A DNA stretch of 57,330 bases from a virus: IMG/VR virus record IMGVR_UViG_3300022926_000015, positions 1 to 57,330 of that record; one strand, written 5' to 3'. Under the pieces are notes generated by a model, which was given only the letters and a program-made list of their open reading frames with translations, had not been told where the DNA came from and did no database searches. Every line of letters begins with the position of its first letter. Within the stretch, counting starts at the first letter, position 1. The translations under genes and the position numbers were made by a program. This document shows, piece after piece, positions 1 to 57,330 of this stretch.

Positions 1-1
1 G

Positions 2-640
2 GAAAGTGGACAAATGATGGTTACTACTGAGGTTAAATTTGTTAAACCTAAAGTTAGAAAATATACAATGGATATTTCTGTTAGATATTTTGAAGGTTTT
101 AGCAAAGAAGATATTTTTAATGACATCCGATCTGCAGTTTCTAACTACTTATTAAATGTTACTCGAAGAGATAAACTTCCTAAGAGTGATATTATCTATA
201 TTCTAGAAGAAGTTGATGGCGTAGATTCTGTTAATGTTCAATTTAGATCTGAAACTGAAGAAACTGCTAGAAGGATTGGATATTATGAATCGATAACAAC
301 TACAATTGCAGCGCAAGAGCCTGTTGTTCTAGAAGATATTGGCAATGGTAAACAAAAGTATATCTTCTTTAAGAAAATTAATGAGGTTGAAAAGATTCAA
401 ATTGGACCGGGAGACTCTATACCATCGGATATCGCAGGTTTAGATCAATGGGGAGATATTATTATGGATAAAGAAGAAGTTGCAGTATTTAGAGGAGGCT
501 GGTTAGATAGAGATGGAGACGAAATTAAAGATGTTCCTTCTATAAATGAAGAAGCAAGTCTTTCTGTTACATTTGATGATGTACCAGTTCCTAGAACTAT
601 TTATACAAGAACTCAAGCTGGAAATAGAAAATCACTATAA
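2..640 (+). CDS. Baseplate wedge protein, gp6/J-like C-terminal part (5' partial)
   Basis: The reading frame is open to the left edge of the window, so this is probably the end of a longer gene; the first ATG in view is at 14. About 20 residues in, the protein shows the pattern of the C-terminal domain of baseplate J-like proteins: a beta strand ending in VRYFEGFSKEDI, an amphipathic helix, a 'yl' segment, then SDIIYILEEVDGVDSVNV. In T4 the J-like wedge protein is gp6, just upstream of gp7, and the next large gene here is gp7-like, which supports the call. Family membership comes from motif recognition only; the amount missing upstream is unknown. Confidence 0.55.
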   Translation, partial: ESGQMMVTTEVKFVKPKVRKYTMDISVRYFEGFSKEDIFNDIRSAVSNYLLNVTRRDKLPKSDIIYILEEVDGVDSVNVQFRSETEETARRIGYYESITTTIAAQEPVVLEDIGNGKQKYIFFKKINEVEKIQIGPGDSIPSDIAGLDQWGDIIMDKEEVAVFRGGWLDRDGDEIKDVPSINEEASLSVTFDDVPVPRTIYTRTQAGNRKSL

Positions 641-912
641 TGGAATCGTTATTTAAAGACTTATTAAAATACAAACTTTCTAATTTATATGAAGGTGCTA
701 AGACTAGAAAGGATAATCGATTAAATCTTGGTTTTAATTATTCGGATCAACTGATGCAAAGAAATCTGTCTTCGCATATACAAAGAAATCAAACAATGCG
801 AGAGTTTATTGGATTTTTAAATGATTATTTAATGAACCTTATAAGGTCGGTTAAACAATTACAACAGTGGAAAAACTTTACCGTTAAAAAAGATGACATA
901 AATATTAGATAA
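640..912 (+). CDS. Small baseplate-region protein, unknown
   Basis: A 90-residue, basic, probably helical protein. It overlaps the gene before it and the gene after it by one base each (TAATG junctions), so it is translationally coupled inside the baseplate operon. I recognise no motif; there is no signal peptide or membrane segment. Position between a gp6-like and a gp7-like gene suggests a small wedge or assembly protein, but that is only inference. Confidence 0.6.
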   Translation: MESLFKDLLKYKLSNLYEGAKTRKDNRLNLGFNYSDQLMQRNLSSHIQRNQTMREFIGFLNDYLMNLIRSVKQLQQWKNFTVKKDDINIR

Positions 913-1364
913 TGTATTCTAACTTAAAAATATTTAATGGAACTTCTAGTATATTAGATACTACTATTAATTCTGAGGGAGTATTTGAAACTTCGGTATA
1001 CTTAGAAGAGGTTTCAACTGGCTTATATGAATCTATTAACCTTTTCTTTTTAGAAGAGGTAGAATATAATGGAGGAACATATTTAAATAAACCTGTTTCT
1101 GAAACCGGTACATCTAGTATTTCATTTGAGTGGAAAGAAGATAATTATGACTCGAGTGATATAATTATTTATGGTGCTAAAATAGAAGGTGGTTTAACTA
1201 AAATCGATGTAAAAGATTATTATAGCATAAATGTTTTAGATAATTCTACTATTTCTTCAATAAATGGAGGTGTTAAAGTATTAAACAGTCTTGACAACGA
1301 AGCAATTCAAGTTAATATAGCGCTAAGTTCTCAGATTGAAGGAAGGCACAAAGAACACTTCTAG
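912..1364 (+). CDS. N-terminal piece of a gp7-like baseplate wedge protein (probable frameshift)
   Basis: A 150-residue beta-rich protein with no known motif that ends with IEGRHKEHF. The next large frame is open from position 1340, before this one stops, and has no ATG or leader of its own. Read together with one extra base around 1340-1360, the two give a continuous protein of about 911 residues running through IEGR-KAQRTLLVYSIDG. T4 gp7 is about 1030 residues, so one wedge protein is the more natural unit. The break could be an assembly or sequencing error, a real mutation, or a frameshift used by the phage; I see no classical slippery heptamer. Confidence 0.55.
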   Translation: MYSNLKIFNGTSSILDTTINSEGVFETSVYLEEVSTGLYESINLFFLEEVEYNGGTYLNKPVSETGTSSISFEWKEDNYDSSDIIIYGAKIEGGLTKIDVKDYYSINVLDNSTISSINGGVKVLNSLDNEAIQVNIALSSQIEGRHKEHF

Positions 1365-1411
1365 TATACTCTATCGATGGATCTAATAAAACATTAATCG
1401 CTAAGATTTTT

Positions 1412-3646
1412 GTGTACGGCGAAGTTGTGGGTGAAGATGAAAGACTTAGATTATTACTTCAAAATTTAGGAGCAACTCTAGATGAGGGAGACTTTATTCT
1501 ATTTAAAGAACATGACATTACTGAAATGTCTCCCGATTATATTCTCATGAATCAAAAAAGAAGAGAATTACTTTTAGAACTTTCAAATATTCAACCATTT
1601 ATAGGAACTTATAAGGCAATTCTCAATGCAATTGATTTCTTTGGATATAACAATATCACGTTAAAAGAGTATTGGTTAAATATAAATACAGGAAGCAGCT
1701 CATTTGGTAAATTACAAGCAATACCTGTTCCTAACTCAAGCAAGTATGGAGAAGCTGTTCGCAAGAGCCTTCCATTTGAAATACCTTCTAGTAATCTTAA
1801 AAAGACTAGCAGGTTTAGTTTAGTATATAAAATAAATGTTCCTAATGGAGGAGTTGATGTTTGGGATATTCCAACAGTAGATGAAGTATTTGATTTTACG
1901 CCCGAAGAAGTTTTAATTAAACTCTACGGCCTAAAGTCTAAACTCCAAAGAGAGTATCTTCCTCTAAATGCTAAAATAGTAGATATTGTTGGTGAAGGCG
2001 ATTTCTTTGCGCAGAAAAATTTAAATATCTGGAATAATCAAAACGCAATCGCATTCTTTACAGAGGGTATCGATATTAAATATAAACAATTTCCACGAAA
2101 TAGAAAAACTTTTATTGAAGATATTTCACTTATTCTTAAAAAAGTTTTTGATCCTAACGATACTACAGGATCTGGGTATCAAGATTATCAAACTTTACTA
2201 AATACAGAATTTAAAGATTATGGCAATCTTTCTTCAATTCAATTAGAAAATTTAAGAAACGCAATAACTTTGTTTTATGAAGATTATCATGATAATAGTC
2301 TTGAAACTTTTAATGAAGATATTCCAGTAGGATGTCCTATAATTTTAGACGGTAAAGATACCTTTGATTATACATGGGATTCTGCTGAATTTAATTGGAA
2401 TGATGCTGTAGATCCTAATCCTAATCTATTAGTAACTTGGAATGATTGGTGGAAAAGATGGATTTATGAAATAGAATGGATTATTAATGGACCTAATTGG
2501 TCTCACTCTTTTAGAGGACCAATAGAAGACTTTATTGTTTTTCCAATATTTTTACCATACTCAGGAAATTATGATATTGAAATGAGAACATACGATCTTT
2601 TTGGACATATGTCTAGAGATCTAAAAAGAGAAATGGTTTTTGTTGATCAGAAAGAAGTAGAGTTTTATGGATTTTATAAAACTTTACGAAAAAACACATG
2701 GAGTGATAGACAAAAGATTAATTGGAATAGTGTAGGTGGATATTGGGATTTGCCACTACATAATCCTAATAAAATTGATGAATCTATAGGAAGTTGGTAT
2801 ATTGGACTAAATCGAGCAAATTATCCACATGAATCGAGCGAAGAAGTTAATGAAAACTTTTCTACAGTTGTCAGATACTTAGATCTCTATTCTGATACTG
2901 GGTATTCAGAAACAAGCGGTCCGTACTTTTGGAATAATTGTGATTTTTCTTGGAATTGGACAACTGATGTTTGGTGGAATTCTACTAGAATTGGTGCTGA
3001 TTTAGCAGCTTCTTTTATAATTGAAGATATTCAAAATAGTTCAGTACTTACAATAGACCATATTAATCCAACAACAAATCAATTAGAATCAGGATCTATA
3101 ACTATTCAATCACCAACACCAACATCTCTATCTGATATCGCGGGGTGGCAATTAATAGTTGACGAATTAAATAACTCATCAGATAATATTATTAATAAAT
3201 TTATTTATAATTTAGTTGGTCAAGAAAATGGACAACCAGATGGTATAGTTGATTCGGTTGCATATATACTAGCAGTTGGTAAACAGGATTCGAGAACCTA
3301 TGAATATGATTCGGTTTCAATTACAAATGGCAACATAATTGGAGAGGTTCACCAAGTAACATACAATCCTACATTTGACGAGATAGACATATTTACTGAT
3401 TGGAGATCTATTAATAGATCGACCCACGTTACATTTTGTCCTGAATATTCAAAGATGCCGGGGATGAAATTAAGAAAATGGACAATAACCAATAATACAT
3501 ATCCAGATAATAGTGATATATATTATGGTGATATGGTGTTAACATATCTCTTTAAGAACCCTGGAGAATACACAATTTCATTAGAAGTTGAGGATACTAA
3601 TGGGAATATTAACACCGCTCACAAAAATATACTAAAAGTAAACTAA
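1412..3646 (+). CDS. gp7-like baseplate wedge protein, main part
   Basis: The first possible start is a GTG with no ribosome-binding leader, and the frame is open back to 1340, so this is probably the downstream part of the gene that begins at 912. The first 100 residues carry a charged helical stretch (FKEHDITEMSPDYILMNQKR, then ELLLELSNIQPFIGTYKAIL) that resembles conserved parts of wedge proteins in T4-like phages. The C-terminal half is rich in Trp and in beta-sandwich-like sequence (GDMVLTYLFKNPGEYTISLE, like a PKD/Ig domain). In T4, gp7 is the wedge protein that nucleates binding of gp8, gp10 and gp6. The assignment rests on order, size and these features. Confidence 0.5.
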   Translation: MYGEVVGEDERLRLLLQNLGATLDEGDFILFKEHDITEMSPDYILMNQKRRELLLELSNIQPFIGTYKAILNAIDFFGYNNITLKEYWLNINTGSSSFGKLQAIPVPNSSKYGEAVRKSLPFEIPSSNLKKTSRFSLVYKINVPNGGVDVWDIPTVDEVFDFTPEEVLIKLYGLKSKLQREYLPLNAKIVDIVGEGDFFAQKNLNIWNNQNAIAFFTEGIDIKYKQFPRNRKTFIEDISLILKKVFDPNDTTGSGYQDYQTLLNTEFKDYGNLSSIQLENLRNAITLFYEDYHDNSLETFNEDIPVGCPIILDGKDTFDYTWDSAEFNWNDAVDPNPNLLVTWNDWWKRWIYEIEWIINGPNWSHSFRGPIEDFIVFPIFLPYSGNYDIEMRTYDLFGHMSRDLKREMVFVDQKEVEFYGFYKTLRKNTWSDRQKINWNSVGGYWDLPLHNPNKIDESIGSWYIGLNRANYPHESSEEVNENFSTVVRYLDLYSDTGYSETSGPYFWNNCDFSWNWTTDVWWNSTRIGADLAASFIIEDIQNSSVLTIDHINPTTNQLESGSITIQSPTPTSLSDIAGWQLIVDELNNSSDNIINKFIYNLVGQENGQPDGIVDSVAYILAVGKQDSRTYEYDSVSITNGNIIGEVHQVTYNPTFDEIDIFTDWRSINRSTHVTFCPEYSKMPGMKLRKWTITNNTYPDNSDIYYGDMVLTYLFKNPGEYTISLEVEDTNGNINTAHKNILKVN

Positions 3647-3657
3647 AAAATTAAACG

Positions 3658-4248
3658 ATGGCAAACATTACAGAAATTCTAGGAACAGATTCATTATCAT
3701 CTTCTAGGTTAACAATTAACGCTAACTTTACGGCTATTAATGATGAAGTTGCTGATATTACATCTCTTATAGATCCAACTACAAGTACGATCTCTGGGGT
3801 TGATAGTATTTCGGCGTCTTCTATTAACTTAACTTATTTGAATGGATCTTCAACACTTCCAATTTTATCAGTAGATTCTACGTCTGCTGTATTTAGCGTT
3901 GCCGCTGATTTTGGAGGAGATGTTGATTTACAGAGCAAAATTCAAAAATCAGGAATGATTGGAGCACCTGGCTCAGGAAATGGTTCTACATCAACTGCAC
4001 CTACCGAAATGGCAGGGTCGACTTATTTCAGTGGAGTATCATTTGACTTACCTACTGGAGAAGAAGGTCAAGAAGTAACTGTTATCAGTACTTCTGGAAG
4101 CTCAATTAGTGTGGGAGGACAAAACAATGTTAATATTGGAGCAACTTCAATTAGTTTAGATGATTTAAATTCATCTGTAACTTTAAGATTTTTCAGCGCT
4201 AATAATACATGGTACGTGATTAGTTCACACAACGCAACAATTGCATAA
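3658..4248 (+). CDS. Small fibre-like structural protein
   Basis: 196 residues, rich in Ser, Thr, Gly and Asn, with a predicted all-beta fold and a stretch of 'sisass..ltyl' repeats like trimeric tail-fibre shafts. The end (VTLRFFSANNTWYVISS) is the kind of terminal strand seen in many phage fibre or spike proteins. It sits between baseplate genes 11 nt after the gp7-like gene and is likely a small baseplate or short-fibre component. I cannot name a T4 counterpart. Confidence 0.55.
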   Translation: MANITEILGTDSLSSSRLTINANFTAINDEVADITSLIDPTTSTISGVDSISASSINLTYLNGSSTLPILSVDSTSAVFSVAADFGGDVDLQSKIQKSGMIGAPGSGNGSTSTAPTEMAGSTYFSGVSFDLPTGEEGQEVTVISTSGSSISVGGQNNVNIGATSISLDDLNSSVTLRFFSANNTWYVISSHNATIA

Positions 4249-4266
4249 ATAAAATAAGTAAAATAA

Positions 4267-6213
4267 ATGGCGACTCCATTAGTTAGAATACCACAACCTC
4301 AAGGAGGTACAATGTATGCTTTTGCCTCAGCTGCAAGAGATATTACACGTGCTTTTAATAATGCAGATCTTAAATTTGAGTTTAGTAGATATGCTTTATT
4401 AGATTTGCCAGATTTTACAACATCTAGTTTAGGTTCTAATACTATTGATTATAGTAATTTATTAGAATCTTCAGGAAGTAACTATGTTCCTTCTGGAAAT
4501 GGTGCAAATGTTGATTTTGCGTTAACATTTCAAAATTATGCATTAAACGCTGAGGAAATTATTCTACAAGATGATGATTTTGATCCTATTTTATTAAAAT
4601 CAGATGCTGAAAAGCTGTTTTTTAAAATGATGAGTGAAGTTGGTGCTGTTAGATTTAAATCAGCAGACTCAACAGAATCAAACAATGGCAATTACACAGA
4701 AGATTCTAATTCAACTCAAACCGGTCAGGTATACGACAGAGTAGTTAAATATTTAGGATCTATTGATGCTGAAAATGATATAGCATATAAAGGGAACGCT
4801 TATCATGAAGTTTATATTAATGTTCCGTCATCTGCAGGAACTACACCGACTGTATTATTTGAGCCATCGAATTATAATACAACGGCAAACCAATTATATG
4901 CTGACCCGGACTGGATTGAAGGTAGAGATAATCAAACACACCCAGATCCTAATCTAAATCTTTCGCCAATAGTTGATAGTTATGATCAGGCATTAGGGCC
5001 TTTTTACGATATAAACACGAATGGTACCAATTCAGTAGGTATCGATTGGAATCCTCAATCATATTATGGAATAACAAGTGATAGTAAAGTTAAGAATTTT
5101 AACGACTATAATAAAAAAGGAAGTGATTTTAAATTTAATGCAGTACTTGTTTATTATGACTTATATAGTTCTTCGGTTCCTGCAAATAGATCTACCAATT
5201 TATACGGTATTTTAATACTTGATGATATTAAGAGCATTGGTGGCGGTGGAGCAAGAATTAATGAACAAATTAAGTATAAGCCAAACGAAGTAACTGGTTT
5301 AAATGGAAATGCGTTTTCACTAAAATTAAATTTAAAGTTTAACACGTCACTTGATAACGTAGGGGTAGAAACTAATATTAATGATTTTACTACGTTCTCT
5401 ATGGATCTATTCATGGACACTACGACATTATTAGAGAATGCCGCAGAGTTGCTTATTAGAGCAAATGATAGATATGGAGATTTAGAGACAAGGTTAAACC
5501 AAATAGAACAACTTGTTTTAGCAACAGAAACTGCAGAGGATTTAGATATTAGAGTTACTGAACTGGAACAAGATTTTCAAAATACATCAGCTCAATTAAA
5601 AGATTCTGATGCTTTATTAAAGCTAATCACAAAGGCACACGATAAATTAAATTCTTTAATTGATGGAACAATTCCAGTTGAGTTACAATATAATACAAAT
5701 GTTATATTTGATGGAGCTGGGACTTCGGTTGATAAGTCTGTTCCAAATAAAATTAAAGTAAACAACACTACTAAAGGATATGAAAATTTAGGATTATTTA
5801 AATGGGATATAGCTTCTAAATCTGTTTCTGGTTCTATAACTACAAATCAATTATTTGATATTCAGATAAATGGTAGTGGCTTAAGTCAGTATGGTATATG
5901 GTGTAAACTTAAACCTTTTACAAATAGAATTAGCTTTATTAATAAGTTTTCTACCGGTACTGCGAATGATGATTTAAATATATACATTGATGATTCAACC
6001 ACTCAATGGAAAGAGGGCCAGGTTGTTAGAATTACATTTGAAACTATCAATATGGATGGTAATAACATTAAGATTAGAACTAGAAAATCTGGAGACTTTG
6101 ATAAGCTAATAGCCGATATTTCTCCAGCAGATTTAATCACGAATAAACCATATATTGAAGTAATTTGTATTGATCCAGTAACGTATCAATTTGAAGTAGA
6201 TATTATTAGGTAA
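4267..6213 (+). CDS. Baseplate/tail structural protein, unknown
   Basis: 648 residues. The N-terminal 350 residues are acidic and beta-rich with many Asn/Asp. Around residues 400-470 there is a heptad-rich segment (LETRLNQIEQLVLATETAED onward) that should form a coiled coil, as in trimeric wedge or fibre proteins. The C-terminal domain looks like a compact beta structure. It lies in the run of baseplate genes and starts after an A-rich leader without Shine-Dalgarno. It could correspond to a T4 gp8, gp9 or gp10-type component, but I see no specific signature. Confidence 0.55.
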   Translation: MATPLVRIPQPQGGTMYAFASAARDITRAFNNADLKFEFSRYALLDLPDFTTSSLGSNTIDYSNLLESSGSNYVPSGNGANVDFALTFQNYALNAEEIILQDDDFDPILLKSDAEKLFFKMMSEVGAVRFKSADSTESNNGNYTEDSNSTQTGQVYDRVVKYLGSIDAENDIAYKGNAYHEVYINVPSSAGTTPTVLFEPSNYNTTANQLYADPDWIEGRDNQTHPDPNLNLSPIVDSYDQALGPFYDINTNGTNSVGIDWNPQSYYGITSDSKVKNFNDYNKKGSDFKFNAVLVYYDLYSSSVPANRSTNLYGILILDDIKSIGGGGARINEQIKYKPNEVTGLNGNAFSLKLNLKFNTSLDNVGVETNINDFTTFSMDLFMDTTTLLENAAELLIRANDRYGDLETRLNQIEQLVLATETAEDLDIRVTELEQDFQNTSAQLKDSDALLKLITKAHDKLNSLIDGTIPVELQYNTNVIFDGAGTSVDKSVPNKIKVNNTTKGYENLGLFKWDIASKSVSGSITTNQLFDIQINGSGLSQYGIWCKLKPFTNRISFINKFSTGTANDDLNIYIDDSTTQWKEGQVVRITFETINMDGNNIKIRTRKSGDFDKLIADISPADLITNKPYIEVICIDPVTYQFEVDIIR

Positions 6214-6215
6214 AC

Positions 6216-9200
6216 ATGAACACAAACAATTCAATCTCAACAGTTATCAAGCAATTGCTTGAAATTAATGTAAATTCTCTTAAGACATTTGAGAGAATTA
6301 ATGAGGCAGTAACCACCGATAAGAAAAGTATACCTTTGGAACTTTTGACGGGAGATGGCACGAAAACTGTTTATGTTCCAGCATTTGGATATATGCAACG
6401 TGAGCTTGAAAGATTAGATACTAATCTAAAAGCGTTAACAGACTTAACAGATGGAACTTCAAAAATTAAATTAGCAGACGGAACATACCAAAGAATATAT
6501 ACTGGGAATTTAAAGAGCCCTGCAAATGATATAACTTCAGTTAATAAGCCTTCAGAGTTTGGGATAAAATCAAATTATTTTTTCGAAGATTTTTTAACAC
6601 CTCTCCTTACTACAAAATTTGATGTAAGTTCTCAAGTCGGTTCAGATACTGAAAGAGTTTTAATTAAGAGGCTTATCATTGAAACAACGTTTGATTATGC
6701 TAAAGAATATTTTGATACTGAATTAAAAGATAAAGAGGGATTAATTTATTCTGAAGTTATTTCAGGCTTAGCTGCAAATAATATACCATTCTATAATGAT
6801 GAGGAAGTTAGAGACCTTCCATATAGAAACACTCAATATTATGGAACATTCGATGTAACTTCTATTGATAATATACAGAAAACGGTAGTTTCTGGAGGTA
6901 ATTCTATTCAAAGGAATATTAAAGTATACACTCTAGATAAATTAACATATACTGATTCTGAGAAGGAATTAAAAGATACCGAAGTTTTAAAAGTTGGAGA
7001 TGAGGTTGCGGTTAATAGTGGAAAAAACAGTACAAAATACAGAGTAAAGAATATTGATAGTTCAACTAGACAGGTTGAATTAGAATTAATTCAAGGATAT
7101 GAACCTATAAAAATAGGAGCAGATTCTCTTAGAATTTATAAAGCTAATAATATTGCGGTTGAAATTGAAATCAATCTTGGATTTAATGAAAGCATGGTTG
7201 TTTTCTTTAAAGCAATTGATCCTGATTCAAACATTTTAGCAGAAAATTGGTCTCCTGGAGTATCAATATATAGTAATGATTTAACCACAACTTTAGAAAG
7301 TGGTCAAGTAAAAAGTCTTGCTGATTATTATAAAGAAGAGGTTGCCGACTTCGGTCAATTTATTAAAGCACTTAAAGAAGATGCAATTCCACCGGCTACT
7401 CTTGGAAAAACTCCAGATTCTCCAACATTAGAAGCAACTAACTTTCAAGTTGTTCAAATAAACAAGCATTTAACTGAAAACGATGCTATTAATAAAGTTA
7501 AAAAATTAACTTCTGATAAGATTAATGTTGAAGAGGCTGTTAAAAAATTAGATGACACTATTGTTAAGAAGAGATCTAAGGTTTCTACTAGAAAATATTC
7601 TTCTCTAATCGAAAGAGACAGAGACAGAAATGAATTAAGATCTCTAATTGAAAGTAGAGCTGCTGAAACAAAACTTTATAGCTCTATAGTAAATCAGATT
7701 AAGTCAATTTCAAGTGATGCTAATGTCACTAAGATTGAACCTAAATTTAGAATTAGAGGATTTTGGTCAATTCCAGAACCTAAATTAGCAGCTGAAACAA
7801 TACCTCAAAATATTGTTCAGTTTATTGTGCAGTACAGATATTTATCAACTAGTGGTAAGTCTTCTGAAATTGCTCAAATTCCATTTAAGTCAAATGAAAC
7901 TGAAAAAACTGGAGTATTTTCTAATTGGAATGAAGTTAAGACTGGTGTTAGACAAAGACTAAAAGATGAGACTACTGGTAAATTTTATTGGGCTGAAGGA
8001 TCGGTTGAAGATGGTCAAGAAATTAATTTTAACCAGCTAGATATTCCAATCCAAAAGGGTGAGGTTGTAGATATTAGAGTTAAGTCGGTCTCAGAGGCTG
8101 GTTTTCCATCTAATCCAATAACTAGCGACTGGAGCGATGTTGTTAGAATAGAGTTTCCGGAAGGAGAATTAGATACTACTAACATATCAACACTTGTTAG
8201 TGAAAATGAAACAGAATCTGCTGTTGTTAGGATTAATGATGAATTAGAATCAAAAGGAGTATATAGCCACATAGATGATTCATTTATTGCTAATGAAAAG
8301 TATTTTTCACATAATGCAACTTCAATTGCTTCTGGATTTTTATCACCGGAACAAACTCCAATTTCTCTTTTTGATAAACTTACAGATTTACAAAATGAAG
8401 TTAAATCTCTTCAAGAGACTATTTCCGGAATTAAAGGTGAACTTTCTGTAAAACTAGTAAATGAAGAGGGTACTGTTATTAATATAAAAAGAAATACTAA
8501 TAATAAAGTATTTGCTGGATATTATGCTGATGAAACTGCAGACTTAACTGTTAAAAAAGGGCATATTGTTACTAAGACATTTAAACTTTTATTAGAAAAT
8601 ACAAATGCATCTCAGTTAGAGCTAATTGCAAGGATTATAGGAGATAGAAGTCTACCATCTTTTAGATCTTCAGCGTCAGCATCTAATGCAATTTCATATG
8701 GGTTTGGTATAGATCCAGATCCTAATTTTGAAATACCTGAAAAAGTTGTAAATGACACATATTATACTACCGAAGCGAAATACGATATGGTTCCAATACA
8801 GTATCAAAATATATCAGGTGACGCATTATCGCTCACTTTCGGTACTAATTCTGTAGAATATAACTTTAGCGCGCCTTATCAATCTGCACAAAGAAGAGGT
8901 CAGTTTATATACTCTAGATTTATGGATATTTCTAATGAAAATAAATTATATTTAGATATTCCTGCTATTTCTCCAACAACGTCTTCAATTGCCGATTATG
9001 AATATTTAATGTCATATGACGTAACTTCTCTTCCTAGTGCTACAGGAAATGGATCAGGATCTGATTTTATATGGAATGGAACATTTGGAACATATGATTC
9101 TAACTCTTTGACATATGATGTTTCCGGAGCATTTTCAGAAAACCTAGTTAATGTTACAAACCTAACAAATGTAACATCATCAAATTATGATGGTGGTATA

Positions 9201-9857
9201 TATTTACACAAGGATCACCCTGATTTAGTTAATATTTACAACTCTTATCAATCATCTGCAGTCGACCCTGCCGGGTTAACTGGCGCTGAAGTACAATCAA
9301 TCTTACAAAATCAAATTAGTGCTGGGGTGGTAGGTACAATGCCAGTAACCGCTACTTTAGAATCTGATGCAAATAACGGATTAATTCAGCTAGGATATAA
9401 ACATACTAATGGACTAATAGGCACTGTTGGCGGAGTTAACTATGATAGAACATTAAAAATGTCATTTGACGCGAACGATCAATATTTATTAGGAGGTAAA
9501 TCATGTGGTTCGTATTTATTTATTGCACCAATTAATCCAGAATCTTTATTAGTTGACGGTGATAATAAGTTTGGTAAAAAATATATTGAAACTGGAGAAA
9601 CAAATTCGGTCTCAATAGATATTGTTTTTCAATATAGAATGACTGATTATGCTGGTAATAATGCAACTACAGATACTGGTAAAGTTGGTGGTATAATGAG
9701 CACTAATATATCAAATCTAACATATGCTAAAAAATTAGGTTTAGATATATTTGATTCAGATGGAGAACAATTTTCTTTTGATGTTGAAGTGTTCGCAAAA
9801 TACAAAGCTAGTGGCACTAACAAAAACTCTATTAAGGCTGCCCAGCTCTCGATTTAA
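6216..9857 (+). CDS. Large baseplate protein with fibronectin-III-like domain
   Basis: 1213 residues, only 2 bases after the previous gene. Residues about 530-660 look like a fibronectin type III domain (VQFIVQYRYLSTSGKSSEIA, and later VVDIRVKSVSEAGFPSNPIT followed by SDWSDVVRIEFP), a module common in tail-tip and baseplate proteins. A short coiled coil follows near residues 720-750 (FDKLTDLQNEVKSLQETISG). The C-terminal third is Ser/Asn-rich beta structure. A role as a wedge or fibre-attachment protein, similar in position to T4 gp10, is reasonable but not proven. Confidence 0.55.
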   Translation: MNTNNSISTVIKQLLEINVNSLKTFERINEAVTTDKKSIPLELLTGDGTKTVYVPAFGYMQRELERLDTNLKALTDLTDGTSKIKLADGTYQRIYTGNLKSPANDITSVNKPSEFGIKSNYFFEDFLTPLLTTKFDVSSQVGSDTERVLIKRLIIETTFDYAKEYFDTELKDKEGLIYSEVISGLAANNIPFYNDEEVRDLPYRNTQYYGTFDVTSIDNIQKTVVSGGNSIQRNIKVYTLDKLTYTDSEKELKDTEVLKVGDEVAVNSGKNSTKYRVKNIDSSTRQVELELIQGYEPIKIGADSLRIYKANNIAVEIEINLGFNESMVVFFKAIDPDSNILAENWSPGVSIYSNDLTTTLESGQVKSLADYYKEEVADFGQFIKALKEDAIPPATLGKTPDSPTLEATNFQVVQINKHLTENDAINKVKKLTSDKINVEEAVKKLDDTIVKKRSKVSTRKYSSLIERDRDRNELRSLIESRAAETKLYSSIVNQIKSISSDANVTKIEPKFRIRGFWSIPEPKLAAETIPQNIVQFIVQYRYLSTSGKSSEIAQIPFKSNETEKTGVFSNWNEVKTGVRQRLKDETTGKFYWAEGSVEDGQEINFNQLDIPIQKGEVVDIRVKSVSEAGFPSNPITSDWSDVVRIEFPEGELDTTNISTLVSENETESAVVRINDELESKGVYSHIDDSFIANEKYFSHNATSIASGFLSPEQTPISLFDKLTDLQNEVKSLQETISGIKGELSVKLVNEEGTVINIKRNTNNKVFAGYYADETADLTVKKGHIVTKTFKLLLENTNASQLELIARIIGDRSLPSFRSSASASNAISYGFGIDPDPNFEIPEKVVNDTYYTTEAKYDMVPIQYQNISGDALSLTFGTNSVEYNFSAPYQSAQRRGQFIYSRFMDISNENKLYLDIPAISPTTSSIADYEYLMSYDVTSLPSATGNGSGSDFIWNGTFGTYDSNSLTYDVSGAFSENLVNVTNLTNVTSSNYDGGIYLHKDHPDLVNIYNSYQSSAVDPAGLTGAEVQSILQNQISAGVVGTMPVTATLESDANNGLIQLGYKHTNGLIGTVGGVNYDRTLKMSFDANDQYLLGGKSCGSYLFIAPINPESLLVDGDNKFGKKYIETGETNSVSIDIVFQYRMTDYAGNNATTDTGKVGGIMSTNISNLTYAKKLGLDIFDSDGEQFSFDVEVFAKYKASGTNKNSIKAAQLSI

Positions 9858-9922
9858 TACTAGCTTTAATTGATATATAGAGTATAGGATTATATTCTAT
9901 AAAAAGATAGACTAGTATTAAA
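9853..9922 (+). other. Intergenic long inverted repeat / stem-loop
   Basis: The 64-nt gap is flanked by a perfect 11-bp inverted repeat (TTTAATACTAG at 9853-9863 and its complement at 9912-9922, reaching the start codon of the next gene). Inside, 9876-9883 can pair with 9894-9901 (one G-U). Together these form a nested hairpin covering the start of the 2301-residue gene. It could limit translation initiation, serve as an RNA-processing site, or be a weak terminator; no long U-tract follows. Confidence 0.5.
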
Positions 9923-12900
9923 TGTTTCAAACTCAAGTATATTATAAGTCAGGGCTGACAGCAGACCCAAATATTTGCACGTCACAGCATGACACTTTAT
10001 TTGCGGTCAATGGAATTCCTGCAGACCCTGGAACTTTACCAGATACCTATATCGTATGGTATGATCAGATTGATATTAATGGAAATCCTCATGGACTTTC
10101 AGATAATGCATCTATTTCAGATCTAAGCCTATTTAAAGTACGTATTTATATTAATCAGTTACAGGGGTTATTAGGAAATTCAGGTTATGAATGTTCACCT
10201 GGTGTATATTCATCTATATCATTTGATGGTAGTTTATCCAGTGGAAGCGCCTTTATTGCTGATTATGATCCTAATAGTCAACTAAAATGGGAGAACACGA
10301 CAACATGTACATATGGTTCCAGTGGAACTTCTGGGACTAGTGGAACTTCTGGAACTAGTGGTGGTGGCCCAGTTGTAGGACTTCCAGATTCTGTTAAAAA
10401 ATTCCAAGTATATTTTACTGGGGATTTAAATGAAGGATCGTATTGTAGCGGAATTCAAACTGCTTGGTTGTATTATGATGGAACAGAAACGTATACATTA
10501 ATCGAACAAATAATATATGCGCATACTCAAGGTTCTATTAATTTATTAATTTTCCCAAATCCAGTTGGAGAACCACCCGCTGCAAATGTACCTAATTTAA
10601 CTGATCCTGCTGTATATTCTACATTTGGATTAGAACCTTTATACCCTGGATCTTACGGAGACTCTATATCTGAATTTTACATTAATGGTAATGGAACTAG
10701 TAGTGTTTGGTTAATGGCAGGAGGTAGTCAAACAGACTACAGCCAAAATAATTTAGTTTTAGTTCCTTCAATAGATCCTGGAACTCAACCTGATGCTGCA
10801 GGATGGACACCACTATTATGTCCAGGTTCTTCAGGTATTCAAATTAATCTTTTATATGCAACGACTTCTAGTACTTTTTGTTCTAGTCCTTTAAATAATC
10901 CATACTACTATTACACTGGCCCTGGAGGCCCTTCCTATAATACCATAGATGAGTTAGTTAATAATAGTATAAGCATCTTTAGCACTCCAGAAGACGCCGT
11001 TCAAAATTTCTATGATAATAACCATACGACGAACGTTGCTACTTCAGGGATGTATTCGACTTCAGTCGATTATGGTTACTTTTGGGATCAATTTCAACAA
11101 AATTGGCTACCTACTACTATTTCATGTGCAACTGCAGGAGATCCAGTATTACAGCAAAAAACAATACAAGTATCTCAATGTAATAGCGCTTCTGAGTTTG
11201 TTGGTTTTTGTCATTATCCTAAGATCGATGTTGAAGTATTCTATATGTCTAGTTCTCCATTGGACCTACTCACCATAGTAAAAAATAACATCTATTTATA
11301 TACAGATCCTTCTGGTGCTGAAAATTCAAATTACAACAAGCTTATTGATTATGATGTAATAGGAGCTGCAGATGGCAGCATTTCTCCTAATCAATATTTT
11401 ATTTGGACAGGATCTCATTACATAGGGAATGACATTAACGGAGGTTCAGTTCCTAGTTATTCAGGTTCTATTTGGGAAGGTAAAGAATGCCCAAGCGTGA
11501 CAAGAGATCCTAAATATAGTACAGTAGACCTAAACACTGGAGGATATAAAGTATATTATGCTTTTTATAAGTGTGGACCCAATACAATTGGACAGAGTGC
11601 AAATTCATATCCATTGTATCTAATAGATGGTAAGCATGGAATTAATGAGACTAATTACATATCTGATTTCATTGATTATATAAATGGTCAATCTAGGACT
11701 GTTTTTTCTAAAAACATATGTGGGTGTGTTGAATATGTTCATAGAATTATAGCTAACACTGAATATGAAGCAAAGGTTCTTTTAGAAAATTATTACGACT
11801 TAGTAGAATTTTCAGATGCTACAACTTTAGGAATATTTAGTGAATCTACACTGAACTTATATAGTTCTTGTTTAGATTGTGGTAATGATTCTAATAGATT
11901 AGAATACACGCTTCCATATATAGAAGAGGCCATTCCAGAAAATCCTGGGCCAAATTTAAAAGCTGAAAAAAATTACAAGCTAGATAATTTATCTAAGCCT
12001 CTATTGAGAACTAATCCAAAACTCAGTACTAATGTTAAGTTAGTAGTAGATAGCGAGGATAGAATATATTTTGATTCAATAAATGCGAATAGAGGGCTCG
12101 CCGATTCTAGATATAAAAAATATGAATTAAGTCCTAGTTCTAAGTTTTCTTATGATTTAGCATCATATTATAGAAATACGTCTACTCCGATAGATTCTAC
12201 ATTTGATACTAAAAGAAATTATTCTGATTACTCGGTTTTAGATGATTATTCTAAACAATTTGAGGAAGATTATCATTACGGTACTCGTGTTAATTCTTCT
12301 AAGCTGTATAGTGAAGATTATAGAATGATGGCACCTATTTGGTTAGATAATAATCTTCCAACGAAATTTGTTATCTACAGAGTAGAAGATCCTCTTCCAA
12401 AAACTAATTTCACGGATTTATCTGATGATAAATTAGATAGAATTACAAAAATTACAAGAAATTCTAAAATTGTTAAAGTTTTTGATTTAAGTAATTCCTC
12501 ATCGATTGGTAAATATTTAAGATCGCACGTACAGGATGAGTTTTTCCCTGAAACTCCATTAACTATCACTATGGAGGAAGGAGAAAGTTCAACTTTTAAT
12601 GGGGTTGATTTATTAAAAGGAGGTTTTGTTAATAAGCCAGAGTTTATATACGATGATTTTGTTAAAAAGGATTCTCCATTAATAGATGAGAATGATTTTA
12701 TAACTGATGGATTTAGAAGAAATAAAGTTGCATGTGCAAATCTAGTAAACTTAGAGTTTATGTTTAATGATGAGGATGCAAAAGACTATTCTGTAAATAG
12801 ATATTTTGGACTATATGTAGATGATTTTGATTCAGGTACTGGAGAGATAGCTTATATAAAAAATGGACTAATTAAATTTAAGTCATTAGACTCATATTTA

Positions 12901-15900
12901 GGAGGAGAAGATCCGACATTCTGTATACCTGAATATAAACTACTTCAAAATGCTGGGGTATTATCATATGCCAGATTAAATCAAAAATTCTATAATTTAG
13001 ATGCTGCAAATGCGTATACCGCTTCAAGATATAATGTTTCTATAAAAGCAACTGACTCAGAAATAAATTCGATGCTTGGTATTACCAGTAAGAATAAATC
13101 ATTATCTATTATTGAAAACCAAAAAGCAGGTAAAGACTTTATTAAATTACAAGTTGTTGATACTCCAAATAGTAATGATATTATTAGAGTTAGTAAAGTT
13201 AAAAAAGAGGCGGTTAGGTTTAAGATTATAAAAAATGTAGGAAACGAAACTATATCGATTTCTGATGAATTTGGTAATTATATTGAATTTACTTCTGGAC
13301 AAGATTCAAATTCTACTTGGTTATCATTAAATTCTAAGTGGATTGACATTCCGGTTAATCCTCAAAACTATCCTCAGCAAACTCTAAATTTCTATGCTAG
13401 ATATAGTTTAAGTTTAGAATCTAGTGATCTAGCAGAAAGCGTAGTGATTAGGGAAAGACTTACAAGCTTAGTTGATAATAATATAAATGTTACAACAGTT
13501 TCTAGTATTATCGCATCTAAAGAGATATACACAAATGTTAATCAGTTAGAAGGAATATTTTATGCCGATAATTCTGGTAATATTCCTAAAAAAGGATTTA
13601 CTTCTAATAGGTTTTCAGCACTTGGTAGTTTTTCAGACATTGCGTTTTCAATTGCTGGTATAATTAGAAATAATACAGATTATGATGCGTACAACATTGA
13701 CAATAATATTTTCATATTAAATAATGTTGATGGATATAAATTAATGGATTCTACAATATTGATTTCTAATAATAATGGTACTCAATTTCTAGAATCTGAT
13801 TTAATGGACGTCAATAACAATTTAGAATTAAGTAATGATATTCTAGATTACTATACTTCCTATTATTTTACAGGAGGCCACTCTTCAAAAAAATCAGTAT
13901 ATGTTAATAGTGATGTTATATCTGAAATAGAAATTGGAGACTACTTACCTACTAAATATAAAGAAAGGTATAATAAAGTTTTAGATATTGTTGAAGATCC
14001 CGACTTAAAGGATAATTACTACAAATTAATTTTAGAATCAAAGAATGATTTAGTCTCTGGAGATTATTTAGCATATGTTAAAAACAAGATCTATCTAGGT
14101 TTATTTTCAGCATATGACATATATGACATGAATTTTGATTTTTATGATACCTCTAATTCCGAACTAAAGGAATTAAATTATGAAACTCGTGAAAATATTA
14201 ATTATGCGCCATATGAAAATTCAAGTATTGGTAATCTAGATCAAAGTGAAATATTATCTTCTGATTTTGGATTAAATCCTAGAGAATATTTTTCAAATCT
14301 TTTACCAATATTAAAGGACGAAGATTCAAAAGAGGATAATCTTGAAAAGATATATTCAGAATATGATAGATTAAAGGAAAATTACCTAAAAGAATTTTCA
14401 ACTAATTCGAGAGTTGTTCCTAACATTAATAAGTGGGTATTAAAAGATACTTTAAATGTTAGAGAAGAACCTTATTATTTAAATACAAATGAAGCGTTCG
14501 GTAGAACTAATTTTTCTCCAGATATTAGAGTTGAGGGTAGAAATAGAGATGCATTTACACATGAGTGGTTTTATTTAGATCAATGGCCTGAATATTTCAC
14601 GTACGATATGCATAATGATGGTTTTAGTTATATTAATTTTGTTGAAGGATTTGAGTTAGATAGATCAACATTTATAGATGTTGATAATGACTATTTTGAT
14701 CTATTCATGGTTAATGACGGTAGAGAGCTTACGGTTGAATTTGAAGATCCTAGTGATCCAAATGCTACATTAAGCACGGTTTTCTTTACAAAAACTAATC
14801 TATCAAAAAAATATACCATTATATCAGGAGGATCAACTGATGATTTTGCAAGTACCATATTTAAAGGTTTAAAGTTTACCTTTAAAGAAAAGAAAGACTT
14901 AAATTCAAATAATTCGGAATCTGTTAAAAATTCTAAGTTTAATGGTTATAAGTTTAGTACAATTGTAAAAGTAAATAATTCATCTAATACCAACAGCATA
15001 CAGTATGAATTTATTAAGAACGAGAAATTCAAGTATGTTATTTTCTATATACAGCTTAATATTGAAGACTCTTTTATCGGTGATTACTTAAACAGAAAAT
15101 ACCTATATGAACTTCAACATAAAATAGTTTTAGACAACGATATAAATGGTCAGCCATTCTATAGATATGCAGATGTTGGAATCGACGGTGCGATTGAGGT
15201 TTCTTCTATCAACTGGTCTCCTTCAGCGTTCCCATATATATTAAATGGAATTCCACATAATGATGGAAGTTTACCTGCATTTGATACACAGATGGCATCT
15301 ACTGAAGATGGAAGCTATGGTAGGTTAAAAATAGATTATGGATTTGGAACTTATTATTATTTAGATGTTGTTAAAGTTATAAGTGTAGATCAAATTCAAG
15401 TTTCTGGGGTACCTTACTACTACGATCAAAATGGAGTAATTCAAGTCGTTAATCCATATACAATTCCTATTCAGGCACAGTCTAACGCATCGTATACATA
15501 TGAGGGTGGTGGAGTAAACGCTCACCAAATATTATTATCGCAACTTTCTGCAAGCAATGTATTTGATAAGATAAATACTGGATCAGAAGATATAAAATAT
15601 ACTATTATCGATTCCTTTGGAAATGAAATATCTAATAAATTTAGAGTTAGAATTGATGATGGTAATGAAATAATAAAGAACTCGAGTATAATTTCTGAAA
15701 TAGACACAGATACTCCAAAGAGCTATAAGCTAAAAAAGGAAACAATAGGATATACTTTAGAAGAAGGACAAAAATATTATCCATTCTTGATTAGACATAA
15801 TGGAAAATATACGGTTGATTTGACTCCGGTTGTTACGTTTACTGATATTTACTCGTTTAACAAAGTCATTAGAGATCAAAGAGAATACGATCCTTTATTT

Positions 15901-16827
15901 AAAAATTTAAAAGAGCCTTACTATAAACTTAATCTATCTACAAACTACGATGTTAATAAATCTCTTGCGTTTTACAATAGGTATAATCGATTAGGAGTTG
16001 CATTTAACGTAGGATTTATTTCTGATAAAGGGAAACACGATTCAGAGTGGGGTTTAATTAAAAATCATTTTTATCACAAGGTAAATGATATTAATACAAT
16101 TGGAGTTACTAAACTTACAGAAAGTAGTAAATATTTACCTCAATATCCTTTAATAGGTGAGACTGCTATTGATAAGCGAGATATTAATGTATTTAAATCA
16201 TCATGGGAAGATGGTTATTATATTAGATCTAGGGCAGGTGGAGAAATAGATTACTTACCGGGTACTGTAGAGACGTTAGAAGAAAAATCATATTTAGGAT
16301 CTACTGTTATTAAATATAAGCCTTCATATAGCATATATAGCTTTACTACGTCGAATGTCAGTTCAGCATCAGAACTAGATTTTATTGTTAAAAATAGATC
16401 TAATGAAACAGATATTGTATTTTTTGAAGATGATTCTCAGATAATTGTAGATTTTTACATGGAAGATTTAGTTTCTAAAATTATTGGGGAAGATGGTTTA
16501 AATAAAACGATAGAAAAGTTTGTATCTCCTGAAAAATCAGAAGGAGATCAAACAACAATAAATGACGACGTTCTATCATATGCTTTAAATAATATGGTTA
16601 ATTTATATTCTATAGACAATATAAATATTTTTTCTAAGAAGAGAAAAGGAATTCCATCTGAAATAATATCAACGCAAGATCTATCTTTAATTGATAATGG
16701 ATATGAAAAAGACTCTGACTTTACATATAGAATGCATGGTCAAAAGCCACTGAATTTTAGACTAATATATAATAAAAAGCTAGGCTACACTTATAGCTTG
16801 AGAGCTTTGATAAAAATACAAGCATAA
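9922..16827 (+). CDS. Giant 2301-residue tail structural protein
   Basis: The largest gene of the window. Residues about 135-150 are a SSGTSGTSGTSGTSGGG linker encoded by 9-bp units, separating a Cys-containing N-terminal domain from a second Cys-rich beta region (to about residue 660). The remainder is Asn/Asp/Tyr-rich beta structure with many short charged turns and no clear enzymatic motif. Cys residues recur in pairs in the first 650 residues (for example CGCVEYVHRI and SCLDCGND), suggesting a metal or disulphide knob. Size, order and composition fit a fibre or fibre-connecting baseplate protein; no T4 homologue is recognisable. Confidence 0.6.
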   Translation: MFQTQVYYKSGLTADPNICTSQHDTLFAVNGIPADPGTLPDTYIVWYDQIDINGNPHGLSDNASISDLSLFKVRIYINQLQGLLGNSGYECSPGVYSSISFDGSLSSGSAFIADYDPNSQLKWENTTTCTYGSSGTSGTSGTSGTSGGGPVVGLPDSVKKFQVYFTGDLNEGSYCSGIQTAWLYYDGTETYTLIEQIIYAHTQGSINLLIFPNPVGEPPAANVPNLTDPAVYSTFGLEPLYPGSYGDSISEFYINGNGTSSVWLMAGGSQTDYSQNNLVLVPSIDPGTQPDAAGWTPLLCPGSSGIQINLLYATTSSTFCSSPLNNPYYYYTGPGGPSYNTIDELVNNSISIFSTPEDAVQNFYDNNHTTNVATSGMYSTSVDYGYFWDQFQQNWLPTTISCATAGDPVLQQKTIQVSQCNSASEFVGFCHYPKIDVEVFYMSSSPLDLLTIVKNNIYLYTDPSGAENSNYNKLIDYDVIGAADGSISPNQYFIWTGSHYIGNDINGGSVPSYSGSIWEGKECPSVTRDPKYSTVDLNTGGYKVYYAFYKCGPNTIGQSANSYPLYLIDGKHGINETNYISDFIDYINGQSRTVFSKNICGCVEYVHRIIANTEYEAKVLLENYYDLVEFSDATTLGIFSESTLNLYSSCLDCGNDSNRLEYTLPYIEEAIPENPGPNLKAEKNYKLDNLSKPLLRTNPKLSTNVKLVVDSEDRIYFDSINANRGLADSRYKKYELSPSSKFSYDLASYYRNTSTPIDSTFDTKRNYSDYSVLDDYSKQFEEDYHYGTRVNSSKLYSEDYRMMAPIWLDNNLPTKFVIYRVEDPLPKTNFTDLSDDKLDRITKITRNSKIVKVFDLSNSSSIGKYLRSHVQDEFFPETPLTITMEEGESSTFNGVDLLKGGFVNKPEFIYDDFVKKDSPLIDENDFITDGFRRNKVACANLVNLEFMFNDEDAKDYSVNRYFGLYVDDFDSGTGEIAYIKNGLIKFKSLDSYLGGEDPTFCIPEYKLLQNAGVLSYARLNQKFYNLDAANAYTASRYNVSIKATDSEINSMLGITSKNKSLSIIENQKAGKDFIKLQVVDTPNSNDIIRVSKVKKEAVRFKIIKNVGNETISISDEFGNYIEFTSGQDSNSTWLSLNSKWIDIPVNPQNYPQQTLNFYARYSLSLESSDLAESVVIRERLTSLVDNNINVTTVSSIIASKEIYTNVNQLEGIFYADNSGNIPKKGFTSNRFSALGSFSDIAFSIAGIIRNNTDYDAYNIDNNIFILNNVDGYKLMDSTILISNNNGTQFLESDLMDVNNNLELSNDILDYYTSYYFTGGHSSKKSVYVNSDVISEIEIGDYLPTKYKERYNKVLDIVEDPDLKDNYYKLILESKNDLVSGDYLAYVKNKIYLGLFSAYDIYDMNFDFYDTSNSELKELNYETRENINYAPYENSSIGNLDQSEILSSDFGLNPREYFSNLLPILKDEDSKEDNLEKIYSEYDRLKENYLKEFSTNSRVVPNINKWVLKDTLNVREEPYYLNTNEAFGRTNFSPDIRVEGRNRDAFTHEWFYLDQWPEYFTYDMHNDGFSYINFVEGFELDRSTFIDVDNDYFDLFMVNDGRELTVEFEDPSDPNATLSTVFFTKTNLSKKYTIISGGSTDDFASTIFKGLKFTFKEKKDLNSNNSESVKNSKFNGYKFSTIVKVNNSSNTNSIQYEFIKNEKFKYVIFYIQLNIEDSFIGDYLNRKYLYELQHKIVLDNDINGQPFYRYADVGIDGAIEVSSINWSPSAFPYILNGIPHNDGSLPAFDTQMASTEDGSYGRLKIDYGFGTYYYLDVVKVISVDQIQVSGVPYYYDQNGVIQVVNPYTIPIQAQSNASYTYEGGGVNAHQILLSQLSASNVFDKINTGSEDIKYTIIDSFGNEISNKFRVRIDDGNEIIKNSSIISEIDTDTPKSYKLKKETIGYTLEEGQKYYPFLIRHNGKYTVDLTPVVTFTDIYSFNKVIRDQREYDPLFKNLKEPYYKLNLSTNYDVNKSLAFYNRYNRLGVAFNVGFISDKGKHDSEWGLIKNHFYHKVNDINTIGVTKLTESSKYLPQYPLIGETAIDKRDINVFKSSWEDGYYIRSRAGGEIDYLPGTVETLEEKSYLGSTVIKYKPSYSIYSFTTSNVSSASELDFIVKNRSNETDIVFFEDDSQIIVDFYMEDLVSKIIGEDGLNKTIEKFVSPEKSEGDQTTINDDVLSYALNNMVNLYSIDNINIFSKKRKGIPSEIISTQDLSLIDNGYEKDSDFTYRMHGQKPLNFRLIYNKKLGYTYSLRALIKIQA
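10324..10359 (+). repeat. Short tandem repeat encoding Gly-Thr-Ser linker
   Basis: Two near-identical 18-bp units (GGAACTTCTGGGACTAGT then GGAACTTCTGGAACTAGT, one difference), each made of two 9-bp half-units, followed by GGT repeats. They encode a GTSGTSGTSGTSGGG linker in the giant structural protein. Such repeats tend to change copy number by slippage. Confidence 0.85.
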
Positions 16828-16828
16828 A

Positions 16829-18757
16829 ATGCCAATCAATATTAAAGAAATATTGTATCCTAGTGATACCGATTTTATTAAGTGGGAAAAAGTAAATTAT
16901 AACTTTGACCAAATTCTTACCAATGGCGGTAAAGAAGGACCTAAAGGAGTTAAAGGAGACTCTGGATCTATTGGTGCTTCTGGCATTAAAGGAGATCAAG
17001 GTGTTAAAGGAGATCAAGGCGTTAAAGGAGATCAAGGATCTTCTATAAACTATTGGGATAGAATGCAGCATTCACAGCATAATGCATTTATAGTTAAGCC
17101 AAAAGATGACACTAATGCTGAAGAAACTGCCGTCTTTATTGGTGATACTTTATATGAAGAAGGTATAAATAATGGAGATATTGATGTCAACTCTCAATTA
17201 ACCATCGGACAAAGTAGTGTTTTTTCGTATGTTCAGAAATGGTTACCTTATGGAAATAATTTAGAAAATCTAACTATTAGAGGAGAATCTACGAGTGATT
17301 ATAATGGTAACGGTACTCCAGGTACTAATTGGATTATTCAACCAGAAACAGGTTCAACATCAACTAAATTGTCAATACAGTCTCAAGTTATTTCTTTAAA
17401 TGGATACCAATCTATTGAAATAGCAAATAGTAATGGAGTTAACTTTTTAGCCGGAGGAGACGTAACTATAGATCCTAATTCTATATTTAATGGTACCTCG
17501 GTTTTTAATAATAATGTTACCATTAATGCAGATTTAGATGTTGGTGGAGAATTATCAGTTGGTGGAAATTTATCAAGTTTTACCGGTAATGGAGGAATAC
17601 TAATTCCTAACGGTACAACTGCAGAAAGACCAATTCCCGATGTTGGTATTATTAGATTTAACACATCTAAAGACAAGTATGAGGGCTATCATGGAGATGG
17701 AGCATGGGTAGATTTTAATAGATTATCAAACCCTTCAAAAACTTCATATATTTCTATACAGGGTGATTCTGATTATGCAAATTCTGCTAATAATGAAGCA
17801 AGTATTACATTAGGCGGTGTTGAAAAGGTAAATATAGGTGGAGTTTTTGGTGGAACTGATTCTATTTCAAGTGTTATTAGATTAAATGATAGGGCAGTTG
17901 TTTCCGAAAAAATTTATTTAAATTCAACGGGAACTACAAATACTACATCTCCAGGTATTACTTGGAAGCCAGGCGGTCAAGGAAATCTACAACTTGGAAT
18001 CACAGCTGCACTAAGTAACAATACTACTATTTCAAGAAGAACACTTGGCGACTATTTCGAATGGATACCTATTAATGTAGATAATAAATGGATGGTTCCT
18101 TTAAGCAATCAATCTTTTTGGTTTGATAATCCAACTCAAGGAAATGATGTAATTACAGGGGTTAATACATATGTTACTAATGATATTTTTACAAGTGGTA
18201 GTACTGGACAAACTAAAATATCCACAATTGTTGATTTGGGATCAAGTAACCTTAGAATGACTAAAGTTGGAAATATGGTGACTGTTTGGGCTAGATTATC
18301 GTTTGATATTCTTACTTCTAGTCATATTAGTAATTTTACACAGGTTGATAAAGTTTCATCTAATGATGCTTTAATTGGAGATTCTAGTATTGCTAACGAT
18401 CCCTTTTTAATTAACTTAAGAAGGTTTGCTAATTTAAAGAATGCATTTAGCCAAATAATGTTTCCAATAAGGGCTAATCTATTAAATTATGGGGCAGACG
18501 ATACTAATGATGATGTTCAACTATGGGGTTTTATAAAACCAGGAACTACTCAGATAGCGTTAGCAACCCAGTCTCAAAATCCTTCAGGTTCAGATACAGT
18601 AACAACAATTGTTGACAGTGGAGATATATCAAAGGCATTTGCAACAAATGCACCAATAGAACTAGAGTTTACCTTTTCTTATCCAACCGATACAAATTCT
18701 TGGGAAACCATAAACATTGTAGGTGGAGGAAACATAGGTGGAGGCGGCCCATTATAA
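16829..18757 (+). CDS. Collagen-repeat tail fibre protein
   Basis: 642 residues. After a short N-terminal region there are about 13 consecutive Gly-X-Y triplets (roughly residues 33-72, including GVKGDQ three times), the collagen-like stalk found in many phage fibres, where it forms a trimeric rod. Around residues 255-300 the segment TTAERPIPDVGIIRFNTSKD leading to YEGYHGDGAWVDF is a well-known fibre/head-decoration motif. The C-terminus ends in a Gly-rich tail. It is likely a receptor-binding or accessory fibre. It overlaps no neighbour and follows the giant protein by one base. Confidence 0.75.
   Translation: MPINIKEILYPSDTDFIKWEKVNYNFDQILTNGGKEGPKGVKGDSGSIGASGIKGDQGVKGDQGVKGDQGSSINYWDRMQHSQHNAFIVKPKDDTNAEETAVFIGDTLYEEGINNGDIDVNSQLTIGQSSVFSYVQKWLPYGNNLENLTIRGESTSDYNGNGTPGTNWIIQPETGSTSTKLSIQSQVISLNGYQSIEIANSNGVNFLAGGDVTIDPNSIFNGTSVFNNNVTINADLDVGGELSVGGNLSSFTGNGGILIPNGTTAERPIPDVGIIRFNTSKDKYEGYHGDGAWVDFNRLSNPSKTSYISIQGDSDYANSANNEASITLGGVEKVNIGGVFGGTDSISSVIRLNDRAVVSEKIYLNSTGTTNTTSPGITWKPGGQGNLQLGITAALSNNTTISRRTLGDYFEWIPINVDNKWMVPLSNQSFWFDNPTQGNDVITGVNTYVTNDIFTSGSTGQTKISTIVDLGSSNLRMTKVGNMVTVWARLSFDILTSSHISNFTQVDKVSSNDALIGDSSIANDPFLINLRRFANLKNAFSQIMFPIRANLLNYGADDTNDDVQLWGFIKPGTTQIALATQSQNPSGSDTVTTIVDSGDISKAFATNAPIELEFTFSYPTDTNSWETINIVGGGNIGGGGPL
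16988..17037 (+). repeat. 18-bp direct repeats encoding collagen-like GVKGDQ
   Basis: Units AAAGGAGATCAAGGTGTT, AAAGGAGATCAAGGCGTT and a partial third copy follow each other directly. They encode the last Gly-X-Y triplets of the fibre stalk. The near-identity at DNA level points to recent expansion. Confidence 0.85.
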
Positions 18758-18768
18758 TAACTATATAC

Positions 18769-19590
18769 ATGCTTAAATTAATTAACATATTTAACTGGAT
18801 TAAATCTTTGGATAAAAATACTCTTGCTTTTATTGCTGGAGGAGTTTTAGTTATGTTTATGATGCAACAGTGCAATCGTATTGATAATTTAAAAGAAGAT
18901 CTTAGAAAAACTGAAATGCTTGCAGAAACTAATTTAAATAATTATATAGCTGCTAATGATTCTATTAGAAATTTTAAAAACAAGAATGGAGATTTAGTTT
19001 CACAAATATCTAGTTATCAATTTGACATAAGCGATTTGCAGAAAATAAACAAAGATCTTACTTCTAATTACATAGATGCTTTATCTCTAAATGAAGAATT
19101 AGAAGGTGTAAAAAGTTTATTAATGAGTGAAATTCAAATTAGAGACAGCATTATTGCAGCAACTACCACTACGCAAGTAAATGATTCTACTGCAGTTATT
19201 AAATTTCAAAGAAATGATGATTTTGGAAATGGTAATTCTAGAAATATTTCAGGTTCTTTAACAGTAATGAGAACGCTAAAGGGCTGGAATTCAACCAATG
19301 TTTCTTTATTGGCTAATCAAAATTTAACTCTTAGGGCGGCTATTGAAAATATAGAGGGTATAGATCAAGTTAAAATTTCAACTTCATATCCTGGATTAAC
19401 TATAGGATCTATTGAAAATATAAATTTGATAAATAATAAACTAAACAATAGATCAAAAGAGAATACAGGAGGCTGGTCCGGAGGAATAGGAATCGGATAT
19501 GGCGTATCTTTAACGAACGAAAAAACAATAGGAATAGGACCAACAATTAATTTTGGATTATATTGGTCTCCAAAATGGTTAAGATTTTAA
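18769..19590 (+). CDS. Membrane-anchored coiled-coil protein, Bacteroidota-phage type (spanin-like?)
   Basis: 273 residues from an ATG 11 nt after the fibre gene; a longer frame would overlap that gene and lacks sense. An N-terminal membrane segment (NTLAFIAGGVLVMFMMQQCN, about residues 17-36) is followed by a coiled coil (residues 40-125). After a linker comes a C-terminal Gly-rich beta domain ending GPTINFGLYWSPKWLRF. This layout is typical of a family common in phages of Bacteroidetes (I associate it with DUF6549/DUF6808-like proteins, from memory). A spanin-like lysis or envelope-contact role is possible; function is unproven. No lysin or holin is visible beside it. Confidence 0.6.
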   Translation: MLKLINIFNWIKSLDKNTLAFIAGGVLVMFMMQQCNRIDNLKEDLRKTEMLAETNLNNYIAANDSIRNFKNKNGDLVSQISSYQFDISDLQKINKDLTSNYIDALSLNEELEGVKSLLMSEIQIRDSIIAATTTTQVNDSTAVIKFQRNDDFGNGNSRNISGSLTVMRTLKGWNSTNVSLLANQNLTLRAAIENIEGIDQVKISTSYPGLTIGSIENINLINNKLNNRSKENTGGWSGGIGIGYGVSLTNEKTIGIGPTINFGLYWSPKWLRF

Positions 19591-19591
19591 T

Positions 19592-21694
19592 ATGGCACAA
19601 TCATCAACATACTTTAGAATCGATGAAGATGTACTCTTAGAATTCATCTATCACGATCAATCCAACCCAACGAATTATGATATTGAGGTTGATGATAATG
19701 GTAGTGAGATCAAGGTTCTTGATACTGTTTCGGGAGATTCTTTTTCAAAGAGACATTTAATACACGAGCTTGGAGGTGAAGTCGTTAATTTTGATGTGAC
19801 ATATACCAATGGATATATAGCCATTGAAAACTTTGCTGCTAGAAAATTATTATTACAAGTCGGTAAAACATATAAGTTTAACTTAGGAGATGGGACTGGA
19901 AGCTATCTTCCAGATCCTAGTCTATTTAAAATAAATGGAGTTATTGGAACAAGTTCATATGCTATTGTTGGTGGGAATACCATTTTAACATATAATCCAA
20001 CATCATACGGATCTGTTGAATATTATTACGATAGTAGTTCTTTACTTTTAAAAGGTGGTGTAATTAATGTTTCGGAAAAAGCGAATCCTTTGTTTTCGAA
20101 TCCAGATGAAGATACTGGAAACGATATTAGACATTCATCAGGTAGGTATCATGCAGTTCAAGTTCCTGGAGAAAGCACAAAATGGGCTCTTCTAGGTTAT
20201 GATTCAACAGGACAATATCAAACATTTAATTATATTAATAATAACTCAGGTTGGTTAGGTGGTAATGAAAGTGATTTATTAAGTTCACAGACCAATGCAT
20301 CTAATGATATTAATTTTATAAGATATGATTCTGTAAGGCTTCATTTAAGAAGCGGTTATAATTTTGCAAGTAGAAACTATGAAGGTTTTCTATTTCAAAT
20401 ATTAGCAGATCGCAATGGAGGAATTCAAAATAATCTAACACAATTAGTATACTTAAATCAATCTAACTACGAAATATCTAATCCTAAACCATTTATTTTA
20501 GGAGAGACTTTATTTGCTAAATTCATAGAGATTAAAGTTCCAACTGTTCTGGCTAATCAAAATCCACAATTTAATGATTTTTTCTATGGTAATAATACAG
20601 GTGGAAGCTCTGATCTAGATCCTTCATCAAATTATACTATAAAATTTAGCTTGATCGATAGGTTATCTACAGAAATGGGGTATGACTATATTTATTTAGG
20701 AGAAGAAAATGAATTTAGTGTATCTAGAGAAGATGAGTACCAAGACTTTACTGCCGTTGTAGAAGAAGCTACTGATGGAGATTATTTTAGAATTTATGGA
20801 GAACGTGATGGCAGTTCAAGTGCATTTGAGGCATATATCAATAATAGAATTAACACTAGTTCTGATGATATTATTGTAATGTATGACGTTGAGCAATATG
20901 AACAAATTGGCTTAAGTCAAATTAAAACATATGACACCACCTTTACACAGGTAGAAGATTTTGATACTCCAATCATTTTTAGACCAGTTGTACTGAATGC
21001 AAGTACCGCAGTTAATTTCTCAATAGATGTTACTATGAGAATTTATAATGAAACTGATAATACTCAAATTGTAAAGAGGGCAAGTTTAACCTATCCAAAG
21101 GTTGGAAAATATGGTAAAAAGTTACAAGCTGTTAAGATTTCGGGAAGGAATACTATCACCGAAGTATTTAATACTTTACCTAATCTATCCCAAAACAGAA
21201 GTGTTAGAGATGCTATAATTGCTTCTATTCCTAGAACAACTAAAAACGTAAAAACTTTTATTGAAAGACATAATATTGTAGCTACTCAAAATTCTGTTCA
21301 AATATCTAATGAATCTGGTTCTAGTGTCTTAGAAACAATTGAAGATGTTGATACTCCAAACTATGTAAATGGAGAAGATTTAGTTATTTCAATAGCACCC
21401 TTTACATCCTACTATAAATTTAAAATCGCGAAAAAAAGAGGAGATGATTTAGAGTTAATCAATTTTGATGCTGTTGAAAATATTACTTTAAATTTTGTAG
21501 ATGGTAATGTTCGTAAACGGTTTAATCATGTTCCTAATAAAAATATAGATATTAATTCTGGAGAAATATTGTTTAGAATAGACCAAGGTAATATTTCTGA
21601 AATTAGATCTATGTCAACTACAACATTCTATATTGCGTTAGATAATGGCAGTGAAGAGACTATGATTTTTAAAGGTAATTTTGAAATTGCATAA
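19592..21694 (+). CDS. Tail-region structural protein, unknown
   Basis: 700 residues, predicted mainly beta, rich in Asn, Ser, Tyr and Asp. It starts MAQSSTYFRIDEDVLLEFIY and has no signal peptide, coiled coil or enzymatic motif I can identify. Its stop codon overlaps the start of the tail-tube-fold gene (TAATG), so the two are coupled. A baseplate, neck or fibre role is likely from context only. Confidence 0.55.
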   Translation: MAQSSTYFRIDEDVLLEFIYHDQSNPTNYDIEVDDNGSEIKVLDTVSGDSFSKRHLIHELGGEVVNFDVTYTNGYIAIENFAARKLLLQVGKTYKFNLGDGTGSYLPDPSLFKINGVIGTSSYAIVGGNTILTYNPTSYGSVEYYYDSSSLLLKGGVINVSEKANPLFSNPDEDTGNDIRHSSGRYHAVQVPGESTKWALLGYDSTGQYQTFNYINNNSGWLGGNESDLLSSQTNASNDINFIRYDSVRLHLRSGYNFASRNYEGFLFQILADRNGGIQNNLTQLVYLNQSNYEISNPKPFILGETLFAKFIEIKVPTVLANQNPQFNDFFYGNNTGGSSDLDPSSNYTIKFSLIDRLSTEMGYDYIYLGEENEFSVSREDEYQDFTAVVEEATDGDYFRIYGERDGSSSAFEAYINNRINTSSDDIIVMYDVEQYEQIGLSQIKTYDTTFTQVEDFDTPIIFRPVVLNASTAVNFSIDVTMRIYNETDNTQIVKRASLTYPKVGKYGKKLQAVKISGRNTITEVFNTLPNLSQNRSVRDAIIASIPRTTKNVKTFIERHNIVATQNSVQISNESGSSVLETIEDVDTPNYVNGEDLVISIAPFTSYYKFKIAKKRGDDLELINFDAVENITLNFVDGNVRKRFNHVPNKNIDINSGEILFRIDQGNISEIRSMSTTTFYIALDNGSEETMIFKGNFEIA

Positions 21695-22245
21695 TGATTT
21701 TAAATAGTAGAAATAATACCTATGATTTTAGGTTTCCGAGAAACTTTATTCCGGAAGAGGTAGCTAACAAGTATCGTAAATATCTAAATAAGATACCCGG
21801 TAACTTAATGGCAGAACCAATAGACTTTGTTAACTATTCAGTACAAGGTATTAATGTTCCTGGAATTTCATTTGATCCAGTGACACAGGCTGATAATGAC
21901 GGTACGACTAGATACCACAGAGGAGCTGTACCTATTCAAAACACAGTTGAGCGACAGTTTACAGTTACAATGCAATTATTAGATGGATTTATAAACTATT
22001 GGATCCTTCAAGACACTCTACTATATTATTATGCAAGAAGTACTAAGGAGGCGTTTACTCAAGATTTAACTCTAAGAATATTAGATGCAGAAGGTGCAAG
22101 TGTTGCTTATTTAAAGTTTGAAAAGCCAATTATGAACTCAATAAATGAGCTTAATCTTAATATGAGTGAAAATATAGCAGAATTTAGTACTTTTGAAATC
22201 ACATTCTTTTATAACAAACTAAATTTGGAACTTGAAATAGACTAA
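21694..22245 (+). CDS. Tail-tube-fold protein (gp19/gp54-like)
   Basis: 183 residues. After an N-terminal arm (YDFRFPRNFIPEEVANKYRK) the protein shows the alternating strand pattern of myovirus tube proteins: VERQFTVTMQLLDGFINYWI followed by LQDTLLYYYA, then TLRILDAEGASVAYLKFEKP and a terminal strand AEFSTFEITFFYNKL. T4 gp19 (tube) is 163 residues, and gp54 (tube initiator) and gp48 share its fold, so I cannot separate tube from initiator. Location at the end of the baseplate cluster slightly favours a baseplate-proximal tube protein. Confidence 0.5.
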   Translation: MILNSRNNTYDFRFPRNFIPEEVANKYRKYLNKIPGNLMAEPIDFVNYSVQGINVPGISFDPVTQADNDGTTRYHRGAVPIQNTVERQFTVTMQLLDGFINYWILQDTLLYYYARSTKEAFTQDLTLRILDAEGASVAYLKFEKPIMNSINELNLNMSENIAEFSTFEITFFYNKLNLELEID

Positions 22246-22255
22246 TATATACATT

Positions 22256-22636
22256 ATGAGAAAGGACATTAGAACATTTAACGAATACTTAGCAGAGCAG
22301 TCAGTTACTGAAGACGATCTAAGAATTTTAACAGAAGGTTTACAAGAAGAATGGAGCCCAGAGTTAGAGGAGAAAGTAGATGCAGCATTAGATGAATTTA
22401 TGCTAGAATATACCAATGAAGATGGTATTGTAGATATTAATAGATTTAATGATGAGTTAACTAATGAGGGTCTACTTGGATCTATTTTTGGAGGGCTTGC
22501 TGGATTTGCTCTTGGAAAATCAGTTGGTAAATTAGTAGCAAAAGTTTTAGGTATTGAAAAAGGAGTATTCTATGACCTTTTAACTTCAAGATTAGTAGGT
22601 GCTGCGTTAGGCGCTGCTCTTGGAAAAAACATGTAA
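22256..22636 (+). CDS. Glycine-zipper protein with capsid-targeting-like N-terminus
   Basis: 126 residues. The start MRKDIRTFNEYLAE matches the pattern of the T4 internal-protein signal (MKTYQEFIAE), with a possible protease cut after Glu14. A second L-x-E site (ILTE) is at residues 24-27. Residues 72-99 (GLLGSIFGGLAGFALGKSVG) and 112-124 form two small-residue-rich hydrophobic segments, as in glycine-zipper membrane or pore proteins. Inference: a packaged protein that is trimmed and could act on the host membrane during DNA entry. A TATATAC element lies just upstream. Confidence 0.6.
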   Translation: MRKDIRTFNEYLAEQSVTEDDLRILTEGLQEEWSPELEEKVDAALDEFMLEYTNEDGIVDINRFNDELTNEGLLGSIFGGLAGFALGKSVGKLVAKVLGIEKGVFYDLLTSRLVGAALGAALGKNM

Positions 22637-23290
22637 ATGAATTATTTAGCTATTGATTATTCCCTTAATTCACCGGGAATATGTCTTTATAATGATAAGA
22701 GTAAGCGTTATCATTTTATTTCTTATATGAAGCCAGGTACTGGTACTAAAAAAGATCAAATTCTTCAAGAGGAAATGTCTTTATTAAAAGATTTAACTCT
22801 TGTTAGTCAGCCTGATTTTACAAAAGAACATGAATTCTCAAGTGTCGAGCTATCTAAAATAAAAAGATATGATAGGATGGCTGATGATATTATCAATTTA
22901 GTTTTACAAGACAGTTTTTCAGGAGAGCCTTTTATAATTGCATTTGAAGGTACATCATATGGTTCAAAGATGGGAACTAATAATATGATTGATATGGCTG
23001 CCGGAGCAGCAATCTTAAAACTAAAGCTTCTTAAGACTCTAAAACCCGAAGACCTAATGACCATCGCTCCAACCTCGATTAAGAAGTTTGCTGGGAAAGG
23101 AAATATGAATAAGTCTCAATTATTTGAAGCCTTTTTAGAAAATAGAATTGAGGATAAAAATCTAGAGAAAAGCCCTTTATATTCTTGGATAAAACAACAA
23201 GAGTTTGGGAAAAAGATTCCAAAGCCCCTTGATGATTTAGTCGACGCTTTCTTCCTGACAGCAATGATTTCTAGAAGCCTGGAAAGCTAA
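22637..23290 (+). CDS. RuvC-like Holliday junction resolvase / RNase H-fold nuclease
   Basis: 217 residues. RNase H-fold landmarks are in order: first strand with DYSLNSPGI (Asp7), second acidic residue in IAFEGTSYG (Glu104), the helix IAPTSIKKFAGKGNMNK, and the C-terminal DDLVDAFF (Asp200, Asp203). This set of four acidic residues is that of RuvC-type resolvases, which cut four-way DNA junctions with Mg2+. T4 uses the unrelated endonuclease VII (gp49) to clear branched DNA before packaging, so this may do that job here. It begins immediately after the previous stop. Confidence 0.75.
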   Translation: MNYLAIDYSLNSPGICLYNDKSKRYHFISYMKPGTGTKKDQILQEEMSLLKDLTLVSQPDFTKEHEFSSVELSKIKRYDRMADDIINLVLQDSFSGEPFIIAFEGTSYGSKMGTNNMIDMAAGAAILKLKLLKTLKPEDLMTIAPTSIKKFAGKGNMNKSQLFEAFLENRIEDKNLEKSPLYSWIKQQEFGKKIPKPLDDLVDAFFLTAMISRSLES

Positions 23291-23589
23291 CCTTATCTCT
23301 CCTTCAAAGACCTGAAAGTTATATGCACGCTTTGAAAAAATGTTTCAAAAAAGTTCTAAAACTTAAGTGAAACTATCAAAATAAGAGATATATAATATAC
23401 GATGATGTTTAATACTAACAATCGACTGGCACTAAATTCTAAAAGTCAATAGCCCAAATTAGGGAATGTTAGAACGCATAAGTTCAAAAAAGAATAAGTG
23501 TCTTGTCCTTGTAAAGTGAAACATTATTATTTAAAGGTATATAACATACACAAACATTAACAGTATTAAAGGTTTAAATTTTAAGTATT
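23291..23589 (+). promoter_or_regulatory. Structured leader/intergenic region upstream of gene 32
   Basis: A 299-nt gene-free stretch, the longest in the window. It holds a TTTGAAA-aaatg-TTTCAAA inverted repeat (23331-23349), a TATATAATATAC element (23389-23400), and a nested hairpin (TTCTAA 23437-23442 with TTAGAA 23469-23474, enclosing CCC/GGG at 23453-23464). AAGTGAAAC occurs twice. T4 gene 32 is autoregulated through a structured mRNA leader, so a similar control element is plausible. No ORF of note is present. Confidence 0.45.
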
Positions 23590-24495
23590 ATGGCAGATTT
23601 TGACATTTTTAATTTGGGTGTAGAAGACGTAGAAACGCATCAGCCCCAAGCAAGTTCATCAGCAAATGAGGTTTATAAACCAACAGCAGATGACGGCAAA
23701 GACGGAACTTATAAGGCACTTATTCGATTCGTTCCAAATCCAGAGAATCCACGTAATTCTCTTATTCAAAAATACGTACATTGGCTAACAGATGCTAATG
23801 GTAACGGTAAATTGGTAGATTCTCCATCAACAGTTGGTGAAAAATGCCCAATCGCAGATGTATTCTGGAAAATGCGCAACAGTGATAGCGCAGTAGATCG
23901 CAAAGCTTCTGAAAAGCTTAAGCGTCGCCAGCAATATTATTCTTTGATTAAAATTATTAAGGATCCACAAAATCCAGATCTAGAAGGAACTTACAAAGTA
24001 TTTAAGTTCGGTTACAAAATCAAAGAAAAGATCGACGCTGAATTGAAGCCAGACTTCGGTGAACCAACTCAAGTATTCGACCTTTTTGAAGGTAAAAACT
24101 TCGAGTTGATTATTACACGACAGGGAGAGTACAATAACTATGATAAGTCTAAATTCTCTTCTTCTCGTTCAGCAATCACTATTAACGGAGAAGAAGCAGA
24201 ACGCAGCAAAGAAGTTATGGGTACAATCAAAGGAGAGTTGGAAACTGCTCCATCTTTGGCAACTTATGACTATAAAGCATGGGATGGAGAAACCCGCGAT
24301 TTCGTAAATGGCGTACTAAAAATGTACTTGAATCCAGGTGATGCAATTACAGAAGTATCAACATCTTCAGCTCCAAAAAAGACAGAGCCTAAGAAAGAAA
24401 AAGTCGCAGAGGCGGTATCATCAAGTTCGACGACTACAACTGATGTCTCTAATGAAGACGATCTAGATTCTTTCTTGAATGACCTCGACATCTAA
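23590..24495 (+). CDS. 32: Single-stranded DNA-binding protein gp32
   Basis: 301 residues, the same length as T4 gp32. The N-terminal arm is followed by an OB-fold-like core (YKALIRFVPNPENPRNSLIQ; later FGYKIKEKIDAELKPDFGEP) and a flexible linker. The tail is strongly acidic (EDDLDSFLNDLDI), like the T4 tail that contacts gp59, UvsY and other replication partners. It coats and protects ssDNA in replication and recombination. T4 gp32 binds zinc through one His and three Cys; here only one Cys (GEKCPIADVFW) is present, so the zinc site is absent or different. The primase gene overlaps its end. Confidence 0.85.
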   Translation: MADFDIFNLGVEDVETHQPQASSSANEVYKPTADDGKDGTYKALIRFVPNPENPRNSLIQKYVHWLTDANGNGKLVDSPSTVGEKCPIADVFWKMRNSDSAVDRKASEKLKRRQQYYSLIKIIKDPQNPDLEGTYKVFKFGYKIKEKIDAELKPDFGEPTQVFDLFEGKNFELIITRQGEYNNYDKSKFSSSRSAITINGEEAERSKEVMGTIKGELETAPSLATYDYKAWDGETRDFVNGVLKMYLNPGDAITEVSTSSAPKKTEPKKEKVAEAVSSSSTTTTDVSNEDDLDSFLNDLDI

Positions 24496-25552
24496 TCAAC
24501 TTACTGAAGAGCTTAGATTAAAGATTATGAAAGCGCTGAAAGACGTATGTCTGACGGCACATTCAAACCCCAATAAGCAAATGCTAAAGGACATGCCTGG
24601 TAGAATTACTATGGCATGTCCTTATTGTGGGGATTCGCATAATGACGATACTAAAAAGAGGGGTAATATGTATTGGGACACGCTCCAATATCATTGTTAC
24701 AACTGCGGAACTCACACAGACGTTAAGACCCTTCTAAAGGATCACGAGGTAAGACTTCCTAATTCAGAGGACTCATTTACGATAATTGACTATATCAAAC
24801 ACAATCGATCAGTAACATCACAGGCAGACACACTAACACACTCAGTATTTCAAAGTGTAAGTGACTTAGCAATAACAGTCGATGAGTTTAAAAAAGGATT
24901 TGGTGCGAAAGAAATAGAACCTGGAGATTGGATTTGGCTCTACTTAAAAAAGAGATTGCTTCATAAAAAAAGCGAAGAGTTTTTATTTAGCACAAAAGAC
25001 AATCGTTTATGGATTCTTAATTTTACTGGAGACGGTAAGATTATGTCTGCTCAAAGTAGAAGAATGAAAGGCAAGGGTAGTAGATATTTAACGTATGATT
25101 TGCCTAAATTATATGAAGAGCTTGGTAAAGAACTAGAGCTATCAAAGGAGGAATTAGAAAAAGTAACAAAGTTATCAACACTATTTGGTATTATGCAAGT
25201 AAACTTTCAGCGTCCAGTAACTATGTTTGAAGGTCCAATTGACGCCAAGTTCATGACTAATAGCATTGCGTTAGCAACAGCAGGTCGCAACACTGAAGAG
25301 TTCGATGAAATGGCAACCGTTAGGTATATGTTTGATAACGACGATACTGGTAAAAAGAAAATGATGGAAAAACTTAAAAAAGGCAGATCTGTTTTTATGT
25401 GGTCTAAATTTCTAAAAGAAAATAAATTAGATACATATGATATAAAAGATTTAAATGACTTGGTCATTAAGTGCTTTGAATTAAGTAATCCTGCAATTAA
25501 GGAATTAGATAAGTATTTTACATCAAGTCAATTAGATCTATGGTACGTTTAG
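24479..25552 (+). CDS. 61: DNA primase gp61
   Basis: 357 residues (T4 gp61: 342). An N-terminal zinc ribbon is clear: CPYCGDS (Cys47, Cys50) and CYNCG (Cys73, Cys76). The TOPRIM core follows, with MFEGPIDA near residue 250 (catalytic Glu) and FDNDDTGKKK near residue 285 (metal-binding Asp residues). It makes RNA primers for the lagging strand in a primosome with gp41. The start lies 17 nt inside the end of gene 32, indicating translational coupling. Confidence 0.88.
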   Translation: MTSTSNQLTEELRLKIMKALKDVCLTAHSNPNKQMLKDMPGRITMACPYCGDSHNDDTKKRGNMYWDTLQYHCYNCGTHTDVKTLLKDHEVRLPNSEDSFTIIDYIKHNRSVTSQADTLTHSVFQSVSDLAITVDEFKKGFGAKEIEPGDWIWLYLKKRLLHKKSEEFLFSTKDNRLWILNFTGDGKIMSAQSRRMKGKGSRYLTYDLPKLYEELGKELELSKEELEKVTKLSTLFGIMQVNFQRPVTMFEGPIDAKFMTNSIALATAGRNTEEFDEMATVRYMFDNDDTGKKKMMEKLKKGRSVFMWSKFLKENKLDTYDIKDLNDLVIKCFELSNPAIKELDKYFTSSQLDLWYV

Positions 25553-25764
25553 AAGATATTACTGAAATGGTTGATAATGATTTAGATGATTTCTATAAAG
25601 ACCGAGACAGGTTTAAAGGATTAAAAATGCTATTAGGATTTGGAGCTTCTGAGTATTCTCATGAAGAGTCAAATATCCAAATAAACAATCCTAAATATAA
25701 GAAAAAACTGAAAGCAAGTAAGTTTATTAAAAAAGGAGGAAATAAAGATAAATCATTATTTTAA
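25540..25764 (+). CDS. Small conserved-position protein, unknown
   Basis: 74 residues, overlapping the primase end by 13 nt and ending directly before the UvsY-like gene. The N-terminal half is acidic (LEDITEMVDNDLDDFYKD), the C-terminal half very basic (KKKLKASKFIKKGGNKD). No domain is recognised. Tight coupling to replication genes suggests a small accessory DNA- or protein-binding factor. Confidence 0.6.
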   Translation: MVRLEDITEMVDNDLDDFYKDRDRFKGLKMLLGFGASEYSHEESNIQINNPKYKKKLKASKFIKKGGNKDKSLF

Positions 25765-26193
25765 ATGACAAATAGTAAAGAAAAAATACTAGCACTTGAT
25801 AAAAAATTAAGTGACCAACGGTCCGAATGGACTAAAAAGATAGGAGATCTATCTAAGTCTCTTAGGTATATAAATGGAATGGAAGATACTATTGCGATGG
25901 TTCTTTCAAATAGACAAATACTAATTGATCAGATAGCATATATTAATGTAAAAATAAAAGAGCAGCAAAAAAAATTAGCTGAAAGGTATCGAGAAGCTTA
26001 CATTAGGTATTATGAATATGATTATAAATTAGGAGAAAAACAGAAAGAAAAATTCTTAGAAGCAGATTTAGCTGACGATAATATTATTTTATCACATCTT
26101 CAAAATCAACTAGAATTTTTTAGAGAATCGGTAAAAACTCTAGATAATATGGGTTTTGCCATCCGAAACAGATTAGCACTTAAAGATCTGTAA
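25765..26193 (+). CDS. uvsY: UvsY-like recombination mediator
   Basis: 142 residues, almost all helical (T4 UvsY: 137). The C-terminal part LQNQLEFFRESVKTLDNMGF followed by AIRNRLALKDL resembles the end of T4 UvsY (...LDAIKSRGFAIKHIQDMRAF). The middle is Tyr/Lys/Arg-rich (REAYIRYYEYDYKL), as expected for ssDNA contact. UvsY loads the UvsX recombinase onto gp32-coated ssDNA. In T4 uvsY is next to uvsW, as here, which raises confidence. Confidence 0.6.
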   Translation: MTNSKEKILALDKKLSDQRSEWTKKIGDLSKSLRYINGMEDTIAMVLSNRQILIDQIAYINVKIKEQQKKLAERYREAYIRYYEYDYKLGEKQKEKFLEADLADDNIILSHLQNQLEFFRESVKTLDNMGFAIRNRLALKDL

Positions 26194-26220
26194 TAGGTAA
26201 AGAAAAAAACTGTGCCATGA

Positions 26221-27729
26221 ATGGAGCTCAGTTTAACCGAAAACAATCAACTACTAAGGATAGATGAGGCAACTTCACTAGAACTAGAACAGTTGAATAT
26301 TTCACTAACAAAAAGAATTGACTCGTGGAGATTTAATCCACTTGTCAAAAAAGGAGTGTGGGATGGTTATATTTCTTATGTAAAAGATGATAAGTGGATT
26401 CCAGCCGGATTATGGAAAGAAGTTATGGACATATGTAAAGATTATGGATATGAACTTAAAATTAATGGAATTTCTAGACTATTTGATAAAGAAATTACCC
26501 CGGATGGATTTGAAGAATGGGTTCTAAACTTTTTTAAAGATTCAGAGATTACACCTCGCGATTACCAAATAGAAGCAGCATTTAATATTTTAAAATTTAG
26601 AAAATGTCTTTCAGAGCTTGCGACCTCTGCAGGTAAGACGTTAATTTCTTTTTTAACAGTTGCATATATCCTAGAAAAACAAAAAGCCGAAAAGATTTTA
26701 TTTATCGTCCCAAATGTTTCACTTGTAATACAAGCAAGCGAAGACTTTATGGATTATAATTACAAAAATCAAGTAAATATAAAAATACAGCAAATTTATA
26801 GCGGTCAAACAATTAGAGCAGGTCGGAATGTAGTAATTGGGACATATCAATCACTAATTAAAAAGAAAAATGAATATTTTGACCAATTTGACGCTGTAAT
26901 TATCGATGAGACACATAAAGCAAAATCTCAATCTATTAAAACAATTTTATCAAAATGTAAAAATGCAGAATATAGATATGGTCTTTCTGGAACCATTCCA
27001 AAATCAGGAACTCTCGATAGGCTAACGTTAATGGCATATACCGGACCTCTTATTACTGAAGTAAGCGCAAATTTTCTTCAGAATGAAGGACATATTGCAA
27101 AATGTAACGTAAAAGTTATTGAAATGGATTATGCTCCTGACGGTGCAAAAGAGGCATTTCGCGAAATGGCACATAACAAATATGAAAATAAAGACGTATT
27201 TAAATTTGAACAAAATTATATTATTAATTCACCAGGCCGCCTTAACTTTATTTGCAACATTATTTCCAGAGTACGTGGCAATTCCCTTGTACTTTTCCAC
27301 CGCATTGAGCATGGCCAAAAAATATACGAAAAGCTTAGACAGGAGAGCGATAAAACGATTTATTATGTTGATGGTGGAACCGATAAAGACATACGCGAAG
27401 AATATAAAAAGAAAATGGAAGCAGGAGATGAAGTTGTTATCGTTGCCAGCTATGGTACCTTCTCTACCGGTATTTCAATTAAAAAGATTCACAATATCTT
27501 CTTTACGGAATCGTTTAAATCAGAAGTAATTATTAGGCAGTCTATTGGTAGAGGACTTAGACAGCATGAATCAAAAGACAGTGTTACGATTATAGATTTT
27601 GTCGATGATATAACTTCACCGGACTGGGATAATTATTTAATGAGGCACTCAAAGGCTAGACAAAAAATTTATAAAGAACAAAAGTTTAAATATGACATCA
27701 AAAAGGTTAAATTTGATGGAGATATATAA
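26221..27729 (+). CDS. uvsW: UvsW DNA/RNA helicase
   Basis: 502 residues (T4 UvsW: 503). A small N-terminal DNA-binding domain is followed by superfamily 2 helicase motifs: TPRDYQ near residue 111, Walker A ATSAGKT (134-140), DETH box (229-232), SGT motif III, and QSIGRGLRQ motif VI near residue 440. UvsW unwinds R-loops and branched DNA and drives fork regression, helping the switch from origin- to recombination-dependent replication. A TATATAA element overlaps its stop codon. Confidence 0.9.
   Translation: MELSLTENNQLLRIDEATSLELEQLNISLTKRIDSWRFNPLVKKGVWDGYISYVKDDKWIPAGLWKEVMDICKDYGYELKINGISRLFDKEITPDGFEEWVLNFFKDSEITPRDYQIEAAFNILKFRKCLSELATSAGKTLISFLTVAYILEKQKAEKILFIVPNVSLVIQASEDFMDYNYKNQVNIKIQQIYSGQTIRAGRNVVIGTYQSLIKKKNEYFDQFDAVIIDETHKAKSQSIKTILSKCKNAEYRYGLSGTIPKSGTLDRLTLMAYTGPLITEVSANFLQNEGHIAKCNVKVIEMDYAPDGAKEAFREMAHNKYENKDVFKFEQNYIINSPGRLNFICNIISRVRGNSLVLFHRIEHGQKIYEKLRQESDKTIYYVDGGTDKDIREEYKKKMEAGDEVVIVASYGTFSTGISIKKIHNIFFTESFKSEVIIRQSIGRGLRQHESKDSVTIIDFVDDITSPDWDNYLMRHSKARQKIYKEQKFKYDIKKVKFDGDI
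27723..27729 (+). promoter_or_regulatory. Candidate late promoter element TATATAA
   Basis: The heptamer TATATAA ends 37 nt before the start of the first gene in the signal-tagged cluster. T4 late promoters need only a TATAAATA-like -10 box recognised by gp55, which this phage encodes. The same heptamer recurs in several short intergenic gaps here. In DNA this AT-rich it can also occur by chance and here overlaps a stop codon. Confidence 0.3.
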
Positions 27730-27766
27730 AAGGTAACATAATCATAAAATAAAGTATTATACAAAA

Positions 27767-29605
27767 ATGAATACATTACGATCGTTTGACGAATACACTA
27801 AAATTAAAAACGAAAAGGCAGCTGCCGAGCTAGAATCTAAAAACAATCAGGTTAGAGAAGAATCGGCTAGGAGTTTTAGAGATCTATTATCAGAATATGG
27901 AGTAACTAAAGTTTCTGAACTAGAAGAAGAAAAAAGAACAGAATTCTTTTCAAGACTAGAAGGCACTGATTTAAATGAATCACTTTCACTAGTAGAAGAA
28001 GGAACAAGATCATTTTTTGGAAAAATAGATAGAAAAGGAGACATCGAAGCAGTATATATGCACTACGATGGATACCCAGAAAACATGTTACCCTTAATAA
28101 AGAAAGGATATAGTGGATCAAAAAAGAAAAACATCTACACTGTTTTAAAAAATGGAGCAGGTTCTGGACTTGATTCAGACCCAAACTCAATTAACTACTA
28201 TAATGACGGTGAAGATCCATTAACGGGTAATGCTGGAGCAATTAGAACTTTTATAGGAGATGCTAAACAGTCTTGGGCAGAATTCATATATCTATACGAC
28301 GAAAGAGATAATAAATGGTATATGGCAGATACCTATGAAGATGATAATCTAAGACCTGCTTTTGAATCATACAGTGTAAATGAGGCAGTAATTGTAACGG
28401 GTAAAAGAGATGCAAAAAAAGTAGCAACTCAATATAATCATATTTTCAATAAAAGATACCCTGCAATTTTAGATCTTAAAAAATATGATGGTGGAGATGC
28501 TCTTCGAGGAGCAATAAAAGTTATTTTTAACGCAGCGATGGTTGACGCAAATTTTCATAGAGAAGCAGCAGCTTGTTCAAGAAGAATTAAAGGATCTTTA
28601 GGATCTATTGTTGTTCCAGTTGAAAGTTTAGGAGGAATTGAAGTTAACATATCTTCTAGAAAACTTACCGATGAATTAGAGTATAATGAATCAAGTAGAA
28701 TTTCTAATGCTGCTAGTTGGAGTGGACTTGCAATTGTAGAAGGTACAGCATTGTACTTAGACCAAATTGGAGATACTAAAATTGCTCAAGAATTAATTAA
28801 CACTTTTAATACGTTATTTGATAGTTTACAAATTCTAGAATCTAGAGTAAAAGAAGGTAATGAATTTGGTGCGGCTAGGGCAAAGGCAATCGCTAAAGGA
28901 GATAAAACTTTTAAAGTTGGAGATGAAGAATATCCAGTAAAAAATGTGGATAAAGAAGATAAAGAAAATGCGAAAGAATTTGCTGGAGAATCTGTAACAA
29001 ATGAAGCCAAGAAATATAAAGCAAGCGACATTATTGACGCATGGGATTCAGCGTATGGCGAAGACATTCTACAAAGCGATCATATGGATGTAATTGACGA
29101 TATTGAAAATGATTATAAAGGTAGAGTTACTGTAAAAGATTTAGAAGAAATCTTTGACGATAGATATGGTGAAGAATTAGATAGAGATTTCTTATTTGCA
29201 TTAGGAGAATCTGTAACTAATGAAACTAGATTTTATGCATTCCATAATGGTAAAAAGCATGAATTTGAAGCAGAATCTTTATGGAAAGCTAAACAAAAAG
29301 CTATTACAGATTTAAAAGTTAGAAAAAAGGACGTTGGTATGCTAGCAATTGTACCCGCAGATCAACATGATGAGTTTTCAAAAGGTAATAATTCAGAGTT
29401 TGCATTCGAATCAACTGAAACTGTAAATGAAGGAGAAATTAAGTCTGACGAAGAATTTAAAGAATATGCATTTACAGTTCTTCAAAAAGCATTTGGCGAA
29501 GACTTTGACGAAGGTAAAGCCCAAGAAGTGGTTGATGGTATACTATCAAAAACAGATGGTGATTACGGAGCAGCAGTAGGAATGTTGACCTCATCGCTAG
29601 GATAA
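27767..29605 (+). CDS. Large putative internal/capsid-targeted protein
   Basis: 612 residues. It begins MNTLRSFDEYTKIKNE, a diverged form of the cluster's N-terminal signal. Residues about 85-195 form an acidic domain (AVYMHYDGYPENMLPLIKKG and then a Tyr/Asp-rich stretch); residues 205-370 are an Ala-rich helical domain. A motif AKAIAKGDKTFKVGDEEYPV near residue 375-395 resembles the tandem repeat of the gene at 33088. Three ES/TVTNE-like segments (near residues 408, 480 and 549) punctuate the C-terminal third and could be protease sites. I infer a packaged protein cut by the prohead protease; the enzymatic role, if any, is unknown. Confidence 0.55.
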   Translation: MNTLRSFDEYTKIKNEKAAAELESKNNQVREESARSFRDLLSEYGVTKVSELEEEKRTEFFSRLEGTDLNESLSLVEEGTRSFFGKIDRKGDIEAVYMHYDGYPENMLPLIKKGYSGSKKKNIYTVLKNGAGSGLDSDPNSINYYNDGEDPLTGNAGAIRTFIGDAKQSWAEFIYLYDERDNKWYMADTYEDDNLRPAFESYSVNEAVIVTGKRDAKKVATQYNHIFNKRYPAILDLKKYDGGDALRGAIKVIFNAAMVDANFHREAAACSRRIKGSLGSIVVPVESLGGIEVNISSRKLTDELEYNESSRISNAASWSGLAIVEGTALYLDQIGDTKIAQELINTFNTLFDSLQILESRVKEGNEFGAARAKAIAKGDKTFKVGDEEYPVKNVDKEDKENAKEFAGESVTNEAKKYKASDIIDAWDSAYGEDILQSDHMDVIDDIENDYKGRVTVKDLEEIFDDRYGEELDRDFLFALGESVTNETRFYAFHNGKKHEFEAESLWKAKQKAITDLKVRKKDVGMLAIVPADQHDEFSKGNNSEFAFESTETVNEGEIKSDEEFKEYAFTVLQKAFGEDFDEGKAQEVVDGILSKTDGDYGAAVGMLTSSLG

Positions 29606-29619
29606 TAATAAGTAATAAG

Positions 29620-30900
29620 ATGAAATTATTTACATACCAAGAATTTTTAAATGAGAAAGCATCAGGGTTTAACAGCGATGATCTTGTATTAGAAGGCGGA
29701 GCTGCAGGCCATATGAGCCATCCATTTGATGATAAGTCATTAACATTTGGAGATTTTAAAAAATTAGTTGAAGTTGGTCTGCAAGGTGAATTAAATTTTG
29801 AAGAAGAAGCTACTGAAAAGACAGATGGTCAAAATCTGTTTGCTACAATTCAAGATGGTGAAGTAAAATTTGCTAGAAATAAAGGAGGTTTAAAATTTCC
29901 AATGAATCTTACGGAGTTTAAGGAAAAGTTTGAAGGACACTCAAGTAAAGGAGTACAAGATACTTTTCAATTTGCAGCAGAGGATTTAGCATATCAACTA
30001 ATAAAGCTTTCAACAAAAGATCAAGAAGTTTTTAACAATGGTAAAAACTTTATGAATATGGAGCTGATTTACTCGAAAAATCCAAATGTAATTAGGTATG
30101 ACCGAGATGTAATTCAATTTCACGGCATTAAAGAGACTGACGGTGAAGGTAATATTATTGGTGATGTTAAGGGTTCAGCAAAGGCAGTTGCCGATGCTTT
30201 GTCTAAAGTACAGGCAAATATTGGGAAAACATTTACGATTATTCCTCCACAAATTATAAAGCTAGCAAAAGATATTAACTTTGAAGAGAATAAAGATAAG
30301 TTTTTTAAAAAAATTGAAGCTTTAAGAAAACAATACAATCTTGAAGATTCTGATGAAGTATCTAGATACCATGAGGCTTGGTGGAGAGAACAAATCGAAA
30401 AATATTTTGGAGAATTAACACAAGATGTTAAAGAAGGTCTTCTTTTAAGATGGGCATATGGCGATAAGCAAACTTTAGATCTACGATCAATTGGTAAATT
30501 AGTAGATAAGACACAACTTGCTGCAATTAAAAAGTTTGATAAAGAAGATGTTAAAAAGAAATACAAAGAAAACATTAGACCTTTTGAAGATCTTTTCTTA
30601 GAATTAGGATCTATTATTTTAAAGAATGCCTCTAATTTTGTAGCAGCAAATCCAAGTGAAGAAATGCAAAGATTACATAAACATTTTAGAGAAGAAGCTG
30701 CAAAGATTAAAAAAGGAGGAGACATAGATCAAATTAAAAGAGTAGAAACTGAACTCACAAGACTAGAAAGAATTGGAGGAATCGAATCAGTAGTTCCTTC
30801 CGAAGGACTAGTATTTATATACAAAGGAAAAACCTATAAGCTAACTGGAACTTTTGCTCCATTTAATCAACTTTTAGGAATAATAAAATATGGTAGGTAA
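29620..30900 (+). CDS. Capsid-targeted ligase-like nucleotidyltransferase
   Basis: 426 residues. The start MKLFTYQEFLNE is nearly the T4 capsid-targeting sequence MKTYQEFIAE. The body carries the order of motifs of covalent nucleotidyltransferases (RNA/DNA ligases and capping enzymes): motif I EKTDGQN (Lys67 as nucleotide acceptor), a motif III-like FMNMELIY (144-151), motif IV SEGLVFIY (394-401) and motif V YKLTG (Lys407). A conserved-looking block HMSHPFDDKSLTFGDFK precedes motif I. Likely activity is adenylylation followed by joining or modifying nucleic acid; the substrate is unknown. The next start codon overlaps its end. Confidence 0.6.
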   Translation: MKLFTYQEFLNEKASGFNSDDLVLEGGAAGHMSHPFDDKSLTFGDFKKLVEVGLQGELNFEEEATEKTDGQNLFATIQDGEVKFARNKGGLKFPMNLTEFKEKFEGHSSKGVQDTFQFAAEDLAYQLIKLSTKDQEVFNNGKNFMNMELIYSKNPNVIRYDRDVIQFHGIKETDGEGNIIGDVKGSAKAVADALSKVQANIGKTFTIIPPQIIKLAKDINFEENKDKFFKKIEALRKQYNLEDSDEVSRYHEAWWREQIEKYFGELTQDVKEGLLLRWAYGDKQTLDLRSIGKLVDKTQLAAIKKFDKEDVKKKYKENIRPFEDLFLELGSIILKNASNFVAANPSEEMQRLHKHFREEAAKIKKGGDIDQIKRVETELTRLERIGGIESVVPSEGLVFIYKGKTYKLTGTFAPFNQLLGIIKYGR

Positions 30901-30901
30901 A

Positions 30902-31216
30902 ATGAAACACATAATGATATTCGAACAATTTGTAAATGAAGCTAAATCTATAGATAGGGATGAAATGATGGTATGGTTAGAACAATATCTTGATTTTGTA
31001 AGTCAATCTGAAGAATTCAATGGCTCTCCTGGTGGAATATGGATTTCTGGAGAAAATGGAGACGAGTACAAAGGTAAAAGAATTTATGACTACTATTCAA
31101 TGGACCACAAAAATAGAATATTTGGGGTAGACAAAAGGTGGGAAAAAGAACTTAATAAAAGAGGTTGGTATAGTGAATGGCATGATGCAGGAACTGTAAT
31201 GATTTGGCCTAATTAA
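30902..31216 (+). CDS. Small capsid-targeted protein
   Basis: 104 residues from the ATG at the signal MKHIMIFEQFVNEAKS; an ATG 12 nt upstream adds only MVGK and is less likely because all siblings begin MKH. After the predicted cut (after Glu13) about 90 acidic, Trp/Tyr-rich residues remain (DYYSMDHKNRIFG, then GWYSEWHDAGTVMIWPN). No known domain. Likely a packaged small protein injected with DNA. Confidence 0.6.
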   Translation: MKHIMIFEQFVNEAKSIDRDEMMVWLEQYLDFVSQSEEFNGSPGGIWISGENGDEYKGKRIYDYYSMDHKNRIFGVDKRWEKELNKRGWYSEWHDAGTVMIWPN

Positions 31217-31224
31217 AAGAAACT

Positions 31225-33066
31225 ATGGCACTACAAAATTTAAGAACATATTATAGCGAAAGCAATATTAATGATTTTCAAAAAATGCTAAATCTAACCT
31301 GCGTTGTTGCAGAAAAGATACAAGCGTCTTCTTTCCATGTTCAAAAAACTGATAAAGGATATAATTATCATAAGAGTGGAAATAAATCACCAATGGATAA
31401 GGTTGATAGAACAATTGTAAAGTACTATGAAAATGCAGTGACCTATTTTGAATCACAGCCCGATCATATTAAAGAGCAAATGCCTTTAGACTGGAGATTT
31501 GGATTTGATTATATGACCGATTCAAAAACAGTCAATATAAAGTACGACAGAATACCTAAAAATAATTTGATGCTTTCACATATACAAGTAATGAGTCCTA
31601 ATGACCCTACTTTAATAAAGAAAGTAATCAGAGATCCTAAAATCTTAGAAAAGTGGGCTGACATCCTAGAAGTACAAAGACCTCAAATTTTACACCAAGG
31701 AAAACTTTCTGATTATCAAAAGGATGAGATTACAAAATTACTAAATTTAAGCGATACTGATTTCGATGCACAGTTTGAGTCTCTAAGCTTTTCTAGAAAA
31801 ATGTATTCTATATTTAATAGAGGATTAAATTCAACTGCTCTTAATGAAGATTTAGATGGTGAGATTGATTCAATTATTATTAATTTTTTCGAAGGTAAAA
31901 GTGTAAAGAGTTTTAAGATATGTCAAGGAGAAGATCTTATAAAAGAAAACAGAAAACCATCTGACATATACCAGATAGCACTACTAGATTTAGTTGAATA
32001 TTTTACAACATATGATATTGAAAACCTAGAATTAAACGAAAATGATTCTGACAAAAGATATATTGAACTAATCTCTCAATTATTTAATGCATATGTTGAT
32101 AAAAACGCAACCAAATATATTGGAGTTAAATTTGAGTCTGCTGAATTTTCTGACTCACCAAGTTTTTCACTAAACACTAAGTTTATCACTAATGAAAAAA
32201 CAATAGAGTTAGTAGCTAACCAGGTGCTAGAAGAATTATATAAAATTGCGCTAGGTTCTTTTAGAAAAAGAAGACTTAAAGAAACTGAAATTATTAACAA
32301 TGACTTAATGTCTCAAATTAACGAGATCGTTGATAAAATAGAGTCAGTTGTAATGCTTCAAAACAATGAATCAAATCTCATGAGCTTTAAAACATTTTTA
32401 AATCACGAAAACCTAAAACATCAAGTAAGTCCTATTACTGAAGCACTGACTGTTAGTTACCCTAAACAAGGTAAAAAGCCAGTAAATATGTTTGTTGGTC
32501 GCTTTCAGCCATTTACATTGGGACATGCTAAGGTAATAGAAACTATTAACAAACAAAATGGTTATCCAGTAGTTATATTTTTAATTAAATCAAAGACTAA
32601 AAAACCAGAGGATGCATTTAAGAGACCTTATGACGAGGAAACTCAAATTGCAATGCTTAATCAATTAAAGTCAAAGTATCCTATTGAAAAAGTTTATGTT
32701 CTTCCAACTGCTGGCATAGACCACATGTTTAATGCAATGAGGGCAGACGGCTATGAACCTGTACTTTGGGGTACTGGAACTGATAGGCTTAAAACTTATT
32801 CATACCAAGTAGATAAACCAGAATATAGAGAAGATCTCGGAGTCAGAGATGATTTTGGTCTATTCGAGATTCCAAGAACTGGTAAAAATATTTCAGCAAC
32901 TCAAGTAAGAAATGCAATGCTTGACAACGATGAAAAGCTATTTAAAAAATTAACTCCTAAGCAAATTCATGGAATGTACAATGAGCTAAAAACAAAATTA
33001 GAAGACAGCGTGTCTACTAATGAATCGGAGTTTTTAACATTTGAAAAATTTATAAAGAATATATAA
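31225..33066 (+). CDS. Ligase-like / NMN adenylyltransferase-like fusion protein
   Basis: 613 residues with two parts. Residues 1-240 look like a covalent nucleotidyltransferase: QKTDKG (Lys41), RFGFDYM (91-97), LDGEIDSIIINF (about 210-221) and SFKI (Lys231). Residues 413-600 are a HIGH-type nucleotidyltransferase: GRFQPFTLGH (425-434) and ISATQVR (556-562), the signatures of NadM/NadR-type NMN adenylyltransferases that make NAD from NMN and ATP. Between them Met386 begins MSFKTFLNHE, a signal-like sequence suggesting that the second part was once a separate tagged gene. The end (FLTFEKFIKNI) is also signal-like. Possible roles are NAD supply or nucleic-acid repair or modification. Confidence 0.65.
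   Translation: MALQNLRTYYSESNINDFQKMLNLTCVVAEKIQASSFHVQKTDKGYNYHKSGNKSPMDKVDRTIVKYYENAVTYFESQPDHIKEQMPLDWRFGFDYMTDSKTVNIKYDRIPKNNLMLSHIQVMSPNDPTLIKKVIRDPKILEKWADILEVQRPQILHQGKLSDYQKDEITKLLNLSDTDFDAQFESLSFSRKMYSIFNRGLNSTALNEDLDGEIDSIIINFFEGKSVKSFKICQGEDLIKENRKPSDIYQIALLDLVEYFTTYDIENLELNENDSDKRYIELISQLFNAYVDKNATKYIGVKFESAEFSDSPSFSLNTKFITNEKTIELVANQVLEELYKIALGSFRKRRLKETEIINNDLMSQINEIVDKIESVVMLQNNESNLMSFKTFLNHENLKHQVSPITEALTVSYPKQGKKPVNMFVGRFQPFTLGHAKVIETINKQNGYPVVIFLIKSKTKKPEDAFKRPYDEETQIAMLNQLKSKYPIEKVYVLPTAGIDHMFNAMRADGYEPVLWGTGTDRLKTYSYQVDKPEYREDLGVRDDFGLFEIPRTGKNISATQVRNAMLDNDEKLFKKLTPKQIHGMYNELKTKLEDSVSTNESEFLTFEKFIKNI
33060..33066 (+). promoter_or_regulatory. Candidate late promoter element TATATAA
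   Basis: The heptamer TATATAA overlaps the upstream stop codon and ends 21 nt before the next start codon, a spacing that recurs at two other genes. It resembles the T4 late promoter core. Chance occurrence in AT-rich DNA is possible. Confidence 0.35.
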
Positions 33067-33087
33067 AAAAATAAAACAAGCAATAAA

Positions 33088-35763
33088 ATGATTGATTTTA
33101 ATGAATTTTCTCGCAATCTAAGCGAGTCAAAGAAAATCGTTGTAAAAAGACAATATACTGAAAATCACCCAGCAATTACAATTGGATTTGCAGCAAAGGT
33201 AAGAAATAAAATATTGTCAACTGTTGGAACAACAACAATTACAAGCGAAGATTTTGAAAAATTAGTTTCTGAATTTTCAAAAAGTGCCCCAAAATGGATC
33301 TCTAGGAATTCTAGATATTTTAATGTTTCTGAAGATGGAGTATCACTATCAAAAATAGGGTCTAGAGCGCTGTCGGTATTAAATATTAATGAAGAAGAAT
33401 CTGAAGAAGAAATTACTGAATCTTTTATGATCGCAGAGGGTCAATTCTCATGGATGACACAAGATACTGAAGAGCAAATCGGTTCTGACAAAGAGAATAC
33501 AATTGACGTTTGGATGTATGATAATAGAGGAAATTCTTGGTTTGAAGGTAAATACGAAGGCTATGGAGAATTCGGAGGAATGGACTATTATGAATTGCTT
33601 GCTAGAATGAATGGATATTCTGAAGAAGACTTAGAAGATAAAAGTCTTACGAAAAAAATCAAAATGGTTTCTAAATCTTTAAGAGATTTCGGTATTGCTA
33701 TTGCATTTGGAAGTCTAGAAACAAGAGATAAAGGTAAAAAACCTCTTTTTCCAGCGCTCGTAACAACTGCTAAATATAACTGGAAAAGACATGATTTTAC
33801 CAAAGAAGCAGCATCGGATCCAAACCAGTCATGGTATACTGGAGGTGATGAAGACTATTATGATGACTATGATGGTTATGACGAATCTAAGATTTGTGAG
33901 GCTCGTGTAGAAATGGATGCAGTAGATCCAGATGATAAAGACTTCTTAAAATTCTTAAAGAAAAATAGAGTTAAGATCACTGATAAAATGATGGATGGTC
34001 CAGGTGGAGGTCACCCGGTAATTACAATGCAAGGTAAAAGAAAAGACCTTGAAAAGGTACTAAGTGATTGTGACTATGGATGGTGTGATGATGGATTAGC
34101 TGAGTATATTGAAGAATCGGCAATTAACGAAGGTATTCATCCTAAAATTAAGAAAGCTATCAAGGCTGTTGAGAAAGGTGAAACCGTTTATGGTGAGAAT
34201 ATCAGATTCCCTGGTAGATTTAAGATTATAGAATTTTCACCGACTGGATCAATGGCTACAGTAGACTATGAAGATGGTAAAGGACCAATGGACATGGTTT
34301 CAATGAATATTAAGCTTGATTCTTTACAGTTTGAATCAGTAACTACAGAGGGTAGAGCATTTGTTGCGGCTGCTAAAAAAGCAAAAGACGATGGAGACAA
34401 AGAATTTGAATTTGATGGTAAAAAATATCCAGTAACAATTAAAGAAGGTAGAGCATTTGTTGCGGCTGCTAAAAAAGCAAAAGATGCTGGAGATAAAGAA
34501 TTTGAATTTGACGGTAAAAAATATCCAGTAACAATTAAAGAGGATAGAGCAGTAAGTGAAGGTAAAGAAGAAAAAGAAGCTAAAAATATTTTACTAGATC
34601 TTTTAGGAGAATATGATCCATGGGAATTAGCTGACATGTTACCTGATGATGCTAGAGAAACAGTTGCAACTTATGGACATAAGGGTGCTAAGGCTGAAAA
34701 AATAGCAACTGCATTATTATCAATGGCTCAAAATGGAGAATTTGAATCAAAGAGAAACAAAAAAGAGGACAAATTCATATATGAGTCTTTTAAATCATAT
34801 GTACAATCTTTAAGTAATAACACAGTTAATGAAGCATTTAAGTCTTCAAAGCTACAGTCTATTCTAGCAGGTGCAAAATCAATGCCAAAGAATCTAGCAA
34901 AGTCATTTTATTCAATGTCAAAACTTCAACTAGATAAAATTGAAGATATTGATATTATTGAAATGGATCCAATTTCTGCTAAAAAAGAAAAAAGAAATAG
35001 AGCTGTATATTTTTACTTTACAACAAACGAAAAAGAAAACCCATATGCAAAGTCATATTCATATGGTGTAAAAAGTATTCCTGGAAACACACTACTTGCA
35101 ATGACAGATGGCAAGAATCAATGGTTATCTACGGGATGGATGCGAGGTGAATCAACAGTAACAACTTCAAAAAGAGATGATAGTATAGGATTCTCAAAAT
35201 CAAGTACACAGGATGAATGGGGTTCAGGAATATCAAGTCTAACAAAAGTTGCAGAATTAGCCGACAGAGCGTATGTATTAGATCTTGACGTACTAGATGC
35301 AAGATACTCATCATCTGCAAAAAGAACTGAAAGAGAGCAATCTAAAAAAGGAGCAATTGCCTTCAAGTCTGATAAAGATTTTAGAAAAGAAAATAAGGAC
35401 AGATACCACACAATTCTTGCAAATCGAGCAGCACAAATGCCAATAGACGCTGAAGTTTTAAAGGCCATTGATGTTGTTGCTGAGCAAATTAAAAATGGAA
35501 TTGCTAATAAAGAAACATCTAAATACGGTGAACCGATTATTGGAACAGATCCTAAAGGAAGAAGTGTTTCTTTAAGAGATGCTTCGAACGCAATGTCAAA
35601 TCTATTAGATGACTTTAGAAGATACGTAGACTATACAAATAACGCAGAACAAGAAAAGAATGCTGGATATGAAGGTAGTTATTACGAAAGAGAAGTTAAG
35701 AACTATGCAAAGTCTATTAAAGATAGAATTAAAAAGATTCAAAATATGGACTATGTCTGGTAA
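33088..35763 (+). CDS. Large modular internal protein with internal protease-like sites and tandem repeats
   Basis: 891 residues. The N-terminus MIDFNEFSRNLSE resembles the cluster signal. I-x-E sites of the type cut by T4 prohead protease recur at domain edges: ITE (109-111), IAE (115-117), INE (346-348) and IKE twice (ends at Glu453 and Glu485), plus NTVNE later. Two adjacent 32-residue repeats (starting at Glu421 and Glu453; GRAFVAAAKKAKDDGDKEFE and so on) end in such sites. YESFKSYVQSL near residue 565 is another signal-like segment, followed by a 300-residue C-terminal domain with no recognised motif. I infer a polyprotein-like core/internal protein processed during head maturation. Confidence 0.55.
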   Translation: MIDFNEFSRNLSESKKIVVKRQYTENHPAITIGFAAKVRNKILSTVGTTTITSEDFEKLVSEFSKSAPKWISRNSRYFNVSEDGVSLSKIGSRALSVLNINEEESEEEITESFMIAEGQFSWMTQDTEEQIGSDKENTIDVWMYDNRGNSWFEGKYEGYGEFGGMDYYELLARMNGYSEEDLEDKSLTKKIKMVSKSLRDFGIAIAFGSLETRDKGKKPLFPALVTTAKYNWKRHDFTKEAASDPNQSWYTGGDEDYYDDYDGYDESKICEARVEMDAVDPDDKDFLKFLKKNRVKITDKMMDGPGGGHPVITMQGKRKDLEKVLSDCDYGWCDDGLAEYIEESAINEGIHPKIKKAIKAVEKGETVYGENIRFPGRFKIIEFSPTGSMATVDYEDGKGPMDMVSMNIKLDSLQFESVTTEGRAFVAAAKKAKDDGDKEFEFDGKKYPVTIKEGRAFVAAAKKAKDAGDKEFEFDGKKYPVTIKEDRAVSEGKEEKEAKNILLDLLGEYDPWELADMLPDDARETVATYGHKGAKAEKIATALLSMAQNGEFESKRNKKEDKFIYESFKSYVQSLSNNTVNEAFKSSKLQSILAGAKSMPKNLAKSFYSMSKLQLDKIEDIDIIEMDPISAKKEKRNRAVYFYFTTNEKENPYAKSYSYGVKSIPGNTLLAMTDGKNQWLSTGWMRGESTVTTSKRDDSIGFSKSSTQDEWGSGISSLTKVAELADRAYVLDLDVLDARYSSSAKRTEREQSKKGAIAFKSDKDFRKENKDRYHTILANRAAQMPIDAEVLKAIDVVAEQIKNGIANKETSKYGEPIIGTDPKGRSVSLRDASNAMSNLLDDFRRYVDYTNNAEQEKNAGYEGSYYEREVKNYAKSIKDRIKKIQNMDYVW
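34348..34539 (+). repeat. Two tandem 96-bp repeats in coding sequence
   Basis: Unit 1 (34348-34443) and unit 2 (34444-34539) differ at only a few bases and encode two 32-residue copies with consensus EGRAFVAAAKKAKD followed by GDKEFEFDGKKYPVTIK. A partial third start (GAGGATAGAGCA) follows. A related motif occurs once in the gene at 27767. The frame is kept, so the unit works at protein level. Confidence 0.9.
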
Positions 35764-35782
35764 ACTTAAAAAAGTTTTTTTT
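35762..35782 (+). terminator. Weak hairpin with U-tract
   Basis: AAACTT (35762-35767), loop AAAA, AAGTTT (35772-35777) followed by a run of T to 35782, starting just after the preceding stop codon. The shape is that of an intrinsic terminator but the stem has a single G-C pair, so efficiency should be low. Confidence 0.3.
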
Positions 35783-35830
35783 GAGTATTGGATTAAACCA
35801 TGGCACTCATTGTAATCAAAACATTATATT

Positions 35831-36487
35831 ATGAAACACGTAGAATTATTCGAACAATTTATTAGTGAGAATACCACTAAACTAACAGAAGCACTTGATG
35901 CAGGTGTAGTTACTAAAGTAGTTAAGTTGCAATTTGATATTAGCGATGAGATTAAAATAGACGATGAGGTTCTATTAGCCTTGGGCCCAGATGCAGTCGG
36001 TATGTTCTCAATCGCGGAAGATATTGAAAAGTGGACAGGCTTAAAAAAGGCCGAGGCTGAGGCATATGATACTAAACCTACTGATGCATTTCTTTATGGT
36101 ATGTCTAACGTAATGAACGGCGGCGCTGATATGTTTTTGTGGATAACTATGGATCGTTTAAAAGGCGAGGCTGAAGCAAGCGGTAGCTTATTCGCTGCAA
36201 TGATGGATGTTTTACCGCATGAGTGTTTTCACCTAGCTAAAAAAGTATTAGCTCGTCATCAAGCTAAAAAATTAGGAGTTTCTCTTAAAGGTGATGAGTG
36301 GATTAAACATGACTATGGTCAAGGAGAATACACGTGGCCTTCAGAAGGTGATCATAAGGATCCAATGGTAGTTATGAGCGAAGAAGACTTTGCATGGGTA
36401 TATGGTTATATTACAAAAGCCGTAGCTCCTGTGTTTATTGAATTGGGTAAAACAATAATTCCTGAAATAGAAAATTTTGAAATATGA
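35831..36487 (+). CDS. Capsid-targeted protein with HExxH metalloprotease motif
   Basis: 218 residues. The signal MKHVELFEQFISE is followed by a mature part of about 205 residues. VLPHECFHLAKKVLARH contains HExxH (His130, Glu131, His134), the zinc-binding and catalytic motif of metallopeptidases, inside a predicted helix as expected. A third metal ligand is not certain (several Glu, Asp and His follow, for example His143 and the region HDYGQGEYTW). No membrane segment. Inference: a packaged protease-like effector delivered on infection. A chance HExxH cannot be excluded. Confidence 0.55.
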   Translation: MKHVELFEQFISENTTKLTEALDAGVVTKVVKLQFDISDEIKIDDEVLLALGPDAVGMFSIAEDIEKWTGLKKAEAEAYDTKPTDAFLYGMSNVMNGGADMFLWITMDRLKGEAEASGSLFAAMMDVLPHECFHLAKKVLARHQAKKLGVSLKGDEWIKHDYGQGEYTWPSEGDHKDPMVVMSEEDFAWVYGYITKAVAPVFIELGKTIIPEIENFEI

Positions 36488-36774
36488 AACACGTAAAATT
36501 ATTTGAACAATTCATTAACGAAGAAAAAATCAACGTTAAGAAAGAAGTTAAGAGACTTAAAAAAATGGGATACGATGCTTCAGAATGGGGTGATGGTATT
36601 ATGGTTGACGGTGTAGATGCACCAAATCCGGATTGGGATGGAAAGGTAACAATGGTTTGGGACGAAGAAGGTATTTACAGCGATGATGAAAGATATACTG
36701 GAAACGATCATAGTTATGATAAATTCCTAGATATAATCGAGTATCCAGAGGACACTAAAGACGAGTGGGAATAA
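36484..36774 (+). CDS. Small acidic capsid-targeted protein
   Basis: 96 residues; its ATG overlaps the previous stop (ATGA). The signal MKHVKLFEQFINEE is followed by a basic helix (NVKKEVKRLKKMGYDASEWG) and a very acidic C-terminal part rich in Asp, Glu and Trp. The 5' DNA is similar to that of the preceding gene, which suggests duplication of the signal region. No domain recognised. Confidence 0.6.
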   Translation: MKHVKLFEQFINEEKINVKKEVKRLKKMGYDASEWGDGIMVDGVDAPNPDWDGKVTMVWDEEGIYSDDERYTGNDHSYDKFLDIIEYPEDTKDEWE

Positions 36775-36813
36775 ATTGTAAAAAATACGATTTAAAAATA
36801 AATTTAGCAATCA

Positions 36814-37248
36814 ATGGAAGATAATGTAGAAGAAATGAACATAACACTAGCAAGTGTTGGTGGTATGGGAGCTGTAAAACTTCCAACTTCTACTGAGTAC
36901 ACAGGTACCGGAGATGTTCCAGCAGGTCAAGGAGATGCTAAAGAAGAATTTAAGAAAAAAAGAAAAAAGAAAAAAATGAAAAATATTCAGACTTTTGAAT
37001 CATTTATTTCAGAAGAGTATGTAGAGCTTGCTGGATTTGATACATTTACAGAAAGGCTAATTGAAGAGTTTAAAGATTGGTATAAAGAAACTGCAAATAA
37101 TTGGGAAGATTTTTCAAAAAATATGGCCGAAGATTCGGTTGATGAAGCTGCAAAAAATGCACAGATGGAAATCTTAGCATATCTTTCAAATGAAATGAAT
37201 AAGGTGATTACCGATAGAAAGTATCGAGTAAAGGCAGACTTTAAATAA
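36814..37248 (+). CDS. Protein with Gly/Lys-rich leader fused to internal capsid-targeting signal
   Basis: 144 residues from the first ATG. The first 54 residues (SVGGMGAVKLP, GTGDVPAGQGDAKEEF, then KKKRKKKK) lead into an in-frame MKNIQTFESFISEE at residue 55 (ATG at 36976), a typical member of the signal family. Either the internal ATG is the true start of a 90-residue tagged protein and the leader is a separate short product, or both are made as a fusion. The remainder is acidic and helical (LIEEFKDWYKETANNWEDF). No known domain. Confidence 0.55.
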   Translation: MEDNVEEMNITLASVGGMGAVKLPTSTEYTGTGDVPAGQGDAKEEFKKKRKKKKMKNIQTFESFISEEYVELAGFDTFTERLIEEFKDWYKETANNWEDFSKNMAEDSVDEAAKNAQMEILAYLSNEMNKVITDRKYRVKADFK

Positions 37249-37259
37249 AAACTATATAA

Positions 37260-37511
37260 ATGAAACATATAAAACTATTTGAAGCATTTGTAAATGAGTC
37301 TAGTGGTAGAATACCAACTACTCTTTATCCTTCTGAGTTTAGACAATATTTCTCAGATATAAACTATGACACTCTAAAGCGTCAATATGATAGAGATACT
37401 CAACCAGAAGTTGCACAAGCTGACAATGGAAAATGGTATGAAGTATCATCTCATTATAATAAATCAGGAGATAGAGTTGTTAAATTAAAGTCCGTTAAGG
37501 CCCCTAAATAA
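37260..37511 (+). CDS. Small capsid-targeted protein, 83 residues
   Basis: Begins MKHIKLFEAFVNESS, with predicted cleavage after Glu13, leaving about 70 residues rich in Tyr, Arg and Ser. The first 38 bases are identical to those of the next gene. TATATAA lies directly before the ATG, too close to be this gene's own promoter with a leader. No recognised domain. Confidence 0.6.
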   Translation: MKHIKLFEAFVNESSGRIPTTLYPSEFRQYFSDINYDTLKRQYDRDTQPEVAQADNGKWYEVSSHYNKSGDRVVKLKSVKAPK

Positions 37512-37551
37512 TCATGAAACATATAAAACTATTTGAAGCATTTGTAAATGA
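37260..37551 (+). repeat. 38-bp direct repeat at the starts of two adjacent genes
   Basis: Positions 37260-37297 and 37514-37551 are identical for 38 bases from the ATG onward, covering the codons for MKHIKLFEAFVN; flanking bases differ on both sides. The exact match only over the signal indicates that the signal module was copied independently of the gene bodies. Confidence 0.9.
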
Positions 37552-37831
37552 ATCAGCAATTGATGCACTTGCTAGCGAGATTAAAAACGCTGAAGTATAT
37601 GACGCACTTTCTGATGAAAGTACAGTAAATGCAAGGTCGACTACTAAAACATGGGACGATGGAGTTCCAGTTCTAAAATATATTGCTAGAGCATCTAAAA
37701 AGTCTGTAAAATTACCGAAAAAGTTTAAAGTAGTAGATGATTCTGAATATGGATGGTGGTATTTTCAAATTGGAAACACGTGGTATGGAATAGAACAATC
37801 TGATTATAGCACTCCTCCATTTGAGTACTAA
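37514..37831 (+). CDS. Small capsid-targeted protein, 105 residues
   Basis: Begins MKHIKLFEAFVNESA. The mature part (about 90 residues) has an acidic helix and a basic segment (ARASKKSVKLPKKFKVVDDS), ending in an aromatic stretch (WWYFQIGNTWYG, then PPFEY) that could be a compact beta domain. It is the last gene before a strong terminator, so it probably closes the internal-protein operon. Function unknown. Confidence 0.6.
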   Translation: MKHIKLFEAFVNESAIDALASEIKNAEVYDALSDESTVNARSTTKTWDDGVPVLKYIARASKKSVKLPKKFKVVDDSEYGWWYFQIGNTWYGIEQSDYSTPPFEY

Positions 37832-37854
37832 TTTAAAATAGTTTTAAAATATTT

Positions 37855-37884
37855 AAGCCGAGATTTTTTAGTCTCGGCTTTTTT
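37855..37884 (+). terminator. Intrinsic terminator closing the internal-protein cluster
   Basis: AAGCCGAGA (37855-37863) pairs perfectly with TCTCGGCTT (37872-37880) across an 8-nt loop and is followed by a T run to 37884. This is a textbook rho-independent terminator. Confidence 0.9.
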
Positions 37885-37919
37885 GTTTATATTAGCTTAG
37901 GAAACAAGTGTGAACCTTC

Positions 37920-37951
37920 TTCTATAACTATAGAATTCTATAGCTATAGAA
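37920..37951 (+). promoter_or_regulatory. 32-bp palindrome upstream of the mgsA operon
   Basis: The core 37928-37943 (CTATAGAATTCTATAG) is a perfect 16-bp palindrome. Allowing one mismatched pair (37927/37944) it extends to 32 bp, from TTCTATA to TATAGAA. It ends 7 nt before the start codon of a new transcription unit and follows a terminator, so it is a good candidate for a dimeric-repressor operator, or for an RNA hairpin covering the translation start. Confidence 0.6.
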
Positions 37952-37958
37952 CATTGAT

Positions 37959-38267
37959 ATGATAACAGGAGTACAACCAAAAATATTGCTAGAACACGAA
38001 GAGATGAATTGGGAACTTGTTCGCTCGCATGATGGATTAACTAAGCGTTCAAGTAAAATCCTTTGGATTGAATGGAATGAGGACGGTACCTTTAAAGATA
38101 AACATAATACTCCTGAAATAGAGAGGTCTCTGATCATGTCTCCATTTAACCAATTTTTCACATGGCAAACTACTACAATTACTGAATTAATTGAGGCCAC
38201 TGATGACTTAATTAGGTTTAAAACTAGAAATAGTGAATATGAACTACGTAAAATAGTAAATGAATGA
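37959..38267 (+). CDS. Unknown 102-residue protein, first gene of mgsA operon
   Basis: 102 residues, soluble, Trp-rich (NWELVRSHDGLTKRSSKILW), no recognised domain. Its stop overlaps the start of the methylglyoxal synthase gene (ATGA). It follows a terminator and a long palindrome, so it opens a new operon. The lack of the MKH signal separates it from the preceding cluster. Confidence 0.6.
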   Translation: MITGVQPKILLEHEEMNWELVRSHDGLTKRSSKILWIEWNEDGTFKDKHNTPEIERSLIMSPFNQFFTWQTTTITELIEATDDLIRFKTRNSEYELRKIVNE

Positions 38268-38647
38268 AAATAGCACTAGTAGCCCATGATGGAAAAAAGG
38301 CAGATATGGTTGCTTTTGTAATGAAGAGACTAGACTTCTTCAACCGGGAAGACGTAAAACTTGTAGCAACTGGAACTACGGGAGCAAGCATCTTGCATGC
38401 TGGCGTGGAAAAAGTAGAGCGGGTAAATAGTGGTCCTCTTGGTGGTGATGCAGAAATAGGAGCAATGGTTGCTCGTGGTGAAATGGATGCAGTTGTGTTT
38501 TTTAGAGATCCTCTCGACAAACACCCACATGATGTTGACATTTCAATGTTGATGAGACTTTGTGACGTACATAATGTCCCATTAGCAACTAATTATAAAG
38601 CAGCACATATAATAATTTTATATCTTAGTAAAAATGATGTATCTTAG
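38264..38647 (+). CDS. mgsA: Methylglyoxal synthase
   Basis: 127 residues. Family signatures are in order: ALVAHDGKK (His8), ATGTTG, the phosphate/catalytic loop SGPLGGDAEIG (Asp62), FFRDPLDKHPHDVD (His89, Asp92) and LCDVHNVPLATN. With E. coli MgsA the spacing matches Asp71, His98 and Asp101. The enzyme turns dihydroxyacetone phosphate into methylglyoxal and phosphate. It is shorter than the 152-residue E. coli enzyme because the C-terminal tail is missing. Likely an auxiliary metabolic gene; it could divert glycolysis, release phosphate or produce a toxic aldehyde in the host. Confidence 0.88.
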   Translation: MKIALVAHDGKKADMVAFVMKRLDFFNREDVKLVATGTTGASILHAGVEKVERVNSGPLGGDAEIGAMVARGEMDAVVFFRDPLDKHPHDVDISMLMRLCDVHNVPLATNYKAAHIIILYLSKNDVS

Positions 38648-39209
38648 ATTTTTTATTGTAAAGTTTTTAGAAGCAATTGGAGCACTTTTAGGTATTCTTC
38701 TCTTTCCTTTGGTATACTTATTAAGACGCCAAATTGATAACAATCCAAGGCTATTTAAGGTGTTAGGTCTCTGGTATTTAACAAATCAAGATGAGCCAAG
38801 CCACCTTGAAAACTGGTATGGTTTTTATGAATTAAGACCTGAAGTTGCAGACATTCTATATGAATACAATAGAATGACGAAGTGGGAGCGTTTTTCCCAG
38901 TCATTTGAATGGGTAGCTATGCGAAATCCAGCATGGCAGCTAAAGTTAGCTTTGGCAAAAAAAACAAATGGAGACATTATTGAGATTAGAGTACATAATG
39001 TCATAGGTGAAGAAGGTGGCATGATATGGAGAGATAAAACAGTTACAGGTCTGCAATTTGCAACATTTTATATCAGAGGACACAAGCACTTTAGATACAG
39101 TTGGACTAAAAAAATCGCTGGAAGATGGGTCAACTTAATGTTAGGAACAAAACAGGGAAGATATGTTTCTAAATTTAGAGTATTTAATGAATTAGGAAGA
39201 TGGGGATAA
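38634..39209 (+). CDS. Conserved phage protein with N-terminal membrane helix
   Basis: 191 residues; its start lies inside the end of mgsA. An N-terminal hydrophobic segment (FLEAIGALLGILLFPLVYLL, about residues 11-30) is followed by a soluble domain ending with HFRYSWTKKIAGRWVNLMLG and RYVSKFRVF. I recognise this as a family often seen uncharacterised in phages, but know no function. Probably a single-pass membrane protein. Confidence 0.6.
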   Translation: MMYLRFFIVKFLEAIGALLGILLFPLVYLLRRQIDNNPRLFKVLGLWYLTNQDEPSHLENWYGFYELRPEVADILYEYNRMTKWERFSQSFEWVAMRNPAWQLKLALAKKTNGDIIEIRVHNVIGEEGGMIWRDKTVTGLQFATFYIRGHKHFRYSWTKKIAGRWVNLMLGTKQGRYVSKFRVFNELGRWG

Positions 39210-39284
39210 ATATTTTACAATCGGTTTAGAAACAGTCTTACATCTATTAATATAACTTAAACATTAACTTAGAAAAAAAATCAA

Positions 39285-40685
39285 ATGCTATTAGACATCG
39301 AGCAAAAGGACCAAGAAATAATTGTATCGTATTATAATAAAGAAGGAAAAGTAGCATTTAAAAGATACCCGGTAAGTCAATTTGAAAATTGGGTAGTAAC
39401 AGAAGAAACAGATAAATGGCGCGACCAGAATTTTGTAAATTGGGACGGTCGCCCAATTAAAAGACAAAGGGCGAGATCTTTTAATAAGTTCTCGCTTGTC
39501 TATTTTATGGATTCTCTTCCTGAAAGCGATCAAGAAGAAATATTTGCATTTAATATGCCAAAAACATATTTTGTTGATATTGAGACTGAGATTGTTGATG
39601 GCTTTCCAAAAGCAGAAGAGGCAAAGAGTAGAATTCTTACCTTTTCAATAATCACACCTGATCGCAAGGCAATAGTTCTTGGCTTAGATGATTTATCTAG
39701 CGAGCAAATTAAAAAGATTGAAGAGAACACTAATAAACACTTCGAGAAGTACGATCAAGACTGGGAGTTCTCTTATTATAAATTCAAGGATGAATATAAT
39801 ATGCTATATACATTCTTGCATAAGTTTTTGCCTAAGTTTCCTATGATGACGGGCTGGAACTTTATTAACTATGACTGGCAATATATTGTAAATCGATGTA
39901 AAAGGTTACAACTTGACCTAACTGAAATAGCGGTCACCGGTGCTCTTGATAAAAATGATAGTAGGCCTTTACATATGGGTATTCTTGATTATATGCAACT
40001 TTACGATAAATATGACAGATCTGTTAAAGTCAAAGAATCAAATAAACTTGATTTTGTTTCTGGCCAAGTTCTCGATGTTGCAAAAATTAAATATACTGGA
40101 GGATTGCAAGATCTTTATCAGAATGATTTTCAAAAATATGTTTATTATAACGTAGTCGATTCAATTTTGGTTTATTATATCGATCAAAAGTTAAAATCAA
40201 TGGAAGTTATTATGACCCTTGCAACAATCACAAAAATGCCTTTGTATAAAGCAGCTTCACCAGTTGCTGTAACCGAAGCTCTAATGGCTCGAAAAATGGC
40301 AGAACTAAATCGAAAAATTGGAGTAGATTATAGTCAAGAAGATAATAAAAAAGATGGTAAATATGCAGGTGCTTTTGTAAAGCAGCCTATTGTTGGTTAC
40401 TATTCCGGTGTAAGTGCATTTGACTTTGCGTCTCTATATCCTTCGGTAATGAGACAATTTAATATTTCACCAGATGCATATGTTGATATTATTCCAACAA
40501 ATGAAATCAAAGAACGTCGCAAAAATACTGAGGAGATTGTTTGTGAAAATGGAGTAGTATATAAAAAGGAAGACTCAATTCTAAAAAAGATTCTTAGCGA
40601 TCTTTATTCTCAACGTAAAGAATACAAAGCAACGTCATATGAATTTTATGAAAAAGCACATGAACTTAAAAAAAAATTTAGGTAA
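39285..40685 (+). CDS. 43A: DNA polymerase family B, N-terminal half (split gp43)
   Basis: 466 residues. The proofreading exonuclease is complete: Exo I FVDIETE (Asp98, Glu100), Exo II GWNFINYD (Asp197), Exo III YNVVD (Tyr288, Asp292). Polymerase motif A, DFASLYPS (380-387), supplies the first catalytic Asp of the palm. The protein stops after SDLYSQRKEYKATSYEFYEK, the first fingers helix, and lacks motifs B and C, which are in the gene at 44592. T4/RB69 gp43 is about 900 residues; the two halves add to 866. No intein or intron motif is seen at the break. Confidence 0.88.
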   Translation: MLLDIEQKDQEIIVSYYNKEGKVAFKRYPVSQFENWVVTEETDKWRDQNFVNWDGRPIKRQRARSFNKFSLVYFMDSLPESDQEEIFAFNMPKTYFVDIETEIVDGFPKAEEAKSRILTFSIITPDRKAIVLGLDDLSSEQIKKIEENTNKHFEKYDQDWEFSYYKFKDEYNMLYTFLHKFLPKFPMMTGWNFINYDWQYIVNRCKRLQLDLTEIAVTGALDKNDSRPLHMGILDYMQLYDKYDRSVKVKESNKLDFVSGQVLDVAKIKYTGGLQDLYQNDFQKYVYYNVVDSILVYYIDQKLKSMEVIMTLATITKMPLYKAASPVAVTEALMARKMAELNRKIGVDYSQEDNKKDGKYAGAFVKQPIVGYYSGVSAFDFASLYPSVMRQFNISPDAYVDIIPTNEIKERRKNTEEIVCENGVVYKKEDSILKKILSDLYSQRKEYKATSYEFYEKAHELKKKFR

Positions 40686-40715
40686 TACTGTGCACTTCGC
40701 TTGAAGGTTTCTGAA

Positions 40716-40722
40716 TATATAA
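40716..40722 (+). promoter_or_regulatory. TATATAA element between pol half and nrdB
   Basis: TATATAA lies upstream of a terminator hairpin and 86 nt before nrdB. Because the terminator lies between it and nrdB, a promoter role for nrdB is doubtful; a short terminated RNA is the alternative. Confidence 0.2.
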
Positions 40723-40747
40723 AAAACATAGAAATCAACAAGCATAG

Positions 40748-40780
40748 GGTCTAAAAATATTTTGTATTTAGACCTTTTTT
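40748..40780 (+). terminator. Intrinsic terminator before nrdB
   Basis: GGTCTAAA (40748-40755) pairs with TTTAGACC (40767-40774), followed by six T. It separates the N-terminal polymerase gene from the nucleotide reductase operon, so the two polymerase halves are unlikely to share one transcript at full level. Confidence 0.85.
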
Positions 40781-40808
40781 AGTCTAAAAAATAAGGTAAT
40801 ATAAGAAT

Positions 40809-41813
40809 ATGTCAATATTTAAAGAAAGAATAGAATTTAAACCATTTGAATATCCAATCTACTACACTGAAGGTTGGTTAAAACAAGCCCAAGCATTTTG
40901 GCTTCACACTGAAATTTCAATGCAAGGCGATGTAAAAGATTGGAATGAAAAAATGGAATCACATGAAAAAAATCTAGTAGGAAATATACTATTAGGATTT
41001 GCTCAAACAGAATGTGCAGTTTCAGATTACTGGACTGGTATGGTTACCAACTGGTTTCCAAAGCATGAAATTAAGCAAATGGCAATGATGTTTGGTTCAC
41101 AAGAAACTATTCACGCAACAGCATATTCATACTTAAATGAAACACTAGGACTAGAAGACTTTACAGCATTTCTACACGAACCAGCAACTGCTGATAAATT
41201 TGAACACTTAACTTCAGTTGAAGCTGATTGGTCTCATGAAGATTTAGCATCAAGTTCAGAAGCTAGAAAGCAGGTAGCCAGATCACTGGCAATCTTCTCT
41301 GCTTTTGCCGAAGGAGTTTCACTATATTCATCATTTGCAGTTTTATATTCATTCCAGATGCGTAACCTTCTTAAGGGGATTGGTCAGCAAATGAAATGGT
41401 CTGTTCGTGACGAATCACTTCACAGTAGAATGGGATGTCAATTATTCCGTCATATGTGCGAAGAATATCCTGAACTAAAACAAGAAGTAAAAGACGATGT
41501 TATTAGAGCAGCAGAGTTAATGGTAGAAATGGAGCATAAGTTTATTGATAAAATGTTTGAAATGGGAGATCTTGAAAACCTAAAAGCAGAAGATCTAAAG
41601 CATTTTATTGTAAAAAGAGCAAATGAAAAAATTGCAGAATTAGGATATGTTGAAGGTCCATTTATGGAATTTGATGAATCAAAGGCATCTGAATTAGATT
41701 GGTTCTATCATTTAACAGGAGGAACAACACACACTGACTTTTTTGCAATTAGACCTACTGACTATTCAAAAGCAGGCGAGGATGAAAACTGGGATGAAGA
41801 TGACATCTTTTAA
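40809..41813 (+). CDS. nrdB: Ribonucleotide reductase class Ia small subunit NrdB
   Basis: 334 residues. Di-iron ligands and the radical tyrosine are in place: Glu68 (QTECAVSDYW), Glu99 and His102 with Tyr106 (ETIHATAY), Glu168 (FAEGVSLY), Glu202 and His205 (RDESLH). The acidic tail ending DEDDIF should dock into NrdA. It stores the tyrosyl radical for reduction of ribonucleotides to deoxyribonucleotides. Gene order is nrdB-nrdA, opposite to T4, with only 8 nt between them. Confidence 0.93.
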   Translation: MSIFKERIEFKPFEYPIYYTEGWLKQAQAFWLHTEISMQGDVKDWNEKMESHEKNLVGNILLGFAQTECAVSDYWTGMVTNWFPKHEIKQMAMMFGSQETIHATAYSYLNETLGLEDFTAFLHEPATADKFEHLTSVEADWSHEDLASSSEARKQVARSLAIFSAFAEGVSLYSSFAVLYSFQMRNLLKGIGQQMKWSVRDESLHSRMGCQLFRHMCEEYPELKQEVKDDVIRAAELMVEMEHKFIDKMFEMGDLENLKAEDLKHFIVKRANEKIAELGYVEGPFMEFDESKASELDWFYHLTGGTTHTDFFAIRPTDYSKAGEDENWDEDDIF

Positions 41814-41821
41814 ATAAGTAT

Positions 41822-43690
41822 ATGATTAATTTTTTTAAAAACAAAGAAGATAAAATGGATAAAGACGCATGTGCGATCAATTATGGTGAAACCCTTGGAT
41901 GGGAACTTGGTGTAGATTTTCCAACATGGGCAAATACAGAAATATATGTAAAAACTATTAGTAATGGATACCTTCTAGAAGGAGAAACCCCAAAAGATGC
42001 ATATTGGAGAGTTGCAACCACTGTAGCAAAGAGATTACAAAAACCAGAAATGGCTAGTAAGTTTTTTGATTATATCTGGAAAGGTTGGTTAAACTTAGCA
42101 TCGCCGGTTCTATCTAACACTGGAACTGAAAGAGGTCTACCAATTTCTTGTTTTGGACTAGACGTTGCTGATTCAATTCACGACATTGGTGCAAAAAACC
42201 TAGAAATGATGCTTTTAGCAAAACATGGAGGTGGTGTTGGAATTGGAATCAATCAAATCAGACCTGCAGGTGCTACTATTCGAGGTAACGGTACAAGTGA
42301 TGGTGTAGTTCCATTCTGCAAGATTTACGATTCAACAATTCTAGCTACTAACCAAGGTTCAGTTCGTAGAGGCGCTGCTTCGGTAAATATTGACATTGAA
42401 CATAAAGATTTCTGGGAATGGTTGGAGATTAGAGAGCCAAAAGGAGATGTAAATAGGCAATCTTTAAATCTACACCAATGCGTTATTGTTCCAGATGCAT
42501 TTATGCAAAAGATTAAAGAAGGAGATAAAGAGGCTCGTAAAAGATGGGCAGCTCTACTAAGAAAACGTAGAGCTACTGGAGAACCATATATTATGTTTAA
42601 AGGTAATGTAAATAACGCAAATCCAGATGCATATAAGAACAATGGATTAAAGGTTTACATGACCAATATTTGTTCTGAAATTGCATTACACACTGATGAG
42701 AATCATTCGTTTGTGTGTTGTTTAAGCTCATTAAACCTAGCAAAATATGATGAGTGGAAAGATACTGATCTTATTTACACAGCAACTTGGTTCTTGGATG
42801 GTGTTCTCGAAGAGTTTATTCAAAAGGCAAAATACATGCGAGGGTTTGAGAACTCTATTCGTTCAGCAGAAAAAGGAAGAGCATTAGGACTTGGAGTTCT
42901 AGGATGGCACACTTATTTACAAGATAGAAATATTCCATTTGAGGGATTATCTGCTCAATTTGAAACTCGCAAAATTTTTAGTGAATTAAAGACTGAAAGT
43001 GAAAAGGCTAGCCGAGATATGGCAAAAGAATATGGAGAGCCTTTGTGGTGCGTTGGTACAGGAATGCGCAATACACACCTTAGAGCAGTAGCACCTACTG
43101 TTTCTAATAGCAAATTGAGCGGAAACGTTTCTCCAGGTATTGAACCATGGGCAGCAAATGTATTCACAGAACAAACAGCAAAAGGAACATTTATTCGCAA
43201 AAATAGTACATTAGAATTAGCACTAGAATCAATCGGTAAAAACACGAAGGATACTTGGGATAAGATACTAGAAGATGGAGGAAGTGTTCAAGGGATTGAT
43301 TGGATGGATGACTATTATGTACATCATGGTGAATTAAACACTAATAAAGAAGGATGGGGAAAACCAATTCACAAAAAAGATCTTGAAAAGGCACCAGAGG
43401 CTGCAAGATCTAATTTTATTCCAATAAAAGATGTGTTTAGAACATTTAAGGAAATTAATCAAATGGAACTAGTACGACAGGCTGGAGTTAGACAGCAATA
43501 TGTTGACCAGTCAGTTTCATTAAACTTAGCATTTCCAAATACAGCAGATCCTAAATTTATTAATCAGGTTCACCTTGAAGCATACGATCAAGGTATAAAA
43601 ACACTCTATTACATGAGAACGGAAAGCGTTCTGCGAGGAGATATTGCAACTAGAGCAACTGATCCCGACTGCTTAAGCTGTGACGGTTAA
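41822..43690 (+). CDS. nrdA: Ribonucleotide reductase class Ia large subunit NrdA
   Basis: 622 residues, shorter than E. coli NrdA (761) because the N-terminal ATP-cone domain is missing, so dATP feedback inhibition is probably absent. Active-site features: Cys110 (PISCFG), Asn282/Cys284/Glu286 (NICSE) and Cys299/Cys300 (FVCCLSSLN). The C-terminal redox pair is CLSC (Cys617, Cys620). An in-frame Met12 (MDKDACAINYGE) could be the true start. It provides dNTPs for phage replication. Confidence 0.93.
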   Translation: MINFFKNKEDKMDKDACAINYGETLGWELGVDFPTWANTEIYVKTISNGYLLEGETPKDAYWRVATTVAKRLQKPEMASKFFDYIWKGWLNLASPVLSNTGTERGLPISCFGLDVADSIHDIGAKNLEMMLLAKHGGGVGIGINQIRPAGATIRGNGTSDGVVPFCKIYDSTILATNQGSVRRGAASVNIDIEHKDFWEWLEIREPKGDVNRQSLNLHQCVIVPDAFMQKIKEGDKEARKRWAALLRKRRATGEPYIMFKGNVNNANPDAYKNNGLKVYMTNICSEIALHTDENHSFVCCLSSLNLAKYDEWKDTDLIYTATWFLDGVLEEFIQKAKYMRGFENSIRSAEKGRALGLGVLGWHTYLQDRNIPFEGLSAQFETRKIFSELKTESEKASRDMAKEYGEPLWCVGTGMRNTHLRAVAPTVSNSKLSGNVSPGIEPWAANVFTEQTAKGTFIRKNSTLELALESIGKNTKDTWDKILEDGGSVQGIDWMDDYYVHHGELNTNKEGWGKPIHKKDLEKAPEAARSNFIPIKDVFRTFKEINQMELVRQAGVRQQYVDQSVSLNLAFPNTADPKFINQVHLEAYDQGIKTLYYMRTESVLRGDIATRATDPDCLSCDG

Positions 43691-43706
43691 TGTAATAGTA
43701 AAAATG

Positions 43707-43788
43707 GTGAGGTTTGAAGACCTCGTCTTAGGGCCGTGGTAGTTCACGGAAGAGGCCAGGAGTTCGCTACTTCCTGGCCTCACTTTTA
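43707..43788 (+). other. GC-rich structured RNA ending in terminator-like hairpin
   Basis: Three perfect hairpins stand in a row between nrdA and the clamp gene: GAGGT/ACCTC (43709-43713 with 43720-43724), CCGTG/CACGG (43734-43738 with 43745-43749) and a 10-bp stem GAGGCCAGGA/TCCTGGCCTC (43752-43761 with 43772-43781) followed by ACTTTTA. In addition GTGAGG (43707-43712) can pair with CCTCAC (43778-43783), excluding hairpin one and the base of hairpin three. The last stem alone is a good terminator; the mutually exclusive pairing suggests a switch or a small RNA. It is far richer in GC than its surroundings. Confidence 0.65.
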
Positions 43789-43846
43789 TGAAACAGTTTG
43801 AACTATACACATATAATCTTTAAATTCTTTAAACAAATAAAAAAAT

Positions 43847-44590
43847 ATGAAACTAGTAATTGATCGAGTTGACCAACATGCGTTAACGAACTTTATTAAT
43901 CGAGTAAGACTCATTGATTCATTCATTTATATGAAAATGGATGCCAATCGAATCACATCAGCAGTGTATCTTCCACAAAGAGATGCGGTAAAGTATCACG
44001 CAGTCAACACTGATGCTATCTTTAAATTAGCATCAACTCCAGAAACTGATAAAGAAATGAAGCTAGCATTTTTTGACGGAGCAAAAGTTATTGATGCTAT
44101 TAAACATTTTGATAGTGACGCGATTAAAGGTGAAATTGAATTCATTGAAAATGATGAAGACCTAGTAGCATCTACTATTAAACTTTTTAATGATGAGCTA
44201 GAAATTACGCTATCATGTTCTGAACCTTCTCTTGGATTTAAAGATCTATCTCTTGACCAAATTGAAGGCATTTTCTCAAGAGAAGGTAGCGAATTCAATT
44301 TTGAATTAGACACATACTCAATTGGAAAAGTTAAAAATCTATTTACATTAGATAAAGATGAAACCTTTGCAATTAAGGCTAATGGGACTGGAGTTAATGT
44401 AAAGGGTAAATCATTTAATGTAGTAATTAATCCTGAAAGTAATGGTGATGGCGAAGTTACAGTTTATAAAAAATATCTAAATCTTCTTGATAAAGAAGAA
44501 CAGACTGTATACATTTCACAATCTAAAGTAGTTTTTGCATCAAAAGATAGTGAAACTCTCTTGACCGTATCAACTTGCCAAACGGCTTAA
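43847..44590 (+). CDS. 45: Probable sliding clamp gp45
   Basis: 247 residues (T4 gp45: 228). It shows repeated strand-helix-strand patterns of a clamp: LTNFINRVRLIDSFIYMKMD at the start, an acidic central linker, then GIFSREGSEFNFELDTYSIG and a final beta meander ending SETLLTVSTC. Sequence identity to T4 gp45 is not obvious, so the call rests on size, fold-like pattern and position directly before the C-terminal polymerase gene. As a ring on DNA it would tether polymerase and activate late transcription with gp55 and gp33. Confidence 0.55.
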   Translation: MKLVIDRVDQHALTNFINRVRLIDSFIYMKMDANRITSAVYLPQRDAVKYHAVNTDAIFKLASTPETDKEMKLAFFDGAKVIDAIKHFDSDAIKGEIEFIENDEDLVASTIKLFNDELEITLSCSEPSLGFKDLSLDQIEGIFSREGSEFNFELDTYSIGKVKNLFTLDKDETFAIKANGTGVNVKGKSFNVVINPESNGDGEVTVYKKYLNLLDKEEQTVYISQSKVVFASKDSETLLTVSTCQTA

Positions 44591-44591
44591 T

Positions 44592-45794
44592 ATGAATATA
44601 GAAGAGTTAAAGAATAAACCAACCGATCAGTTAAGCAAAGATGAAGCAGGGCTCCTTATACAATACTATGAGGAGCTCTCTGCTAAATATACAGCTTATG
44701 AGCAGGCAGTTAAAGTAACTTTGAACTCTATCTATGGTGCATTTGGTAATAAGTGGTTTCACTTTTTCAATATTGACATTGCAGAATCAATTACTTTACA
44801 AGGACAAGATGCTATCCTATACTCAGAAAGTATTATAAACAAGTATTTTCAAGAATTCTTTCATATAGATTCAGCAGTCCATGAAAAGTTTAATATTAGA
44901 GTTAAGCATAGGCTAGAAAAACCTTCAGTAATATACATTGATACTGACTCTTGCTATGTTCAGTTTGAAGAAATGTATAATGCGGTAGAATGGCTAGGTG
45001 AAGAAAAATCAATAGACACGTTTATCATAGAGCTTTATAATTATAGACTTAAAAGCTATATTGTTAAAGCTATGGAAAAGTACGCTGAAAAAAGAAATAC
45101 TGATAATTTCTTGGTTTTTGAATTAGAAACAATAGCATACAACGGTATTTGGATGAGTAAGAAAAAATACATTCAAAATATTGCATGGGACGATAAATTA
45201 GAAATAACAGATCGACATCCATCTTTGAAAAAAGTAAAAACCATTGGCTTCGATACAATTCAATCTTCTACACCTAAATTTGCACGTGAAAAACTAGTAG
45301 ATGCTCTTAAAATTTTATTTAAAAAGCATCAACAGCCAACTGCCGAAGATTTACAAGAGCTTGTTACGTTCATGAAGCAATCTAAAAAAGAGTTTAAGCT
45401 TGCAGATCTTGACGATATTTCTTTTAATAAAAGGACAAATAATATTGAAAAATATATCGTAGATGACCAAATAGAACTTCAGTTCGGGCTAAAGTGTCCA
45501 CCTAATGTAAAGGCAGCCGGATACTATAACTATCTACTAAATAATAATACTAAATATAAAAATAAGTATAAGTTAATTGGTAATGGAGAAAAGCTAAAAA
45601 TATACCATGTAAAAGATTCATTAAGTGATACTTTTGCGTATATGCCAGGTGAACATCCATATGAATTTGCACCAACTGTTGATTACGACACTCAATTTGA
45701 AAAGTCAATGATCGATCCTCTTAATCGAGTCTTAAAAGCAATTGGTCTACAAACACTAGACACTAATCTAATTTATGCGTCTGCGCTATTTTAA
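44592..45794 (+). CDS. 43B: DNA polymerase family B, C-terminal half (split gp43)
   Basis: 400 residues. It begins with an amphipathic helix (LLIQYYEELSAKYTAYEQAV) and then motif B KVTLNSIYGAFGN (Lys41, Asn45, Tyr48), motif C YIDTDSCYV (Asp117, Asp119) and the SKKKY motif in the thumb region. Motif A and the exonuclease are on the separate protein encoded at 39285, so the active site must be assembled from two chains. The break lies in the fingers, between the two long helices. The gene starts one base after the clamp gene, favouring coordinated synthesis. Confidence 0.88.
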   Translation: MNIEELKNKPTDQLSKDEAGLLIQYYEELSAKYTAYEQAVKVTLNSIYGAFGNKWFHFFNIDIAESITLQGQDAILYSESIINKYFQEFFHIDSAVHEKFNIRVKHRLEKPSVIYIDTDSCYVQFEEMYNAVEWLGEEKSIDTFIIELYNYRLKSYIVKAMEKYAEKRNTDNFLVFELETIAYNGIWMSKKKYIQNIAWDDKLEITDRHPSLKKVKTIGFDTIQSSTPKFAREKLVDALKILFKKHQQPTAEDLQELVTFMKQSKKEFKLADLDDISFNKRTNNIEKYIVDDQIELQFGLKCPPNVKAAGYYNYLLNNNTKYKNKYKLIGNGEKLKIYHVKDSLSDTFAYMPGEHPYEFAPTVDYDTQFEKSMIDPLNRVLKAIGLQTLDTNLIYASALF

Positions 45795-45796
45795 TC

Positions 45797-45952
45797 ATGG
45801 AAAATACAACTAAACAAATCATGGACCTAGTGGAGCAATATCCAAATAATCTAGATCTAGGTAGAAAAGTAAGACAATTTTACTGGGAAATTAAAGAATC
45901 TTTAGATTCACAGTCAGATCCAAATCAATTAAAAATTCAATTTCCAGAATAA
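45797..45952 (+). CDS. Small ORF, 51 residues
   Basis: A short frame (MENTTKQIMDLVEQYPNNLD...) fills the gap between the polymerase gene and the next gene; its TAA overlaps the following ATG by one base. The amphipathic helical content and exact tiling suggest it is translated. Function unknown. Confidence 0.5.
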   Translation: MENTTKQIMDLVEQYPNNLDLGRKVRQFYWEIKESLDSQSDPNQLKIQFPE

Positions 45953-46146
45953 TGATTGATTTACAAAATCTAACGGATGACCAAAAAGAAATTGTTAAAG
46001 AATACCAAACAATTTACAATAGAATTTCAGTGCTTGAAGATCAAATAAAAACATTAAGCGCTGAAGCATCCAAATTAATAGAACAATTAAACATAGTTCG
46101 ACAAAAAGACAAAAAAATATTTGAAAGTTATGGCAAAGAAAAATAA
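45952..46146 (+). CDS. Small coiled-coil protein
   Basis: 64 residues, nearly all heptad-repeat helix (YNRISVLEDQIKTLSAEASK). Its end overlaps the start of uvsX. Possibly a small dimeric partner of a recombination protein; no family recognised. Confidence 0.55.
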   Translation: MIDLQNLTDDQKEIVKEYQTIYNRISVLEDQIKTLSAEASKLIEQLNIVRQKDKKIFESYGKEK

Positions 46147-47242
46147 TAAATTTAGTTTCGAAGACATTAACGCAGAATTGGCAACCCTAAATCCACTTGG
46201 ATCGGTAATGTCAAATTCAAGCTTTAGTGATGTGACCGAGTGGATTGACACTGGCAATTATCATCTCAATGCATGTGTTTCAGGTAGTTTGTTTGGTGGA
46301 TGGCCAAACAACAGGTCATGTTCGATTGCAGGACCTTCTGGTACTGGTAAAACCTACTTGATTCTAAACTCTATTCGTAGAGCAATTGATATGGGTTACA
46401 GCATCATCTTCTATGATTCAGAAGCAGCAGTTGATAAAACTCTTATGAAAAAGTTCGGTATTGATACAGACAAAGTAAACTACCAACCGATCAATACAGT
46501 ACAAGAGTTTAGGTCTTCAGTAACTACAATTACGAAGAGAATGCAAGAGGCTAAGCGTGCTGGTGCTGAACTACCCAAGATGATGATTATTCTTGATTCT
46601 GCAGGTAACCTCGCAACTCAAAAAGAAATAGATGATGCGGTTAGCGGTTCAGAGAAATCAGATATGACGCGTTCGAAGATTTTAAAGTCAATCTTCCGCA
46701 TCATTATGACACCAATGGCAGACCTTAAGATCCCATTCCTATTCACAAACCACACATACCAGACACAAGACTTTATCTCTCGTCAGGTTGCAGGTGGTGG
46801 AACAGGACCAGAATATGCAGCTTCTATTGTGCTATTCTTAGGAAAAGCACAGCTTAAAGATTCTAGTGGAGAAAAGGCTGGTATTATAGTTACCGCAAAG
46901 CCAAATAAAAATAGATTTGCTAAACCACATCCAATCAAATTTCACTTGCATTTCAGTGAAGGGATGAATCGTTTTGTTGGATTAGAACAATATATCGATT
47001 GGGAAGAGATTGGTATTGCAAAGGGTGTAATTGAAAAAGGAGAAAAGATACCTAAAAAGACGGCTCGCAATTGGATTTGTAAGCACCTTGATGAAACGGT
47101 ACCAAATAATGAATTCTTTACTGAAAAAGTATTTACGCAAGAGGTTCTAGAAAAGATCGAGAGTAAGATTCATCCACTATTTAACTATAACACTGAGGTT
47201 GAATTTGATTTTGATGAGTTAATAGAGGAAACTGAAGACTAA
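46130..47242 (+). CDS. uvsX: UvsX recombinase (RecA-like)
   Basis: 370 residues from the ATG inside the previous gene; an upstream TTG in frame is less likely. Walker A GPSGTGKT (68-75), Walker B MMIILDSAG near residue 147, and RecA-core loops (FLFTNHTYQTQDF, and VAGGGTGPEYAAS for DNA-binding loop 2) are present. The acidic tail (DFDELIEETED) resembles that of T4 UvsX (391 residues). It forms filaments on ssDNA and catalyses strand exchange, aided by UvsY and gp32. Confidence 0.92.
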   Translation: MAKKNNKFSFEDINAELATLNPLGSVMSNSSFSDVTEWIDTGNYHLNACVSGSLFGGWPNNRSCSIAGPSGTGKTYLILNSIRRAIDMGYSIIFYDSEAAVDKTLMKKFGIDTDKVNYQPINTVQEFRSSVTTITKRMQEAKRAGAELPKMMIILDSAGNLATQKEIDDAVSGSEKSDMTRSKILKSIFRIIMTPMADLKIPFLFTNHTYQTQDFISRQVAGGGTGPEYAASIVLFLGKAQLKDSSGEKAGIIVTAKPNKNRFAKPHPIKFHLHFSEGMNRFVGLEQYIDWEEIGIAKGVIEKGEKIPKKTARNWICKHLDETVPNNEFFTEKVFTQEVLEKIESKIHPLFNYNTEVEFDFDELIEETED

Positions 47243-47271
47243 TTTCTTCTATAAGCTTAAATAATAATCAT

Positions 47272-48588
47272 ATGCAATTCGGTCAAGATTTTGAAAAAAT
47301 ATTTTTTAGACTTTCTCTTGAAAAGCCTAAATATCTACAAAGTATAAAAAACGGATACTACACGTCTGAAGAAATAGATGTGTTAAGTTATCTTGCGAAT
47401 AAATTTTATATTAAGTTTAAAGAAACTCCTGGAAAAGATCAACTTAAGCTTTTAATACAAAACTATAAAAAAGCTAAAGAAAAGATTACAGATGGAATTC
47501 TTGACGTTATTTTTGATGTTGACTTAGCACAATACGATGAAGAGTGGTTAACTTCCACCGCAGAATCTTGGATTAAATGGAGAACGTTCGATACTTCTCT
47601 AATTGATACTATAGAGTATATTAAAACAACGCAAGTAACTCCAGATAATGCAGATAGCATTATCCAAAAAGTAAAAGGATTAATTAATGAGAGAAATAAT
47701 ATCACTTTCAATTCTGATTTGGGTCTTAATTTCTTTGACCCGGACGATCATAACCAGAAAGAATCTGAAAAAATAAGCTCAGGATATAATTTTATTGATA
47801 GAGTATTAGGTGGCGGCTATGATAAAGGAGGAAACTTAGTAGTTTACGCAGGAGAACAGAATATTGGTAAGTCAATTTACTTGGCGAATGATGCTGCCAA
47901 TTTTGTAAAAATGGGAGTAAATACTGTCGTAATTACTGCAGAAATGGCTGCACACAAGTTCGTTAAAAGAATTGGATCAAATCTGCTATCCATAGATATT
48001 AATGAATATGCAGAAAAGGCTAAAAATAACGAATACATAAAAAGAAGACTAGAAACAGTTGGCGATGGATTTAATCCTCCTGGCCAGCTTTTCATTAAGC
48101 AAATGCCAACATCACAAGCAACAGTACTTGACATTGATGCATATCTAACGCAACTTGAAGAAGAGCAACAAATTAAAATTGGAGCAGTCATTATTGACTA
48201 CATTAATATTTTATCTAATTATAGAAACCCAAATTCTGAAAATACGTATTTAAAAATTAAGCAGATCGCTGAAGATTTAAGAGCAATGGGACAGAGGCAT
48301 GATTGGTTAATTGTAACAGCTACACAAATCACTAGAAGCGGATATAATTCTAGCGATATAACAATGAGTGATATCGCTGAATCTGCAGGACTTTCTCATA
48401 CAGCAGATGTAATGATGGGAATTATACAAGATGATTTAATGAGAGCAAGTGATGAATATTGGCTTAAAATTTTAAAAATGCGAGATGGCGAAGGAAAAGG
48501 AACGAAGTGTAGGCTAGGTATTAATTGGGGCTACATGAGATTAATTGAAACTGAAGACATCACAAATAGCAATTTACACGGAATATAA
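47272..48588 (+). CDS. 41: Replicative DNA helicase gp41 (DnaB-like)
   Basis: 438 residues (T4 gp41: 475). A helical N-terminal domain precedes a RecA-fold: Walker A GEQNIGKS (194-201), Walker B region AVIIDYINIL near residue 305, and TATQITRSGYN near residue 345 (sensor/DNA-binding loop). It is a hexameric 5'-3' helicase that travels with the gp61 primase. The last base of its stop overlaps the next start (TAATG). Confidence 0.9.
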   Translation: MQFGQDFEKIFFRLSLEKPKYLQSIKNGYYTSEEIDVLSYLANKFYIKFKETPGKDQLKLLIQNYKKAKEKITDGILDVIFDVDLAQYDEEWLTSTAESWIKWRTFDTSLIDTIEYIKTTQVTPDNADSIIQKVKGLINERNNITFNSDLGLNFFDPDDHNQKESEKISSGYNFIDRVLGGGYDKGGNLVVYAGEQNIGKSIYLANDAANFVKMGVNTVVITAEMAAHKFVKRIGSNLLSIDINEYAEKAKNNEYIKRRLETVGDGFNPPGQLFIKQMPTSQATVLDIDAYLTQLEEEQQIKIGAVIIDYINILSNYRNPNSENTYLKIKQIAEDLRAMGQRHDWLIVTATQITRSGYNSSDITMSDIAESAGLSHTADVMMGIIQDDLMRASDEYWLKILKMRDGEGKGTKCRLGINWGYMRLIETEDITNSNLHGI

Positions 48589-49025
48589 TGGAAAGAGATA
48601 AAATATTTGATAACAACTTTGAATCTCCAGATTTTGAGATTCTTTCTAACTTTTCCTTTGATCTGGATCCTTCGTGGAAGGATAATAGACCAGAAGAAGA
48701 TAAAATTCATTACGAGCTTATAGCAAATGAAATTCATGAATTAATTATGGTTTCTAGATTTAAAGTTTTTAATGAAATTGATGAACACGGCAGAAATGCA
48801 AAACTAAAAAAGCTAGAAATCAATGATGTTTACGGATACATAGTAGACGAAATGGTTAAGAGATACTCTAGAATAGATTTGTTTAGTGAACTATGCATTT
48901 ACTTTGACATTAACCCAACAAAGTTTTACAATTCTCTTTCTAATGTTTACAAAGAAGATTTAATACAAGAATTAGATTTGAAAACAGGGATCCTTGGAAG
49001 AAAGAACATAAATAAATTATTTTAA
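48588..49025 (+). CDS. Possible gp33-like late transcription co-activator
   Basis: 145 residues, helical and acidic. The stretch VYGYIVDEMVKRYSRIDLFS followed by ELCIYFDINPTKFYNSLSN lines up by eye with T4 gp33 (GFIIEKMVEEFGMSYLEATT...NSIPETQF), with matching spacing of hydrophobic and Met-Val residues. gp33 (112 residues in T4) links RNA polymerase to the sliding clamp for late transcription. The very C-terminus (NINKLF) could be a clamp-binding tail. The call is tentative; a helicase loader (gp59-like) is the main alternative. Confidence 0.4.
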   Translation: MERDKIFDNNFESPDFEILSNFSFDLDPSWKDNRPEEDKIHYELIANEIHELIMVSRFKVFNEIDEHGRNAKLKKLEINDVYGYIVDEMVKRYSRIDLFSELCIYFDINPTKFYNSLSNVYKEDLIQELDLKTGILGRKNINKLF

Positions 49026-49026
49026 T

Positions 49027-50136
49027 ATGATTGACTCTAATAACCTCAAAAAAGGGGCCAATAGAGTTTGGGTCCTAGGAGATCTTCATTTTGGAGTTAG
49101 GGCAAATTCACAAGAATGGCTAAATATCCAAAAAGATTTTTTCGAAGAGTTGTTTATACCAACTCTTAAAAAGCATGTTCAACCCGGAGACGTTCTGGTA
49201 CAGGTTGGCGACACCTTTGATAATAGACAATCTATTAACATTAAGGTTCTTAATTATGCAGTTAATTTATTTGAAAGGCTTGGTGAAATTCTTCCAGTAC
49301 ATATAATTTGTGGAAATCATGACATTTGGGCTAAAAAGACTAATGAAATTACTTCAATTGATAGTCTTAAATGGATTCCAAATGTTCAGATTTATAAAGA
49401 GCCTAAATTAATGAAGTGGCATGACAAAAACATATTAATGATGCCTTGGAGAAGAGATTCTGACCATGAGGCTGAAACGCTTGCTGAATTTCCCCAAGCA
49501 GATATTGTATTTTGTCATTCTGAAGTAAGTGGAATTTATCTAAATTCTAAAGTAAAAAATGAACATGGAACTAAACCAAATGCATACACAAAATATACTA
49601 GAGTATATAGTGGGCATATTCATTATAGACAAGAGAAAGGAAAACTACTTTTAGTAGGTACTCCATATGAATTAACAAGGTCTGATAGTGGAAACCAAAA
49701 GGGATTCGACCTAGTTGATTTAGAAAACATGGAAGAAACCTTTTTTCCAAATGACATATCACCAAAGTTCTTAAAGTATAATATCACCAAGTTGTTCGAA
49801 ATGACACTGGGTGAATTTAAAAAAGAAATTAAGAATAATTTTGTAGACTTATATGTTCCTAGCAAAATAGCAACTACAAGTTCTCTGAGTGAATTAATTA
49901 ATAAAATTCAAAATATAAGTAGGAGACTAGAACCTAATATCTACCAAGAAACAGATATTATCGATAAAGACTTTCATGACTTAGATGATGAAATTTATAA
50001 AAATTACAACATCCTAAACTTATGTAGCGCGTATGTTGATAATTTAACATATGATGAAGAGACGAAACAAAAGCTAAAAAATAAACTAAAACAATTGCAT
50101 GACTTATGTGCATACAATCACGACATTGATAGATGA
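49027..50136 (+). CDS. 47: Recombination endonuclease subunit gp47 (Mre11/SbcD-like)
   Basis: 369 residues (T4 gp47: 339). Metallophosphoesterase motifs are in order: GDLHFG (Asp19, His21), VGDTFD (Asp62), CGNHD (Asn97, His98) and YSGHIHYRQ near residue 200. With gp46 it resects DNA ends to give 3' single strands for UvsX and helps degrade host DNA. It overlaps gene 46 by four bases (ATGA). Confidence 0.92.
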   Translation: MIDSNNLKKGANRVWVLGDLHFGVRANSQEWLNIQKDFFEELFIPTLKKHVQPGDVLVQVGDTFDNRQSINIKVLNYAVNLFERLGEILPVHIICGNHDIWAKKTNEITSIDSLKWIPNVQIYKEPKLMKWHDKNILMMPWRRDSDHEAETLAEFPQADIVFCHSEVSGIYLNSKVKNEHGTKPNAYTKYTRVYSGHIHYRQEKGKLLLVGTPYELTRSDSGNQKGFDLVDLENMEETFFPNDISPKFLKYNITKLFEMTLGEFKKEIKNNFVDLYVPSKIATTSSLSELINKIQNISRRLEPNIYQETDIIDKDFHDLDDEIYKNYNILNLCSAYVDNLTYDEETKQKLKNKLKQLHDLCAYNHDIDR

Positions 50137-51803
50137 GAATAGATTCAATAGCATTTAAAAATTTTGCAAGCTATGGAAACAAAATTCAAAAAATAGAATT
50201 TGAGAATGAGTTTTCTGAGTTGTTTCTTACCCTTGGAAAAAATGGAGATGGTAAAACAACTATTGCGAATGCAATAATATTTGCATTATATGGTAAGGTT
50301 GAAGGTGTTAAATTAGGAGACCTTCCAAATAGAATTAATGGAGAGCTGTGGGTACAGATCAAATTAAAATGTGGAACTATTGAAGTTGATATTGAAAGAG
50401 GGCTCAACCCTGGGATGTTTGTCGTTAAGCTAAATGGAGTAGAGTTTGATAAGGCTGGAAAAAAGAGCGTACAAGAATATCTTGAAGAAGAAGTGTTTGG
50501 TATACCTTACCATGTATTTAAAAACATTATAATTTTATCAATTAATGATTTTAAATCATTTCTAACAATGAGTAATAGTGATAAAAAACAAATTATTGAT
50601 AAAATGTTTGGATTCTCTGTTCTAAATGATATGCAACAAAGAATTAAAGAAGAAAGAAGATCTATTAAAACAGAAATTACAGCATATGATTCTGAGTTAA
50701 ATCAAATAATGGAATCAATTCAATCAGTAAGACACCAGCTAAATACTCTTCTAGAAGAATCTTCTCAAAAAAATAAAGAAAGAATTACAGAGCTAAAAGA
50801 AGAGTTAACAGAACTAAATGAAAAAGCAAAAGGTCTAAAAATAGAAAAAGATGATATTACATCTTTAATAGGTAGCGTTAAAGATGAATATGAAGATGCA
50901 AGAACAGAAGCATCGAAACTAAAGCATGAGATAGAATATCTAAAGAAAAAAATAGATTTATATGAAGGTGGAAATTGTCCAACATGTGAAACTAAGCTCG
51001 ATAGCGAATGGCACCATCAAAAATTAGACGAATTTAACGATATGCTTAAAAGCAATGCAGATCAAATAAAAGAACAAAAGGGCAAAATAGATGATTCTAA
51101 GAGTAGAATTGATAACCTAACAGAAAGAAAGAAAGATATTGAATCAAGATCATCGGACATAAAATATAGTATGCAAAAGCTTAAAGAAGAGTTTATAAAA
51201 ATAAAAGACACTTCAGACGATACTCAATTTGAACACTTAAAAAATCTAATTAAAGATTTTGAAGAAAAAGAAAATAAAAAGTCTTTAGAATCTGGTAAGC
51301 TATCTAATGATTATCAATTCATGGAAATGGTAGAAAATATTCTAGGAGAAGATGGTGTTAAAAACTTAGCAGTAAAAACAATACTCCCGGGATTAAATAC
51401 TAATATTGCGGCGATGACCCAAACAATGCACCTGCCCTTTCATATTAAGTTTGATGAGAAGTTTAACTGTATAATTAACCATTTAGGAGAAGAAATTAAC
51501 CCAATGACTCTTTCTACGGGTGAACGCAAAAAAGCAGACTTTATAGTTATTATTGCAATAATTAAGATTTTAAAACTAAGATTTCCACAACTAAACTTAT
51601 TATTTTTAGATGAGCTACTAAGCTCGGTTGATAATGATGGAGTGTACAACATTCTTAAAATATTAAATCAAGTAATCAAAGAAAATAAAATCAATACGTT
51701 TGTAATTAACCATACTGTATTACCACATGAAATCTTCGATAAGAAAATACAGATATTTAGAGAAAATGGATTTTCTAAGTTCGAAATAGAAAGAATAGAA
51801 TAA
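50133..51803 (+). CDS. 46: Recombination endonuclease subunit gp46 (Rad50/SbcC-like)
   Basis: 556 residues (T4 gp46: 560). Walker A is GKNGDGKTT near residues 35-43. Two long coiled-coil arms flank the zinc hook CPTC near residue 282. The ABC signature LSTGERKK and Walker B LLFLDELLSSVD lie in the last 100 residues. It forms the ATP-driven arm of the gp46/gp47 complex. Confidence 0.93.
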   Translation: MRIDSIAFKNFASYGNKIQKIEFENEFSELFLTLGKNGDGKTTIANAIIFALYGKVEGVKLGDLPNRINGELWVQIKLKCGTIEVDIERGLNPGMFVVKLNGVEFDKAGKKSVQEYLEEEVFGIPYHVFKNIIILSINDFKSFLTMSNSDKKQIIDKMFGFSVLNDMQQRIKEERRSIKTEITAYDSELNQIMESIQSVRHQLNTLLEESSQKNKERITELKEELTELNEKAKGLKIEKDDITSLIGSVKDEYEDARTEASKLKHEIEYLKKKIDLYEGGNCPTCETKLDSEWHHQKLDEFNDMLKSNADQIKEQKGKIDDSKSRIDNLTERKKDIESRSSDIKYSMQKLKEEFIKIKDTSDDTQFEHLKNLIKDFEEKENKKSLESGKLSNDYQFMEMVENILGEDGVKNLAVKTILPGLNTNIAAMTQTMHLPFHIKFDEKFNCIINHLGEEINPMTLSTGERKKADFIVIIAIIKILKLRFPQLNLLFLDELLSSVDNDGVYNILKILNQVIKENKINTFVINHTVLPHEIFDKKIQIFRENGFSKFEIERIE

Positions 51804-51805
51804 GA

Positions 51806-51812
51806 TATATAA
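51806..51812 (+). promoter_or_regulatory. Candidate late promoter element TATATAA
   Basis: TATATAA lies directly after the gene 46 stop and 21 nt before the ATPase gene start. The same spacing is seen before the genes at 33088 and 54043 (19-21 nt). It resembles the T4 late promoter core. Confidence 0.4.
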
Positions 51813-51833
51813 AATAGAAAAAAATAATATCTA

Positions 51834-53198
51834 ATGAAGAAACTATTAAATCTAGATGGATTTTTGAATGAATCAAAGATTGTAAAATCTACCGAATTAT
51901 TTGATCCTAAGCTAAATAAGGCGGCCGATGTAATTTTAAGGTTCTTAAATAAGAAAACAGGAGCTGATTATAAGAAACTACCTTATGTACTAACACACAG
52001 CGTTGAAGGAAGAGAAGAATCTAGCGTTATGCTTTATTCTAATAACTCAGATTCTGCAGTTAGAATTGCTGGAAACTCTGGAATCCCTGGGATAGTAAGT
52101 TCTCTTTCTTATTTTTCAAAACACTATAGTGAGACTGCCGACTTTATTATAACTTCAGATAAATTCCCAATTGTTAAACTTCTAGGAGAATTTGTTAGAT
52201 TAACCGATGCTGAATATGCTAAAGCTGTAGCAGAATCATACGACGGTATAGAAGAAGGTAGAAAACCAGCATATATCTTTAATAAAAAGGAAATAGCTGA
52301 AATTACAAAAATGCTTGACAGCGGAATGTCAGCCGGTGATATTTCAGAAGAATTAGATATTCCATATAGATCTATTTTAAAGATTAAAAAAGGAGTTACG
52401 GTTCCAGAGGTAAAATCTCCAATGGAAGAAGCTAATGAAAAAACTCTTGATGATAAAGTTAAGTATCTTGAAGAAACGATGCAGGATATTTATGATATTA
52501 CTAGAGTTATTGGAGCAGGAGCCCCTAACATGCAATCACTATTTATATCTGGAAGAGCAGGTACTGGTAAAACATATAATGTAGAAAGAGCATTAAAAGA
52601 TGAAGGTCTTATTGAAGATGAAGATTACATTTTAGTTTCAGGAGCTGCTTCTCCTATTATAATGTTTAAAAAATTCTATCAATATAGAACAAAAGTTCTT
52701 GTGTTTGATGATTGTGATGCTGTATTTAGAGATGAAAATGGTAGAAATATGTTAAAAGCTGCCCTTGATACAAAACCAGTTAGAAAAATTAGCTGGCTAA
52801 AAAAGTCATCAACTGTATTTGACCCTAAAGATTTTGAAAACGATCCTGAAGGAGAATTCAATGCACTTGAAGCCGGATTAGTCCCAAACCAATTTGAATT
52901 TGCCGGAAGAGTCATATTTATTTCTAACTTAGAAAAAGATAAAGCCGATCCTGATGGAGCAATTCAATCAAGATCTATTCTACTTGACATTAGTCCAGAT
53001 GATGCAACTCTTATGGAAAGAATGAAAAAACTTCTACCGTATTTAGAGCCAACTGATATGCCTTTAAATGAAAAGGAAGAGATCTATGAATTTATGAAAA
53101 AGGCAAATGATGTTTCAATGAGAACATTCATTAAAGCGGCTGGATTTAAAAGAGCAGGTCTTGCAAACTGGGAAAGAATGGCAAAAAGATACCTATAA
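51834..53198 (+). CDS. Capsid-targeting-like AAA+ ATPase
   Basis: 454 residues. The N-terminus MKKLLNLDGFLNESK resembles the internal-protein signal of the cluster at 27.8-37.8 kb. Residues about 155-190 (EITKMLDSGMSAGDISEELD then IPYRSILKIKKG) look like a helix-turn-helix. The AAA+ core has Walker A GRAGTGKT (about 239-246) and Walker B VLVFDDCDA (about 287-295), with a sensor region RVIFISNLE and an arginine-rich end. Partner and substrate are unknown. If the signal works, this would be a packaged motor; otherwise it is an intracellular AAA+ factor sitting beside gp46. Confidence 0.65.
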   Translation: MKKLLNLDGFLNESKIVKSTELFDPKLNKAADVILRFLNKKTGADYKKLPYVLTHSVEGREESSVMLYSNNSDSAVRIAGNSGIPGIVSSLSYFSKHYSETADFIITSDKFPIVKLLGEFVRLTDAEYAKAVAESYDGIEEGRKPAYIFNKKEIAEITKMLDSGMSAGDISEELDIPYRSILKIKKGVTVPEVKSPMEEANEKTLDDKVKYLEETMQDIYDITRVIGAGAPNMQSLFISGRAGTGKTYNVERALKDEGLIEDEDYILVSGAASPIIMFKKFYQYRTKVLVFDDCDAVFRDENGRNMLKAALDTKPVRKISWLKKSSTVFDPKDFENDPEGEFNALEAGLVPNQFEFAGRVIFISNLEKDKADPDGAIQSRSILLDISPDDATLMERMKKLLPYLEPTDMPLNEKEEIYEFMKKANDVSMRTFIKAAGFKRAGLANWERMAKRYL

Positions 53199-53201
53199 TA
53201 A

Positions 53202-54008
53202 ATGGCATCATACAACCTTAAATTTAACAAAGATGACAGTGTTGTTAGACATTTAGTCGTTGGCCTTTTAGCTGATTTAAATAATAAGCTAAGTTTTTAT
53301 CGACAAGTTTCTAATGATCAGAGAGTTGAGGTTGACGTTCCGTTTTACTATTCAGTAACTGGAGATGAAAATTTCTTAAGAGATAACTTTCTTTTTTCTA
53401 CAGCACTTGGTGTAAATTGCGTACCTGATGGAGAAAAGGCAGATGGTAATTATGACCAAGTTCCAAGAGGTGTTGTAAATATAACATCACTTAACGTAGA
53501 TCCTTCTAGGTTGGTAAATAAAAGAAATCTTGGACAATACGCAGTTTTAGATAAAGATGGTATAATGCAAAGCTATGTAGCAGAATTCAGTATGGTTCCA
53601 ATTACTATCGGAATTGATGTTGCTATTACACTATCTAGCCAACTAGATTTATTTAAAGTTACGGAAGCAATCATTAAAAAAATGTATCGAGCAAACTATT
53701 ATAATGTAGAAGTCGGACATTTAGAAGAAGGAGTATATAGAATATCCTCAGAATATGCAGTTCCTGATGATTATTCAATGGAAAGGCCAGTTGAATTTGG
53801 ATTTGGAGAAAAAGAAGACTTTAAGGTAACTTTTTCTCTTGAAATTAATTCATTTATTCCATCGTTTGATTTTTCAACGGCAAGACATGCTGGAAATAGA
53901 ATGGTTGAAATAGGAAGCTTTACAAACGACCCTACCGAAGAATCAACATCACCGATACTTGGAGATAACTATAAGGTGATAGGAAGAGAGCTACCTTTTA
54001 GTGAATAA
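53202..54008 (+). CDS. 15: gp15-like tail completion/sheath stabiliser protein
   Basis: 268 residues (T4 gp15: 272). Three blocks line up by eye with T4 gp15: VVGLLADLNNKLSFYRQVSN followed by VEVDVPFYYS, then VPRGVVNITSLNVDPSRLVN, then SMVPITIGIDVAITLSSQLD leading to LFKVTEAIIKKMY. gp15 caps the tail tube and sheath and connects tail to head. The acidic C-terminal tail is shorter than in T4. Confidence 0.65.
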   Translation: MASYNLKFNKDDSVVRHLVVGLLADLNNKLSFYRQVSNDQRVEVDVPFYYSVTGDENFLRDNFLFSTALGVNCVPDGEKADGNYDQVPRGVVNITSLNVDPSRLVNKRNLGQYAVLDKDGIMQSYVAEFSMVPITIGIDVAITLSSQLDLFKVTEAIIKKMYRANYYNVEVGHLEEGVYRISSEYAVPDDYSMERPVEFGFGEKEDFKVTFSLEINSFIPSFDFSTARHAGNRMVEIGSFTNDPTEESTSPILGDNYKVIGRELPFSE

Positions 54009-54016
54009 ATAAATGA

Positions 54017-54023
54017 TATATAA
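54017..54023 (+). promoter_or_regulatory. Candidate late promoter element TATATAA
   Basis: TATATAA ends 19 nt before the ATG at 54043. It supports that ATG as the true start, since an upstream ATG at 54013 would put the element inside the coding region. Confidence 0.4.
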
Positions 54024-54042
54024 AGAAAATCAAAATAAAAAG

Positions 54043-55251
54043 ATGGCAACAGTTAAAAAAAATATATTGACAGCATGCTTTAACGTTAGTGAAGAGTCAA
54101 AAGTTGTCTATTCTGCTGGTAAATACTTTGAGATTAACGAATCCAATGTAAAGATAATTCCAACTACTGGGATACTTGAAGAGTTAGAATACGCACTTAA
54201 AAACTTTAATGTTAGTGAAAATGGCATGTCCTTTTATTATGACTTAAATTCAAAGTCAATTAAAAGAGTAGTTGAAGGAGTGACTACTAAAGAATTTCAA
54301 ATTGAACAAATTAATAAGTCGGTAGATGCTTTTAATAAAATCGAAGATTTAAATGAAAAACTTGGTGAATTAGAAACACTAAGAAAAAGTCATAAATTAG
54401 CAGGTAACGAAGTTGCTGTAAACGAAGCAATGGTACTAGTTTCTGATATTAAGTCAAACATTGCGACATTAAAAGAATCGGCAAGAACAATTGTATATTC
54501 ATACAATGCTAAAGAAAACCAAGTATATGTAAATAATAGAAAGGTATCTCCAGATTCTCTAGCTGAAAATATGTTTGCATCAGGTCTAATTAATTATTCG
54601 GATAAAACAATTTTAAATATTTTTGAAAACGTTGTAAAACACTTTAATAAATTTGCAGTTGCTGAAAGTCTAGTAGAAATCGTAGATGGCACAACGACAA
54701 CATCAGTAATTAGACATAACTCAAATGCAATTGTATTTAAAAATAATACTGCAAATAAAATTACTGAATTTAACAGCTTTTCAGCTCTTAAAACCATTGA
54801 ATATTTAGAAGAAAAAACAGGTGAAGACGTATCTTTTATGTTTAATGATATTTTAGAGGCAAAATCAAAATTGCAAGAAAAAATTGATTCTAAAATAGAA
54901 GAGACTAGAGAATTAATTTCATTCTTAAAAGACCAAAGAAATATTCTAGCAGATGCTAATAAAAATATTCCGGAAATTAAAGAAGCTGATAACTTAATTA
55001 GAACAGAAATATCTAATTTTGAGCAAGTTATTTCTATTCTAAAAGAAGATGAATTAACCAGAAACGATGGATTTACTAACGCATCCTTAGCAATGGAATA
55101 TGACGGCCACGCTAAAGGCACTGATGTTAAGGTAGATGCATTGGATTATACAACTGCTGGAAAAGACGACATGATTACTGTTGTAATTGATGATAAGCCA
55201 GTAAAGGTAATGAAAAGACACGTAAATATTGAAGCTTCTGAAACTGTTTAG
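54043..55251 (+). CDS. Unknown coiled-coil protein, possible head-related
   Basis: 402 residues from MATVKKNILTACF; an ATG 30 nt upstream adds MIYKENQNKK and is less likely because a promoter-like element falls there. Two coiled-coil stretches (about residues 85-130 and 280-345) flank a mixed domain. The C-terminus holds a compact beta segment (DDMITVVIDDKPVKVMKRHV). No enzymatic motif. Its place before gp55 and head genes suggests a core, scaffold or completion role, unproven. Confidence 0.5.
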   Translation: MATVKKNILTACFNVSEESKVVYSAGKYFEINESNVKIIPTTGILEELEYALKNFNVSENGMSFYYDLNSKSIKRVVEGVTTKEFQIEQINKSVDAFNKIEDLNEKLGELETLRKSHKLAGNEVAVNEAMVLVSDIKSNIATLKESARTIVYSYNAKENQVYVNNRKVSPDSLAENMFASGLINYSDKTILNIFENVVKHFNKFAVAESLVEIVDGTTTTSVIRHNSNAIVFKNNTANKITEFNSFSALKTIEYLEEKTGEDVSFMFNDILEAKSKLQEKIDSKIEETRELISFLKDQRNILADANKNIPEIKEADNLIRTEISNFEQVISILKEDELTRNDGFTNASLAMEYDGHAKGTDVKVDALDYTTAGKDDMITVVIDDKPVKVMKRHVNIEASETV

Positions 55252-55277
55252 TATATCTAGAAGTTTATAAATCTATT

Positions 55278-55310
55278 AAAGGGCTAATTGGAAACAATTG
55301 GCCCTTTTTT
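55278..55310 (+). terminator. Strong intrinsic terminator with GAAA tetraloop
   Basis: AAAGGGCTAATTG (55278-55290) pairs over 13 bp with CAATTGGCCCTTT (55295-55307; one G-U pair) around a GAAA loop, followed by T to 55310. A very stable terminator between the coiled-coil gene and gene 55. Confidence 0.92.
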
Positions 55311-55339
55311 CATATAATCTAATAAATACTATTTTAGTC

Positions 55340-55714
55340 GTGGCAAGAAAAAAGAATTACCTTAACAATAAAGATCTCTATGACGCAATAGTAGAATCAA
55401 AAGAAAAAGACAAGTTAACACCAACTGCTGAAAAAATGTTAGTAATGTTAGCCGAAAGAGCAATTAGAAAACTTACTTATGTAAATGAGGAAGATAGACA
55501 AGATTGTTTACAATTTGCACTTTTAGATCTACTAAAATATTGGAGAAACTTTAACCCAGAATATAAAAACGCGTTTGCGTATTTTACAGAAATTGCAAAG
55601 CGAGGATATGCTAAAGGATGGAATAAAATTCACCCTAAAAAATATAAATCAACACTAAGCCTTGATCGTTCCGGAGGAACTACAGATGGAGAAGGTGGTT
55701 TATTTAACATCTAA
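55340..55714 (+). CDS. 55: Late transcription sigma factor gp55
   Basis: 124 residues from a GTG; an earlier TTG in frame lies inside the terminator stem and is unlikely to be used. KKNYLNNKDLYDAI matches T4 gp55 (YNYVNNKELLQAI) and NFNPEYKNAFAYFTEIAKRG matches the T4 segment [20 protein letters not shown]. gp55 is a minimal sigma-70 relative that directs host RNA polymerase to the TATAAATA late promoters. T4 gp55 has 185 residues; here the C-terminal part is shorter and ends GGLFNI, perhaps the clamp-binding tail. Confidence 0.85.
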   Translation: MARKKNYLNNKDLYDAIVESKEKDKLTPTAEKMLVMLAERAIRKLTYVNEEDRQDCLQFALLDLLKYWRNFNPEYKNAFAYFTEIAKRGYAKGWNKIHPKKYKSTLSLDRSGGTTDGEGGLFNI

Positions 55715-56187
55715 TGTCAATAAAAAACGTAAGACCTACAAATAATTCAGGGTTCATACAAGGATACTATAATCCAAAATATCCTAAAAAGTATTTAGGC
55801 AAATCTCCTATAATTTACAGATCTTCATGGGAGAGAAAGTTTATGATTTTATGCGATAATAGAGATGATGTAATCGCATGGTCTTCAGAACCTGTTGAAA
55901 TAAAATATTGGTCTACGTTAGATTCTAAAGAAAGAAAATATTATCCTGACTTTTATATGAAAGTTCAAAAAGGAGAAACATATGAAGAGTTTTTAATTGA
56001 AATTAAACCATCAGATCAAATTAAAAAGCCAAAACAGCCCACAAAAAACTCTAAAAAAGCTCTAAAATCTTATAAATTTTTAGCTGAACAGTATGTTATA
56101 AATCGCGATAAATATAAATATGCTAAAAAATGGGCAGAAGATCGAGGTTGGAGATTTATTATCCTGACAGAAAAGTCACTTAAATAA
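55714..56187 (+). CDS. 4: Head completion nuclease gp4
   Basis: 157 residues (T4 gp4: 150). PIIYRSSWERKFM and the region up to VEIKYWSTLD match the gp4 family. The PD-(D/E)xK nuclease core is visible as YYPDFYM (Asp79) and LIEIKP (Glu96, Lys98). In T4, gp4 works with gp50 and gp65 after DNA packaging to prepare the head for tail joining. It overlaps the gene 55 stop by one base. Confidence 0.88.
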   Translation: MSIKNVRPTNNSGFIQGYYNPKYPKKYLGKSPIIYRSSWERKFMILCDNRDDVIAWSSEPVEIKYWSTLDSKERKYYPDFYMKVQKGETYEEFLIEIKPSDQIKKPKQPTKNSKKALKSYKFLAEQYVINRDKYKYAKKWAEDRGWRFIILTEKSLK

Positions 56188-56786
56188 TGGGAGAAATAAA
56201 AAAACAAATTAAAAAACTAACTAAAGATGCTGGTGGAAAGCGCTTAGCGAGGGCTAAAGCAGAGGCTTGGTACACTCTCGGTAAATCTAAGAGAATGGAT
56301 AAAACAGTAACATCAACTGGCCAAAGATTTAGACCTGGAAAAATTTATGTATTTGAGTATAAAACCCCAAAAACACAAGAAAGATTAGAATGGTGGGATG
56401 AAAATCCAGTAGTTCTTGCATTAGACCCATATGAAAAAAATGATGTAGGTATAAATTTAAATTTACTACCAATAAAAGTAAAAGAAGAGCTTCTTGATTT
56501 TGTATATGATAGAATGTCAGGTCAGATAAAGTCACAAACAATTGGAGTCAAGAGTGAGAATGCAATAGCACAGGGTCAAATAGGATTTTCATACCAAGGT
56601 GCAAAATCATTCTTAGAGAGATACGGATATGATTTTGCAATTAGACAATATATCCCAAATTTAAAAAGAAACCAAGCAGTAGTTGCATATGAAAGTTGGT
56701 CAAAAATAGCACTTTGTGATTTCATAGATTTGAATGGAAGCACTCCGGCAAAAATTAGATTTGCTTTCAGAAAACACGCTAGATAA
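56187..56786 (+). CDS. Conserved T4-like phage protein, possibly head/DNA-end protein
   Basis: 199 residues, starting in the stop codon of gene 4. The block RPGKIYVFEYKTPKTQERLE followed by VVLALDPYEKNDVGINLNLL and PIKVKEELLDFVYD matches a family I have seen in many T4-like environmental phages (often LNLHYLP in others). In T4 genes 2, 4 and 53 are adjacent, so a gp2-like DNA-end protector is one possibility; I am not certain of that name. Confidence 0.5.
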   Translation: MGEIKKQIKKLTKDAGGKRLARAKAEAWYTLGKSKRMDKTVTSTGQRFRPGKIYVFEYKTPKTQERLEWWDENPVVLALDPYEKNDVGINLNLLPIKVKEELLDFVYDRMSGQIKSQTIGVKSENAIAQGQIGFSYQGAKSFLERYGYDFAIRQYIPNLKRNQAVVAYESWSKIALCDFIDLNGSTPAKIRFAFRKHAR

Positions 56787-56792
56787 TAAGAA

Positions 56793-56799
56793 TATATAA
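56793..56799 (+). promoter_or_regulatory. Candidate late promoter element TATATAA before portal gene
   Basis: TATATAA ends 25 nt before the portal gene start in a 38-nt intergenic gap. Portal is a late gene in T4, and the element resembles the gp55-dependent core. Confidence 0.4.
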
Positions 56800-56824
56800 C
56801 AAGAGAATATAATAATAACCTACC

Positions 56825-57330
56825 ATGGCAGGATTTAAAGATAGAAATGGCCCGTTAAGCACAGGTAAAAGACCTTTTAGATTATCAGATAGTCTAAAAT
56901 CACTTTCATCGTTTGGTATGAGATACGATGATCTTGTGCTTAGACAATCTCAAGCAATTGGTCCAATGGAGGACCAAATTGGTTACGGGCAAATGAACCC
57001 TCTTGGATGGGACAATGAAGATATTTATGGAGCGTTTGCTGCTCTATCAATGACAGACATTAACCTCAAAAAGAATATTCCATTCTTTGATAAGGATTAT
57101 GAGGGTAAAAGACAAGAGCTTAGAAAGTTTTCATTAAATGATGAAATCGAAGATATTCTAGATATACTATGTGATGAGACTGTAGTATACGATGAAAAGA
57201 ATTTCTTTTGTCAGCCTGAAATAATAGGAATGGATGTTTCTGAAGATGTTGAAAAAGATCTTAATAAGTACTTTAAACAGATTTATCAATACTTTGGATT
57301 TACACAAGATCAATCTGCGTGGTACTATTT
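56825..57330 (+). CDS. 20: Portal protein gp20, N-terminal part (3' partial)
   Basis: 168 codons are visible before the window ends. The segment KRQELRKFSLNDEIEDILDI followed by LCDETVVYDE corresponds to the conserved portal block of T4 gp20 (TRELIDTYRNLM...NAVSEIVSDAIVYED). A variable N-terminal region with Gly and Met precedes it. The portal forms the dodecameric ring through which DNA enters and leaves the capsid and on which the prohead starts. The frame runs off the right edge. Confidence 0.8.
   Translation, partial: MAGFKDRNGPLSTGKRPFRLSDSLKSLSSFGMRYDDLVLRQSQAIGPMEDQIGYGQMNPLGWDNEDIYGAFAALSMTDINLKKNIPFFDKDYEGKRQELRKFSLNDEIEDILDILCDETVVYDEKNFFCQPEIIGMDVSEDVEKDLNKYFKQIYQYFGFTQDQSAWYY

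Follow-up and report, generated by a model that had tools for sequence, protein, structure and literature searches.

A phage ligase-type protein recurrently paired with a HIGH-type, NMNAT-like nucleotidyltransferase

Introduction

Why would a phage keep a ligase-like protein beside an enzyme resembling NMN adenylyltransferase (NMNAT), and apparently mark both for its capsid? The question is raised by a T4-like marine phage (IMG/VR record IMGVR_UViG_3300022926_000015), of which a stretch of 57,330 nt, here called the window, was analysed. An original prediction from the DNA sequence described two nearby proteins with covalent nucleotidyltransferase motifs, the second fused to an NMNAT-type domain, and proposed an early-infection module joining nucleic-acid end repair or modification with NAD metabolism. 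Both reading frames were found where they had been placed: p1, a predicted ligase-type covalent nucleotidyltransferase of 426 aa (29620..30900), and p2, of 613 aa (31225..33066), in which a diverged ligase-fold domain and a HIGH-type, NMNAT-like nucleotidyltransferase form one chain. Between them lies a 108-aa protein carrying the tag IFEQFVNE (30890..31216), which is not conserved in most relatives. All features described here are on the + strand. The combination had been put forward as unfamiliar, and we found no description of it in the literature searched.

Results

Sequence and relationships of p1

The sequence of p1 contains motifs I, III, IV and V, intact and in order, which marks it as a ligase-type covalent nucleotidyltransferase. 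Motif I reads E66-K67-T-D-G-Q-N72 (29815..29835), the motif III region N146-M-E148-L-I-Y...N156-V-I-x-Y160-D161 (30055..30102), and motifs IV and V E395-G-L-V-F...Y-K407-L-T-G-T411 (30802..30852). Lys67, singled out by the original prediction, is essentially invariant, and no homologue that spans motif I lacks it. The motif pattern matched 132 distinct homologues, each with E-K-x-D-G, and a further two have EKTDGQQ. The motifs stay near-invariant in homologues as distant as 34–36% identity. The full signature KxDG...EGxV...K was found in 129 of 131 p1 proteins and in none of 651 control ORFs, and is thus not a product of chance.

About 220 aa of inserted helical sequence separate motifs IIIa and IV, and the chain ends after motif V. 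The structure model is weak (pLDDT 70); its fold matches are weak as well, those in the PDB being RNA and tRNA ligases at E values of at least 0.05, and those in BFVD other phage 'cytidyltransferase-like' proteins first and RNA ligases next. Among the sequences tested, the profile of p1 comes closest to an RNA ligase: it matches a homologue of T4 Rnl1 found in relatives of the source phage (E 1.8e-4, prob 48). Neither p1 nor p2 matches Pfam RNA_lig_T4_1 or RNA_ligase, sequence searches of the PDB with p1, DUF6267 (a cyanophage family discussed below) and X1 proteins gave no useful match, and p1 and p2 showed no similarity when their profiles were compared directly. Thin-profile HMM–HMM comparisons among ligase families were not significant either; since the positive control, Rnl1 against Rnl2, failed as well, such runs on few sequences lack power.

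The p1 family has no Pfam, PHROG or NCBIfam assignment and occurs on at least 589 IMG/VR contigs. It is essentially phage-borne, as 84,980 cellular genomes yielded a single match, a fused form on a low-coverage MAG contig. An NAD-dependent DNA ligase is rejected, as its adenylation domain (PF01653) is found neither in the window proteins nor in 14 large related contigs. Among these contigs, which may be incomplete, 8 carry a canonical DNA ligase and 3 and 3 carry RNA ligases; because such enzymes occur there, p1 is not simply their substitute, and we do not favour it as the replicative DNA ligase or the sole RNA ligase.

A diverged ligase fold in p2

The first part of p2 (residues 1–378, 31225..32358) comprises a ligase-fold domain and a C-terminal helical part. 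Structure prediction, which had been suggested as a check on p2, returned a ligase fold and a HIGH-type nucleotidyltransferase fold; in Foldseek searches the model of the ligase half matched T4 RNA ligase 2 (E 2.7e-8, prob 1.00) and Trl1 (1.2e-6). The ligase-like character proposed for this half thus stands, but the residue does not: Lys41 in QKTDKG is not conserved in alignments, which rule it out as nucleophile and place the motif I lysine at Lys31. Motif I (E30-K31-I-Q-A-S-S-F37, 31312..31335) follows the pattern E30-K31-[ILV]-x-[AG]-S-S, and is diverged in reading KIQA where KxDG is expected. Lys31 and the invariant Lys50 are 19 residues apart, as are Lys67 and Arg86 in p1.

It may be asked whether this half is an enzyme at all. 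Seven relatives (L002, L179, L181, L182, L212, L214 and one close relative) have N, D or Q in place of Lys31 but keep Glu30, and L179, L181 and L182 have also lost the motif V lysine, as would suit a non-enzymatic nucleotide- or RNA-binding domain, with p1 and the HIGH domain as the only catalysts. However, the clade of the window protein, which spans about 50% divergence, shows no variation at Lys31, Lys50 or Lys231, and we regard a non-catalytic half as rather unlikely, though compatible with our main explanation. On that explanation the ligase half of p2 would be a helper or specialised ligase, the catalysis of which may be dispensable in some lineages.

The HIGH-type domain of p2

Residues 418–595 (32476..33009) form a HIGH-type nucleotidyltransferase domain, containing, as reported originally, the HIGH motif GRFQPFTLGH (residues 425–434, 32497..32526) and ISATQVR (residues 556–562, 32890..32910). 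It scores above the cut-offs of Pfam CTP_transf_like (35.5 versus 21 bits) and TIGR00125 (40.3 versus 27.7 bits), but far under that of the archaeal NMNAT equivalog TIGR01527 (34.9 versus 181.2 bits). Its best sequence matches are NMN adenylyltransferases, and its fold matches are PPAT and NMNAT. Asn503 aligns with an Asn that we take to belong to the NMN site; conservation does not extend to the Trp that presumably stacks against the nicotinamide ring. Of the proposed NMNAT identity, membership of the HIGH superfamily with NMNATs as nearest relatives therefore holds, whereas the equivalog score and the stacking Trp do not bear it out. NMN is a plausible substrate on this evidence, which we put forward tentatively.

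p1 and HIGH enzymes occur together

A HIGH nucleotidyltransferase is fused or adjacent to 127 of 136 distinct p1 homologues; 103 of these lie beside a ligase–NMNAT fusion, 6 beside a separate NMNAT-like ORF, and 18 are fused as NMNAT–linker–p1. The nine without such a partner are all truncated or at contig ends. The partners belong to at least three subfamilies, with 18–30% identity between them and differing arrangements, so that the partnership of p1 with HIGH enzymes has outlived replacement of the partner. In L246, L251 and L254 the p2 ligase half stands alone and a separately tagged NMNAT-like gene adjoins it; in L246 and L254 that gene sits between p1 and the ligase half. The link is much stronger than could be seen from the window, on which the original prediction was based, and the module very probably consists of a ligase-type enzyme and a HIGH enzyme. 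Hundreds of phages have the pairing, either as a fusion or as neighbouring genes, and it is therefore probably a genuine, undescribed tool of early infection.

Some fused chains carry further domains, namely a DEDD exonuclease (L237), a ParB-like domain (L180) and a HAD-like domain (L238).

Comparable, independent pairs were seen elsewhere. DUF6267 adjoins a cytidyltransferase in S-PM2, P-HM2, P-RSM4, Syn1 and other cyanophages; ligase–NMNAT fusions occur in Campylobacter and Vibrio phages, and in Stenotrophomonas and Xanthomonas phages a ligase-motif protein and a HIGH enzyme are adjacent. An RlaP-like neighbour suspected by eye in the last two groups had no Pfam match and was not used.

Capsid tags and processing sites

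The signal tag ascribed to p1 proved real and conserved: MKLFTYQEFLNE (29620..29655), with F9 and E12 nearly invariant, has counterparts in 112 of 113 free-standing p1 proteins and matches the pattern of targeting and processing residues of T4 IPIII (PMC9026906). The surrounding internal-protein cluster is also borne out, as both genes sit among capsid-tagged proteins (8 of 13 ORFs, versus 5.7% in shuffled N-termini). While p1 has an N-terminal tag and an hxE processing site, p2 has linker and C-terminal versions instead. Its linker (32377..32445) contains the tag-like core FKTFLN and a prohead-protease-like site, P-I-T-E406/A-L, and [ILVM]xE followed by A or G is present there in nearly all distinct p2 proteins. 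At its C-terminus lies the tag-like motif LTFEKFIKNI (33034..33063); an F[ED]xF[ILV]-type core occurs in 89 of 100 distinct p2 proteins, versus 3% in shuffles. In the fused chains a protease-like [ILVM]xE site immediately precedes the p1 domain. T4 Alt is processed at ITE-6 and LTE-619 (PMC5694885), and cyanophage virion proteomes contain NMNAT-like proteins (PMC9602691, PMC10665884). From their tags, and by analogy with these proteins, p1 and p2 are likely to be packaged in the virion.

Discussion

We propose that p1 and p2 represent, in this phage, a module that recurs among phages and combines ligase-type with HIGH-type, NMNAT-like nucleotidyltransferases. Our preferred reading, though one we hold only tentatively, is a packaged end-sealing enzyme with an adenylate- or NAD-handling partner, acting at the start of infection. 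The prohead would take up both proteins, its protease would trim them after [ILV]xE and might also split p2 into ligase and NMNAT parts, and both would be injected along with the phage DNA. AMP would be loaded on Lys67 of p1 and passed to a 5'-phosphate end, which would then be sealed ahead of phage gene expression; the most likely substrate would be RNA that host defence nucleases have cut. The HIGH enzyme would contribute on the adenylate side of this task, in the simplest case by converting NMN to NAD. For the sealing of nucleic acid by p1, the sequence arguments are finely balanced.

The two could instead be independent counter-defence enzymes with only the delivery route in common: a ligase that repairs cut tRNA and an NMNAT-like enzyme that refills NAD after host NADases have acted, with fusion saving tags and the prohead protease separating the parts. 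The protease-like [ILVM]xE sites between the p2 domains and just before the p1 domain of fused chains would suit this, as would the other, unrelated domains held by such chains (L237, L180, L238), and where packaged proteins are fused, the cause may be their joint packaging and not a common chemistry. Nevertheless, 127 of 127 informative p1 homologues are partnered by a HIGH enzyme specifically, even after subfamily replacement, and NadV occurs in only 2 of the 14 large, possibly incomplete, related contigs; we consider this explanation unlikely, and for the latter reason do not favour plain NadV–NadM NAD salvage.

A HIGH enzyme that forms NAD could also share one chemical cycle on nucleic-acid ends with a ligase-type nucleotidyltransferase, as a virion-delivered, broadly distributed pair in which NAD or another HIGH product is the adenylyl source or the transferred group; this is speculative, and, if true, would define a new type of injected system for end repair or end modification, of which DUF6267 would be the cyanophage representative.

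Modification of nucleic-acid ends rather than sealing, for example with an NMN/NAD-type RNA cap or a nucleotide on DNA ends, appears improbable. Ligases and capping enzymes belong to the same superfamily, and HIGH enzymes couple nucleotides to phosphates, a combination that would suit capping, but no cap-binding or methylase partner was seen and, of the sequences compared, an RNA ligase is closest to the p1 profile. A sugar or alcohol cytidylyltransferase with an incidental ligase neighbour is very improbable: cyanophage HIGH enzymes are annotated as cytidyltransferases and have been placed in NDP-sugar clusters with a proposed surface polysaccharide or lipid role (PMC7824862), but the best matches of the p2 domain are NMNATs, the ligase-fold pairing recurs across unrelated phage groups, and no glycosyltransferases were seen around p1 and p2 in the window. 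Known defence-system proteins were also considered and gave no PADLOC match.

The end-sealing reading would give a predicted enzyme activity to the p1 family and to DUF6267, a Pfam family present in most marine cyanophages, and offers a possible explanation for NMNAT-like proteins in cyanophage virions, namely that they travel with a ligase.

Comparison with known systems

DUF6267 (T4-GC 71, PHROG 455) is a close parallel to p1. It shares KWDG...EGYV...IK motifs, has a stretch HLEH[LP]ED before motif I that resembles GHMxHPFDD in p1, and has a capsid-tagged HIGH enzyme (the T4-GC 190 cytidyltransferase) as the adjacent gene; however, thin profiles show no significant similarity between it and p1, and it is recorded as of unknown function and is usually untagged. 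T4 Rnl1, Rnl2 and Trl1 have the superfamily motifs in common with our proteins, the p2 half is alike in fold and the p1 profile matches an Rnl1 homologue, but p1 differs in its helical insert between motifs IIIa and IV and in ending after motif V, and the capsid tags and HIGH partner are on the side of p1 and p2. The HIGH domain of p2 shares GRFQPFxxGH, ISxTxxR and the fold with NadM and archaeal NMNAT, its nearest sequence family, but it is fused to a ligase fold rather than to Nudix; it falls far below equivalog cut-offs, has not kept the stacking Trp, and NadV is rare. The T4 internal proteins and Alt resemble p1 in that their N-terminal tag combines targeting residues with an [IL]xE processing site, and Alt has a C-terminal propeptide where p2 carries a C-terminal tag-like motif; the cargo differs, being a ligase and an NMNAT-like enzyme in our case. 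A ligase also serves phage counter-defence in the RlaP- or Pnkp-containing RNA repair operons (PMC7824862). Their ligase is partnered by RlaP or Pnkp, whereas no RNA-end-healing kinase or phosphatase was found as a constant neighbour of p1, and its partner is a HIGH enzyme.

Gene positions and genomic setting

The window is a 57-kb fragment of a T4-like phage, with genes for gp32, primase, UvsW, a split DNA polymerase, NrdA/B, UvsX, a gp41-type helicase, a gp46/47-type nuclease, a late sigma factor and baseplate proteins. Both ORFs of the original prediction are present as stated: p1 (29620–30900, 426 aa), a putative ligase-type nucleotidyltransferase, and p2 (31225–33066, 613 aa), a putative fusion of a ligase fold to a HIGH-type nucleotidyltransferase. 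A 108-aa ORF with a T4-type capsid-targeting tag separates them. Elsewhere, the family B DNA polymerase occupies two ORFs (39285–40685 and 44592–45794) with NrdB, NrdA and a 247-aa ORF between them; separate half-length polymerase families already exist in PHROGs. The product of 38264–38647 has an MGS-like domain (Pfam PF02142, E 2e-15), is possibly a phage methylglyoxal synthase and has MGS-like counterparts in related contigs L251 and L254.

The ligase-type enzyme p1

p1 has no family match in Pfam or PHROGs. Its relatives in IMG/VR number 161 encoding stretches in a first scan and at least 589 in a profile scan, and the single match in 84,980 prokaryotic genomes is a low-coverage MAG contig. 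Conservation was assessed in 41 aligned relatives and in a second set of eight reaching down to 34–36% identity. The invariant columns are H31 (in the wider set), H34-P35-F36, E66-K67-x-D69-G70, R86, E148, N156-x-I158-x-Y160, E395-G396-x-V398-F399 and K407-L-T-G; Lys67, originally singled out as a nucleotidyltransferase residue, is among them. Their order and spacing are those of ligase and capping superfamily motifs I, Ia, III, IV and V. The full ligase signature occurs in 129 of 131 p1 proteins versus none of 651 other ORFs on the same contigs. A profile built from 27 diverse p1 sequences hits a T4 Rnl1 homologue from related contigs (E 1.8e-4). The AlphaFold model was mediocre (pLDDT 70); its PDB matches, all weak, were nevertheless RNA and tRNA ligases. 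An oddity of p1 is the mainly helical stretch of ~220 residues separating motif IIIa from IV. Large related contigs often carry an ATP-dependent DNA ligase of their own (8 of 14) and sometimes Rnl1-type or Rnl2-type ligases (three each; no NAD-dependent ligase was found in the 14), which makes p1 a predicted additional ligase-like enzyme.

The two halves of p2

The p2 model is better (pLDDT 82) and agrees with the proposed fusion: structural matches are to T4 RNA ligase 2 (E 2.7e-8) and Trl1 for the N-terminal half, and to PPAT and NMNAT for the C-terminal half. The proposed Lys41, however, is not conserved among relatives; conserved instead is Glu30-Lys31, which closes the first core strand 19 residues ahead of invariant Lys50, together with F94-[DE]-Y96, L-x-L-T-H-I at 115–120, [DE][GS][LI][IV] at ~215–218 and then Lys231. 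Seven relatives have N, D or Q in place of Lys31. The huge phages LR756501, LR756502 and LR756504 (loci L179, L181 and L182) encode a stand-alone p2-type ligase fold without the NMNAT half, in which the motif I Lys is D or N and the motif V Lys is also gone; this is a probable pseudo-ligase. The p2 ligase half may therefore be active in this clade, while in other lineages it may be a relic or serve in binding.

Residues 422–562 match Pfam CTP_transf_like above the cut-off. The closest sequence family of the HIGH domain is the NMN adenylyltransferases, and invariant N503 aligns with the NMN-site Asn, but its score of 34.9 bits is far from the 181 required by the NMNAT equivalog, and the nicotinamide-stacking Trp is not conserved. 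Going by sequence, the proper label should be NMNAT-like.

Pairing of p1 with HIGH enzymes

The neighbour of every distinct p1 protein was scored across p1 loci. A p2-type fusion adjoins 103 distinct p1 proteins and a separate HIGH ORF six; a further 18 are single HIGH–linker–p1 chains (in Microcystis phage Mel-JY01, huge phage LR756508, one MAG contig and IMG/VR contigs), and all nine lacking a HIGH partner are truncated or at contig ends. The HIGH domains of different pairing classes are just 18–30% identical to one another. Related loci L246, L251 and L254 have a free-standing p2 ligase half and, beside it, a HIGH gene that belongs to another subfamily and bears its own tag; wherever the contig includes p1, this HIGH gene is flanked by p1 and the ligase half. 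The partnership thus outlasted the swap of one partner, and this favours a functional link between p1 and the HIGH enzyme.

Some fused chains (L237:3931–7245, L238:4639–7227, L229:612–3743, L224:3406–7230, and L180) carry added domains, namely an RNase_T exonuclease (above the Pfam cut-off; L237), a HAD-like stretch (L238) and a ParB-like domain (L180). An ADP-ribosyltransferase-like stretch was recognised by eye, and many fused chains share an unnamed conserved 'DDGP' domain. Contig L026 has the p1–p2 module twice in tandem (6001–7287, 7298–9145, 10080–11357 and 11359–13242).

Capsid tags and predicted packaging

In the cluster at 27.7–38.7 kb, T4-type tags occur on 8 of 13 ORFs versus 5.7% of shuffled N-termini, by a loose pattern that also catches LRTYYSE, the non-conserved N-terminus of p2; the corresponding figures across p1 loci are 255 of 1623 ORFs and 0.2%. 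In the p1 tag, Y, F, L and E are placed like the residues that serve targeting and processing in T4 IPIII (PMC9026906). p2 shows no conserved N-terminal tag; an F[ED]xF[ILV]-type motif lies at the C-terminus of 89 of 100 p2 proteins (3% of shuffles), and [ILVM]xE-[AG] lies directly ahead of the NMNAT-like domain in nearly all. T4 Alt is cleaved at ITE-6 and again, towards the C-terminal end, at LTE-619 (PMC5694885), and thus sets a precedent for both placements. In relatives gp23 starts with MANLINEAEI, which holds a site of this kind. p1 and p2 are predicted to be packaged proteins.

The small ORFs at 35831–37831 bear near-identical tags (MKHVELFEQFISE, MKHVKLFEQFINE and, twice, MKHIKLFEAFVNE) on seemingly unrelated bodies and are likely internal proteins. 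A tagged 891-aa protein (33088–35763) contains the tandem repeat GRAFVAAAKKAKD(D/A)GDKEFEFDGKKYPVTIKE, and its N-terminal stretch reappears ahead of an NMNAT-like domain in locus L082. Two isolated tag-like N-termini lie outside the cluster: FNEYLAE (22256–22636) and LDGFLNE (51834–53198), the latter on a protein with weak HTH and AAA-like matches.

Possible function

We tentatively favour, at slightly under even confidence, a sealing enzyme delivered with the virion: p1 would seal RNA that host defence has damaged, and the HIGH enzyme would attend the adenylate side of this sealing. Independent enzymes sharing nothing but transport, end modification by the module and sugar-nucleotide synthesis by the HIGH enzyme are less probable alternatives. 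Plain NAD salvage is poorly supported, since the salvage partner NadV occurs in just 2 of 14 large related contigs.

Comparison with known systems

Following the HIGH domain into other phages turned up more such pairs. In cyanophages S-PM2, P-HM2, P-RSM4, S-MbCM6, S-SSM6b and Syn1, T4-GC 71 immediately precedes a 'cytidyltransferase' (T4-GC 190) that is capsid-tagged in several cyanophages; in ACG-2014f the two genes are widely separated. T4-GC 71 is Pfam DUF6267 (E 9.5e-128 for Syn1), which has no recorded function and carries the motifs HLEH[LP]ED, KWDG and EGYV...K; 468 phage records include a relative; L342:2778–3974 and its relatives (DUF6267/PHROG 455), with ligase-type motifs, occur in most marine cyanophages. 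Campylobacter CP220-group phages and Vibrio phages such as phiKT1024 encode ligase motifs followed by HIGH in a single chain, and in Stenotrophomonas Mendera-group phages and Xanthomonas phage X1 the ligase-motif and HIGH genes are adjacent. All these groups are putative ligases by motif order, with no significant profile score; profile comparison between ligase families was powerless because the positive control also failed.

Among cyanophages, S-SCSM1, S-CBWM1 and S-SZBM1 had NMNAT-like proteins detected in their virions, and S-CREM2 a cytidyltransferase (PMC9602691, PMC10665884). In the passages covered, two in-depth surveys of RNA repair and NAD systems in phages (PMC7824862, PMC9503650) make no mention of a ligase–NMNAT association, and DUF6267 is named in none of the open-licence papers searched, a set whose silence is weak evidence. 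The superfamilies are already known, as are the capsid tags and the presence of NMNAT-like proteins in virions, whereas the ligase and HIGH module and its generality appear, against the open-licence literature, to be new.
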